DNA from: Arenicola marina
Taxonomy: Eukaryota > Annelida > Polychaeta > Arenicolidae
Direction of reading: 5' to 3'
DNA length: 64,000 nucleotides
Assembly: GCA_964019135.1 (NCBI GenBank)
Contig: OZ025252.1
Coordinates: 7,642,823 to 7,706,822, forward strand
In this document: positions 1-64,000 of the stretch, piece by piece
Numbering within the stretch: the stretch's first letter is position 1
How the letters are laid out: each line of letters opens with the position of its first letter
Program-made: the position numbers and the translations under genes
The notes under the pieces: model-generated
The model's input: the letters and a program-made list of their open reading frames with translations, nothing else
What the model was told of the DNA's origin: nothing
The model's database searches: none

Positions 1-227
1 TTAGTCCTGCAAGCAAGCTGCTGTGGTTGTGGCTACCGCACTGCATGGACCCATATCGGAGCGGACTACGTTACATCTATGGAACTAAAGTGCCATCTTC
101 CTAGCCAATATTGCTTTTTGAGTTTTTCAGATCTTCAGTGTCAGATTTTGGGGTTCAATGTCGAATGTTGATTTTTCAAATACATCTATCCCTGTATCGG
201 GGGCGCAGCCAGGGATTTGAGCAAGTG

Positions 228-545
228 TATGTATGCGTATGTATAGGAGTAGGGAGGGGAGCAAGATGGGTTGTGTTCCCAGATCACGAAGAATAAATTT
301 CTTTATTCCCAGTTCACAATGAATTAAAAGGAGAACTCCCTGCATATAAAGGAAGGGCTGATACATGATGCAAAATTTACGGTTTCCCGGTTTACTTTTA
401 TTTAAATAAAAAAAATTCAGGTCACGATTAATAAAAAATCTTTGATCACAGCAGTCGGCTAATGCCCAGTTCACAGTTAACGAAAAATTATTTTCCTCAT
501 TCCCAGTTCACGGTAAAATGAAAAGCCCATTCATGAGGAATGGAA
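228..545 (-). repeat. Dispersed repeat with internal subrepeats, copy 1
   Basis: Read on the minus strand, this stretch carries several degenerate units of the kind GTGAACTGGGAATTTTAAT. Its best part (about 265-330) matches 34611-34675 on the plus strand closely, so the two are inverted copies of one dispersed family. A C-rich tract follows at 548-562. No coding capacity is visible and the element class is unknown. Confidence 0.6.
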
Positions 546-562
546 ATACCCCTTGCCCCCCC

Positions 563-1380
563 CCCCCTCTCTCCCCCTATGTACTAATCCAGCCATACTA
601 GACTGTGTAGCCACTGGTACGCAACATATATGAGTTGGGAGCAAACCACATGTAATTTGTTGAACTAGTGTATGTACCAGCTGCACATGAAATTAAAAAC
701 TTACGAACTGATACATGGCCAGCAAATAGTGTGATAAGATATGTTACTGGTACTACTGGTAGGGTTCAGTCATGGGGACTGAGACAATGAATCAATGTAA
801 ATGTCCTGAATTTTGCAAATGCCTTTATTATGTGCTTCATTTACAGGCTAGTCATTGCAACAACAAAAATCAGGCAACACTTTCATTTTCACAAGAAACA
901 TATCTTTCTATACACACTGATACAAGGATTTGTACAAGACCAACTTGGCAAAACAAGTTACACTAAAAAGCTTGAAATTGCTAGAAATTGAAACAATGAA
1001 AACACCCACAAATTACATTTACCAAATAGCCAAACCTGCTCGAGAACTGGTCACGGCAAAATATGCACTACATATTATAAATATATTATAAATATTGAGT
1101 TATTTACTTCTTAGATTCAGTACCAAGTAATCTTAAAGCCTTTTGAGATATTTGTGTTATTAGCTGAAAGCAAATGGGTGATTTGAAGGGTTCAGTGTCA
1201 AATTTTAAATTGGCGATGGCACTATATTGGTTAAGGTGATTGAAATGTACAGGTCTAAATTATATCTAACAGGCTACTTCTCTGCACAGAAGCACCCCAA
1301 CCCCATTTGTGATCAAATCATGGGTACCGGTTTATTCACTCTTTCAGTCCTTATGATATCCTTTCATAATTGATTCATCC
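563..1380. other. No gene seen
   Basis: AT-rich sequence with only short open frames that have no recognisable composition. No repeat with a partner elsewhere in the window was noticed. Confidence 0.5.
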
Positions 1381-1382
1381 AC

Positions 1383-1440
1383 TCTTTGCACTCTTGTGTT
1401 AGAAGGTTCGAATCCTTCCCTGGGTAAATATTTTTTTTAC
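1383..1440 (+). repeat. SINE-like remnant with pol III B box, copy 1
   Basis: Contains GGTTCGAATCC (about 1409-1419), a perfect RNA polymerase III B box, inside a block that recurs on the minus strand near 12990-13040 (AAGGTTCGAATCCTTCCCTG in both). No convincing A box or cloverleaf is visible upstream, so this is a tRNA-derived repeat remnant, not a tRNA gene. Confidence 0.45.
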
Positions 1441-1881
1441 ATATGGAATGGTGCAAATTACCCAGTGGCACCACACCAGAGTGCAATAAATATAACGCAT
1501 ATTTTTTTTTACATAAGTATGCAATCCACTCCTTGAATTGTTCCAGCACTAAATGTGCTGGCCAGTCTACATATATAAATTGACCTTTAGAAATACTTTC
1601 ACAGCAGCAGGCTGTGCTGAGATTTCTCACCCTGTAGCTGTTGAAAGGGCCCCCTTTGCTACTATAATTTCACACATTTGCCTTATCCTTATCCTTCAGT
1701 TCCATGATGGTGGTGAACAGCATGCTACAGCTGTGCTGCTGTGGGGATGTGAAGTGCTGCCCTCCGCACCTGGTGCCCATGTACCGTGGCAACTGCAACC
1801 AGTTTCGACGGTGCATGGGATGATCCCTGTGACTGCAGATCAGATTTGTAATTGCACAAAGAATGTCCTTCATGGTCCGGT
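1441..1881. other. No gene confirmed; one unexplained minus-strand open frame
   Basis: A 75-codon minus-strand frame (1670-1897) has a protein-like composition, with paired Cys/His near a 'CGGQHFTSPQQHSC' segment. I recognise no family and see no clear splice sites that would make it an exon. The duplicated segment that also occurs at 10284 begins at the edge of this frame. Confidence 0.3.
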
Positions 1882-2057
1882 CATCCTCATTGAACAAAAG
1901 GTCATTTAAGTATACCAGGCATTTTTTTGGACTACTTACTTTGTCTTTTCACTTGTTGACTAGCGTGCTACTTACAATACTGTCACTGAATATGATCAAT
2001 GTAACCAAGGGACTGATCATAATGTCAGTTGTTATAGTAACTACAGTATACATATGC
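1882..2057 (+). repeat. Flank duplicated together with transposon copy A
   Basis: About 175 bp immediately left of the TTAA element recur almost unchanged at 10284-10459, again immediately left of an element copy. The duplication therefore covers flank plus element (1882-2728 and 10284-11130, about 847 bp). The third element copy, at 17675, lacks this flank. Confidence 0.85.
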
Positions 2058-2728
2058 TTAAAGCGGGTGTCCAACCTAATTTAATCGCGATCTGCACCGA
2101 AAGTTTACATATTAAAATTAAATTGGCGAGTGTTGACGCTTCGTTTCGACCGACTGGTAAGGAGAAAAAAATTAAGGCAACCCGCCCCCAGCAATGTCAA
2201 GCAGAGCGCCATTTTGCCGGGAGCAGTGACGCATATTGTGACTATTCATATAGCGCCACCTTACGTTATAACTCGCGGAGAGAGAGATCAGGGCCGCGAT
2301 TTACAGATGAACAGCGGCAGTTCCAAGCCTTGCAGTAGCGCAAGATCTTAGTGTTTCATTGAAAAGTACCGTCCAAACAAATTGATATACGTCTTGCGAC
2401 GATTGACTCTGCAACAATGCCATGATTGGAGTTAGAATCTCAGCTATTTATATTAGCGATTATCACGCGCTCTTGTTTTGCTCACACAATAGGCGCAATT
2501 TCCGGCTTGAATAAATTAGAGTATCGCCTACTGATTGGTCAATCGCGGACACGCCTCCAAAAAGGGCTGCCGCCTGGGTAGGCGGCGAAATCGTGCCTGG
2601 CGGTCACTTCTAAATTTTAATGTGAGCTACAGATAGAACGAAAAATTCTATAATTTGGAGTATAGACAATTGGGTATTCTATGAATCGGTAAAGCAGCGT
2701 TAGAGGCCGGGCTGGCGGTTCCCTTTAA
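2058..2728 (+). mobile_element. TTAA-flanked non-autonomous DNA transposon, copy A
   Basis: A 671-bp element bounded by TTAA on both sides, one of three copies (others end at 11130 and 18345). Left end TTAAAGCGGGTGTCCAACC; the right end read inward is TTAAAGGGAACCGCCAGCC. The three right flanks diverge exactly after TTAA, which fixes the boundary. TTAA targets are characteristic of piggyBac-type transposases, so a piggyBac-like MITE is the best guess. Short open frames inside are conserved between copies only because the DNA is. A GCCGCCTGGGTAGGCGGC hairpin lies near 2568-2586. Confidence 0.75.
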
Positions 2729-2889
2729 ACAAACGAGATCCAACAACTTTCATATGCATTGGTTACCTTGACTTACACAATACCTAGAGATCACTATAGT
2801 AAGCAACATCAACATGACTAATTAACCCAGTCATTTAGCATAAAGCCATATTTTGTTTTCTGTACATAACATTCCCAGTTTACATAACA

Positions 2890-4272
2890 TTCTGTAATTC
2901 ACAAACGCTATCTCAAACCGTTCTGGAAAATGGGTCTGAAAACTCACCATAAGTCAATGTACGACGCTCGCAAGCAGTGGGTTAGCCATGGGCGCCCCCG
3001 AGACCCCCAATAATGAGGATTACAAACGGTATAAAGATTCAAAGCGTCGATTTAGATTGCATTTGCGAAAGTTACGCCACGAAGAAGAGCAAAACTTTTT
3101 CTACGAGCTAGACAAATATTGCGAAATTGATCAAAAGAAGTTTTGGTCCATGATCAACAAGTGTCGCAAAAAGAAATGTGTGGTTAATCGCCCCCTCATA
3201 GTAGATTGTGTAGCCCATCGCGGCCACGAAGAACAGGCCGCTGTCTGGTTTGATTATTTCACTAATTTGTATCAGGCAGACGACACCAGCACGTCAGTAA
3301 ACGATGATAGTCAATTCGACGAAGTAACAAATGCGTATGCCCGAAACTATGAAGTCGTTTGAAACTTTTAACGGCTGACGAAACTGATGATATATGTCAG
3401 GAGTTTACGCCTTCCGATGTAGAAGGCGAACTTAAGAAACTGAAGCTGGGGAAGAAAGGCGGCCATGATGGTTTGACCAACGAGCATCTGACATTTGGAG
3501 GGCCGAACCTCGTAATTTGCCTGACAAAGTTGTTTAATGCTATTTATATACATGAATATGTCCCAGTGGAGATGAAAAGAAGTTTAATTTATACCCTATA
3601 CAAAGGATCGCGAAAATACGAAGATGACCGAAAAAATTACAGGGGCATTTCGTTGTTTACGGTTATATCGAAGTTGTTCGAAAAGACAATATTGGTAAAA
3701 TTCAAAACCTGGATAGCGCGCACTGGTTTAAAGTTTCCTTCTGCTAATCAGAATGCATACCAGGAGTCGATGTGCAGTTTGTTTGCATCTTACGAAGTGC
3801 AAGAGTGCATCCAATATAATTGTGAACAAAATTCGCGTTTATTTCTTGGACTACTCGATTCATCTAGCGTTTTTGACCCGGTGTGGCATTGTGGGTTATT
3901 TGTTAAGGTGCACGAATTTGGTGTGCGTGGAAAATTCTGGCGTTTGTTATACGCGTCATATGAAAACATGGTATCAAATGTGGTTTGTAACGGTGTTGTC
4001 TCTAAGGATATTCCCATATGTAGATCCGTCCGACAGGGATCGATTATGGGTCCATGGTATTATAGGATCTTTATTCACGACTTGGCAGTTACATTAAGTA
4101 CGTGCCCTCTAGGGGCCAGGACGGGTTCAGTGCCATCCGGGGATATCCTACAAGCCGACGACTAAGCTCTCTGCGCCCTCACTGCAAAGGGCCTGCAGGG
4201 TCTTGTGGACATATGTGAAAATTATAGTCGCCAATGGAGATTTAGGTATAACACTGTTAAATCAAAGTTGAT
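2890..4272 (+). pseudogene. Non-LTR retrotransposon A, 5' portion (reverse transcriptase, broken)
   Basis: A degraded reverse-transcriptase gene of a non-LTR (LINE) retrotransposon. A connecting region rich in Lys/Arg begins near 2895 and shifts frame around 2990. It is followed by RT blocks: GGHDGLTNEHL, YRGISLFTVISKLFEK, a damaged first catalytic block where the usual F-D is embedded in LLDSSSVFDPVWHCGL, VRQGSIMGPW, and ending ADD just before a premature TAA at 4162-4164. Another frame break sits at 3357-3362. The frame is recognisable to about 4272, where an oppositely oriented element interrupts it. The 3' part resumes at 6294. CR1/L2/Jockey-like in flavour, clade not settled; inactive. 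Confidence 0.85.
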
Positions 4273-6293
4273 GGTTGATGCATTTGATGTCGATGCAGGT
4301 AGTTTTAATATCCATTTGCAATATTTCACTTGGACACTCTCTATACCGTCCTTCACCCTATATCCCCAAATCTCTGCTCCATATGTTAGAATCGGCAATA
4401 CCATTTTATCAAATAATTCGAATTGGATCTTAGGTTCTAACCCACCACATTTGTTATTTACAGATTTAATAAAATTCCCGGTCTTTCCTGCTTGTGCGGA
4501 GAGGATTTGCTGAGCCAAGGTCCAGACTAGTTTAGGGGTAAAAACCAGCCCTAGATACTTATAAGATGATACAGTCTCTATCCTCTTTCCTGTCAAGAAC
4601 CATTTTTCATTTCTCTTCTGTATCCCCCCATTCCTGAAAACCATAACCTTCGTCTTGTTTAAATTAATTAATAATCCCCAGCTTTCACAGAACTCGCTAA
4701 GCTTATCAATAAGTTTATGTAATCTACCCACAGTATCAGCTGCTTCAATCATATACATTGATTGCAAGACTCTAGTATTCTCCCATGGACACCTTCTGTG
4801 AGCAGTCTATACCAAATGAACTGATGCGGAATAGAGTCAAATGCTTTCTCTAAGTCAACAAAAATGCAATAGAATCTTCCTCCTGCCTTACTAATATATT
4901 TCTGTACCATACCTTGTAATACAAACATGTGGTCTATGGTTGATTTTCCTTTTCTAAATCCGGCTTGTTCTTCATACTGCTTATTATTTAAATCTGCCCA
5001 TGCTACTGGTCTATTGTTAATTGCCTTTGTAAACACCGTGTTAATAGCTGATAAGAGGGATATTCCCCTGTAGTTATTTGGATCTGATCGGTCACCTTTC
5101 TTATGAATAGGCACTAAAAGGGCCTCTGTCCATGGTTTCGGGAAATGACCAGAACTCATAATTTGATTGGCAAGGTCAGTAAGTATTGGTACTGAAACAG
5201 CACAGCTATTTTTCATGGCTTCCGTTAGGACACCATCTGGCCCTGGTGAGTTCTTACTTGGCAGGCTATGGATTACATAATATATTTCTTCAGTGGTGAA
5301 GTCTGAATTCAGTTCTTCAGGTATACCCTCTATACACAAGTGGCATTTAGTGCTTACATGAGTACTAAGTAATTCGTTTACCATCGCTTTCGTCTCAGGT
5401 GTCATCCTATTTGCTCTGTTTAAGAGGGTTGCAAAATGCCTATTCCACTCTTTTGGAGATATACTACCTTGCTGTGCTGTGACACCAGCACTCTTTTTGA
5501 TCTGCCTGCAAGCCCTCCAACAGCTTTCTGTAGTGACCATAGCTTGTCTCACTTTCTCTGTTTCTTCATCTTTCCACTGCTGTTCTTTTTACTAATACCT
5601 AACGCATATTCTCTTCTAGCTCTTATGTAGTTCTGTAAGTACCCACTGTTTCTAGTTTTTCTATATTTATTTAAGTACCTTAGCTTTGTTCTTTTCAGTT
5701 CTTTACATTCTGAGTCAAAGAATTTACAGCCATCGTGACATCCTTTTCTCTTGGTGTTAACTTTCATTTCACTACACAGGTATCTATACAATTTACTCAA
5801 GGTTTCCACTGTTTCTTCTATATCACCACTTAAAACCAGATGTCTCGCTTCTTGGTAATATGTCTCTGCTTGATCATCTTTTAATCTTTTCTGAAAATCT
5901 ACAACCTTATCTGATCTCCATGAATAGAGTAAACGGGGTTGCAGTTGGATTTCATTACATTGATCATCAGTAGTTAAATAGTTACATATGAGGCTAACCT
6001 GAATAGGTAGATGCCAGGATTCCGTTCTAGATAAAATTTCAAATTGCTTAATCTTCACAAATAGACTTGTTGAAGCTATACATTAGTCTATGACAGACTT
6101 CCCATTTGGTGATATAAAAGTAAAGCAACCCTCTGGGTCTCCTGGCATTCTCCCATTCAAAAAGTGTACATTAAATGTCTTACATAATTCTACTAAATCT
6201 TTTCCAAATCTGTTAACCTCTTTATCTATATTATTTCTAGCTACTGGGAAACTATCTTCTTCATACCAATGCAAACATAAGGGACTTGTGGAA
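4273..6293 (-). pseudogene. Non-LTR retrotransposon B inserted in A (APE endonuclease and RT fragments)
   Basis: A second LINE copy on the minus strand, truncated at both ends. Reading 5' to 3': the C-terminal part of an apurinic-type endonuclease (6083-6293, with NGRMPGDPEGCFTFISPNGK), a basic connecting region (5549-6058), RT blocks (4749-5552: SPGPDGVLTEAMK, PNNYRGISLLS, QAGFRKGKSTIDHMF, IFVDLEKAFDS), then the thumb-side region (4273-4767, with SYKYLGLVF and LPILTYGAEIWGY). The segment that should hold the catalytic YADD box is missing at the 4749-4767 junction, so the copy is dead. Flanking sequence on both sides belongs to element A. Confidence 0.85.
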
Positions 6294-6942
6294 CGCAAAC
6301 TATCCCACATTTACCAGTGGAGTTAAATTTGAGCGATTGAGAGAGGTTCGCGGAGAATTGCAACAGATGCATCCAATTTGGCCCCTAGAAAAAATGAGTC
6401 CCTGCCTCCGACGACAGTATCGAGATCTCGCCCGCCTTAATTGTGTAATAAGCGAGGAACACGAAGTACATGTGTGTAACTATTGCGGGAAGGTCTACTC
6501 AGATGACCTGGCCCACTACCTTCACTCATGTTGTAAGTATTTACCAGCTTGAGAATCTTTTTGGACCCATTTGACAAACCTCTGCAGTGTTCAATTAAGT
6601 GCATTCATTCACAACTGTAAAGAAAAGGAACAAACAATTTTTATTCTAGGAAAACGTCCAAACATGCCGTTATCAACCACTGAGCGCGCTGTTTTCTTGA
6701 GCGTTTGTGCGAGTGCGTGGCAAGTCCTCGCATATGAACGCACCCTGAGGTACTACTGACCCGACCCGCTATATCTAGCGGATAGGTACCCAGTGAATAC
6801 GTACTCGTTAGAGCTTTCTTTTGTTGTTATTTAGTTCCCTTTTCACGTTTGGTGTTATGTGAGTTGTGTTACTTGTAATTGGATTTCATGTAACTCTCCA
6901 GCAAATGGAGGAAATAAATAAAATCAATCAATCAATCAATCT
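6294..6942 (+). pseudogene. Non-LTR retrotransposon A, 3' end with CCHH-type finger and (AATC)n tail
   Basis: Resumption of the plus-strand LINE after insertion of element B. The frame 6286-6552 ends in a zinc-finger-like motif (VCNYCGKVYSDDLAHYLHSC), typical of the C-terminal end of LINE ORF2 proteins. The non-coding 3' part ends in a simple-sequence tail, (AATC)n at 6923-6942, the usual 3' terminus of several LINE clades. Confidence 0.75.
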
Positions 6943-7148
6943 TCTCTTTTAATACTAACATTCTCAATCAATAGTGTCATTGCATCCTTGAGCGTTATTA
7001 TCTTGCCACAGGATTGTAATCTTAACTATGTAAATAGGTATATGCTCCTGTAAGATTCCAATATTACAATGCTCATTCGATACTTTCATTGCATCAACAA
7101 CCTTACTATGCAAGTGAATTGTAAAATTAAATGTAATGAATTACACAG
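6943..7148. other. No gene seen
   Basis: Short unique sequence between the LINE tail and the HIRAN-like locus. A splice-acceptor-like ACACAG lies at its right edge. Confidence 0.4.
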
Positions 7149-7303
7149 GAGCACGAGGCGACGCCACGAACACAGAGCTGTGACGCTCCAAACACTGATT
7201 CCGACGACGAGAAGCAGGAAAAGCATGAAGAAGATGAACACTGTGATAGTGAGACCGCATATTGCTCGGACACATTCTCCGCTCGAGGGTGCACGTTTGA
7301 AAG
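7149..7303 (+). CDS. Possible acidic exon upstream of the HIRAN-like exon
   Basis: Open frame after an acceptor-like ACACAG at 7143-7148, with a strongly acidic Asp/Glu/His-rich composition (DSDDEKQEKHEEDEHCDSE) followed by Cys/Ser. A donor-like AAG|GTATCA follows at 7303. Joining it to the next exon puts the HIRAN-like region in the wrong frame, and direct read-through also needs a one-base shift near 7370. This is therefore either a separate exon combination or part of a damaged gene. Function unknown. Confidence 0.35.
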
Positions 7304-7372
7304 GTATCAACCCGCTCTTCAACTGGCTCGAAACGAACAAAAGAAAGCCAAGAAATCCTCGTTTCCTTCCAG

Positions 7373-7648
7373 CTTGAGCCTCAAAACAAAGAGGACACCA
7401 ATGTTATTTTGGTGTGTGTGGAGTTACCGACACAGAGGTATCCTGTGGGATATGTTCCTGTTTCAAAAATCCCAAAGTTCAAAGACGCTATTGATCGAAA
7501 CGAAATGACACACTGCCGAGTGAAATGCATCAAACGGCAGTACGTACCAGCCACGGCCTCGTGTGTTCTCAAATGCGTTGTTGTCGCCACTAAGAGAGGA
7601 CCATGGCTTCATGACTGCCCCCACAACACGTACAATTCAGCATTATGA
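7373..7648 (+). CDS. HIRAN-like domain, terminal exon
   Basis: Follows a good acceptor (TTTCCTTCCAG) and stays open for 91 codons to a TGA. Its opening pattern LEPQNKEDTNVILV, then YPVGYVPVSKI, resembles the HIRAN core (EP-x-N-x-x-D-x-N-A-I-x-V, then G-Y-V/I-P), a domain that recognises stalled or damaged DNA ends in HLTF-type proteins and also occurs in uncharacterised invertebrate proteins. Downstream is a basic Cys-containing stretch (HCRVKCIKRQYVPATASC). AATAAA lies at 7690-7695, so a real mRNA 3' end is plausible. No helicase or nuclease partner domain is seen nearby. The domain call is by motif only. Confidence 0.5.
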   Translation, partial: LEPQNKEDTNVILVCVELPTQRYPVGYVPVSKIPKFKDAIDRNEMTHCRVKCIKRQYVPATASCVLKCVVVATKRGPWLHDCPHNTYNSAL

Positions 7649-7689
7649 TTAATATCGTGGATGGCATTGTGTCTTATGTGTATGTGACT

Positions 7690-7695
7690 AATAAA
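7690..7695 (+). terminator. Polyadenylation signal AATAAA
   Basis: Lies 42 bases after the stop of the HIRAN-like exon. Confidence 0.5.
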
Positions 7696-7745
7696 AGAAA
7701 GTTAATGTCACATTATTAATCTGTCTGGCTCACTTCTTTCACATA

Positions 7746-7770
7746 TACATGTATATATATATATATATAA
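7746..7770. repeat. (TA)n microsatellite
   Basis: Short TA run with an adjacent ACATATACATG stretch. Confidence 0.8.
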
Positions 7771-8078
7771 GCCCGCTCTTCAATATGCATATGTACAATA
7801 AGACCATGTTAATCAGACCTCTGGTAAATATATGTCTATGGCATCGGTTAGAGAGCCAATTCCTCCCATATCCTGTCCAAACCTCTAATAAAGTGAGCAT
7901 AAGAGAGTCGTGCATTTTTCATTCATTGCCCATTCAACTATGACCCCGGATACCCCAGCTCCGAGCCCTCGTGGGTCACTGAGCCCAGTCACTTGGCTCA
8001 TCGCACCATTTACACAACAGCTAAACACACTTCCGACATCTGGACAAGGTCTGACTGGATGTTGCCAATGATCATTGC

Positions 8079-8400
8079 CTAGTTGGCCATATCAAGAGGG
8101 TCTGCTATGATTGCATTCAACAAACGCGCTGGGACCGGAGGTAAACCAACATCAAACCGATGAAGGGCCTGTCTGATGGTTGGTCTATGACGTGCCGGCA
8201 AGTGCTGCCGCCCGGCTTCCAGAATGGCGGCATCCTCTCTCATGTTTAGTCGCAGGCGATGTAGTCGTAGGGGATGGTGACTGGCGTCGACATCTTCTAC
8301 GACTGGCCGCTCATCAAAGTCCGGTTCTTCTTCACGGTACCGATCTTGCACGGTCCAGTAAAAGAACGGCAAGTCCGGATTGATCCGCTTGCAGTATTCT
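8079..8400 (-). CDS. Uncharacterised multi-exon gene, last exon
   Basis: Terminal exon of a minus-strand gene. Acceptor TTGTATTTCAG is read at 8401 onward and the stop TAG is at 8079-8081. It encodes about 106 residues beginning EYCKRINPDLPFFYWT, followed by an Arg/Leu-rich helical region. The phase (one leading base) fits the donor of the exon ending at 8769, rebuilding IVK|EYCKR. I recognise the style of a conserved invertebrate protein but know no function; it could belong to a mobile element. Confidence 0.6.
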
Positions 8401-8768
8401 CTGAAATACAAATTGACCAAATGAAATACCAAATTCAATACAGGTAAAATCAGGTTGTCGAGCAATTCATTATAAGACTGCTACATACTAACGCCTGTAA
8501 GTAAAGAGGTTTCTTCTGGTATGAAAGCTGTGTCTTGCAAACCAGCTGCATCACTGTTATTGTCGGCAAAATATATTTGTGTCATCTTCTCATAATTTAT
8601 TTAGTTTCCTGCAATTAATTTATTTCGTCACCCATAGTGAGTATTTCTAAGTTCAACATTTAAAAAAATTAACTGAACTGTCACGTCATAAATACAAACA
8701 TGAAGGTATTCGATAAATGACATGGCAATATGGATTTGAACATTTTACGATAAGATAAGAATGCCTAC

Positions 8769-8990
8769 TTCACGATTCGGCGGAAGGAGAACTCCTGAAG
8801 AGTGAAAGTGTTTCCCAGATGTCGGTGCAGGAGCCCAATGAAATTTTCCACGCAATCGGTGGTCCCACTTCTGGGATTCTCCGCAAAGCCCAGCTCCGAG
8901 GTTTTCCTTCGTCTGAATTCTTGGGTTTCAATGTTGGTGGTTACAACAATCAATGTTTCCCGCGATAAACCACGCACGTCATCCATCCGC
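8769..8990 (-). CDS. Uncharacterised multi-exon gene, penultimate exon
   Basis: Acceptor TGGTTTCAG at 8991 onward and donor AA|GTAGGC at 8769 give a 222-base exon with consistent phases at both ends. It encodes MDDVRGLSRETLIVV, NIETQEFRRR, LGFAENPRSGTTDCVENF and GLLHRHLGNTF. The fixed Asn-Ile-Glu, Pro-Arg-Ser-Gly and Leu-Leu-His patterns look like a folded, conserved domain. No named family identified. Confidence 0.6.
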
Positions 8991-9592
8991 CTGAAACCAA
9001 AACAATGGTTGACATAAATATAGGCTTCATTTAGGGTGCACAAAGAATTGCATTATATTTGTTTGGCATAACCCGCAGGATCGGCCCCAACTGATACGTT
9101 AGTGTAATTTAAATCCTTGCTAGAACCAGAACTGTATTAAAAGAATATCACCAATGTGAGTCACAGAAAAGCTTATTCGGTGTCTAGAAGGAAATTACTT
9201 CCACAAAATCTCATCAGATATTCCACGAGTACCAATTTTTTGATCTTATGTGTAACCTGGATAAAATTATAATTAAAATGTGGCCAAATTTGTATATGAA
9301 GCCAGCACACAGAGACTCTCAGCTTTAGAAAACTCGTGTCGCATGTATGTATTTGCACATATTTTTGTAAACTGTATACATGTACCATGGGCGTTGCGCC
9401 TAGAGTACTTCAATAAACTATATATATAAAGCATAACCCTTATCCTTTTAAGTTTTATCCATACAAATGTTGCTTGAGAAGAAAACATATCTATATTGAC
9501 CAAGAAAAATGGCTATGACTGACAATTATTGAAAAAATTACGAATGTACTGTAAATAATATTTTGCATTTTTTTGTTTGTATATTTACATAC

Positions 9593-9631
9593 CTTTGTAA
9601 AGCGGACATTATGCACAATGCCATTGCGGCC
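9593..9631 (-). CDS. Uncharacterised multi-exon gene, possible 39-base microexon
   Basis: Bounded by acceptor TTTACTTCAG and donor AAAG|GTATGT. It is exactly 13 codons long and joins the flanking exons in frame if the upstream donor is GGTAG|GTGTAT at 9689. Supported only by splice signals and phase. Confidence 0.4.
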
Positions 9632-9688
9632 CTGAAGTAAAGGAATAACAACGAGATAGTACGGCGTCGGTAGCTTCCTATCATACAC

Positions 9689-9953
9689 CTACCTGTGGAC
9701 GCAAAGTCATATCCCCTGGTGTGCCATGGCATCAAGTCATCCAGGATGTATGAGAGGAACTTGTAATTTCTTCGGCATATCTCGAGCTGGGTCAGTCCCC
9801 GGCCATCACTAGCCTCGTGCCAGTCAGCGGTCGTCCTCACGTACCGTCCCTCGATCATAGAGTTGTTCTGTTCCAAGAAATCGGCCACAGGGAACGAGAG
9901 CAGTCGTTCGGCATCTTTGACCGACTGCTTCCTCTGGCCAACTAGCGCAGCTT
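9689..9953 (-). CDS. Uncharacterised multi-exon gene, central exon
   Basis: Encodes VADFLEQNNSMIEG, then YVRTTADWHEASDGRGLTQL and SYILDDLMPWHTRGYDFAST, a dense run of conserved-looking Trp/His/Asp residues. The left end is a donor (GGTAG|GTGTAT, or alternatively ACAG|GTAGGT four bases earlier). The right end is uncertain: the frame is open to an in-frame stop near 9953. It is separated from earlier exons by an intron that contains the composite TTAA transposon (10205-11130). Confidence 0.55.
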
Positions 9954-10204
9954 AAGTGAGACCCGTAGTCGCGTCCTCCATTGCTGCTCCGAAGGCCCGC
10001 TGATCGAGAGCGCCCCAGCGTAACTCCCTAGTATGTCCTTTCGGGTGTGACGGAGTAACAGAAGATATCGCGTCATCGATATAAAGATAGACTAGGGAGA
10101 AGACGGACACCAAATAAGATTTGGAATGTGCGTCTTGTCATTGCATGATGATTATCCTAATGAGGCTAATGACCTTTTTAGAAAACATCACTAATACATT
10201 ATGT

Positions 10205-11130
10205 TTAAAGCGGGTGTCCAACCTAATTTAATCGCGATCTGCACCGAAAGTTTACATCTTTAAATTCAATTGGCGAGTGTTAACGGTCATCCTCATTGCA
10301 CAAAAGGTCATTTAAGTATACCAGGCATTTTTTTGGACTACTTACTTTGTCTTTTCACTTGTTGACTAGCGCGCTACTTACAATACTGTGACTGAATATG
10401 ATCAATGTAACCAAGGGACTGATCATAATGTCAGTTGTTATAGTAACTACAGTATACATATGCTTAAAGCGGGTGTCCAACCTAATTTAATCGCGATCTG
10501 CACCGAAAGTTTACATATTAAAATTAAATTGGCGAGTGTTGACGCTTCGTTTCGGCCGACTGGTAAGGAGAAGAAAATTAAGACAACCCGTCCCCAGCAA
10601 TGTCAAGCAGAGCGCCATTTTGCCGGGAGCAGTGACGCGTATTGTGACTATTCATGTGGCACCGCTTTACATTATCACTCGCAGAGAGAGAGATCAGGGC
10701 CGCGATTTACAGATGAACAGCGGCAGTTCCAAGCCGCGCAGTAGCGCAAGATCTTGGTGTTTCATAGAAAAGTACCGTCCAAACAAATTGATATACGTCT
10801 TGCGACGATTGACTCCGCAACAATGCCATGATTGGAGAATCGCAGCTCTTTAGATTAGCGATGATCACGCGCTCTTGTTTTGCTCACACAATAGGCGCAA
10901 TTTCCGGTTTGAATAAATTAGAGTATCGCCTCCTGATTGGTCAAGCGCGGACACATCTCCAAAAAGGGCTGCCGCCTGGGCAGGCGGCGAAATCGTGCCC
11001 GGCGGTCACTTCTAACTGTTATTCTGAGCTATAGATAGGACGAAAAATTCTGTAATTTGGAGGCTAGACAATTGGGTATTATATGAATCGGTAAAGCAGC
11101 GTTAGAGGCCAGGCTGGCGGTTCCCTTTAA
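10205..11130 (+). mobile_element. TTAA-flanked transposon, composite copy B
   Basis: A 926-bp unit flanked by TTAA. It begins with only the first 70-80 bp of the element (10205-10283), continues with about 175 bp that are the left flank of copy A (10284-10459), and then contains a complete element (10460-11130). This looks like mobilisation of copy A together with its flank from an outer left end, or a recombination between copies. It lies in an intron of the minus-strand gene at 8-12 kb. Confidence 0.8.
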
Positions 11131-11238
11131 TGAGCAAATGTGGGTTGTGTTTGCTATTGATAAGCCCTAGAGATTACTTAATTGGTATAGTCTCATCGAA
11201 CGGAAAAGGTAAGAACTCATATACAAACTGTCACTGAC

Positions 11239-11599
11239 CTGTAATGCGCTTCAAAAGGTGGCCGTGGTCACTTCTCTCCATGGGCTCCTAAACCAGGACG
11301 GGCTCCAATTCCGAGATATGGAGAGGTCCACACCGCGTGCCTTCCAGTAGGCGATGGTGTGCCGAATGTGTAGGTCCCTCCAGGCGATCCAGGGATCGCA
11401 ACGAGTCCTTGTACTCTGGCATGTCTCACCGAAATGGTTTGAGGGTCAAAGCCCGGTGGGACCAGGTCCCTTCGAAGTTACTGGACACACTCCTGCAGTG
11501 ACATTCCTTGGTCAGTGCGCTGCACATGAATGTCCAGCAGAACGTCCTGGGGCACAACTTCGTTTTGACGGGAGGCTAGGATGTGTCCATGAAGATCAA
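11239..11599 (-). pseudogene. Uncharacterised multi-exon gene, frameshifted exon
   Basis: Acceptor TTCGTTGCAG and donor CAG|GTCAGT bracket a coding-like exon whose protein signal changes frame: VDLHGHILASRQNEV, then HIRHTIAYWKARGV with ISRNWSPSWF in a second frame, then GHLLKRIT in a third. At least two frameshifts and a stop are present, so either the gene is decayed here or the assembly has indels. Orientation and order agree with the exons at 8-10 kb. Confidence 0.45.
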
Positions 11600-11862
11600 C
11601 TGCAACGAAGTATACATGCATTATGATACGCAATTGAATATTTATTTCAGCAACAAATCGGTTCACTTCACTCTATAAAGGTTGTCATATAGTCATTAGA
11701 ATGTGTATGCGCTGTTGATAACCTCGTTAAAGACATGAAATTTACAAAAAAATCGTGTATGACATACTATACTCGGCAGTCAACATGGCCTCCAACACCG
11801 GAACACTTTGACGACTGACGGCTTCTCGTGCATCATGGATGAGTTGCCAGATGTGCAGAGGG

Positions 11863-12001
11863 CCACATGTATCAACAGGAGATCATGGGGTTCATTAGAC
11901 TATCGTAGACCACATGTATCAACAGGAGATCATGGGGATCATTAGATTATCGTAGACGACATGTATCAAAAGGAGATCATGGGGATCATTAGACTATCGT
12001 T
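11863..12001. repeat. 47-bp tandem repeat, about three units
   Basis: Nearly three units containing ACATGTATCAACAGGAGATC and ATTAGACTATCGT, a few mismatches between units. It lies between two exons of the minus-strand gene, so it would be intronic. Confidence 0.85.
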
Positions 12002-12084
12002 AGGACTATCGGCGAAAATGATATGAATTTATACCAGTAAAGGAATGAAAGTGGGAACAAATATACAGTTCGAGAGAATATTAC

Positions 12085-12286
12085 GAACCAACTACACTCA
12101 TTCCTAGAGCTCGCATGGTCTCGATGAAGAAGATCCTTGCAGTACTGATCCCTGAGCGAATGGTATGGGATGTACTGCACGGGGCAGGCACAAGGCTTCC
12201 GTAGTCTCTTCTCTTCGCATACCATAATGATCATCACATGTGTTGCCTTTCTCCTCTTACGTTCCTCAGGTACTTGAAGAAATCGT
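12085..12286 (-). pseudogene. Uncharacterised multi-exon gene, most upstream exon seen
   Basis: After acceptor TTTTTACTAG (12287 onward) the frame encodes EERKRRKATHVMIIMVCEEK and VQYIPYHSLRDQY. The protein signal then moves to another frame (FFIETMRALGMSVVG), implying a one-base indel near 12145. The left end is uncertain. A start exon was not found further right. Confidence 0.45.
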
Positions 12287-12299
12287 CTAGTAAAAATAT

Positions 12300-12984
12300 A
12301 TATCAACGCCCATGAATTCCAATAGGGGCGACTTAATTGTTAATATCAATCTCACTGTATTATATTGTAGCGGAACCGTAGTGGAGACGCATTCATAATC
12401 GCCACTTAGGCTACGCCACTAGACTTAGCGCTAAGTGGAAGATTTTTCGAGCAATTATCGGGTTAAAAATACATAAGTAGTCACCCCAAAAGTAGATTTT
12501 CTGAATTAAGAAAGTGTTAAAATTATATTGAAGGAGAGTTCTTAATCATGAACCCCACCACAACGAGGTGGTGAGGCTAAGACGAAAATGGACTTTTCGT
12601 GCGTAACTTACGAGGGGATTATGAATACAGCCCCTGGAGCGGTTCTGATGGTGCCAGGGTGTCCCCGTGGGAAGGAGGAATCGGAGCCGGACACGAGGGG
12701 AGCAGAACTAACTGGTTAGACTTACAAAAAGATTAGGCAGAGACAGGGAATATCAGAAACATTCAGGAAAACTGCACGGATTTGTGAAAGGAAACAAACT
12801 CATGAAATGGAAACCATTGTTATATCTCTATGTTAGAGTGGTGTCACGAGCGGAAGACGTCCGAAGTCGAAACATCACAATATAATTACAAGACATAAGC
12901 GTTGCATGGCTATCAATTTCATTTCGGCCATAACTCTTATGCGGTGCCTCTGGGTCATGTGCACCGATCCCCAAAAAGTGGATT
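12300..12984. other. No gene seen
   Basis: Contains a short hairpin-forming stretch (ACGCCACTAGACTTAGCGCTAAG, about 12413-12436) and a GC-richer block at 12545-12720 that resembles a repeat 5' region, but no partner was found in the window. Confidence 0.4.
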
Positions 12985-13040
12985 TATCCATCAGGTATTC
13001 ACCCAGGGAAGGATTCGAACCTTCAACATAAGAGCTGGCC
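12985..13040 (-). repeat. SINE-like remnant with pol III B box, copy 2
   Basis: Minus-strand GGTTCGAATCC within the same block as at 1400-1430. No A box or cloverleaf seen. Confidence 0.45.
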
Positions 13041-13175
13041 AAAGTCAAAAGATAATGCATATACAAGTATAGATAGCTTATAACTATCATCACTAACATC
13101 ACGCATGGTACACCACAGCAGTAAAGTTATTTGACCCGTTGGTGACCCCGCTCGCCAGGCTGGTCAAGCCCGCTG

Positions 13176-13196
13176 TACACACACACACACACACAG
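13176..13196. repeat. (CA)n microsatellite
   Basis: Ten or so uninterrupted CA units. Confidence 0.9.
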
Positions 13197-13489
13197 GGAC
13201 AGCCCGCCCAGAGTCAGAGATAAACCACAACGATAAGCGTATTAAAACTGTCCGAGTTTCATCCGCGTTAACCACGTAAATAATCGGTTTAAAATACGTT
13301 CATTTTACATAAAAGATCACAGGGTACATTTAAACCCGTACAAAAACCCCACAGTGGACGAAATGCCAGCACCCGAAATAGGCAGACACTATATTTAGTT
13401 TCATACGTTAAACATATGTGACACAGATGGCTGGATTAGACCGAGCCGTATACATTAAAACATATAACATAATCAGAATCTTTCACAGT

Positions 13490-13761
13490 CACCGACTTGC
13501 TTCTGCGCCCTTTCTGTCCATTCAGGGTAGTGACGACAAGATGGTTGAGGGGTGCTGCAATCGCGCTGAAACCCTTCAAGAAGCGGCGATAATATGCCGT
13601 GAAGCGGTTGAATTATCGCAGCTCCTTCAGGGTCTTGGGCATCGGCTATTCCGCCACTGCCGCTACATTGTCCGGGCTGGTCTCGACGCCATTGCCAGAC
13701 ACCACGTGACCCAGAAAAGAAATTTGCGAGCGGAAGAAACGGCACTTGTCCTCGCGTATCT
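13490..13761 (-). pseudogene. Ty3/gypsy-like pol, decayed end of reverse transcriptase
   Basis: Minus-strand continuation of the RT at 13762-14850. Blocks such as FFRSQISFLGHVVSGNGVET and FTAYYRRFLKGF, typical of the RT thumb/RNase H approach of Ty3/gypsy elements, are interrupted by in-frame stops and a frame change. No RNase H catalytic residues and no integrase follow, so the copy is truncated at its 3' side. Confidence 0.75.
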
Positions 13762-14850
13762 TCAGTGAATGCTTCTCCAGCTTGTCAAGTACAGCCGTTT
13801 CAGATGATCTGTCACGTGTCGACTATAAATGATGATATCGTCGAGATAGACCAGGAGCAGTTTGAACACCTCATCCCGGAACACGTGACCCATAAGTCGC
13901 GCAAAGGTCGCCGGCGCGTTCGACAATCCGAACGGCATGCGTTTATATTCGTACAGCCCCATCGGCGTCACGAAGGCCGTCTGGTGTTGGTCTGCAGGCT
14001 TGACCTCCACCTGGTTGCACGCCGATGCCAAGTCCAGAGCCGAGAAGACACACGCACCCTTCATCGACTCCAGGGCTTCTTCAATTCGCGAGAGCGGGTA
14101 CGAGTCCTTTTTCACCTTGGCGTTCAAGCGGCGGTAGTCGACGCATAGTCGCAGCTCGCCGCTCTTCTTCCGAACCAGTACCACAGGTGACGCAAACGCA
14201 GATGCACTCTCGCGGATGACACCTATAGTCAGGAGTTCCTGGAGGCGCGTTTTTACCTCAGACCAGTCATGAGGCGGGATTCTCCGGTACGGCTGTTGGA
14301 CGGAGACGTCGTCCGAAGTCACGATCTGGTGGCGTATCGTCGAAGTGCAGCTCAACTCCTCCCCATTTTTTGCAAACACGCCTTCGTACCGCCGGAAAAT
14401 GCACTTTGCCCGCGCAAGCTCAGCCGCTGTCCCCGCGAAGCTCTCCTCCAATCTCTCGTCGATGTTTACTTCTGTCGCAGCGACCGGGCTGAGCCGGGCT
14501 TCCACATCACAGGACACGATGACCTCGTTCCAGTGAACACTGATGCCGATATCTCCTACTCCGACATCTTCCACGAGTCGAAACGTGACGATCCTGGTGC
14601 CCGTACGCAGCGTCACATCGACGTCTCCCACGTTCATTATTTGCACGTACACTGCCCCTCCGTCGCCGTTAACAGCAGTGCTGCCCACAATAAGTGGTCT
14701 CGCCACTTGATGGGACAGTGGCTCAAAGATGGCGAGTCCGTCTTTCGGGCCGGTCACATTGATGCTCGAGATGCTTCGCGCTGGAGCGATCTGCGGCTCC
14801 GGTCCGGCAACCGTGGCAACACCCGGTGCTTCCCCTTCCTGGCTTGGCAT
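13762..14850 (-). pseudogene. Ty3/gypsy-like retrotransposon pol (reverse transcriptase)
   Basis: A 362-codon open frame. About residues 1-110 form the linker after protease. Residues 185-345 carry Ty3/gypsy RT blocks in order: VVLVRKKSGELRLCVDYRRL, YPLSRIEEAL, FSALDLASACNQV, PFGLSNAPATFARLM and LLVYLDDIIIYS with the YLDD catalytic pair. The RT core is therefore intact, but the frame ends within the thumb region. Gag and a protease remnant lie upstream on the same strand. RNase H is incomplete and integrase absent, so the element is not autonomous. It looks like a retrotransposon; no envelope gene is seen. Confidence 0.9.
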
Positions 14851-14890
14851 CTACGGATCCCTGCAGCAACGGCTTGTAGGCCGGGATGCG

Positions 14891-15000
14891 TTACAGGACG
14901 TTTATGCCTATCAGCACCGGTGTGCGTGCTCGAAGCCCCTTCGACGCCACTGTGTCCTTCGTCACAAGGACAGTCACGTTCAGAAGCTTCCTCGGGTTGA
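14891..15000 (-). pseudogene. Protease-end remnant of the Ty3/gypsy-like element
   Basis: A minus-strand frame ends LLNVTVLVTKDTV then RTPVLIGINVL, resembling the C-terminal part of a retropepsin domain (I-G-x-N/D-L/V-L). The catalytic D-S/T-G is not visible; a deletion between gag and protease is likely. The frame differs from both gag and RT. Confidence 0.5.
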
Positions 15001-15615
15001 TGGGTGATCCCGAGCCCTGCGTTTTAACTCCCAGCGGAGACTTCCATCCAACACCTTCTCCGCGAAGGCGTCTCGCAGAGCCCGATCCCTGCTGGGCAGG
15101 CAATCACGGTCTGTGTGAAAGGCCTTGTCCAAGGTCTCCATAAGCGCATGGTCGAACCCCTGCAGCGACTCCCCTTCCAGCTGCCGCTGGCCGTAAAAGG
15201 CGTCTAACAGCTGAGCTGCGCTGCGCCTCTCGCCGAACATGTCGTGCAGGAGTCCGAAGAGGTCTTCCGGATCTCGCTTGTCCCGCGGGTCGGCGTAACG
15301 GACTTCAGCCTTGGCCGGCCCCTCGAGGTGGCAGATCAGGAAGTCCGCGGCGGCGTCGCCTTCCAGCCCCTGAGTCTCTACAGCTGTCCTGGCCTCCACC
15401 TCCCACTCCTCCAACGCCGCTGGGTCGCCGCTAAACTTCGTCAACTTCCGGGGCGTATAGACCACACGGGTCACGGCCTCCGGGCCCGCCATAGTGCGAA
15501 GCCCGTCCATCCGCGGCCGTAACTCGGCCAGCTCCTGCCGGATCCCATGGTCTCCTTCCCCTTCTCCTCCCTGGACCGCCGCGACCCTACCACTTTGTCC
15601 CTCGTCGCCTGACAT
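14980..15615 (-). pseudogene. Gag-like protein of the Ty3/gypsy-like element
   Basis: Frame beginning at ATG 15613-15615 (MSGDEGQSG). It has a low-complexity Gly/Glu N-terminus, then YTPRKLTKFSGDP and LEEWEVEARTAVETQG, followed by a helical capsid-like core (FLICHLEGPAKAEVRY, LFGLLHDMFGERRS, LEGESLQGFDHALMETLD) as in retrotransposon Gag proteins. No CCHC knuckle follows, so the C-terminus is missing. The longer frame to 15732 runs into the LTR-like element and is not used. Confidence 0.75.
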
Positions 15616-15639
15616 ACTGAGGGGCCATTTGTTATTGGG

Positions 15640-15891
15640 CCGGTGTAGCATAATAACCTGTCCGCCGTGATAAAGTATCCGGCTGGCGTGTGCGCATGCG
15701 CAGCGAATGGGGTTGTTATGTAAATTGCCCATGTATGTTAGGTTTAGGGTTGGGATAGGGTTGGGATAGGATTAGGTTAGGGCCAGGGTTAGAGTTAGGG
15801 TTAGTATTAGGGTTCTGGTTAGGCTTAGTGGCATGAAACAAGCGTGGCCGGACAGGTTATCACGGCCGGACAGGTTATTATGTTACACCGG
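15640..15891 (-). mobile_element. LTR-like or terminal-inverted-repeat element with telomere-like interior
   Basis: Both ends are CCGGTGTARCATAATAACCT read inward, about 24 bp nearly perfect. Read on the minus strand it starts TGTAACA and ends TGCTACA, as an LTR does, flanked by CCGG on both sides, and it lies 25 bases upstream of the gag ATG. The 5' end (minus strand) is a dimer of the 18-bp unit CGGCCGTGATAACCTGTC. The interior (15735-15830) is degenerate TTAGGG/TTAGGT. It could be the element's own LTR, a solo LTR or a MITE. Long inverted ends are unusual for an LTR; the location argues for one. Confidence 0.65.
15735..15832 (+). repeat. Degenerate telomere-like repeats (TTAGGG)n
   Basis: Runs such as GGTTTAGGGTTGGGATAGGG and TTAGAGTTAGGGTTAGTATT. 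This is internal to the LTR-like element and is not a chromosome end. Confidence 0.7.
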
Positions 15892-16302
15892 TCGTCTAGA
15901 CGCCTCGCCCGGTCCCCGCATAGAACTTAGCCCCTTATACAGAGTTATTCACCAGGTGGTCAGAAGAAGGGTTTCGGCCAGGCAGTAATCACTACAAAGG
16001 TATAGTGATTGCAAAAGGCAGAATTTCGCTCGGAAGAAAGCTTACGGAGGTATATCCTTGGCAGTCTTATTATGAGTTTCGTATTAGATGCTTCCTTTGC
16101 ATTTGCAGCTTGCAAACTTGTTCAGCAGACAATCTGTATGATTAATCTTTATCAAAACGTGTTTCGCGTATACGATGTCGGTTTTTCTTTTGTGTGTATC
16201 AAGTGGTCTAACTTGACATTCAGACCTACGGATCGCTCTGAAGGAGGCTGGTCAGCCGGTTCGTCGTGATAAGGCGCTATAGGCCGTAGGTCTTTATCAG
16301 AG
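15892..16302. other. No gene seen
   Basis: Short open frame 16009-16269 has no recognisable motif. No repeats noticed. Confidence 0.4.
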
Positions 16303-16545
16303 ACTCAAATTGGACTCTTTGGGGTCCAGGAGGAAATTAGGTAATGTAAATGGTGGAAAATCGCTTTTCTGCCCACCGCAGATACATTTCCTCTCAATAT
16401 GGGGTATTTCTATCCAATTCGTTAAGCACCCCTATTCCCCAGCACTGGCCGGCTCCCAAACTGGCCAGTCATGCAAATTGGACTCTTTGTGGCCCAGGGG
16501 AAAATGTATCAATGTAAATGGTGGGAAACCGTCTCCCAGGGCACC
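16303..16545 (+). repeat. Direct repeat pair of about 75 bp
   Basis: 16303-16378 and 16468-16545 share AAATTGGACTCTTTG, the CCAG-GGAAAA segment and AATGTAAATGGTGG in the same order and spacing. Origin unknown. Confidence 0.6.
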
Positions 16546-16849
16546 AGATGGGCAGCAGAGTACTTAATACATTGTGGGATTGTGGATTTCCTTAGAGGAA
16601 AAAACCATCCCCCGCCCCCTCCTTTTGCACTTCAAATTGTGTGACGTCACGCCTTTGTCTTAAGCGTTCATTATTTTGAAGAATGGATCGAAAAACAGAC
16701 CTAGCCGTGTTGTATTAACGTAAGTGTGCGAAATTCAAATAAAGAACGGTAAAAAAGTGCTTTATTTTAATAATGAACGGAAAAACTGTGCATTATCGAG
16801 ATAAAGAACAGTTGTTAATATTGACTCGTCAAGTGTCACGGTATAATCA

Positions 16850-17035
16850 CAGGGGCGGATCTAGGAATTTGCCAAGGGGGGCGGGGGGTTGCTCTCTGAA
16901 AACTTGCGACCGGGGGAGGGGTGCTCTCTGAAAAACTTGCAACCGGGGTGGGGGGGTATGCTGCTCGGAGAAGCCGACTTTAACAGTGTATGTGGGTTGC
17001 AACCCCCCTAACCCCCCCCCCTGGATCCGCCCCTG
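16850..17035. mobile_element. hAT-like MITE 1 (CAGGGGCGGATC ends)
   Basis: Terminal inverted repeats CAGGGGCGGATC...GATCCGCCCCTG enclose 186 bp with long G and C tracts. The hexamer TAATCA abuts both ends as a target duplication. Related ends occur at 57832-58013 and, less completely, at 39232. Confidence 0.75.
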
Positions 17036-17674
17036 TAATCAGTCGAGCTGAGCTGAGCGGAGCTCAGTTGGCTGGTGATTGACAGAACTTGCCAATTTCA
17101 AGACAAACAATGGAATGCATAAGTCAATGTTAAGCACCAATGGGGCGGATGTTAGATCGGAAATCTCAAAATATATGGAAATTCCACAGTTATCGATTGC
17201 ATACATTTCTTTATATCCCTTTCAGGGGACGATGTTTTCACGAAACTAAGAAACAATGACTTCCAAAATGTCTAACTTCATCCACGCCTTCCCACCCATA
17301 CCCTCCCCCCTTGGGTTTCACAATGACGAACCGTTGTTTCCACAATGTGCCTCATGTATTCGTCGGGCAGTGCAATTGACACAATGGTCAAGTCCTGTGT
17401 CCAAACGTGAGCACACGTCATGCCTTCTTATCACAATTTTATAAGAACGTTAAAGAACTCGCTGTCGTGCACTCCCCAAATAAACCACTCGACGCTATCG
17501 CGTCTCGTGCTTTATTTTGGCGAATGCACTCCAGCTCGTTCTTTAACTAGTACATAGAAAATCCGTTCATTGTGGATGGTACACTGCTGGCCAAGAATTT
17601 CGTTCGCATTTATTAATCATTGCAGAATAAAAAAACTCGGCCCCAGGAAATGTATGGTTTATAACTTCGGTCAT
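17036..17674. other. No gene seen
   Basis: Unique-looking sequence; a short frame at 17256-17444 has no motif. Confidence 0.4.
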
Positions 17675-18345
17675 TTAAAGCGGGTGGCCAACCTAATTTA
17701 ATCGCGATCTGCACCGAAAGTTTACATCTTAAAATTAAATTGGCGAGTGTTAACGCTTCGTTTCGGCCGACTGGTAACGAGAAAAAAATTAAGGAAACCC
17801 GCCCCCATCAATGTCGAGCAGCGCGCCATTTTGTTGCAGCAAGTGACGCATATTGTGACTATTCATATGGCGCCGCCTTACGTTACAGCTCGCGGAGAGA
17901 GAGATCAGGGCCGCGATTTATAGATGAGCAGCGGCAGTTCCAAGCCGTGCAGTAGCGCAAGATCTTAGCCTTTCATGGAAAAGTGCCGTTCAAACAAATT
18001 GATATACGTCTTGCGACGATTGAATCCGCAACAATGCCATGATTGGAGTTAGAATCGCAGCTATTTATACTAGCGATTATCATGCGCTCTTGTTTTGCTC
18101 ACACAATAGGCGCAATTTCCGGTTTGAATAAATTAGAGTATCACCTCCTGATTGGTCAATCGCGGACACGCCTCCAAAAAGGGCTGCCGCCTGGGTAGGC
18201 GGCCAAATCGTGCCTGGCGGTCACTTCTAAATGCTATGGTGAGCTACAGATTGAACGAAAAATTCTGTAATTTGGAGGATTGGGAATTGAGTATTATATG
18301 AATCGGTAAAGCAGCGTTAGAGGCCAGGCTGGCGGTTCCCTTTAA
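17675..18345 (+). mobile_element. TTAA-flanked non-autonomous DNA transposon, copy C
   Basis: Third, complete 671-bp copy with TTAA at both ends and unrelated flanks on both sides. It shows the true element boundaries independently of the duplicated flank seen at copies A and B. Confidence 0.8.
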
Positions 18346-19663
18346 AGACAGAAGTAAACGTTTCTTTTTACTTTTTTTTTAAATTCCACTTGACTCTTGG
18401 TATTATATCATCGCTATAAATATTACAGTTACTTATCGAGTTTTTTCCCGCCAAAACTAAAAAGGTAAAAACACTGAAAAGAGTCAATACTTGAATGATC
18501 CTAAATTTCTTGTCTATATTCCAAGCATGCCAGACTGCAAATGGAGTCTCTTAGCCTTGACCGTGATATCAACCAACCACAGGTTTTGTAATTAGTGGTG
18601 AAAGTCATCAGTTTTTGCGCTTCGCGTTGCTTTGGAATAAGAAGCAACGCCGCGACAGTTCCTGCCGCGACAGTTCTTCTGCAGCCACTGCTTGTTTGAC
18701 ATGCCGCAACAACAGGTGCTTCTTGAATTCTGCCGCCGTACATGCTTTGGCGTTGGGGGATGGCCGACAGAGAGGATATCTAAAATGGCCCGCAGATGCT
18801 ACAAACATTTCCTGCAGCCAGTCTGCTTCACCATTTTTCACAAAAGGGGACGAGTGTGGCGTCATCTTCTGTAAAATAAAATAAATCATTGCAACTGACA
18901 GTGCGAAAACATGTGCGACTATATTCTAACTTATGGGCAAACAGTGTTGGCTGTGGCAGTGGTAGTGGCAGAAAATCATCTCCTGAAGGGTAGGGAATAG
19001 GTGTCAAAGCTAAAAGTGGGATAGGTTGAGTATGGGAGCCCAAGGAGTGACTTTTTCGGAAGTGGCATTTTAGGAGTCAGTGGCTGCTATACATGTCTCT
19101 CATACTGAGCGAATACTAACGAATACTGAGAATACTAACGAATGAGCGATGCGCAAATCATAACGTCGTTTTCCAAGCGAGAACTCTTTACCAAACCAGA
19201 TGATCAAACTCCAAGTGAAACAGACTAACTTCGAACAGACAACAGAGGGCGCTGCGAGCTGCGGGTTTTCTCGGGCAAGCATGCGCACATCTGCAACAAT
19301 GTCAAACTCCAGAAAGTCCATTGGAAGCGGGGCCCAGTGTGAAGAACACTCGTTAATGCTTACGAGCATCGTGTAACATAAACGGGTTACATGATGATTC
19401 ATCTTGAGAACAAAAAGTTCTCGATTCAACCTGCTGTTATGAAGAGGACCTTAATTTTCTATGTAAAATACTTGCCATTGGTGTTGCGGCAATGGTTATA
19501 AGTTCGGGATAACCCATGTCAGAACGACATACTTCAAGTTCTAAGACTACGAAGATGTGGGGGGGGGGGGGGGCGAGGTTAAGTTTTCTGAAACACTCAT
19601 GATGTGGGGGGAGGGGAGAGCTATTCATACGTTCATGTAAGCCACTGACTCCCACATTCTGAA
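18346..19663. other. No gene confirmed
   Basis: A minus-strand frame (18608-18889) has scattered Cys/His but no canonical zinc-finger spacing. Another (19100-19429) has no motif. A G tract lies at 19560-19574 beside GATGTGGGG repeats. Confidence 0.4.
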
Positions 19664-19938
19664 GGGCCGATCCGATAGCTGAGTCGGTTAGAACGCTCGC
19701 ATTGAGCGCTCGATCTGGCCACCAGAGAGCCAATCGGCAAGTGGATCGGTGGTTTGAGCCCCGCTGTGGTCACGTCTGTGTCTCCGGATAAAGATTTCAT
19801 GTCTTTATTCACAAGGAGTAGGGGGTTATCCCGGGGACATGGCTCCACGCTTTCCTTCTTTCTCCCATTGACGCGATATGACAAGAATTTAAAGGTTCTT
19901 GAATTTAAACGTCTTAAATATACATGTACGACCAAACC
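19664..19938 (+). mobile_element. tRNA-derived SINE, copy 1
   Basis: Pol III A box TAGCTGAGTCGG (19676-19687) and B box GGTTTGAGCCC (19751-19761) in a tRNA-like head, followed by a body with GGGGACATGGCTCCAC and a tail near GACGCGATATGAC. The copy at 49230-49490 aligns over its whole length in opposite orientation. Confidence 0.85.
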
Positions 19939-20182
19939 CACATTTTGCCACTGGGTGATTCTAAAACATGATGATTTCTCACGTTTCGGGATGGAATTTA
20001 GGGAGGTTCGTACGAGAAACTGCATATAGAATGGCTTCTCGTGTCCGATGAGGTATAATTCAACTCGAATCTCCTAATCTGCCTTCGTCTAAAGTCTCGG
20101 GAAGGTAGGAGAGTTCCGGTGAGCTGGCACTAACCAATATCATATACGTATCGTCAACGCCGTGATTTGTACATACCTTCGG

Positions 20183-20320
20183 TCAGTCGAGGTCCAGTGG
20201 TTCCCAGGTGAGAGGCCCTTCTAGCGTATAAGACACCTCCTGTTCTGCCTCGGCAGTCGCCTCGGTCTCCTCAGCAGCTACTGAGTGGATGTACGCCCCG
20301 TCATTCTCCGGGTCCGCCAT
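20183..20320 (-). CDS. Possible first exon or 45-residue small protein
   Basis: ATG in strong context (AAGATGGCGG) at 20318-20320 opens a 45-codon acidic frame (ADPENDGAYIH, EETEATAEAEQE) ending in TGA six bases before a good donor, CCGAAG|GTATGT at 20177. It could be a complete small protein with an intron in the 3' UTR, or a first exon with a frameshift. A plus-strand ATG opens 259 bases away in the divergent direction. No family recognised. Confidence 0.35.
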   Translation of the reverse strand: MADPENDGAYIHSVAAEETEATAEAEQEVSYTLEGPLTWEPLDLD

Positions 20321-20579
20321 CTTTTGCTTTAACGGAAACACAAAACCCTTCCAACTTTCGGTTGACAGCGACGTTTATAATAGGCATAATACTTTATCAG
20401 ACCGTGAATACCAGGAATGGGTGCATTAATTAATTACTTCTCTGAGTATTTTTAACGAACTATAGACAACCCAGGAACAGTTTTGGAGCCACAACTAACT
20501 ATTCAGCCTATATAGACGCATAGTCTCTTCCGCAGACTGCCACACTGTCATAGCCCCCTTTCCAGCACAGCAGCAAACA
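20321..20579. promoter_or_regulatory. Possible bidirectional promoter between two divergent starts
   Basis: The interval separates a minus-strand AAGATGGCGG start from a plus-strand ACAATGGCGG start. It has no TATA box that both could use and no repeat content. It is called only from the arrangement. Confidence 0.3.
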
Positions 20580-20625
20580 ATGGCGGAAGATAGATGTTCG
20601 TCAATCAGCCATTCGAGTCACACAT
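20580..20625 (+). CDS. Possible first coding exon (MAEDRCSSISHSSHT)
   Basis: ATG in good context (AACAATGGCGG) followed by 15 codons and a consensus donor, T|GTGAGT at 20626. A possible next exon after TTATTCACAG (20766) continues in phase for about 24 codons into a Gly-rich stretch before a stop, so the gene model is not secure. Confidence 0.3.
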
Positions 20626-21355
20626 GTGAGTAAAATGCTAGTTAAGATTGTGATTAAGTTAATTAAATGTGGTAACGTGCACACATGTATCTTACGCAAA
20701 GTTATTATGTCGAATTTTAACGTTGTCGCTGTTGAAATTTAGCCATAATTGCAGAATTATTCACAGGCAGGGCAGCGGTAGACGGTTTCGTCGGCAACCA
20801 GAGCCAGAGGAAGGGAGGCGGGTTGGGGGGGGGGGGTTGCTAGGGAGATAGCCTAGATCGAGGAATGAGGGTGAAGAGGGTGGTTCCTTTGGATGGCAAT
20901 AGAGTATTAAAAGGTGAAGCTTATGTTTTATTTACTGATAATTTAACAATAGGAAAATTAATTAACTTTTGCAAAGGGGGGGGGGGGGTGCATGTGGGGG
21001 TTTTGGTTTGTTGGAGTATCTATTCTCGAGGGGAATCAAGATGTGCCCATTTGGAAGGGCAATAGATTTAATATAACTTAAACTTAACCGAAAATTTCAG
21101 TCTAGGTATGATAAATGTATTTAAATTATTTTTAGTGACTTCATTTTACAAGGAAGGAAAACTTGCTTTTTAGGAATATATAACAATTTTCAAGCTTTAA
21201 GGAAACAATTATACTGCTTGGAACAGATCAAATAAGTTTGCAATACGTTGCATAGAAGATATTTGTATGCCAGCCTAAGTTATTTAAATATTGGTTGTGC
21301 TTGCCATGCATTGTTGAATAGTGAGGTTCATGTCCAATTAATGGACTCGCATTTA
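20626..21355. other. No gene confirmed; G tracts
   Basis: Contains runs of G at 20825-20837 and 20977-20988. No recognised coding sequence. Confidence 0.4.
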
Positions 21356-21682
21356 TTAATTTAATTTAATTTAATTTAATTTAATTTAATTTAATTTAAT
21401 TTAATTTAATTTAATTTAATTTAATTTAATTTAATTTAATTTAATTTAATTTAATTTAATTTAATTTAATTTAATTTAATTTAATTTAATTTAATTTAAT
21501 TTAATTTAATTTAATTTAATTTAATTTAATTTAATTTAATTTAATTTAATTTAATTTAATTTAATTTAATTTAATTTAATTTAATTTAATTTAATTTAAT
21601 TTAATTTAATTTAATTTAATTTAATTTAATTTAATTTAATTTAATTTAATTTAATTTAATTTAATTTAATTTAATTTAATTT
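21356..21682. repeat. (TTTAA)n microsatellite, about 64 units
   Basis: About 320 bp of nearly perfect TTTAA pentamers, decaying at the right end (TTTTAATAGTTAATTTAA). Confidence 0.97.
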
Positions 21683-23462
21683 TAATAGTTAATTTAATTT
21701 AAGAATTTAAACATTTCTAATATTAAATCGATAAGTTGTAACTTTTTAAATGTAGCACTACTACCCTAAATGTAATACTAATTGGTATGTGAAATAATAT
21801 ATTCTGTAATACCAGTATTCATAATGAAGTGGCTTCCCCCTCCACTTAGTGCTCCCTTAGGCACCAAGGGGCACCCGCGGAACACCCCGCCCCCCCCCCC
21901 CCCCCACCAGATTTGTATAACAGCCCCCCCCATACCCCCACCCCCAGGATGCCGGTTACAGTTTGGTTAACAGATCAGATTAATGCAATCTGCTGATCAG
22001 GTTGAATTCTCCTTTGCCGTTAGCTTTGGTCAAGGCAGTGGCTGTCTTTCAACGTATCGCCGCACATAAACACTGTCATTTTGTTTTAAATGCACAAATG
22101 GCATTCTTGACTCCCAATAGATCGAAATGTGCAAGACAACTCTAAAACAAGGTCTTCCCCGGCAAATATTGCTCAACCAATGAGAATGCGCGATACGGCG
22201 GTGTCTCGGATCTGGGCCCGCAGCCAATGACAGCCTTGCACAAGTTGGGCAGTGATGGACTCTTCTTGGGTGAGGGGAGTTCGTGGAGGAGACTATATAT
22301 GTATACGCATTGCCTGAGTACTGACTACAATGCGCGCCATGTTTTAAGATGTTTTAAGAAGGGTTGACATTAGCTCGTGACTCGTCAACGTTGTCATCAG
22401 CGTGGTGACTGTTTCGTTAGCGGGGAGGCGACTGCGAGAATGTCTGAATGGCAAAGCATGATTGGTTTCGATAGAGTCATCTAAAGCGACATATGCCTGG
22501 GCTGACATGGAATTGTCAACAGTGAAGCCGAGATGCTGTGGCAAGGAACGGTTCTACCATTTGTTTCATAGGGAGCTACCTGAAGTTATCATTTGGATTG
22601 GGCATGGTTAGATGTGTTGATTGTACAAAGAGAAGTGTGACATGACGTTATCCAATTTATAACTTCGAAAGACCATCTTATTTTTTACTGATTACAGCCT
22701 GAAAGCTCTTTGAAATTTGTGTAACGTACAGAAAGACATCTTTAGAGGTCGATGCTTGAAAGCGATAACCGTCAGTGTTAATCCTTTGTGTGTTAACAGT
22801 CCGCATGCCACTTATAACTACAAAATAATGGGCGAAAACAATCAACACGGCGCGGCTTCACGGCCAATTATATATATATAGCGTGATCCAGTGTGATACT
22901 GTTGTGGGCGTGAGTGTCAGAGGCCGCCCCGGAAAATCTAAATAACCCCCACAATTACCCCCGCACGAATTAATTCACTGTCGATTCAATGGGACGAAAG
23001 CAAACCTACTGTTGCGTTTCTGCTGAGCGTTCACACTGGAAACTACTAACTTGGACAAAGTGTTTACACTTTTCGTAGTCTCTCGGTGGTCTCTCGGTTG
23101 TCTTCCCTATATACTGGGCTCCTTTACACTAATATGGGGTTGTTACCTCCTCTGAAACGCAAAATCCAAGAATTAGAGAGAGCCATATCGAAACTCCAAG
23201 ACGAGGATTGTTCACTTGGCGCGAAAAATCTTAGTGATATGACGAATGTCGAGGAATTCATATACATATACTGCTATCACGGAACGCGGTAAATAGGGAA
23301 CGGGTCTTTGCGTTGCACCACGTATTGTACGGATAACGATCCCCACAAATTGCCAACAGTTAATCGCGAATTTCCATGAATACCTCGATGCCAATGGCGG
23401 AGATCGGAAAAGTTATTCCCTCCCCTCTACAATCGGAGAGAGGCCGGCGTAACCGGCCCATG
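21683..23462. other. No gene confirmed
   Basis: C tract at 21891-21905. A short frame at 23086-23292 contains a coiled-coil-like PPLKRKIQELERAISKLQDE segment but no splice or homology support. The rest looks non-coding. Confidence 0.4.
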
Positions 23463-25563
23463 ATAATGTGTCCGGAAGTGATAATGTGTCCGGCCGTGAT
23501 AATGAGTTCGGCCGTGATAATGTGTCCGGCCGTGATAATGTGTCCGGCCGTGATAATGTGTCCGGCCGTGATAATGTGTCCGGCCGTGATAATGTGTCCG
23601 GCCGTGATAATGTGTCCGGCCGTGATAATGTGTCCGGCCGTGATAATGCGTCCGGCCGTGATAATGTGTCCGGCCGTGATAATGCGTCCGGCCGTGATAA
23701 TGTGTCCGGCCGTGCTAATGTGTCCGGCCGTGCTAATGTGTCCGGCCGTGCTAATGTGTCCGGCCGTGATAATGTGTCCGGCCGTGATAATGTGTCCGGC
23801 CGTGATAATGTGTCCGGCCGTGATAATGCGTCCGGCCGTGATAATGTGTCCGGCCGTGCTAATGTGTCCGGCCGTAATAATGTGTCCGGCCGTGATAATG
23901 TGTCCGGCCGTGCTAATGTGTCCGGCCGTGATAATGTGTCCGGCCGTGCTAATGTGTCCGGCCGTGATAATGTGTCCGGCCGTGATAATGTGTCCGGCCG
24001 TGATAATGTGTCCGGCCGTGATAATGTGTCCGGCCGTGATAATGTGTCCGGCCGTGATAATGTGTCCGGCCGTGATAATGTGTCCGGCCGTGACAATGTG
24101 TCCGGCCGTGATAATGTGTCCGGCCGTGATAATGTGTCCGGCCGTGATAATGTGTCCGGCCGTGATAATGTGTCCGGCCGTGATAATGTGTCCGGCCGTG
24201 ATAATGTGTCCGGCCGTGCTAATGTGTCCGGCCGTGATAATGTGTCCGGCCGTGATAATGTGTCCGGCCGTGATAATGTGTCCGGCCGTGCTAATGTGTC
24301 CGGCCGTGATAATGTGTCCGGCCGTGATAATGTGTCCGGCCGTGATAATGTGTCCGGCCGTGATAATGTGTCCGGCCGTGCTAATGTGTCCGGCCGTGAT
24401 AATGTGTCCGGCCGTGATAATGTGTCCGGCCGTGATAATGTGTCCGGCCGTGCTAATGTGTCCGGCCGTGATAATGTGTCCGGCCGTGATAATGTGTCCG
24501 GCCGTGATAATGTGTCCGGCCGTGATAATGTATTCGGCCGTGATAATGTGTCCGGCCGTGATAATGTGTCCGGCCGTGATAATGTATTCGGCCGTGATAA
24601 TGTGTCCGGCCGTGATAATGTGTCCGGCCGTGATAATGTGTCCGGCCGTGACAATGTGTCCGGCCGTGATAATGTGTCCGGCCGTGATAATGTGTCCGGC
24701 CGTGATAATGTGTCCGGCCGTGATAATGTGTCCGGCCGTGATAATGTGTCCGGCCGTGATAATGTGTCCGGCCGTGCTAATGTGTCCGGCCGTGATAATG
24801 TGTCCGGCCGTGATAATGTGTCCGGCCGTGATAATGTGTCCGGCCGTGCTAATGTGTCCGGCCGTGATAATGTGTCCGGCCGTGATAATGTGTCCGGCCG
24901 TGATAATGTGTCCGGCCGTGATAATGTATTCGGCCGTGATAATGTGTCCGGCCGTGATAATGTGTCCGGCCGTGATAATGTATTCGGCCGTGATAATGTG
25001 TTCGGCCGTGATAATGTGTCCAGCCGTGATAATGTGTCCGGGCGTGATAATGTGTCCGGCCGTGATAATGTGTTCGGCCGTGATAATGTGTCCGGCCGTG
25101 ATAATGTGTCCGGCCGTGATAATGTGTCCGGCCGTGATAATGTGTCCGGCCGTGATAATGTGTCCGGCCGTGATAATGTGTCCGGCCGTGATAATGTGTC
25201 CGGCCGTGATAATGTATTCGGCCGTGATAATGTGTCCGGCCGTGATAATGTGTCCGGCCGTGATAATGTGTCCGGCCGTGATAATGCGTCCGGCCGTGAT
25301 AATGTGTCCGGCCGTGATAATGTGTCAGGCCGTGATAATGTGTCCGGCCGTGATAATGTGTCCGGCCGTGATAATGTGTTCGGCCGTGATAATGTGTCCG
25401 GCCGTGACAATGTGTCCGGCCGTGATAATGTGTCCGGCCGTGAGAATGTGTCCGGCCGTGATAATGTGTCCGGCCGTGATAATGTGTCCGGCCGTGATAA
25501 TGTGTCAGGCCGTGATAATGTGTCCGGCCGTGACAATGTGTCCGGCCGTGATAATGTGTCCGT
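23463..25563 (+). repeat. 18-bp satellite array, about 116 units
   Basis: Head-to-tail copies of CGGCCGTGATAATGTGTC, each with an EagI-type CGGCCG and two CpGs. Common variants: GTGCTAAT for GTGATAAT, GCGTCC for GTGTCC, TATTCGG for TGTCCGG, GACAAT for GATAAT. Because 18 is divisible by three and few stops occur, three frames stay open for over 700 codons; they are by-products. Variant order shows larger duplicated blocks. The unit differs at about two positions from the terminal subrepeat of the element at 15640-15891. Confidence 0.98.
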
Positions 25564-25604
25564 GTGTTTCCAACAACATGTGTTTCCCTCCCTTCCTACT
25601 AAAA

Positions 25605-25727
25605 ATAACAAGAAGTCAGTGGGACACTGGTGATGACGAAAATCGACTTTGGGTCAAAGAACGTGTCTTTCTGAACATAGTGATCCAAACCGCGACTATT
25701 AAGGGAATGAGGGCCATTTCTAGATTC
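25605..25727 (+). repeat. Dispersed repeat shared with 30488-30622
   Basis: Both copies carry AAGAAGTCAGTG, GATGACGAAAATCGACT, GAACATxxTGATC and ATTAAGGGAATGAGGGCCAT in the same order. The pair lies in direct orientation on either side of the palindrome at 26042-29841. Confidence 0.8.
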
Positions 25728-26041
25728 CGGTACATTGTGTACATATGCTCGGTCCCCTGGCTTGAACTTTACATTGAATATGATAGCGTGGTTTTGAGGT
25801 CAAGACGGGGCCTCGGAATTAGGTCAGCGGCTTGAATGGTATTACAAATGCTGGTGCCGACCTAGTGTGGACTTAAAAAGAAAAAAAAAATTAAAAATTA
25901 AAAAGTTATTAGCCCAAATGGTGAGTATTGTTGCCCAAGGTCGTCTCTTACATTGCCGCTGCATGACATTTTTGTGAAATTTTCCCCAAATTTTGTTTCC
26001 GGATTTCCTCGGGGTGTGTGTTGGGATGACAGCACCGTGGC

Positions 26042-26839
26042 CACTGGACATTCATTAGAGGACTAAACAAAATCACCCTAAAGTGATCAGGCGTGCATCG
26101 ATGATGCCTTGGGTTGTCCTCCGCGAGTGGCGGTCCGCAGGGTGTTCGAATAGGGATGCGGGAGCTCTAATCAGGATTCGGGGGACCAATAGGGATCTGA
26201 TGGGTCGATTAGGGTTGTGTGGGACAAATCGAGATGTGCAGGGTCGAATTCGACGGTTCGAAACGGGATCCGTGGGACACATTGGTATACGACGGGTCAA
26301 AGCTGTTTTCGTTGGGTCCAATCTGGATTAGCAATGTTCAATCAGGATCACCAAGGTCGAATCGGGATCTGAAGGTCAAATAGGGATGCGACGGGCCAAT
26401 CTGCATCCTAGTTGTCAAATCTCTATCTGGCGGCTTCCATCAGGTTCTGAGGGAGTCAATAAGAATCATATGAGTCCAATCTGGATCCGACAGATTAAAT
26501 CTGGGTCTGACGGGTCTAGTGGGGATGCCAGATGACTACTCGGGATCTGAGAGGGCAAATGTGGATGTCCAGGTCGAATGGGAGCTGAGAGATCAATCTG
26601 GATCTGAGAGGTCAATTCTGGATCTGAGAGGTCCAATGTGGATCTGAAGGATCAAATCTGGATCTGAGGGTCAAATCTAGATCTGAGGGGTCAATATGGA
26701 TCTGAGAGGTCAAATCTGGATCTGAGAGGTCCAATCTGGATCTGAAGGATCAAATATGGATCTGAGGGTCAAATCTGGATCTGAGGGGTCAATCTGGATG
26801 TGAGAGGTCAAATCTAGATATTAGAGGTCAAATCTGGAT
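26042..26839 (+). repeat. Left arm of a 3.8 kb imperfect palindrome
   Basis: The sequence from CACTGGACATTCATTAGAGG inward is the reverse complement of 29841 downward. The outer part (26042-26330) is about 98% identical between arms; the inner part consists of 19-21 bp degenerate units (GGATCTGAGAGGTCAAATCT). The arm runs into the assembly gap, and its last 50 bases match 28697-28746 exactly in reverse. This is the structure of a foldback-type element whose inverted repeats are made of tandem subrepeats. Confidence 0.9.
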
Positions 26840-27039
26840 NNNNNNNNNNNNNNNNNNNNNNNNNNNNNNNNNNNNNNNNNNNNNNNNNNNNNNNNNNNNN
26901 NNNNNNNNNNNNNNNNNNNNNNNNNNNNNNNNNNNNNNNNNNNNNNNNNNNNNNNNNNNNNNNNNNNNNNNNNNNNNNNNNNNNNNNNNNNNNNNNNNNN
27001 NNNNNNNNNNNNNNNNNNNNNNNNNNNNNNNNNNNNNNN
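26840..27039. other. Assembly gap (200 N)
   Basis: Exactly 200 Ns, the size commonly used for gaps of unknown length. It falls inside an inverted tandem array, which is hard to assemble. Confidence 1.
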
Positions 27040-27128
27040 GCTCCATTTTACCAACAGAAAGCTCTATTCTATTTTGTCAACAGAAAGCTCTATTGGGCAT
27101 AAGTTGCTCTCCAAAGCCGCCAACTATT
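27040..27128 (+). repeat. Duplicate of the palindrome spacer end (also at 28364-28458)
   Basis: CTCCATTTTACCAACAGAAA through CTCCAAAGCCGCCAACTA repeats the segment at 28364-28458 in the same orientation. Either the spacer is tandemly duplicated, or two haplotypes or copies were joined across the gap. Confidence 0.8.
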
Positions 27129-28060
27129 TTTATTTTTATTTTTTTTATTTTTTTTTTATTTCATATAAAGTGCATGTGCGGGTATACATACTGGATTTCT
27201 TGACGATAATAGCAAAATATTTCATTACATGATTTCATATGTTAATGCGACTCCACCTTTTTTCATACTTGTCTAGCTGCTTTTTCGCTGAAAGAATTTG
27301 TTTTTCCAACATAATATGATACCTTAAGACAACCCTAAAAATATGGAAGCTGATAGGTGCCACCTTACACTTCTGTTTGTGAATAAAGTTCCTTGCAACA
27401 AGCAAACAGTTATTAAGCGTGTACTCCGCCGCAACAATAATTGCAATTCTTGTAGATGAACTTTTTCAGCAGCATTTTCATTCCACCAAGATAAAAACTC
27501 GTCCCAGAATGTTGTCACCACCGGGCATGTTATAAACCTATGGATGATCGTGTCAATCCCATCACAATAATCACAGGTGTCGTTGTAACCAGTCCCATCT
27601 TAAACAACCTGCTTTTGTATGGTACGAACCGATATAGAACCTCGAAATTGGAAGGATTGCAACTTTGTTTCAAGAGAGCAGCTGAAAGGTAAAAGACAAT
27701 ATTGAGACCATTCATCTTCTGAAAAGCCGAACAGTTCTATCCACTTAACGCGTTGTACAATAGATGCTGGCCTAGGAAGAAATTTCCAATACATTTGTTT
27801 ACAAATATAAAATCTCACATTATTAACCGTGAGAGCTCGTTCAGCTTGAGCGTCTTTGATTTTCAATTTCCAGCTATGTGGAATCGCAGACCGTAGCGAA
27901 AAATATTCCAAGAAGTTAAAGCACAAACCATATCTATCTTTCAGCTCTTGCTCCGAAAGTAAAAGATTATCTTCACCTATTAAAGCCTTCACTGTCTTAA
28001 CACCCTTAATATACCAATTCTCGTAAAAGATTATCATATTGTGATAAAGGGGTTAAACCA
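27129..28060 (-). pseudogene. L1-like non-LTR retrotransposon, 3' fragment
   Basis: A minus-strand fragment of ORF2 C-terminal region: FLEYFSLRSAIPHSWKLK (27885-27950), then FRGSISVRTIQ with a frame change, then VIIVMGLT/CDYCDG and a 'CPVVTTFWDEFLSWWNE' block (27470-27540). Its 3' end is a T-rich tract at 27129-27168, the poly(A) tail read from the other strand. It is 5' truncated at about 28060 and inserted in the palindrome spacer. Several frame breaks, so inactive. Confidence 0.75.
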
Positions 28061-28068
28061 AAGAGATA

Positions 28069-28178
28069 TAGGGGGCAAATTTGGATAAACAGCGCGTATA
28101 CGGGACAATTCAGGCTAAACAGCGCGTACAACGGGAAATTTAAGCCAAATAGCGCATTCATCCGACAACGTGCGCACC
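28069..28178 (+). repeat. Dispersed repeat shared with 30643-30752
   Basis: Units built on AAACAGCGCGTATACGGGAC, ending GCATTCATCCGACAACGTGC in both places, about 95% identical and in the same orientation. The downstream AATGCTTAAGATGGCTTCTA recurs at 31022. Confidence 0.85.
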
Positions 28179-28221
28179 GCATCTAAATGCTTAAGATGGC
28201 TTCTACTTCTTTTTTGAACTA

Positions 28222-28440
28222 AAAGCTCCATTTTGCCGACAGAAAGCTCCATTTTGCCAACAGAAAGCGCTATTTTATCCACAGAAAGCTCCATTTTGCC
28301 AACAGAAAGCTCCATTTTGCCAACAGAAAGCTCCATTATGCCAACAGAAAGCTCCATTTTACCAACAGAAAGCTCCATTTTACCAACAGAAAGCTATATT
28401 CTATTTTGTCAACAGAAAGCTCTATTGGGCATAAGTTGCT
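28222..28440 (+). repeat. 21-bp tandem repeat in the palindrome spacer
   Basis: About ten degenerate units of CAGAAAGCTCCATTTTGCCAA. The period of 21 keeps frames open on both strands (MELSVGK repeats), which are not genes. Confidence 0.95.
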
Positions 28441-28620
28441 CTCCAAAGCCGCCAACTATGCTGAAGGTTATATTTGGCCCGCCGAAAGCTCTATATATTT
28501 ACCTCAAATTATGCCTTAAAAGCTCCTTTTGGGCCAAATTGTATGTGTAATGGCCTACTTGGCCAAATTTACTCACTAAAACTCTATTTTGCCCGCTGAA
28601 ACCTCTATTTGATCCAAATT

Positions 28621-29841
28621 GTCAACTGAGGGCACTAATTGACCCCTCAGATCCCAATTTGACCCGTCAGATCCAGATTTGACCTATCAGATCCAGATTT
28701 GACCTCTAATATCTAGATTTGACCTCTCACATCCAGATTGACCCCTCAGATCCAGATTTGACCCCTCAGATCCAGATTTGACCCCTCAGATCCAGATCTG
28801 ACCTCTAATATCCAGATTTGACCTCTCGGATCCAGATTTGACCTCTTAGATCCAGATTGGCCCCTCAGATCCAGATTTGACCCTCAGATCCAGATTTGAC
28901 CCTTCAGATCCAGATTTGATCCCTCAGATCCAGATTTGACCCTCGGATCCAGATTTGACCCCTCAGATCCAGATTTGACATCTCAGATCCAGATTGACCC
29001 CTCAGATCCAGATTTGACCCTCAGATCCATATTTGATACATCAGATCCAGATTTGACCTCTCAGATCCATATTGAACCCTCAGATCCAGATTTGACCCTC
29101 AGATCCATATTTGACCTCTCAGATCCATATTGACCCCTCAGATCTAGATTTGACCCTCAGATCTAGATTTGATCCTTCAGATCCACATTGGACCTCTCAG
29201 ATCCAGAATTGACCTCTCAGATCCAGATTGATCTCTCAGATCCAGATATCATTCACAGAAGCCTATTTTGCCTCTCAGATCCACATTGACCTCTCAGCTC
29301 CCCATTCGACCTGGACATTCACATTTGCCCTCTCAGATCCCGAGTAGTCATCTGGCATCCCCACTAGACCCGTCAGACCCAGATTTAATCTGTCGGATCC
29401 AGATTGGACTCATATGATTCTTATTGACTCCCTCAAAACCTGATGGAAGCCGCCAGATAGAGATTTGACAACTAGGATGCAGATTGGCCCGTCGCATCCC
29501 TATTTGACCTTCAGATCCCGATTCGACCTTGGTGATCCTGATTGAACATTGCTAATCCAGATTGGACCCAACGAAAACAGCTTTGACCCGTCGTATACCA
29601 ATGTGTCCCACGGATCCCGTTTCGAACCGTCGAATTCGACCCTGCACATCTCGATTTGTCCCACACAACCCTAATCGACCCATCAGATCCCTATTGGTCC
29701 CCCGAATCCTGATTAGAGCTCCCGCATCCCTATTCGAAGACCCTGCGGACCGCCACTCGCGGAGGACAACCCAAGGCATCATCAATGCACGCCTGATCAC
29801 TTCAGGGTGATTTTGTTTAGTCCTCTAATGAATGTCCAGTG
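28621..29841 (-). repeat. Right arm of the 3.8 kb imperfect palindrome
   Basis: Reverse complement of the left arm. The inner array (GATCCAGATTTGACCCCTCA units, 28640-29260) is longer than the left one, so the arms differ in unit number. The outer 290 bp match the left arm almost perfectly, including an 82-codon shadow frame seen on both arms. Confidence 0.9.
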
Positions 29842-29843
29842 CC

Positions 29844-30460
29844 CTGGAACCGGAAGTAAGATAGGAACGTATTGTTTCTAGCTTGTAGCTATACGAGAAA
29901 CTACTTTGTCTACAATATAATGCTACTCTCGCATTTTTGTGATTTTTTTCGGATTTTTGATGATTTTTTGTAAGTACCAAAAGTGACGTCATCGTGACGT
30001 CACGTGACGTATCAGAAAACTCTAAGATTCAACACAAGTCATCACAATTCATATTTCTATGACATATTTGAACATCATAGCGATAGCTTGATGGCAAATG
30101 TGCCAAAAAGCGAAAAAACTGACAGAGGTCATTTAGTGCGTTTTCCGCAAAACTTATGACCTCGTTTTCCTCGAATATGAGTATTACGCATCAAAAAGTG
30201 AACAATACAAGAAAGCTGCGCCTTGAAGAATAGCACATTTAGAAACTAACCAGAGATCACTAGCTTTAGTATTAACGGAGATATAAGTGTTTTTAGTTAT
30301 TTTGTAAAAAAAATCACTGTGACCTTGACCTTTGACCTTTCGACCTGTGTGACGAACGTGTTGTAGCCCTATTGCGTTGCTATTAGGCAATAACAATTGC
30401 AAACCGATATGTGCATCCGTAAGGACGCAATGAGACTTGTAATTTCCGAGTGAAACAGAC
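29844..30460 (+). repeat. CRE and TGACCT-rich dispersed repeat, copy 1
   Basis: About 615 bp recurring at 32401-33015 in the same orientation, beginning CTGGAACCGGAAGTAAGATA. It contains two TGACGTCA palindromes plus CACGTGAC at 29981-30010 and, on the minus strand at 30318-30340, AGGTCAAAGGTCAAGGTCA. No coding frame. It starts at the very end of the palindrome. Confidence 0.9.
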
Positions 30461-30487
30461 ATACTTACACATTACAAACAAACAAAC

Positions 30488-30622
30488 AAGAAGTCAGTGA
30501 GAACACTGATGATGACGAAAATCGACTCTAGGTCGAAGAGCGTGTCTATCTGAACATGTTGATCGGAACCGCGACCGCCCACGATGATTATTAAGGGAAT
30601 GAGGGCCATTTCTAGATTACGA
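30488..30622 (+). repeat. Dispersed repeat, partner of 25605-25727
   Basis: Second copy, with a 12-base insertion (GCCCACGATGAT) relative to the first. Confidence 0.8.
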
Positions 30623-30642
30623 TTTGAGCTGAACAGCGCATA

Positions 30643-30752
30643 TAGGGGGCAATTTTGGATAAACAGCGCGTATACGGGACAATTCGGGCTAAACAGCGCG
30701 TACAACGGGAAACTTAAGCCAAATAGCGCATTCATCCGACAACGTGCGCACC
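30643..30752 (+). repeat. Dispersed repeat, partner of 28069-28178
   Basis: Same internal units and the same right boundary at GTGCGCACCGCA. Confidence 0.85.
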
Positions 30753-32400
30753 GCAGGCTCTATTTGGAGCAGTGTGCAATGAGCAATTAACCGATATTAA
30801 CGGAATCACAGGTAAAACCGTCGCTTGTGCCGATGACGTGACAATCGCGTCATGTGACGAATCTTCCGTCCAAGAATTTAATGCCATATTAGAGTTTAAG
30901 TGAACATGAAATTTTCTCAAGAGCGATTGCTTAACTCATTATGAATGGCGCTACGAATTTTACTTGTTATCTAATAATACGTCATCGTGACGCGACATGA
31001 CGTCGTTTGACGTTTGCAAAAATGCTTAAGATGGCTTCTATTTCTTTAATATACCTACGTATCAACTCGTTCTATGACAGCTATTGCCAAAGTGGCTGAA
31101 AATAAAGCAAACCCAACATGTCGTAGGAGCACGTTAGCTATGACGTCATTTTTGACGCATACTTATCCCCTGCGCCAAACAAGTTACACACGGCACAAAA
31201 TGTCCCTGAACACGACCTGCAACGTCAAGCAACCCGAAAGTCGCCATACCTTGTAATAGCTGAGTAATAGCCTACTTAAGATATGTGACGTCATGACGTC
31301 ATGGTGACGTTATGACGTGACGCACGACAACGTCCAAGCGACAATATGCCAAGCTTTACTGCCACAACTTATTCGATTAAAGAGCTAGCCGATAGTAAGA
31401 TTAGTTCTTCAGCTATGGCTTGGCGAAATGGTCAAAAATTGCATTAGCTTATCATTGCGGAAACACGGAGACCGACGACAAGAACAAAGAACACTGTAAG
31501 CGAAGTGATATAGCAACTAATTTGTTTCTTTCACTATTTTTCTGACAATCAATGTTCCCTACCATTTGACGCAAACGTCACAGCTCTAGCTTGTTTTTCT
31601 GATTTTTGACGATTTTTTCAAGATGGACACAATCTCCATTCACTCATCATTGGCGGCCCCGCAAAGGTGTCGTCCTACTTCGGAGCGCTCTAGCACCATA
31701 ACTAGACAACCTCCGCCTAATTAAAGCACTAAGTGATCTGAAGATGCTTATTGGCAACTAGTTGGCGAAAAGAATGCAATTTTAGCATTTGTATTTGATT
31801 TCTGACGATTTTTCTTTAAATGGCCAGAATCTGTATGTTTATCATTAGGGGAGTGGCTTCGTTGCCATGGAAACAAAAAGTAATACAGAGATCGCCGTGT
31901 TTTTCTTATAAATTGCTTTAAGGTGATATTACCTCACTGTGTGGCGAAGGAGATTGAAATAGCTTGAGCGGAAGTAGGTCATATTCGACCAAGTTCATTT
32001 TTCCCCATAGGATCCAATGTTAAACGATTTCGACTATATACCGAAAAGTAATAATGCTATGTCACCATGTTCACAGATTATGACTCAGCTTAGCATTATC
32101 CATCGACAGCTGCAAGTATTGAGCGATGGCTTGAATAGGACGCCCGTGGGAGCCGCTGCCAGTGCCAAAAAGCCGTATCTTTCACCATTGGCCAAATTTC
32201 GAAAAAATCCTGTGACGTCACTATCATCTCCAATTGCATATGATAAGCACTGTTGCTACTAGGTATCATGTTTAACTAAGACAAAAATCCCCGTGTTGTT
32301 TGCTGGAGGCACTTGCGACATACGCGACAAAACATTTTTTCCCAGCCTAAAGATACAGCCCTTTTAACATGGGAAGTCTCATAGAGAAATTCCCCCGGCC
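30753..32400. other. No gene seen; CRE-like palindromes
   Basis: Contains a dense run of TGACGTCA and TGACGT at 31286-31322. Short frames at 31074-31256 and 32017-32262 have no motif. Probably more of the same repeat family, diverged. Confidence 0.45.
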
Positions 32401-33015
32401 CTGGAACCGGAAGTAAGATAGGAACGTATTGTTTTTAGTTTGTAGCTATACGAGGAACTACTTTGTCTACAATATAATGCTACTCTCGCATTTTTGTGAT
32501 TTTTTTCAGATTTTTGATGATTTTTTGTAAGTACCGAAAGTGACGTCATCGTGACGTCACGTGACGTATCAGAAAACTCTAAGATTCAACACAAGTCATC
32601 ACAATTCATATTTCTATGACATATTTAAACATAATAGCAATAGCTTGATGGCAAATGTGCCAAAAAGCGAAAAAACTGACAGAGGTCATTTAGTGCGTTT
32701 TCCGCAAAACCTATGATCTCGTTTTTTTCGAAAATGAGTATTACGCATCAAAAAGTGAACAATATCCAAAAACTGCACCTAAAAGAGGGGCACATTCTGA
32801 AACTAATTCGAGATCTCTAGCTTTAATATTAACGGAGATATAAGCGTTTTTAGTTATTTTTTCAAAAAATCGCTGTGACCTTGACCTTTGACCTTTCGAC
32901 CTGCGTGACGAGAATGTTGTAGCCCTATTAGCTGCCTATAAGATGTTAAAGATTGCGAAACGATACATGTAGCAGTTAGGCCACAAAGGGACTTCCCGTT
33001 TTCGAGTGGGACAGA
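32401..33015 (+). repeat. CRE and TGACCT-rich dispersed repeat, copy 2
   Basis: Partner of 29844-30460. The CRE pair (32536-32565) and the TGACCT cluster (32873-32900) are conserved between copies. The region after the cluster diverges. Confidence 0.9.
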
Positions 33016-33045
33016 CATACATACATACATACATACATACACACA
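33014..33045. repeat. (CATA)n microsatellite
   Basis: About six CATA units leading into CACACAAACACGACC. Confidence 0.9.
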
Positions 33046-33212
33046 AACACGACCAACCGACATATTCCGAAAATTGAAAATTTCAATTGTCGTCATAACA
33101 AACACGACCAACCGACATATGCCGAAAATTGAAAATTCAATTTTCGTCATAACAAACATACAAACACGACCGACCGACATATGACGAAAATTGAAAATTT
33201 TCGTCATAATAA
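33046..33212 (+). repeat. Three tandem 55-60 bp units ending in a hairpin
   Basis: Each unit has ACACGACCAACCGACATAT, then a palindrome such as ACGAAAATTGAAAATTTTCG and GTCATAA. Similar hairpin ends, preceded by ACAG- or CA-rich stretches, occur at 36362, 37752 and 42247, suggesting a common 3' terminus for this repeat family. Confidence 0.75.
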
Positions 33213-33489
33213 AGTGACAACGCCAGTCGGACACCTTACCGGGGGTGGAATCACGCCGCGAGAAGCTGTCCGACCATCCTCAGTCCTGCTGTAAGCACCT
33301 CCGCTTGAGGCCCACTCCAGGAGCTCCACCCCTGCAGTTGAGACCCACTCGAGGCCCCCCCCCCCCACAACACTTGAGGCTCACTCGAGGACCTCCCCAG
33401 CCAAATCTGTTTCCGTATCGTTTTCCATCATAAAGGTCCGCTCTATAGGGGTATGTTTTTCGTCACAAATGTGCCAAGAAAGCTATGGG

Positions 33490-33632
33490 ACCTTTATCAT
33501 GCACATAGTGCACATTTGTACAGATGGGGATCGAACTACGCACGGGCCGCTGGGGCTGGTCTGGCAGAGCACATTCGGTGCCGAACACTACTAGGTCAGT
33601 GTGTAACACGAAAGGGGATATATGTACATTAA
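33490..33632 (-). repeat. SINE-like tRNA-derived remnant
   Basis: The minus strand has AGTTCGATCCC (B box) at about 33529-33539, with a tRNA-like GACCTAGTAGTG upstream and a body continuing to CATAGCTTTC. There is no cloverleaf with correct acceptor pairing, so it is not scored as a tRNA. Confidence 0.4.
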
Positions 33633-34384
33633 AAAAGATTGAATGAAACAAAAATTAACAGAGGGTAGGTTAATAGCGCGCATGCAAGTGCTTAATTATT
33701 ATGACGGAAAATCTATCAGTATGTTGGTTTGCTATGACGAAATCGACATATAGCGGTCCCCTGGGTATGCCTGTGTGTGTGTGTGTATCTGTCTGTGCGT
33801 GCGATAACTGTCGACCATTTACAAGTATCGTTGCTGAACTTCGCCAACAGATGCCAGAAGTCAAATGTCAGGTCAAGTTCGTTAACGGGCAAAATAGGTC
33901 AAGTGTCGACGTCATGGTGACGTCGTACGTCCAAAACACATTTTCCGGTCTAACTGGCTTAATATTACAGCTAGAAACAAAAAATTAACGTCTATATACT
34001 CAGATCCTCAATATCTTTCTCGTTACTGCTGTCAAACAATATTGGCGCACGCGCAAATGAATTTATCCGAGTTACAAACCGAACGCTCAATATCGGAATT
34101 CTTACATTTCAACATGACAGACGAGAAAGAATTTGTCAAGCATAGCTTGAGAAGAAAGACGAAAATCGGGGTTTTGGAGACAATAGACCGATCCATACTG
34201 CGACTAAGCCCCGACGACGCTTGAGTCCTAATTGACAATGAAGTTAGAAGTACTCATCTGTGAAACTGCACCGACAAGAAAGTCACATGCTTTGATAAAA
34301 AGAAAAAGTGACGTGAGTAAATCGGTCTATGGACTATGTAGGGGGGGTGGGGGTGGGGTGGGTGTATTTGCGTTCCTCGGGATT

Positions 34385-34700
34385 GGGCTTTTTATTTGAC
34401 ATAATTCTTCGTGAACTGGGCCGACCGCCGTGATCAAGGATTTTCATTAATCGTGAAGTGGGAATTTTAATATTAAATTATCGTGAACTGGGAATTTTAA
34501 ATTGAAATAATCGTGAACAGGGAATTTTAATATTAAATAACTGTGAATGAGGAAATCGTCAATTTAGTATAGTGTATGCGCCTCTTCCATTGCATGCAGA
34601 GAGTTCGGTTTTTAATTCATCGTAACCTGGGAATAAAGAAATGTATTCTTCATGATCTGGGAACCCAACTCTCCCTTGCCCCCCCCCCCCCCCCCCCAAT
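34385..34700 (+). repeat. Dispersed repeat with internal subrepeats, copy 2
   Basis: Tandem units of about 30 bp (TCGTGAACTGGGAATTTTAA) followed by a segment matching the minus strand of 265-330, and ending in a C tract at 34680-34697. Confidence 0.65.
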
Positions 34701-35010
34701 GTTAAGAGCCATTGCGACTGCATACGAGCAATATGGATGGAGTTGCGGAGTCGAAACGTCGCCGATTCGTTATGCAGTCTGTCGAGGCAAATGACTAAGG
34801 AACAGGGTCAGATGACTTAAGACATGAAAGACTGCTTCAATATTTGCTTTTGTGTGGGTATAGTATGTGAATTCTACGAATTAATTTACCCACAAGCTGG
34901 CCTTTAATAGTCTCTTTATTGGTTAAAGTTGCATGTCGAGCTCTTTCCCGCCAAAATGCTCCCGTAGGGTCCCATGTTAAATTTTGGGAATTTTTAGCGG
35001 GAAAACTATG

Positions 35011-35945
35011 CGTGATAGGCAAAATGTGAAGGCGGTTTCCATATCCAAGTCGACGTTTGCCCGTCGTTTGCAACTAATCCCGACTCTCTAGCGTCGCTAT
35101 TAAGCGAACGGCGGCCATCGCAACCCCGAAAGAGTGCCGGTCCATATCGCCGTTGACTCATAATGGGAGCGTCGGCATGGAGGGGGGTGCACCTCTTGCG
35201 AGCGCTCTAGCGGCCAAACTAAGCGTCCTAGAGCATTTCTGAGGTGGTTTTCATAAGTCTAGCTCACATTTCTCTCTCCATTCATGGCAAATCTGGGCTC
35301 CCTATCTCAAATATTAACCGAGTTATGGCCTTGCAAAGTTTAAAACGCCACTTGACACGTACGCTGAATATAGATTGGCCGATTACTCAAAAATCGTTCA
35401 GTATTCGGAAAATCTGAGCGAGTACTGCGTCTCCGCCTCTCCCTGACGAATACTCTCAAACAAACAGCGAATCTCTAGACCCGATATTAACGGAGTTACG
35501 CGGGAAAATCTGTTTCGTGACCTTGACCTTGTTGTGACCTTGACTTTGGAAGCATGACCTTGAGCAATATAGTTATTCGTGCCCAATTATTGATGTCATG
35601 TAAAAGGCCAGGTGGCGTTTGTCTCACTTGTACCCTTCACGGAGAAATTGAGACCATTTTCCGGCCAAAATGCTGCCGTAGGATCCCATGTTAAATTTTG
35701 GGATTTTTTTGCAGAAGAACTATTCGGACGATTTTCAAAATTGAAACACCATATACAAGGTACTTACGAGCCCAAATCGTGAATTAATTTTGACCGTCAT
35801 TAAGCAAACACTCGGAACGCTATAGCGATTTTGCCGTTTTTTGGTCCTATCTATCAATGGTTAAGCGAATTTCGAAAAATTCCTGTGACCTTGACCTTTG
35901 ACCTACATGGCCCATCTACTAAGTTGACCTGACGGTCGGCCGTGG
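35011..35945 (+). repeat. 935-bp direct repeat, copy 1
   Basis: Begins CGTGATAGGC and recurs at 36717-37650, 1706 bases away, at about 90-95% identity. It contains three TCAAGGTCA/TGACCTTGA motifs at 35517-35570 and a TGACCTTGACCTTTGACCT at 35886-35904. No coding frame. Confidence 0.9.
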
Positions 35946-35990
35946 CATTGTCTGTGCAGAACGAGGAGTCAATATCTCAAACTTTATGAA

Positions 35991-36011
35991 AAAAAAAAAA
36001 AAAAAAAAAAA
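35991..36011. repeat. Poly(A) tract
   Basis: About 21 A residues, just after repeat copy 1; possibly the tail of a retroposed unit. Confidence 0.8.
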
Positions 36012-36716
36012 TCTAATTTTTAAGTGCCCGTAGCGCGAAAACTTCGTCGTCCGACGTCAAATTTGATGTCAGTGACGCGAAAGACCTTGAGGAGCTGATT
36101 ATTTTGACACTAATTGCGGCTCTCTAGCTGCAATATTAAGAGCTAGAGTAGAAAATGTGTTTTGGACGTATGACGTCATCGTGACGTTGACCTTTGAGTT
36201 ATATTGCCCATCTACGAACTTGACCTGTCGATGGGCTGTCGGAATGTTTTGGTAAAAGAAGAGAACGATATCTTTAGGCACTCAAGAGATAATGCTCCGA
36301 CAGAAAAACAGACAGACACACAGACAGACAGACCGAGACGGTCAAGCAGAGCTTGAGAAGGAAGACGAAAATTGGGATTATGGGACCAATTCGACCATTT
36401 AAAGACCCATCGCCGCTCGCTCATTGGTTGTTCAGCCTGGCGTTCGAAACCATATCGCCCACTGAACGCTGTAGCGAGGCCAAATTGCTGGCTGAAAGCG
36501 CAAATTAGCCCAAAATGGAACCCCAGTATCGTGGTGTGCTGGATGAGCACCATCTAACGGCTGCTGTTCAACGCGGGCTATTTTTCCAGGTCGAGGGCGT
36601 CGTTTAGAGTGAATACGTTCAAATCCCGACTTTCTACGTGTCCTTGGTCACGCTCTAAACGTTGTTCTCGTACTCTTCATCGCTGAATTACGGAGCCCCC
36701 TAGCGGCGGAACTAAG

Positions 36717-37650
36717 CGTGATAGGAAAAAAACGAAGGCGGTTTTCATACCCAAGTCGACTATTGCCCGTCGTTTGCAACCAATCCCGACTCTCTAGCGT
36801 CGCTATTAAGCGAACGGCGGCCATCGCCACCCCGAAAGAGTGCCGGTCCATATCGCCCGTTGACTCATAATGGGAGCGTCGGCATGGAGGGGGGTGCACC
36901 TCTTGCGAGCGCTCTAGCGGCCAAACTAAGCGTCCTAGGGCAATTCTATCGCGATTTTGCCTCCTTAATACTACATCTGTCTCTCGCTTCATGCCAAATC
37001 TGGGCTCCCTAGCTCAAATATTAACCGAGTTATGGCCTTGCAAAGGTCAAAACGCCACTTGACACGTACGCTGAATATTGATTGGCCGATTACTCGAAAA
37101 TCCTTCAGTATCCGGAAAAATCTGAGCACATACTGCGTTACCGCCTCTCCCTGATGAATACTCTCAAACAAACAGCCAATCTCTAGACCCGATATTAACG
37201 GAGTACCGCGGGAAAATCTGTTTCATGACCTTGACCTTGCTGTGACCTTGACCTTGGAAGCGTGACCTTGACCAATATAGTTATTCGTGCCCAATTACTG
37301 ATGTCATGTATCTCGCCAGGTGACGTTTGTCTCACTTGTAACCTTCACGGAGAAATTGAGACCATGTTCCCGCCAAAATGCTGCCGTGGGATCCCATGTT
37401 AAACTTTGGGAATTTTTTGCAAAAGAACTATTCGGAGGATTTTCAAAATTGAAACACCGTATACAAGGTACCTGTGAATGCAATACGTGAATTAATTTTG
37501 AGTGTCATTAAGTACAAACTCGGAACGCTATAGAGATTTTGCCGATTTTTGTTCCTATCTATCAATGGTTAAGCGAATTGCGAAAAATTCCTGTGACCTT
37601 GACCGTTGACCTACATAGCCCATCTACGAACTTAGCCTGACGATTGCCAT
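36717..37650 (+). repeat. 935-bp direct repeat, copy 2
   Basis: Partner of 35011-35945, collinear throughout. It is followed by an ACAGACACACAGATT stretch and the hairpin GACGAAAATCGTAGATTCTCGTC (37754-37776). Part of the right half recurs again at 41838-42095. Confidence 0.9.
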
Positions 37651-38371
37651 TCCGCATGTTTTTGTGAATTTGGAAGTCGATAGCTTAAGGCATTCGAAAG
37701 ATAATGCCCCGCGTTACAAACGGACAGACACACAGATTCACCGAACACACCGACATAAGACGAAAATCGTAGATTCTCGTCTTAACGAGATGATTAGTTT
37801 CTTTGTTGTCAGTGAGTTCCTGCACGACGATTCGTCTAATGACTTTGATTTGACCATTACTTGTTCGTCTTGGTTACATAAAGCGAGACCACGTTCCACG
37901 GGTCGACGTATACGTTGTAGGGCCCCTGTGCCCACCCCCGCCCCACGCCCCCATTGGCCGCCACTGATTTACTGTGGCTTAGTGTGTCAGTGCAAGTCAA
38001 ACATACGAACTAATCTCATATCGCACAAAAGTATGATTAAAAGTTATGCTTACACGAAATGTCAGTACCCTTAACATTTCCTTATTAACGATTACAGACC
38101 AGTGAAGAAGTATCACACGTCCATTAAGTCAGAAATCGCGTATTTCTTGTCACTTCAACATCTTTTTTACCTGTCGGCCATTTTGGAATTCCTTGTGCAC
38201 CAGGCCCGTGAGGAGATTACTCGGCGCGGATAAATTGGTCACGTGACCTCATTCAGAGGTGCACTAGCTATCTTCGCGTTTGTTTTGGAATTCCTCGCGT
38301 TCGGCGTGCATGAAGTTTCTTTAAATCGAACTCACTCATAGTTTCACCTGCCACCGTGGTTACACTTCCGT

Positions 38372-38635
38372 CTCGCCAGAGTGACCGCGAGGCAACCCCA
38401 CACCCCTACCCTGTGTACTGCTCCTAGGTGTCGGCCGAGCCGCGAGGAGATTAGCCTGCGACGATTGAGGTGGGGAGGGGGGAGGGGGGTGGGAGGTGGG
38501 AGGGGTTGGTCGAGGGGATAAACCTGGACTTTGACTTTGATTTGTCTGGCGGCGATTGGACTTTTTGCTGTTGTAAACCCCATCTCGCTAGACTGACCGC
38601 GAGGGTACCCCACACCCGTACCCTGTGTACAGCTG
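38372..38635 (+). repeat. Direct repeat pair flanking a G-rich block
   Basis: 38372-38425 and 38583-38635 share TGACCGCGAGG, CCCCACACCC and TACCCTGTGTAC. Between them 38468-38507 is almost pure G with short T/A spacers and could form a G-quadruplex. Confidence 0.65.
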
Positions 38636-38779
38636 CCCCCTCCCCCTCCCCCGCGCCCCCACCTGATGTCGAGGTGACAGCGATTGCATCAGCATGGGAA
38701 GCTACGAAACGCTGAAATGTCCTTTAATAATCGGCCCACAACGTGACGGTTTAAATTAGAATGTAAAATTAAAAAAGCT

Positions 38780-39145
38780 TGGGTGTTGCGATAATTGAGT
38801 TGGTTGCTATGAAACTAACGTGCATGGTAGGGATGTATAAACTATAAATGTAGACCGAAGCTGAACAAACGGGCAGTTTGGTTTCAGCTGTCCACCGAGT
38901 GAGATCGTTGAGCCTGGGGGCGAAACTAAAGTGACTTTTACTTTGGGGATGCGGCCAACAATTGAGAGGAGGCTCACTATAGCGACAGTTTTGGAGCTGC
39001 CGGATCTTAGGGGTCAATATGGTTCTGAGGTATCAAATATAGATCTGAGGGGTCAATCTGGTTCTAAGGTGTCAAATCCGGATCTGAGGGGCCAAATACG
39101 TCGCAACTAAAGTCACAGTCAAGTCAATTGTTAAGGTCAAGATCA
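38780..39145 (+). repeat. Left arm of a 2.8 kb imperfect palindrome
   Basis: Inverted copy of 41270-41612: TTGGTTGCTATGAAA, GTGCATGGTAGGGATGTA, CAATTGAGA, GGAGCTGCCGGATCT. The inner part consists of GGATCTGAGGGGTCAAAT-like units, the same subrepeat as in the palindrome at 26042-29841, although the outer arms differ. Confidence 0.85.
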
Positions 39146-39231
39146 TTGTGGGGGCCGAAGACATAATCCGGATTTTACATCACCTACGGGTCACGCAATC
39201 TCCGTTTACCTTCTCAACGTTACATATATGT

Positions 39232-39794
39232 CAGGGGCGGATCCAGAAATTTCAAAAGGAGGGGAGGTATATTGCGTTTCAGATAGCGGTCTCCCTCAAA
39301 ACTGGGGGATCCACCAATTTTTTGACGACTGGGGTTCCGCGCAGAATTTTGAACATTCAAAACTGGACACTGGACCCCTACTTCTCACCTGATCCTGTCT
39401 TTTCACTCACAGGCGCTCTTTCTGTGTCACTCCCATCTCCTAGAGAACCGCCAAGGACGATTGGGATTTGGGATCTGGCCAGATTCTTATTCTGGATCAC
39501 GTTAGAAAACGGGCCATTCCATCTCTACCCCAGAGTGTAAGAGAGTCAGAATGCTTTGCTTTCCCACCACGCCTTTATACTAACATCGTTGCGTTAACTT
39601 CCTGTTCTAAATGTTGGTATAGAATAGAAGATTCTATGCCGAGATGTCCAAACAAATACATAGATATTTGTAACAGAGGGGTAGATGCTAGTCTCGCATG
39701 AGATGCATTGATGGACCTCATGCATACTTTTGGCCGAAAAGACCTGTATTAAAATTACGTTCCTGCACAGCCCAACGTGCTAGCTACGCCCCTG
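39232..39794. mobile_element. Possible hAT-like element (CAGGGGCGGATCCAG end)
   Basis: The left end CAGGGGCGGATCCAGAAATT is typical of the family at 57832. A candidate right end GCTACGCCCCTG lies at 39783-39794. No target duplication found, so the right boundary is doubtful. Lies inside the second palindrome. Confidence 0.35.
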
Positions 39795-40163
39795 CAATCA
39801 TTATAGTATCTTTAATGACGTAATCATTATATAGTCATCATAGACAGAACAGGCACACGAACTCTGGATCTGCCCGCGGGAACCAACCTGCCTAGTGTCT
39901 GATTGTGAAGCGATCCACGTACACACGTTTTCTATGATATCCTTGTAAATTGTTCTTTACTCCTATCTGCAGTCCTTGCTTGTGGACAGTGAGGCAACCG
40001 GTCCACCCCAACGCTGCGCCGAATGGAACTGTCCTATCGAGCGTCACGACCACTGATCATTAACTAAGAGATTTTATCGACCGTCAAGAAGTGCTAGGGC
40101 CATCCAGAAAGGAAGTTTTTGGTACTTATCTGATAATAGGTGGTTAATGGTCGATCGCTATTC

Positions 40164-40897
40164 TACGGAAGCCTATTAGGGCCATACATTTTTTTAATTT
40201 TGATCAATTTTTTTACGGAGCTTTAAAATCATAAAGGAATTATTTCCACCGGGAATAAATGATTTCAACCGGGAATAAATTATTTTAACCTGGAATTAAT
40301 TATTTCCACCGGGAATAAATTATTTCCACCGGGAATAAATGATTAAAACCTGGAATTAATTATTTCCAGGTGGAAATAATTAATTCCCGGTGGAAATAAT
40401 TAATTCCAGGTAGAAATAATTAATTCCAGGTGGAAACAATTTATTCCTGGTTTAAATCATTTATTCCCGGTGGAAATAATTTATTTCCGGTGGAAATAAT
40501 TAATTCCAGGTTTTAATCATTTATTCCCGGTGGAAATAATTAATTCCAGGTTTTAATCATTTATTCCCGGTGGAAATAATTAATTCCTGGTGGAAATAAT
40601 TAATTCCCGGTTGGAAATAATTAATTCCAGGTGGAAATAATTCATTCCAGGTGGAAATAATTAATTCCAGGTGGAAACAATTTATTCCTGGTTTAAATCA
40701 TTTATTCCCGGTGGAATTAATTTATTCCCGGTGGAAATAATTAATTCCAGGTTTTAATCATGAATTCCCGGTTTAAATAATTAATTCCCGGTTTTAATCA
40801 TTTATTCCCGGTGGAAATAATTAGTTTATGGTGTTTAAAGCTCCGTAAATTTTTTTATCAAAATTAAAAAAATGCATGGCCCTAACAGGCTTCCGTA
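40164..40897. mobile_element. 734-bp MITE with 6-bp target duplication and inverted internal arrays
   Basis: Ends TACGGAAGCCTRTTAGGGCC on both sides, inverted for about 60 bp, including GGAGCTTTAAA. The hexamer CTATTC abuts both ends (40158-40163 and 40898-40903). The interior is a degenerate array of about 20-bp units (AATTATTTCCACCGGGAATA) that switches orientation near 40370 (TAATTCCCGGTGGAAATAAT), so the element is nearly one long hairpin. No coding frame. Confidence 0.9.
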
Positions 40898-41269
40898 CTA
40901 TTCAGATCAAAGATAACTCACTAATGCAATGTAATTCGAGGGTTATTCAGCTGTTTAACGCTTTCCACGCACGGACGCCTTTTGGCGCCTTCACACTTAA
41001 GCCGCACAAACGCCTTTGGACGCCTTCACGCTTACCTCGCAGAAGCGTCTTTTGACGCCTTCACGCCTACGCCGCAGAACCGCCTTTTGACGCCTTCCAA
41101 CTAACTACCCATGCCATTTTAAGCCGAAGTTCCAGGTCTCTCAGCGAGAAACTTTCCATGGTGATACCTAGGGGTATACTTAACAGTAAAACGTTTCATT
41201 CAATGCGTTAACACGAGATTGCGTCGTAAAATGTAAAATCCGGATCGTCTTCGGTCCACTACAATTAAT

Positions 41270-41612
41270 GGCCTTGACCTTAATAATTGACTTGCTTGAC
41301 TTTTTTTGTGACGTATTGAGCCCCTCAGATCCAGATTTGACACCTTAGATACAAATTGACCCCTCAGATCTATATTTTGCATATTTGGTACCTCAGATCC
41401 GGCAGCTCTAAAACTGTCGCCATAGTGAGCATCTTCTCAATTGTTGGTCCCATCCGAAAAGTAAGTCACTCTTTTTCGCCCCCGGGCTCAACGATCTCGC
41501 TCGGTGGACAGCTAAAACTAAACTGCCCGTTTATTTAGTTTTGGTCTACATTTCTTCTTTCTACATCCCTACCATGCACATTTTCATAGCAACCAACTGA
41601 ATCATCCCACCA
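41270..41612 (-). repeat. Right arm of the 2.8 kb imperfect palindrome
   Basis: Reverse complement of 38780-39145 at about 85-90% identity. Confidence 0.85.
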
Positions 41613-41837
41613 CCCCAGACCATCTTCTACCACCCTTCCCCCGCCCCACCCCTCACAACAGTATGCCTACACTGGCACCGCGATCATTGGCACCGCTCGC
41701 GACAGTGAAGCGCCTCGCTGTAATGTTGTTATGATAAGATTAGCGAGCCGCGCTGTGTTGACATCTCGATAAGCCAATTGACCAGTCTCCGGCGACACAC
41801 CATGGATGTCAACCAGCTGTTTTTAATCGTTAATAGC

Positions 41838-42164
41838 TCTCGTAGGGTCCTATGTTAAAGTTTGGCATTTTTTGCAGACAAACTAATTAGGCGATTTGCA
41901 AAATTTAAAGACGTGATACAAGTTACCGACGGGCTCAATACGTGACATAATGTAAGGCGTCATTAAATGAAAACTGTGAACGTTATAGCGACTTTACCGC
42001 TGTTTGGTCCTATCTACCAATGGTTAAGGAACAAACAAAACAATTCCTGTAACCTTGACCTTTGACGTACATACCCCGCTAACGAACTTGACCGAGATAT
42101 GTCGAATACCTATCGATGGGTAAAGTTACAGAACAAAATGTTGCGTTTTGCGCCCTACAGAGAG

Positions 42165-42218
<54 letters not shown>

Positions 42219-42270
42219 CACAGACAAACGAACGAAGTGATAGATGCCGTAAAATCGAAGATTTTACGTC
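41838..42270 (+). repeat. Third, diverged copy of the 935-bp repeat, 3' half
   Basis: Aligns with 35672-35930 (TATGTTAAAGTTTGG, GGTCCTATCTACCAATGGTT, CCTTGACCTTTGACGTACAT), then a CA microsatellite and the hairpin AAAATCGAAGATTTTACGTC at 42250-42270. Confidence 0.8.
42168..42222. repeat. (CA)n microsatellite
   Basis: About 26 CA units with one CG interruption. Confidence 0.95.
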
Positions 42271-44409
42271 ATAATAAATAGAACACATTTTAGGGTGAAT
42301 GGTATACACCCACCCGAGGCCAATACAAGCCCGCGCAGCTAACACTGTGCGAATGCACTGACCTAGTGACCTGGCTGGCCGGGTAAACTTATCAGTAAGC
42401 TGGTACCCGACACTCACGCGCATACACGCAAAGCGGGTGTAACCCTGGAACCAAGCGTTTGGCATCAGGATAGGGCTTGAGCCAGTCAGTGCCGCTGGGT
42501 AGGGCAGCGACTGGTTCTGCGGACTGGGTGCGCTCGGTCGGGCCTCTGCGTGCGGGCCCCGTGCACTGTTTTAGTCAATTTCTAGTGTGAGTAAATGCAC
42601 GCGGGGAGTCACTTTCTCTGCGTGGGTCAGAGTTAATGAAATACACAGACAAGAATATTTTTTTAACTAACACTTAACTAAACGTTCTACGTGCTAGTTA
42701 AACACGCTTAAAGAACGAGCAAGACGTCCAATTTTTTTTTACTTTCTTGAACGTTGACTAGGAACCGGGGGGGGGGGGCAGCTAGACGTGTCTCGGGGAA
42801 ATATCGAAACAAAGTGAGCAGGTAAAACTGCGACTAAAGAATAAGAAATATATTTTATTACAAAGTATTTACATCGTACATCATCAACAAGTAGTCACAG
42901 GATATAATTGTTCGTCATAAATACAGATTGGTGCAGACTCCAATGGCGTAAACAAGGACATTACCATGGCAACCGCGTGGGTTTCTTACGCCGCTCACCG
43001 CATGAGGGTCAGCTATTTATCAAGGTCACCCAGACCTTCATTGGGACCCCCCAACAGTGCTACCGTATACTGACTAATAAATTTACTGGAGAAGAAGAAG
43101 ACTCACAGCGTTTACCATAGCAAAGAATTACCCAAATAATCATATGATAGCATTCCCAGTTTTCACTGCTAGGATACATGTGTTAAACGCCACAATAGAA
43201 GATGTGAAGCTGGTTGGGTGAAGGGCAAAACCCTTGGCAGAAAATGGTTCCTGATTGGAGAACAGTTGACTCAATATCTCACACACAAGTTGCATATAAT
43301 CGACTAGTAGGAAGCATCCGTCCTGTCTTTACCTTCCTGTGTGTGTACAAACGGCGCAGGGACAACACGCCACCCATGCCTAGTGGTTGCACACACTGTT
43401 ATTAGTCAATACTTTATCAATATTATGGCAGACCGTCAAGACTATACGAACCTGTTGTCGCTACAGTAGACCACGACCAGGAATGGAGCTGAACACAAAA
43501 CGACATAGGTGTTTCATTATGTACGCAATGGAAGTGTCCCGTATAGTTAATCGTGGTGACTGTACACTTACAATGCTACAGTGAAGAAATGCATGCACCA
43601 GCATTGCTGTTCAATGTACAATATATCTATTGGAGAGAGAGAGGGACCTCCACCCCATAGCCGACCGTGGAATTTTCTGTTGTCATATGAATAACTGACA
43701 GTACTTTCAGTCGAAGTTACCCGGAAGAAAGTAAGCCGAGTGTCCCTGCGGGCCCTCGGAACTGGCCTAGACCTCGGTATGGTGGATTGAGCCCAGTGCT
43801 CTGAAGTATCGTCACTGGAGCGTCGTTCCCAAGCCGTTTGCCCATCCCGTAACCGGCGTCAACAAAAGGCGATCCTGCCACAAAGCCCCTGCAGTACATA
43901 CATGCGATCTAACATAATGGAAGCACTAATTTCTCGTCACTAATGAAGCGCACCCTTCCATCGGAGCCAGCGTCTGGTGCGGTGCTATACAATGTCAGTC
44001 GCCATATTCACAAATTACACTGATTCAAAACATTATCACCAAACCTGTGACTCACTAAACTGGAAACGTTGCATCAGTCTAATTCAAGCGTACATATACA
44101 TGATCAGCTAATATGAGCGTTTGTTAACAAATTCCTATGTGGGTTTCCCTTTCACAGAGCCGCAGACCTCACTAATTACTTACACATCTTCAGATTTATA
44201 TATATATCAGTACATAAAACACGTGTTTGCGCGTCCGTCACGAGCTGGTTACTTGCTTACCACACCAGCACCATGGCAACGAGGACCGGCGCACGTGGCC
44301 GACCACGTGGCCTCTGTACATATCACCTATCACATAACGGCCGCATGTTAAACTGCGTCCGTTTTCTCTCCTCTCTCTTCTGGAGTGCGTCGAGATAATT
44401 CTGGAGTGT
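42271..44409. other. No coding sequence; possible Arp2 3' UTR
   Basis: No recognised frame. The right part should include the Arp2 3' UTR on the minus strand. No canonical AATAAA was located close to the stop. Confidence 0.4.
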
Positions 44410-47400
44410 TTAGCTGGGACTGACGCCCAGTTTCTGGAGCACACGCAGTCCCTGCTCCTGGTACTCCTTGCGGGACATCCAGAAGGTGTCCTTGTCCTTC
44501 ATGATGTCGGCCAGGACGGCGCCGCCCAGGAACACCATGTGCTTTCGTCGCGGGGGGTCTTCAATCCGGATCTTGAATTTCTGTGGGACGATGGATATCG
44601 AAGAAGTGAAAATACGCAGTAAATATATATATGTGTGTATACACAATATTCATCTTTTACCATTGCTCAAATAGGAAATAATAAAATCCTATGAAGTCAT
44701 ATATATATATATATGCCACGGATATGTGGACGGGCCCCGTGATCCCCCGCCCCCTTTCAAACACCGCTTTATGCCCCACGCCCTCAGCTTCATGGCCCCC
44801 TCACATTTCAGTCCTGCATGTTCCCTCTTTCATCTCCCCTCTAGTCATAAGTTGTGGGAAAGACTATCCTCTACCCTCTTCGTCAGTTTTAAAGCCCTCA
44901 GAAACTGGCTTCTTTGCACAAAACATCCCTTGACCACCCCCTAGCGGCGCTTACCGACAACCGTTCCACGTCTCCCTTCAACACCCCCTAGCGGCGCTTC
45001 CCGACAACCGCTCCACGTCTCCCTTGCGCACCCCCAAGCGGCGCTTACCGACAACCGTTCCACGTCTCCCTTGAGCACCCCCTAGCGGCGCTTACCGACA
45101 ACCGTTCCACGTCTCCCTTCAGCACCCCCTAGCGGCGCTTACCGACAACCGTTCCACGTCTCCCTGGAGCACCCCCTAGGGGCGCTTACCGACAACCGTC
45201 TCCCTTGAGCATCCCCTAGCGGCGCTTACCGACAACCGTTCCACGTCTCCCTTGCGCACCCCCTAGCGGCGCTTACCGACAACCGTTCCACGTCTCCCTT
45301 GCGCACCCCCTAGCGGCGCTTACCGACAACCGTTCCACGTCTCCCTTGCGCACCCCCTAGTGGCGCTTACCGACAACCGTTCCACGTCTCCCTTGAGCAC
45401 CCCCTAGCGGCGCTAACCAACAACCCTTCCACATCTCCCTTGCGCACCCCCTAGCGGCGCTTACCGACAGCCGTTCCACGTCTCCCTTGAGCACGCGCTC
45501 CAGGTAGAGTTGCTTCATCTCGCGCTCCAGCCTGGAAGGCAGTCCGGGGTACATGGTGGAGCCCCCGGACAGCACGATGTGCTTGTAGAACTCGGACCGC
45601 GTGTCCATGTCGGCCGCTTGGATGGTGTTGAAGAGCAGTTCGGCGATGCCCACGCCCTCCACGTTGATAAGGTGGGGCTGGAAGAGCGCCTCGGCCGCGC
45701 CGAACCTCTCCCCGCCAACCTTGATCACCCGGCCGTCCGGTAGCTGCGGGCACACGGCACTCAGTCATAACAACAGCTATAATAATATTAATAATAACCA
45801 TCGTGATAATGATAATAGCAATTGTAACATTAGTCATTGTAATAATACTAGAAATAATAATTGTAACAATTTTTATAATAATTGTAATCATTTTAATAAT
45901 AATTTTAATAATCATTGTAATAATTTTAATAATTTTAATAATCGTTGCAATAATTTAAATAAGTCAGTCATAATGTTATAACAATCATTGTAATAGTACT
46001 AAAAAAATAGCCATTTTAAAACAATACTTATAGTCATAATAACAACACTAGAACCAGTATGAGTCAATTTGAATCTCAATCCTACTAACTTAGCTATATA
46101 CATAGACTGAGACATTTAAGCTCCTTCAGTGCAGATGAAGTGAAATCGGTTCAGGAGCCCTTCCGTACGGTTACAATGAAATGGGGTTAGATAGAACATG
46201 CCTCACATGCAGGTAGCAGGGTGCGAACCCACGACCTTGTGATACGCAACCATGGGCTCTCCCACACGAGAGCGAGCCATGGGCTCCCCCACACGGGAGC
46301 GAGCCATGGGCTCCCCAACACGGGAGCGAACCATCGGCTCCCCCACACGGGAGCGAACCATGACCTCCCCCATACGTGAGCGAACCATGGCCTCCCCCAC
46401 ACGGGAGCGAACCATGGCCTCCCACACACGGGAGCGAACCATGGCCTCCCCCACACGGGAGCGAACCATGACCTCCCCCATACGTGAGCGAACCATGGGC
46501 TCCCCCACTCGGGAGCGAGCCATGGGCTCCCCAACACGGGAGCGAACCATGGCCTCCCCCACACGGGAGCGAACCATGGCCTCCCCCACAAGGGAGCGAA
46601 CCATGGCCTCCCACACACGGGAGCGAACCATGGGCTCCCAAACACGGAACCGAACCATGGCCTCCCCCAACACGGGAGCGAGCCAAGGGCTCCCCCACAC
46701 GGGAGCGAACCATGGGCTCCCCCACACGGGAGCGAACCATGGGTTCCCCCACACGGGAGCGAGCCATGGGCTCCCCCACACGGGAGCGAGCCATGGGCTC
46801 CCTTCACACGGGAGCGAACCATGGGCTCCCCCACACGGGAGCGAGCCATGGGCTCCCCCACACGGGAGAGAGCCATGGGCTTTCCCACACGGGAGCGAAC
46901 CATGGGCTCCCCCACACGGGAGTGAGCCATGGGCTCCCTCACACGGGAGTGAGCCATGGGCTCCCCCACACGGGAGCGAGCCATGGGCTCCCCAACACGG
47001 GAGCGAACCATCGGCTCCCCCACACGGGAGCGAACCATGACCTCCCCCACTCGGGAGCGAGCCATGGGCTCCCCAACACGGGAGCGAACCATGGCCTCCC
47101 CCACACGGGAGCGAACCATGGCCTCCCCCACAAGGGAGCGAACCATGGCCTCCCACACACGGGAGCGAACCATGGGCTCCCAAACACGGAACCGAACCAT
47201 GGCCTCCCCCAACACGGGAGCGAGCCAAGGGCTCCCCCACACGGGAGCGAACCATGGGCTCCCCCACACGGGAGCGAACCATGGGTTCCCCCACACGGGA
47301 GCGAGCCATGGGCTCCCCCACACGGGAGCGAGCCATGGGCTCCCTTCACACGGGAGCGAACCATGGGCTCCCCCACACGGGAGCGAGCCATGGGCTCCCC

Positions 47401-49895
47401 CACACGGGAGAGAGCCATGGGCTTTCCCACACGGGAGCGAGCCATGGGCTCCCCCACACGGGAGTGAGCCATGGGCTCCCTCACACGGGAGCGAGCCATG
47501 GGCTCCCCCACACGGGAGCGAACCATGGGTTCCCCTACACGGGAGCGAGCCATGGGCTCCCCCACACGGGAGCGAGCCATGGTCTCCCCCACACGGGAGC
47601 GAGCCATGGGCTCCCCCACACGGGAGCGAGCCATGGGTTCCCCTACACGGGAGCGAACCATGGCCTCCCCCACAAGGGAGCGAGCCATGGGCTCCCCCAC
47701 ACGGGAGCAAACCATGGGCTCCCAAACACGGAAGCGAACCATGGCCTCCCCCAACACGGGAGCGAGCCAAGGGCTCCCCCACACGGGAGCGAACCATGGG
47801 CTCCCCCACACGGGAGCAAACCATGGGTTCCCCCACACGGGAGCGAGCCATGGGCTCCCCCACACGGGAGCGAGCCATGGGCTCCCTCACACGGGAGCGA
47901 GTCATGGGCTCCCCCACACGGGAGCGAGTCATGGGCTCCCCCACACGGGAGCGAGCCATGGGCTCCCCCACACGGGAGCGAGCCATGGGCTCCCCCACAC
48001 GGGAGCGAGCCATGGGCTCCCCCACACGGGAGCGAACCATGGGCTCCCCCACACGGGAGCGAGCAGACCACACTCGAACCCTTACCGTGTAGGATTCCAC
48101 CAACACTGTGGTCTCCAGGGCCAGCTTCTCCTCTTGTTCGATGTCATAGGCCACATAGGCCAGTTTCTCCTTCATTAGTCGGACGGTCTCGAAGTCGGCG
48201 GAATGGTTGAAGGCGTAACCTCTTAACAAAAGCAGCTGGAAACATAACAGCTCAAAGATGGACTACAGGACGGCCACACTGCATTAAACGCTGTAATCAT
48301 TTATATTAAAACGATTAAACTGATTGCTTAATTGGATCTCCCATTAAACTTCATATGACATAACGGTAATAAACGGTAAAAATTAAAACGAATATGATAA
48401 AAAAAAACTATGTATCCTTTGACACTGCTTTCTCTCACGGTCTACATTGTATTTATTAATTGACCAACTATTATTAATATTATCAATTGAAGCTGTCTTT
48501 TTTCATATAGGGCTCAATTATTTTTAACAGCGAAGTTTAATAAAGCGATATTGGGGCTCCTGGAGTCCTTCAGGTACCTACCTTGATGAGATACTTGGTG
48601 ATATCACGACCAGCTATGTCGAGTCGCTTCGTGAGATGAGGGAGAGCGAAGCCCTCATACACTGGACAAATATGGGTGACACCGTCTCCGGAATCCACCA
48701 CCACACCAGTCAGCAAACCTACAGCAGACAGTGTCATAGAGATGAACAACCCCTCAAATCAATATTTGAGTTACATCTTACGTCACCATCATCCAGGGTA
48801 GACAAGTAGTACCGTATGTCGAAATTAACCTCAAGGCAAAGAAGTTATCCTTCACGACAATCAAAGCATTATGAATTGCAGCTGACATCAATTTCTGCCT
48901 TGATGTGGGTTTAATGGCACTTTCAGTCTGTATATATATACTTGTATATCTATATAATTAATGTTATATGACGCCACACAACTCACCTTGAGCATACAGT
49001 GTTAGCACAGCCTGGATGGCGACATACAACCCATGGAACTGGTACTGCTCAAACATCACCTGTCAAGTACAATACAACAGCATAAGAAATGGCAGTTCTT
49101 CTTTGTACAGTTTGTAAAGAAGTAATTTACCATACATGTCTACGTATATAACCGAGCCGTCAGAAGTCAAGTGTTCATATAAAAGTAGGAAACAATGACA
49201 ATGCGCGGTGTGATACCTATATACACTATAGTTGGTTGGTTGTATATTCAGGACGTTTTAACCACTTTTGGTCATATCGCGTCAAAGGGGGGAAGAAAGG
49301 GAGAGTGGAGCCATGTCCCCGGGGGTAACCACCTACACTTTGCGAAGAAGGACATGGGGTCTTTACCCTGCGACCACACAGACATGACCACAGCGGGACT
49401 CGAACCACCGACCCACGTGCCGTTAGGCTCTCAGGTGGCCAGAGCACTCAATGCGAGCGCTCTAGCCCACTGAACTACCGGGCCGGCCCCATATACACTA
49501 TGGTAACCAATACCAATGGGCAGTGTGATATAACCTTACCTCCACCATGCGTTCCCGGTTACGTGTGGGGTTCATCGGAGGCTCTGTCAGCAACAACTTG
49601 GTCTGCGTGGGGTCAATGTTGAGCTTCTCGGGGCCAAATGTGTAGTTGTAGAGATGTGTCATGTCATCCCAGTTACGCACAATGCCGTTCTCCATGGGGT
49701 ACGTCACCTCCAGCATGGCCCGCAGCTGGCTGGCCTCATCGCCAATCATAAGATCCTACGGCAAAAAAGAAAACTCTTCAGTACGCGGTCACCGTTATAA
49801 GAATGTTAAATAAATGATTAACAACTATAATTTTACCGCTGCACTGTATCACACCTCTTTTATATTTTTTTATATTGATTATATTCTTCTTCTTC

Positions 49896-49929
<34 letters not shown>

Positions 49930-52900
49930 TCTTATCTATCGCACACATCTATACAGTAAATACCTGTATATCATGGTTCAACAGGTTTTTTACAGTTTGG
50001 TTAGAAGAGGAAGAGAAAATGTAAACTCTGCATTCCTCTCCTAATAGAACTCACCTTGATTTCGATATCTCCAATCTTTGTGGAGGATCTCAAAATTGGC
50101 CTGCCCACCAATGATGGGAATATGTGGGCCGGGAAGTTTGACCCAGCAAAGCCACATTTTACAAACTGAAATACATAGAAATACATCCATAAAGTTTCAA
50201 CAGTGTATGAAATAAATGTGTATTGATCAAAGGGTATAAACTATCAAACAAATTTATACCGGTACCTTTACTGAAGCAAACTGAAATAGAGGAGATTACG
50301 ATAAGGCATATCTTGTACTTGTGCATTGGTCAATGTTTTACTACATCAATAGCAGCCCTACAGATAGATACAGATTACCTGCAGCATCCATCAGATGTTA
50401 GCCTCAAATACCTCCACCACAGACCACCTCTCTGAGATTTTGACATGCTGCTATCGCATTCAACATTCAACAGCTAGTGATAGGGGCATTTGTGGCTTTA
50501 CAGCTGAGAGACACTGAAAGGCTTTAGAAAACTATTACTCCCTGTACATAATTATTAACATTATGAAAGCAAATGGCAGTTGCCACTGAAAAATGTACAA
50601 TACCGGTATAGGTTTTAATAGGTTTTTGCAGACCAAATGTTGTGGCTTATATTAGGTAGTTGGAGGTTCCACTTTCTGGGTTTGAGTCGCAAGTCAGGGT
50701 GCAGCTTTAAATTGGGCCTTTTGCCGATTTAAAGGGAGCCTGGCGAGACAAGGCGGGTGGGGGGGGGGGGGGGGTAATACAAAAATTACTGCCAAATTAG
50801 TGTTGCCAAAATAATGTAGTGCATCATAACGTCATACAAGTCTGGAGATCATTCAACTTGAAAGCTGCATCATAAGATGTTCCTTTCCCAGGCATTGTGT
50901 TACCATGGCAATCAAGACTGACAGTGAGCTACTTATGGTTGTGTTATTTATTACTACTGCCACGCGACGCCGCCCACACCGATTGTAGACCAATGATCAG
51001 AGGCCAGGTTTCAGGTGGTGTAAATTGATACGGCTGCTGCCAGCCTCGTACCAAATGTAATAAGTTAATTGTGCCAGACAGAAACTTGATACTGGGTAGG
51101 TACAACAGTGATTCATAAACATGCAGTAAGAGCCAGGAGAGCCAGCCACTGGTGTGACACTTGATAAGAGCTGCGAACGGAGAGGGAGAGGTGAATGTTG
51201 TTAGTTGAGGCGACTGCTTGCAAAAACAATTAATTGGCTTGGTAGGGGCCAGGAGAGCCAGCCACTGGTGTGACCCCTGAAACCTGCATACCCATACTTG
51301 CCCAGGACAACTACAATTTAAGCCAGGTGACAAGTATCTGCCTGGTTGGTGACTGAACATTGCATTTATAAAAAACAATCTACCCCTAGAGCTTTTACTA
51401 TACATTACCATAGCTATATAACTTGAGTGCAGTAAAGTAATGGTTTTAAACCAATTTATAATGGATGACTATATTTACATAAGTTAGAAGCCTGCATGGA
51501 TACTAGAAAAAGTTCTTAGATCTAACTGTAAACCACTGCACTAGGTAGGAATAGATATGGTACACATTTAAAAGGGTTATGCATCCACAAAGGCAGTTAA
51601 TGTCTAATTTATAAGATTCTAAGCGATCTGCATATTCATTTTAACATCTTTTTCTCACAATCACTGTATTGATTAGTATATAAATAAAAATGTTAGGCTT
51701 CCAGCTGCTAACTCCACATCAGAGACCATAACTTCTTGTCTTGTTGGAACAGCTTGTAGATAAGAATATTGAGCCCATGGGTACTGGTATACAAAGTATT
51801 AATGTTATACACTGTGACTGACAATGCCACTATATCAGTAGAGTAATATCAGTATAGTGGTCAATACATAAAGATCTTTCATAATACAACTCCCTCCGTT
51901 ATGCAGGCTTTTCGCCATACACAGAACACTTACATGTCAAAACCCCTTTTTATATTTATTTGGGCCCCGTTATATGACTGCTTATATCTAGTTATATCTA
52001 TATCTAGGTAGTTGATTGGTAGAAGTGCAAGCCCCACTTCTCTAGCAGAGAAATGAGGCTAGCCTGGAGGAATCTGCGCTAAGGCAGTCAAATGCTGATA
52101 TTATTTAAACAGCACAGAGCTGGAGACCTGGTTATCAGCATCCCAGCATCGTCTAAATACTGATTCAGACAATTGTTGAGATTAACCAGAATTTTTGTTC
52201 GCAAGTCTTTTTTTTAATAATAAAATATTTACATAAAATTGTAATCGCAATGATTTCTTCAAAACCTCCTGACCAAAAAAATAGCATCTGAATAATGCCA
52301 AAGTAAAAGTCTGCTCACCCAACTTGAAACTGCCTACCCATTCGGCAGGCAGGCGGGTCTCTGGCTAATACCTGATTGAGATACCACTATTGTCATGAAT
52401 AAGTGGGAGAAGGGAGCCAGACAAGTTGATGTTTGATTGGTGTATTATCAATTATGGTTCGATTATCAAATGTTATGATGCTTGAGCCTAGATGGCATAT
52501 CAGTGCATATGGGGTACGGGTAAACCACGAATCGGGTCCACGGTGGGTGAAAAAACGTTACAGCTCCAAAATGTTGCGGTTTCCTCTTCCCTAATGGATA
52601 TACCTTGCTGCATAAAATGTAATAGTTCTTAGTTTATAACGTCACAATACCATTACCGCCAATACGGCCACCCAATCACTCTGTTTCGCTCCGTTTCGTG
52701 AAACAGAGTCCGTTTCGTGGTCAACCCTCTATTATACAGTCTTTTCGGGCTGGCAGAACAGAAGTTGTATAATGCAGGGACCACTATAGATCTACTCTTT
52801 AGATCGGTGACTTTGCTTTTAAAACTGGCTTCATCAGTGTTCATAGACATAGGCATAGCCATTCAATTGAGCCATTGAGAGGTTACCTCAAACTGTCAAA

Positions 52901-53218
52901 TGTTTTCTTTACCTACTGGTGCAGTTTATGTTTCGTCAATTGGAAAAATTACCACACGTCATCATCTTGAGTACAAGAAGATATAGATTGAGGAGTGTGT
53001 ACTTATCGATAATTGATTAAACAATCGAAAAAGTTAAACCGATAGAATCACTTCCTGATTTGTCTCGGAGGATCTGACAACTGATGTAAATAACAAAATA
53101 TATCGGCCATTTTATAGAAATCCTTAGCATCAAGCGTCATAATAAAATGCACGTCGCATCCAATACATACTCCTGTCCCGTTGTCACAAATGACAACTTT
53201 CCTTCCTTGGCTATCCAT
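44410..53218 (-). CDS. ACTR2: Actin-related protein 2 (Arp2/3 complex subunit), 8 exons
   Basis: Complete gene encoding 394 residues, the usual Arp2 length. Arp2 is an actin-fold ATP-binding subunit of the Arp2/3 complex, which nucleates branched actin filaments in the cytoplasm. Coding exons (5' to 3'): 53218-53171, 50165-50055, 49755-49540, 49059-48987, 48718-48582, 48235-48086, 45743-45465, 44580-44410. All introns are GT-AG and every phase agrees. Visible motifs: start [16 protein letters not shown] then FVKCGFAG (phosphate loop 1), [30 protein letters not shown] (phosphate loop 2), [46 protein letters not shown], and the C-terminal [17 protein letters not shown]. Introns 6 and 7 carry large minisatellites, intron 3 a SINE; intron 1 is 5 kb short of nothing else coding (about 3 kb). 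The gene shares a 253-bp upstream interval with the neudesin-like gene. Confidence 0.98.
44581..45464 (-). other. Arp2 intron 7
   Basis: GTAAGC donor at 45464 and CCCACAG acceptor at 44581. More than half of it is the 47-bp splice-donor minisatellite. A TA microsatellite lies near 44699-44714. Confidence 0.9.
44936..45464 (-). repeat. 47-bp minisatellite that duplicates the exon 7 splice donor
   Basis: About eleven units follow the true exon 7 end. Each consists of a copy of the last 30 exonic bases (from GTGCTCAAGGGAGACG to TCG) plus the first 17 intronic bases (GTAAGCGCCGCTAGGGG). About nine keep an intact TCG|GTAAGC; the unit near 45000 has lost GT and the one near 45420 is weakened. One unit is shortened near 45190. 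Read from exon 7, the frame stays open 35 codons to a TAG at 45357-45359. Confidence 0.95.
45770..45970. repeat. AAT/ATT-rich low-complexity stretch
   Basis: Imperfect TAATAAT, TTTAATAAT and TTGTAATAA units in Arp2 intron 6; open frames here are artefacts. Confidence 0.8.
46199..46246 (-). repeat. tRNA-like T-arm at the edge of the minisatellite
   Basis: The minus strand reads CACAAGGTCGTGGGTTCGCA and CCCTGC, a plausible T-arm with a B-box-like GGGTTCGCACCC. The upstream half of a tRNA-like head is absent, replaced by the 27-bp array. Probably a truncated SINE. Confidence 0.4.
46247..48066 (-). repeat. 27-bp minisatellite in Arp2 intron 6
   Basis: About 67 units of CCATGGGCTCCCCCACACGG plus GAGCGAG (plus strand), with variants (GGCC for GGGC, GAAC for GAGC, TTCACACG). 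Larger blocks are duplicated: the variant order at about 46315-46930 recurs at about 46985-47480. The unit is nine codons long, so frames are open on both strands; the exon 6 frame runs through the whole array. It ends 20 bases from the exon 6 donor. Confidence 0.97.
48236..48581 (-). other. Arp2 intron 5
   Basis: GTAGGT donor and TTTCCAG acceptor; no repeat noticed. Confidence 0.9.
49230..49490 (-). mobile_element. tRNA-derived SINE, copy 2, in Arp2 intron 3
   Basis: 261 bp flanked by a perfect 11-bp target duplication ATATACACTAT (49219-49229 and 49491-49501). A box TAGTTCAGTGGG (49466-49477, minus strand) and B box GGTTCGAGTCC (49396-49406). It aligns with the copy at 19664-19938. The head lies about 50 bases from the exon 3 splice donor. 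Confidence 0.93.
49892..49927. repeat. (ATT)n microsatellite
   Basis: About eleven ATT units in Arp2 intron 2. Confidence 0.9.
50166..53170 (-). other. Arp2 intron 1
   Basis: Three kilobases with a GTATGT donor. A 27-bp sequence beginning GCCAGGAGAGCCAGCCACTG occurs at 51132-51158 and 51248-51274. A G tract of about 18 lies at 50758-50775. The frames at 50944-51411 and elsewhere are not coding. Confidence 0.8.
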
Positions 53219-53471
53219 GGCAGATGAAGACCGATTTGCTTCGCTCGTACCAAATTTTCTCCGCTGAAACCGGCTATGGCTTCCGGAAACTCCCAATACG
53301 TAACCCGACCAAAGATGTAAGCTCTCATTTCATTGGCCAATAATTTTCTCCAGCCAATCGCAGGACTCCTTTCATCCTTGTGCTGCACTTCCTGTTGTCT
53401 GCTTGGAAGGCCCAGCCCCCTTTTTGAGTTAGGAGTTTAGGCACTTTAGCGACCGTGGGAGACTTGTCATC
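53219..53471. promoter_or_regulatory. Probable bidirectional promoter, Arp2 and neudesin-like gene
   Basis: 253 bp between the two start codons. It contains ATTGGCCAAT (53332-53341, a CCAAT box on both strands), AGCCAATC (53352-53359), an ETS-like CTTCCGGAAA (53280-53289) and CACTTCCTG (about 53386-53394). No TATA box. NF-Y and ETS sites are typical of divergent housekeeping promoters; function here is inferred. Confidence 0.7.
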
Positions 53472-55620
<2,149 letters not shown>

Positions 55621-57831
55621 CGTCATAGTAGCTGCGTGGACCCGGCCTGGTGACGCCCTTTCATAGAGACTCCATCTCATTGTGACGTCAGTTCCGGCTG
55701 TTTACCGTCAGACGGAAACAGAGCAATGACCTGTTATTCTCAAGCTTTTCCATTTCAACTTGTGACATATCACACCGTATGTACTTAACATTATATGGCG
55801 TGACTCGTTCAATGTATATATTGAGACCTCCTACTGTTTGATATAGACACAATCTTTCGGTGCATCACATGCCCTGAAATTGTCCTTGTTCATAAAATGA
55901 GTTATCTGGAACAATTATCACGTATTTTTAAGCCGGAAGAACTATTCACAATATTTACTCTCTATGTGTCATAATAATGTGTTTCATGTTCGAACGCGAA
56001 TCCTACTGACATCAATCTGTACAATTGAATATGAAATTACGTCCAACAAGCATACATTTCCCAGTCGCTCCTATGCTACACTGTAGGTCAATATGGCTGT
56101 TTCATCTTTTATCGCGTCTACATTATATCGTTATCAATGGAGATTAATCATCGGAACAAAACGGTAAATAAAACATAGATTAAATAATTGCTTGTAAGTC
56201 TTGTAAGCACGTAGGTTTTTCTCTAGATGGGACAGGGTTAGTGCCTTATCAAGTCTTCATGTTGAAAGCCAACCGCCTGCCATCAGTCTGGGTGATAGGT
56301 AGCCTCACACCTCTTACTCCACATGCCTCTGGTGGACCAACACTGCTCTCATGATGCCACCGTGTCGTATCGGTGTATAGCCTCCGGCACAATGAGGATT
56401 CCTCGTTGCAGACCAGTGCGTCTGTGCTGACATGAGATGTGAACCCAGTTTAGAATGTGTTTGGTCTGAAGCTCAGTGCGCTATCAGCTGTGCTAGAATG
56501 GCCCGTAGGCCTAGTTTTCTGGCTGTAGGATGGTGCTGTCCGCCAGTCTACCGTCCTATAGCCATCAACCTAGGAGCAGCGAAGCCTACATATTATAGTC
56601 TACCGAGCGGGCCGTTAACACTGACCCTCGTGATGGAACAGTAACACAAAGCGATGTGATAACGAATTAATCGGTTAAGGAAATTATGCTTTTACATGAC
56701 TGATGGCACTTGATGTTAGCGAAAATGTGATGTGTTTCTAATTTTTACCTTCAGTTTATTGTTATATCGATGTAAGGTCAACATGCATTTCCTTGTGCTT
56801 AAAATGTGAAAAAAAGGTAATTAAGCGCCAAAGTGAGACACGATTATCACGTATTGATGGTTATTTCATTATACTATTTGAGGTGGATGAGTATGACTTC
56901 TCAAAGACACTTTGATATTATAGATAAATATATATATATATTTGCTACGCAAAGTTGTATATTTGGAAATGCAGCCATTAAATTTATACCTCTCGCGAAA
57001 GTTGTCTTCCTAATAAACAGAATCCAAAAACAAGTGTGCGTTGTCGTATAGTACAATGATTACGATAAAGTAAACATTTTCAGTACACTGAAACCGTCAC
57101 AAATTTGAAATGGACCCCTGGAGTGTTTCGGGGAGAAAGGCTGGGTACAACAATTTCGGTATAAATGTGTAACAGCGGATGTAAATGTCCCTATTCCTGA
57201 CTTCTTTCATGGTTATTTTACAAGTGGCTCGTAAGCACGTGATACCTCACGCGTGACGTCACACGTGGCAAGCAGTGCCTTCACTAGGCTACTAGAGGCA
57301 CCTAGTGAGACAAACGCGCACTGCAATAAAGGCGACTTTCGACACTCCTAAATCTAATTGATAAAACCAAACCTACTTATTCTCTGACCGTTATCCACGG
57401 GACTGGTGGTGAGATATGGTCACCGTGAAGTTTACAGCCGGTCCGCCTCTTGCCCAGTAATCCATGAGACTTCCCCTGAAATAACGTTAACCATGTTCCG
57501 GTCGCGTCCGAAGGTTACGTGATGATATCTTTCAGGTCTACCCGGAAGACGCTAGAACATGACCCTCAGTGTACTGGATGACCTCCGTGGACTTTGTCGG
57601 AGGTGACCTCCATTCGTATCCATCGAAGTGACCTTCATGCGTGTCATTGTCGGTGGTCAGTGCGATACCTTCTATCGTGTCAGCATCTGTGGTGAATGAG
57701 TGACCTTCATTCGCGCCACTGGTAATGAGTGACCTTCATTCGCGCCACTGTTAATGAATGACCTTCATTCATATTGATGTCAGTGATAAAATATTTTCCT
57801 TTGCGTGACGTTAGAAATTTAATGCAAACAT
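55621..57831. other. Neudesin-like 3' UTR and intergenic sequence, no further gene
   Basis: Near 56430-56510 the minus strand has a degenerate tRNA-like head (TAGCACAGCTGATAGCG, then TGGGTTCACATC), probably a SINE remnant. 57690-57775 holds two to three 29-30 bp units built on GTGACCTTCATTCGCGCCAC. Confidence 0.5.
56167..56172 (+). terminator. Candidate polyadenylation signal of the neudesin-like gene
   Basis: AATAAA 547 bases after the stop codon; the first clear signal downstream. Confidence 0.5.
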
Positions 57832-58013
57832 CAGGGGCGGATCCAGAAAATCTGGATAAGGGGGGCCGGTTGCATGGTCGAATCCAGATATGCTGGAAAG
57901 GGGGGGCCGGTTTCGGTTTTCATTCGGTTTTCATGTTAAATGGTATAGATTTCGGCTCTAAAAGGGGGGGGGGGGGGCCGGGGCCGGGTCGGTCCCCCCT
58001 TGGATCCGCCCCG
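57832..58013. mobile_element. hAT-like MITE 2 (CAGGGGCGGATCCA ends)
   Basis: About 180 bp between CAGGGGCGGATCCAG and TTGGATCCGCCCCG, with a G tract at 57965-57977. AACAT near both ends is a possible target duplication. Same family as 16850-17035. Confidence 0.7.
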
Positions 58014-60300
58014 TAACATTCTTGTTTCTAAAGACGAAATATATCTCATCCCACTTCCTCTTTCCCTGTGCCGGAGGCTTCTTGTCCCACCATTACGTGG
58101 CATATAGTCTCACATCTTTACGTTGCGTGACGGCTCTGTTTGGAGGTTGAGCGGATGGCCCTATTGTGCAATAGGAGTCACGGACGGCTGGCTGCAATGA
58201 AAGACGTTTTAGTGGGCTGTATGTTTTCTGTTAACACGTAGAAAAGGGCTTCATGTGTACTCGACTGAGGACTGGCCAAAACCAAGTATCGGCAGAGTTA
58301 GAGCCTGTAGGACGAGGAACCACTGCATGAATCGAGCATTGAAGGCACCTGTTATGACTAACAGCAAAAAGTGGCCGTGTGCGATATGCACATGATCACA
58401 TTTAGGAATTTGCCACATGTATCGACGTCTACATCCTGGGCCAATAGAAGGGTGGTCTCAACTTGAACGTGAGAAACAAGGCGGAGAACATGGTGTTCTA
58501 ACAATAGCGGAGTGCTGTTGAAAAGCCGATGAGGACTGCATTGCGACTATCTACATGGCATCTCCTCCGAAGGGATCCACTGGCGAGATGGACGGTGAGT
58601 GACAATTTCTACCCTGACCCATCAGGAGTGAACGCCTAGCGTGTGAACATTCGCCGCTTTTGACATTTTTGTTTCTATCCAGGTGTCTTTGGTGGGGCCT
58701 AATATTTGAAAATTAATATTGAGAATAAAATGAAACATTTTACGTTTATTACCCATTCCAAAAATACCCCCACGTGATTCATACATATTCGTATATGATA
58801 TCACATATGAAATTTGTGATATAAAGTATATACATATATCTATATACATTCGGCACGACTCATTCCTGGTATATGACTAATGAGTGGACTTTAAACATGC
58901 ATGTGGAGTTGTTTCGCTGTTTTTGAATGCCAAATTTGCGTATAAGAACACAAACCTAAGGCCTTAAGGTTCATAACAGACAATAAACACCTACCATATC
59001 GCTCACCAATTATCTGCCAATGAGCAAAACATTTCAAATTCATGAATTGTCCGCCACAAAAATGAAAACTTATGCTGATTTGAAACGTCATAAACGTGTG
59101 TACACCGGTGCCACCGACAGGGGGCCCAAGCGCTGAATTATATGAGACAATAGAAGCATCCGGAGGGCCACTTTTTCTTTGGCGGTGGCCGTTGACACTG
59201 CTTGTGGTCAAAGGTAACATTTCCTGTTTATGTTTATTTTGGTACAGCCGTTCGAACACACGATGATATTTGCGCGGAATGGTTTATTTAATATGAGGTT
59301 AAAGTTCAACTCCTCGGTCCCAAGGAACTTTCAAGACATAAATTCCAATATAGGCCTATATATCGCGCCATCAAAATAGAATACCTGTTAAGTTTATTTG
59401 GGTGCACTATTAGAAAGATTTGCCATTGTCCCATATGACGCTTTAACATATTCGATGTTTCGTGACGTAAATGTAGGTTCCCATTTGAAGACCTGGTGCG
59501 TTGTACGCATACGGGTGGTTACACTATTTCTTTTGGTAGTAATTCTGTTAGAAAACATCGGAACGTAAAGTAAAATGCTATTCCAGATATTATTATGTCA
59601 ACATATCAAACACGTACTGGTTATCTCGTTTCTAAATCATTCACACCATTCACCTACCTATAGGGCTATACAGTTCTCGCGGTCGGGCCGCGAGACTTCA
59701 GTTTTGGGGACAAACAAACACACGTGCTCCATGTTGAAGTATAGGCAGCTATAAGTCAATTTCTTTCCAGGTTTATTCTAAAGACTATGAGTACCATTTC
59801 ACTAAACATGGCTATGGGAGATATACGTTAAAATATTTGGAGGCGATGAAGCGCAGGACTTTGGGAATATACAAGGATTTTTTTTTGAAATTTTAAATTA
59901 TAATTTTTTTTTAGAAAAAACAAGCTAAAAATAACGTTCTAAATTTAGCCTTGCACCCGGGCTTTCGCAAGTTCACCAATAGCGAGTGACAGGGCGCCTT
60001 CTTTGCACCATATAAGTATATATCAGTACATGACCAAGAAGCGGCGCGCGGTGCTAGACAACTAGGCGGCTATGGGGGCCACTTAATTTTACGACTTAAG
60101 TTAACGAGAAGCTATAGCCCTTAAACTTTATAGCCAACATCGTACGCGTTAATGGACATTTTCATCCGGGGTACAGCATTGGTGCATTCAAACGAATGGT
60201 TCGACGTTTTATTGCACCCATACATATGAGGTAATACGATTGGAAGCTGTCAAATGTCGTTCATATTTTTAATGTAATACCATTTTCAGATTCATTTCAG
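58014..60300. other. No gene confirmed upstream of the TRP-like frame
   Basis: The frames at 58622-58849 and 58891-59259 have no motif. 5' exons or the promoter of the channel gene may lie here but cannot be placed. Confidence 0.4.
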
Positions 60301-60426
60301 AAACAAACAACGACAAGTGGTGAGTTGCCAAGGAGACAGCACGGTTCTGGTAACCCCCACCAGACGGACAGACGTCCCAGAGCAAGGTCACGCAGTCACA
60401 ACCATGACAGTCCGCTTCATGACAAT

Positions 60427-63123
60427 ATGCCAAATGCCAAAAAAAATATGCCATGCAACGGAAATAATAATCGAAACGCTACAACGAAACTGAGTGAGAC
60501 CTCCCTCCATAAGGCCAACGGTAAGGTTCCTGGGACCCGTCAAACAGGGACGGACGGGAGCTTCATGGTGACTGTGATCCTACGAGACGCCCAGAGACGC
60601 TACAAGTTACGTCACACGAAGGAAGGACGTCGCCGCCAAACGCTTTTTTACCGCTTCGTGCGCGGTGGCGACATAGACGCCGTGCGTGACGTCATCAATC
60701 AGCTGTCGGGCCGAATGCACAGGAACGAGCGCGATTGGTTGCTAGGGACGCGCATCCCGCCTCCCGCGGAAGGACTGCGCAAGGTCATGGAGAGCGTGTG
60801 GAACGTCTGTCGGATGCTGTGTCTGGTGATCACGGCCGTCGTGCTTCTGGCCCTGGGCCCGGTGTTCTACCCTCTTCACGCCGCTGCAGTCTACGCCTGC
60901 GACAAGCTGAGGAAGCGAATCTCGGTGGATATCGACCTGCCTCTCGCCTTCGCGGCGCTGTCCTGTGACATCGAGATGATCAAGTTATTCCGACAGGAAG
61001 GAGTCTCTATGACCCAGACGGATAGCGGGGCTAATAATGTCTTTCATTATCTGGCTGATTTCTCGGTGGAAAAACCCGAGTTGAGCATTGAGTCTCTCCA
61101 CGTCCTTCTTCAGGCATATTCGGATCAGCTTCCTGACATCTATGACGTCATGACCCAGCAAACGAACTCGGGCGGTTTGACGGCCATGGAACAGGCGCTG
61201 AGACACGGAAGTCCCCGTATTTTTGAGGCTTTCGCCAACGTGGAAGGAATCTTAAAGAAAACTGTAATGACCATCGGTAAACATGGGTCCAAAGTGGGCT
61301 CGGATGAGATCGACGATCTCTTTCCCAAGATGCACGGCGTTGGTGTTATCACGAAGGGCAACCCCGAGATCTCGGCGCCGTCGCTGAGCCGACGCGGAAG
61401 TGGCTCCAGCAGCGAGACGAGCGCCACCCGCAGTGACGACACGCGGCGGTACCGGCTGATTCGCTATGACGTCACGCGGTACGAAAGCGCCGATATCATG
61501 GGCAAGCAGAGTCGCCTTCTGCTGTTGCTCACCTGCAAGGACTTTGAGAACATGCCGGAAGCGGATATGGACACACTGGGTAACATCTGCTTTCTGCGTG
61601 AATGGGCCCGCATGAAGGTGTCTAGTGTGATGTGGGTTATGGTCCTCCGTAATCTAATGAGTGTCATCTTCACAGTTGTTCTCATCGTTCTCCTCGTCAA
61701 CACAGACGGCGACGACAACGTGCACCCGTTGAGGACCATGTTTGACGACCAACTCGCCAGCGTGCGGCTTCACGCCAAAATGGAGCACATGGCCTCCACT
61801 TCCCAGAACGGTGATGTCACGGACACACCACACATAGTGGGTGACGTCACGGATATAACGGTTAAAATCGATCATTCGAACGCAATAAATGACGCCACAG
61901 CAATTGACGCTACGGATATCGGCAGGAGCGTCACGAATAGAAACAACAATACAAGAGTCGTCAACATGTTCTCTACACTCACCCTGGATGGTAACGACAA
62001 GCAACCGACCACGACTGACCCTAGTGACAGCCAGTCACGTGGGATCTCGTTGCCAGGAGACGGTGACGAGCCAGACTTTTGCGTCGGGGAGGCGCAGGAA
62101 GTGGCGGGTGTGGTGCTGGACAGTTGTCAGTACGAGGCATTCCTTTACCTGCAAGAACAATGTCTAGGACGCGTCACTGATGACGTCATCCTCAGGAAGT
62201 CGGCGTTGAAACCTTTGCTAATCGATTTTCACCTGATCGGACAAATTAAGATCATCCTCTGCATCATCTCGGCCGCGTTTGTTATTTCCGAATTGCTAAC
62301 CCGACTGGTTTTTATCGTCAGGCGCTTCTCGCTGCGTCGAGGGGCGGTCAGCAGCTCCCTCTACCAGATCATGTCCTGCCGACTGCCCGGTTCTTACTTC
62401 GACCGAGGCTGCCGCTTCATCAACTCGGTCATGTTTGTGACGTACTTGGAAGTGGTGAAGCCATTCGCTGGCGGGCAGGTCATGCCGCCAGAAGAAGTTA
62501 TTTGGCGCGAGGCTGCCGCTGTCTATCTCATCAACGGCGTCTTCCTCCTGAGCTTCGCGCAGCTGATATGGGCCCTCCGCCTCCTACCGGCGGTCGGAAC
62601 CTTCATCATCAGTATCTTCTACATGGGACGAGACTTGGCCAACTTCCTGGTCGTCTACGCCTTCGTTCTCGTGGCCTTCTCGTCCATTTTCCAGGCGGTG
62701 ATGCGGGACCCGGACTGCCCAGCGATCAGACAGGAGGCCTTCACCACCCTCCCGTCCAGCGCCTTCCAAGCCTTTAACCTCATGCTGGGGCAGGGCGACT
62801 TTGCCTACGATACGAGTGACGCGGCCCTCTATGCCTACATCTCCTACTCCATCATCGTCATCTTGCTCCTGCTCAACCTCATCATCGCCGTCATGAGTCG
62901 GACGGCCGACACCGTCATGAGCTCCCCCTGGCGGGAAACCTTGCAGAAGATGGAGATTCTGGGCGAGGCTTTGGAGCAGGAAGCCAACCTCTTGTGCTGG
63001 ACCTTCCCATGCCGGAAGTGGCTGCACCGGAAGAGGATGGAAAGCACCGGTTACGTCATCAGGAATGGAGAAACCCCGGACGCCGACAGAAGAGTCTTTA
63101 TCGAGGTGGAGGAAGAGAATTAA
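60427..63123 (+). CDS. TRP-superfamily cation channel, uninterrupted coding exon
   Basis: First in-frame ATG at 60427 gives 898 residues; the frame is also open upstream to acceptor-like TTTTCAG/TTTCAG sites at 60287-60300, so an earlier exon may exist. Numbering from 60427: basic Asn-rich N-terminus; ankyrin-like segments at about 71-92, 171-212 and 248-275; a hydrophobic stretch at 130-155; S1 about 400-424; a very long S1-S2 loop (about 425-598) with Asn-X-Thr sites and Cys; S2 about 604-630; S3-S5 about 697-760; pore loop SSAFQAFNLMLGQGDF (777-792); S6 SIIVILLLLNLIIAVMSRTA (808-827). The S6 ending LLNLIIAVM and the pore loop fit TRP-type channels of the plasma membrane, tetrameric and cation-conducting. 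Subfamily (TRPV, TRPC or TRPA-like) not resolved. Ends in TAA with an acidic tail. Confidence 0.85.
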   Translation: MPNAKKNMPCNGNNNRNATTKLSETSLHKANGKVPGTRQTGTDGSFMVTVILRDAQRRYKLRHTKEGRRRQTLFYRFVRGGDIDAVRDVINQLSGRMHRNERDWLLGTRIPPPAEGLRKVMESVWNVCRMLCLVITAVVLLALGPVFYPLHAAAVYACDKLRKRISVDIDLPLAFAALSCDIEMIKLFRQEGVSMTQTDSGANNVFHYLADFSVEKPELSIESLHVLLQAYSDQLPDIYDVMTQQTNSGGLTAMEQALRHGSPRIFEAFANVEGILKKTVMTIGKHGSKVGSDEIDDLFPKMHGVGVITKGNPEISAPSLSRRGSGSSSETSATRSDDTRRYRLIRYDVTRYESADIMGKQSRLLLLLTCKDFENMPEADMDTLGNICFLREWARMKVSSVMWVMVLRNLMSVIFTVVLIVLLVNTDGDDNVHPLRTMFDDQLASVRLHAKMEHMASTSQNGDVTDTPHIVGDVTDITVKIDHSNAINDATAIDATDIGRSVTNRNNNTRVVNMFSTLTLDGNDKQPTTTDPSDSQSRGISLPGDGDEPDFCVGEAQEVAGVVLDSCQYEAFLYLQEQCLGRVTDDVILRKSALKPLLIDFHLIGQIKIILCIISAAFVISELLTRLVFIVRRFSLRRGAVSSSLYQIMSCRLPGSYFDRGCRFINSVMFVTYLEVVKPFAGGQVMPPEEVIWREAAAVYLINGVFLLSFAQLIWALRLLPAVGTFIISIFYMGRDLANFLVVYAFVLVAFSSIFQAVMRDPDCPAIRQEAFTTLPSSAFQAFNLMLGQGDFAYDTSDAALYAYISYSIIVILLLLNLIIAVMSRTADTVMSSPWRETLQKMEILGEALEQEANLLCWTFPCRKWLHRKRMESTGYVIRNGETPDADRRVFIEVEEEN

Positions 63124-64000
63124 CTACACCGAATCGTTTTCGATGTGGAGGAGGATAGTTAGTGAGACTGTGGAGAGCTCATCAAAGTGGAGGCGAGTAT
63201 GAGAGGCGGAGTTAATCGAAGTGGATGAAGAGAATTAGGGCCAGAATCGTTATAATGTCTTTATTTTATATAACCTGCTGTTATTAACGTTAATGCCAGC
63301 TGAGTTGTATCGTATAAAACTGTTGTTGTTATACTCCCAAAGACAATGTAGAATTCCTACTCGATGTATTCCTTCTTTGATGTGTTGTACGAAAGAACAC
63401 TCCATTTTCATCAATGTTTACCTATTCGACATAGCTTTGTACAAGTGATTAGTAAAAGATTAATGTAATTTCTATAATGTTATCTGCACAATATCTGTTT
63501 TATCAGTGCTGATGTCATTTAGATAATCATTTATCAGTCTGGTATAAGGGAACTCACTGCAAGCGATGACCAAAATGTGATATGTTCTGGTGAGGTTTCA
63601 TATTTAAACCTCAATACCAGATACGTAGCGTGGCCAAAAAAAGCTAATTTGTCATTGTGTAATATGCCACAGTTAAAATGTGCCATATTGTCATGTGCCA
63701 CAGTTAGAATGTGCCATAGTTAGAATGTGTCCCCAATCCCAGAGGCTTGTAGTGGTCAAGAAAAGTAAATGTGCCACTGTACAATGTGCCATAATTAAGA
63801 TGTGCCATAGTTAAAGTGAGTCTTCTATATCAGATACGTCTGTGCGCCCCAGGTTTGATGCAATGTCAGATCTGTCGTAATAAGCTGGATCTGGTGCCTA
63901 GAGCAACATGAACAATTCCAGTTCAGCATCTGAACACTTTATATTTATCAGCTAATATTGCTTCCCTACTATTCCCTGCCACGTCAACTCTTTGCTTTAA
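63124..64000. other. Downstream of the TRP-like gene, with a short tandem repeat
   Basis: 63658-63812 contains six to seven degenerate units of about 17-18 bp (ATGTGCCACAGTTAGA, ATGTGCCATAGTTAAA). Otherwise AT-rich and non-coding; no canonical AATAAA noticed near the stop. Confidence 0.6.

Follow-up and report, generated by a model that had tools for sequence, protein, structure and literature searches.

Minisatellite-like tandem duplications of exon/intron boundaries have been described in amphioxus, where they are called mirages and where the accessible parts of PMC3087553 and PMC3902484 place them in Adh3, troponin C, the globins BflGb6 and BflGb9 and PGBD5. Of the two papers, PMC3902484 adds PGBD5 and cites troponin C, and PMC3087553 cites Adh3 units of 10–72 bp together with somatic instability; in the portion of PMC3087553 available, the Adh3 data and RT-PCR of the globins suggest that regular splicing is undisturbed. 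A human minisatellite in 6-16/IFI6 is reported to give multiple splice donors (Turri et al. 1995), and the gain of introns by tandem duplication of AG/GT sites was proposed by Rogers in 1989, as described in an excerpt of PMC3087553. From the annelids, minisatellites with a mean monomer of about 180 bp are described for intron 1 of earthworm metallothionein in the available section of PMC12783039.

We describe here a 47-bp array at an exon edge of the Arp2 gene of the annelid Arenicola marina. Given the published mirages it belongs to a known kind, and a preliminary description of the locus was wrong to state that no such case had been described. Boundary-spanning units, signals that are intact in many but not all of them and a location at 5' or 3' boundaries are common to the amphioxus mirages, as far as the retrieved text goes, and to the arrays of Arp2 and, as shown below, CCT7. 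The annelid arrays differ in their host, in reaching up to 40 edge copies per donor and in occurring at about one in ten sampled exons, against a handful of genes in the amphioxus text seen; the RT-PCR data are those of the amphioxus globins, the annelid arrays being described here from genome sequence. No annelid mirage turned up in the open-licence PMC text examined, and relative to that literature both the host, an annelid, and the prevalence are new. The earthworm metallothionein case shares with Arp2 the annelid host and the intronic minisatellite, but the accessible part of PMC12783039 states no exon edge within its unit. With the Rogers model the Arp2 array has in common that tandem duplication multiplies splice signals within a gene; in Arp2, however, an existing and probably old intron has been enlarged and a new intron is not evident.

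The exon 7/intron 7 array of Arp2

The window, by which we mean the whole stretch of 64,000 nucleotides that was analysed, carries on its minus strand an intact Arp2 gene with eight exons, GT-AG introns and an open frame of 394 aa (Table 1); the contig to which it belongs is 49.9 Mb long, in an assembly of 867 Mb. Residues 1–392 align to PDB Arp2 chains with E = 6.1e-241, and this alignment and the eight-exon frame agree with the preliminary description, in which the gene had been named Arp2 and the array placed at exon 7 of 8. Arp2 is present as a single copy in the assembly: neither a second copy nor a haplotig was found, the identity outside the locus being at most 63% among the 44 matches listed.

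Table 1. Positions in the window of the Arp2 gene, its exons and the parts of the array at the end of exon 7
Feature	Position	Strand	Basis or detail
Intact Arp2 gene (394 aa in eight coding exons)	44410..53218	-	joined frame and PDB alignment
Exon 1	53171-53218	-	
Exon 2	50055-50165	-	
Exon 3	49540-49755	-	
Exon 4	48987-49059	-	
Exon 5	48582-48718	-	
Exon 6	48086-48235	-	
Exon 7, 279 nt	45465..45743	-	acceptor GTGTGCCCGCAG, donor TCG/GTAAGC
Exon 8, coding part including stop, 171 nt	44410..44580	-	
47-bp minisatellite over the exon 7/intron 7 edge	44926..45494	-	TRF; true copy, 11 copies (one of 40 bp) and 12-nt partial
Exonic GTGCTCAAGGGA	45483..45494	-	possible seed of duplication
Authentic donor 9-mer TCG/GTAAGC	45459..45467	-	U1 duplex -8.2 kcal/mol
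Nearest donor copy, n = 1, TTG/GTTAGC	45412..45420	-	U1 duplex -4.1 kcal/mol
In-frame TAG past the true donor	45357..45359	-	predicted truncation at 373 aa for n >= 3
Eight copies, n = 2 to 9, intact TCG/GTAAGC	45043..45373	-	U1 energy equal to true donor
Copy n = 10, TCG/GGAAGC	44996..45004	-	GT lost
Copy n = 11, intact TCG/GTAAGC	44949..44957	-	
Intronic GTGGTCAAGGGA	44926..44937	-	possible partner seed or final partial copy

For the array TRF gives a period of 47, 12.3 copies, 90% matches and a score of 942. In gene orientation the unit at the true junction is GTGCTCAAGGGAGACGTGGAACGGCTGTCG/GTAAGCGCCGCTAGGGG (the slash marks the exon edge throughout), that is 30 nt of exon 7 followed by 17 nt of intron 7. 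Past the true end of exon 7 at 45465 we counted 11 copied junctions, with exon ends at 45418, 45371, 45324, 45277, 45230, 45190, 45143, 45096, 45049, 45002 and 44955. Alignment of the copies on the minus strand thereby upheld what had been claimed about the architecture, namely a 47-bp unit with a 30 + 17 split, about eleven repeats beyond the true junction and about nine that retain TCG/GTAAGC (9/11), with the exception that the exonic context differs slightly: GGTTGT stands in all 11 copies and GGCTGT in the true exon. Because of this common T against the C of the exon, the 11 copies probably descend from one another and not from the exon of today. Copy n = 6 is only 40 bp long and has lost 7 nt from its exonic part. 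The last unit is followed by GTGGTCAAGGGA, which matches the start of the unit in 11 of 12 letters and is either a partial copy or, possibly, one half of a short direct repeat from which the first duplication started. As in the mirages, the unit joins an exon end to an intron start, and the splice signal is kept in many, not all, of the copies. With 47 bp it is longer than the unit of 6-16/IFI6, which is reportedly about 12 bp long and the alternative donors of which are said to be used.

Edge arrays in other genes of the assembly

Three unrelated families (CCT/chaperonin, proteasome and AAA) were searched in the same assembly, and arrays with a period of at least 10 were counted if they overlapped the edge of an exon match, the exon ends being HMM-match ends that approximate the true ones. 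Such arrays were found at 9 of the 88 exon matches (CCT 7/46, proteasome 1/25, AAA 1/17; the Arp2 exon stands outside the 88) and in five genes, seven on the donor and two on the acceptor side, which means that the arrangement recurs in several genes at both kinds of boundary. The resulting figure of about one in ten refers to 88 matches of which more than half are CCT, and four of the nine cases lie in one gene. A first pass over 30 CCT loci had given straddling arrays in five of them. From the CCT family 46 of 49 matches were examined, the other three belonging to two loci that have long open frames; two of these three were scanned and contained no straddling array. For AAA 17 of 21 matches were examined; the four set aside were three from small contigs and one that equalled another in score and frame length. 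Arrays lying up to 60 nt away from a match without overlapping it were left uncounted, among them those at L058, L064, L069 and L074, which were inspected by sequence.

Four of the edge arrays belong to CCT7, two at donors (66 bp x 31 and 82 bp x 6.6) and two at acceptors (68 bp x 7 and 34 bp x 5). The 66-bp unit GGCGCCCTCGAG/GTGAGTGAG occurs as the true edge and 30 copies, 29 of which have the true 9-mer, and in the 68-bp acceptor array the unit of pyrimidine tract, CAG and exon start is present seven times with the true one last. The surrounding region (L044/L045, G000:C17:26056501-26074500) consists to 57% of tandem array. In the proteasome gene CCACTCAAA/GTAAGG returns about every 37 bp, its copy count being a lower bound as the array reaches the end of the stretch examined, and in the AAA gene GTCATGGCCAG/GTGAGTCC returns every 31 bp; the 41-bp array of CCT3 holds a single further copy of the exon edge. 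We take the proteasome gene to be PSMA3 and the AAA gene to be PSMC5. CCT3, CCT6 and CCT7 were named by the best NCBIfam single-exon match (gamma, zeta and eta), all of these matches scoring below the curated cut-offs, and the best match of the tested CCT7 exons was chap_CCT_eta.

When the seven donor arrays are taken together (Arp2 included, the 41-bp array of CCT3 left out), 95 of 117 copies are GT donors that differ from the true one by no more than 0.3 kcal/mol, ranging from 3/9 in the AAA gene, where weeding or drift could account for the low share, to 30/30 in CCT7. The first copy is intact in 5/7 arrays, and read-through past the true donor, with the frame taken as coding, hits a stop in 7/7. 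These arrays carry 6 to 39 further copies, so that up to 40 copies of the exon edge are found at one donor.

The share of tandem arrays is 25.5% in the CCT regions, 9.6% in the proteasome stretches and 3.9% in the AAA stretches. At the CCT donor edges array cover is 5/46 at 10 nt inside the match versus 11/46 at +100 to +200 nt, and at the acceptor edges 2/46 versus 2 to 4 of 45 in the flank. As the cover at the edge is no higher than in the flank, the arrays do not seek out exon edges but merely fail to spare them. In the same CCT regions (L042-L055) we also saw an excess of arrays on the donor side, 11/46 against 2/45 at +200 nt (p = 0.014, uncorrected); at other distances from +100 to +400 the comparison gave p = 0.04 to 0.12 (uncorrected), and at the edge itself 5/46 against 2/46 (p = 0.43).

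Origin of the array and choice of the splice site

Taking these results together we consider it probable that the Arp2 array is a mirage, which arose by blind tandem duplication across an exon edge and is tolerated and nearly neutral while the innermost sites are used. Tandem duplication of intronic DNA would occasionally take in an exon edge, each new unit then carrying the exon end and its donor. The process would be blind to the edge, frequent in this annelid genome and alike for donor and acceptor edges, and an event would survive only with a correct message, for which the innermost site, the one nearest to its partner across the exon, would be needed. Since the copies would be spliced out with the intron, the array should be close to neutral. 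It is the need for a working protein that points to use of the innermost splice site. This site is made first in donor arrays and last in acceptor arrays, and because acceptor decoys are transcribed before it, the order of synthesis should not be the general reason for its choice. Pairing across the exon, as in the exon definition described in the accessible part of PMC3488318, predicts the innermost pair at both edges. Of the three ideas raised in the preliminary description (splicing decoy, dosage control coupled to NMD, and accident of slippage), the accident is thus the one best supported, by the recurrence in unrelated genes, the missing enrichment at edges and the lack of detected selection, the last at low power. 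The similar edge arrays, found at roughly a tenth of the exons sampled, are likewise most likely tolerated accidents.

We regard it as unlikely that the array serves as a decoy or dosage control, in which case some transcripts would use downstream donors, their truncated forms would partly be destroyed by NMD and the length of the array would set the output of Arp2. This reading agrees with the pairing to U1. Against the 5' end of U1, each of the nine intact copies forms the same duplex as the true donor, in keeping with the array of equal-quality donors that had been proposed, and the duplex of the true exon 7 donor is weaker than those of exons 2–6 (-8.7 to -11.7 kcal/mol), though stronger than that of exon 1 (-5.1 kcal/mol). 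Intron 7 contains nine further GT sites as strong as its true donor, and introns 2–6 contain none. The strength of the duplex does not decide by itself, since intron 1, with its weak true donor, has 27 GT sites that equal or exceed that donor. Also in agreement with this reading, all predicted products are truncated, with 353 aa for n = 1, 375 aa for n = 2 and 373 aa for n >= 3 against 394 aa normally. As had been foreseen, n = 1 and n = 2 shift the frame, with a stop within exon 8, and n >= 3 runs into the in-frame TAG, which lies 33 nt ahead of the junction for n = 3 and at least 80 nt upstream of the last junction for n >= 4.

With exon 8 as the final coding exon, the suggested link to NMD would apply only for n >= 4: by the 50-nt rule and with the coding exons considered, seven of the nine intact decoys would be eligible (n = 4 to 9 and 11) and n = 2 and 3 would not, and the products of n = 1 to 3, which would escape, speak against control by decay. 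Nor did we detect conservation of the copied donors, a comparison of low power based on ten full-length copies with the 40-bp copy left out. The donor 9-mer has 3 changes in 90 sites versus 14/380 in the rest of the unit (p = 1.0), and the exonic part 13/300 versus 4/170 in the intronic part (p = 0.32); at this low power the copies look neither maintained nor purged. The nearest copy (n = 1), with 5 changes, is the most altered of the full-length ones; selection against the nearest rival donor is another possible cause, and this is a point against near-neutrality. Since the same arrangement is found in CCT3, CCT6, CCT7, the proteasome gene and the AAA gene, a control special to Arp2 is unlikely, and for amphioxus the available text of PMC3087553 suggests regular splicing.

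Quite unlikely in our view is a more general form of regulation, in which arrays of splice sites, with tens of donors that bind U1 as well as acceptors, would be a standing regulatory layer of this annelid lineage that holds splicing factors on the pre-mRNA. The number of units, which can change fast, would then tune the output of correct, truncated or prematurely ended transcripts of housekeeping genes, among them Arp2, CCT7 and proteasome subunits.

Other cues could assist the true donor. It is the only one of the 12 Arp2 donors with no GGGG in the 100 nt upstream and two GGGG downstream, and an arrangement of G-runs that favours a donor has a precedent in TP53 according to the accessible portion of PMC12062376. 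In Arp2 this polarity may be a further help for the true donor. As a general rule it was rejected: among the remaining six donor arrays it is present in CCT6 (0 upstream/2 downstream), partly present in CCT3 (1/3) and missing from four, namely the AAA array (1/0) and both CCT7 donor arrays and the proteasome array, which have no such run on either side. Hiding of the decoys by RNA structure was rejected as well, as the true donor ranked 1, 3, 3, 4, 8 or 9 of 12 by the unpaired probability of the donor 9-mer, depending on the window and span setting.

It is very improbable that the array is a remnant of the birth of intron 7, the splice sites of which would have been made by tandem duplication according to the Rogers model. 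Tandem donor units are the raw material of this model, which has been proposed for amphioxus globins (PMC3087553), but the acceptor edge of exon 8 is not copied in intron 7 (best ungapped match 15/32), and a new intron bounded by copies of one segment was not found. A weak argument in the same direction comes from a scallop Arp2 isoform X1 (P0059), in which the two residues SK are inserted precisely where exons 7 and 8 meet; a pattern search of the best 120 of 3804 homologues found no other insertion of this kind. The insertion suggests that in a mollusc an intron at this position is alternatively spliced and, weakly, that the intron here is old. Tandem arrays are prone to error, but an array or copy number made by the assembler is highly unlikely too: the units here have private differences including the 7-nt deletion, the contig is 49.9 Mb long, and the architecture returns in independent genes that have other units.

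If the Arp2 array is a mirage as we propose, mirages occur in a phylum far removed from that of amphioxus, and it seems that they can be frequent. The choice among identical neighbouring splice sites has usually been studied with artificial constructs, and here natural ones are found in conserved genes: one genome offers sites that are almost alike in sequence but differ in position, both in donor arrays (6 to 39 extra copies) and in two acceptor arrays. Should it be true that only the innermost sites are used, this would be a strong in vivo case for a position-based (cross-exon) choice. If decoys are used instead, they would be an unsuspected source of isoforms.

Relatives of Arp2 and other features of the window

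Among the best 120 of 3804 matches to the Arp2 protein the top score belongs to a sturgeon record marked UNVERIFIED_CONTAM with 75% identity. The best-scoring named match besides it is from Paralvinella palmiformis (89%), and one unnamed row and one mouse row reach 89% and 88%, respectively; identity alone appears to be a poor guide to relationships here. No Branchiostoma was named in these 120, of which many rows are nameless and in which 90% clusters may hide members. In a tree of 46 rows (a selection from the 120 listed homologues and the window sequence) the latter stands beside Paralvinella, an annelid of the order Terebellida, with a support of 97/90. On these two results amphioxus, which the published mirages had brought up as a candidate source of the DNA, was rejected. 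The window and Paralvinella are enclosed in a set of 15 rows (98/91) with Ridgeia and Helobdella as the other named members, which we take to be annelids as well.

Tandem arrays account for 12.3% of the window. Intron 6 of Arp2 is largely a 27-bp x 67 minisatellite (46250..48064, minus strand) that begins 21 nt into the intron; it contains no copy of an exon edge, and one frame is open for 691 codons through exon 6 and this array. At 23461-25562 lies an 18-bp x 117 array (TGATAATGTGTCCGGCCG, 96% matches) with several open frames on both strands, and at 28222-28395 a 21-bp array with an acceptor-like unit (CCATTTTGCCAACAG/AAAG), where no gene was identified. A run of 200 N at 26840-27039, right after a 20-bp array, is probably an assembly gap. 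Rfam and tRNA scans of the window gave no matches. Matches to retroelement reverse transcriptases are present at 3353-4165, 4752-5588 and 13765-14850, and a single open frame of 962 codons at 60235-63123 on the plus strand encodes an Ion_trans domain.
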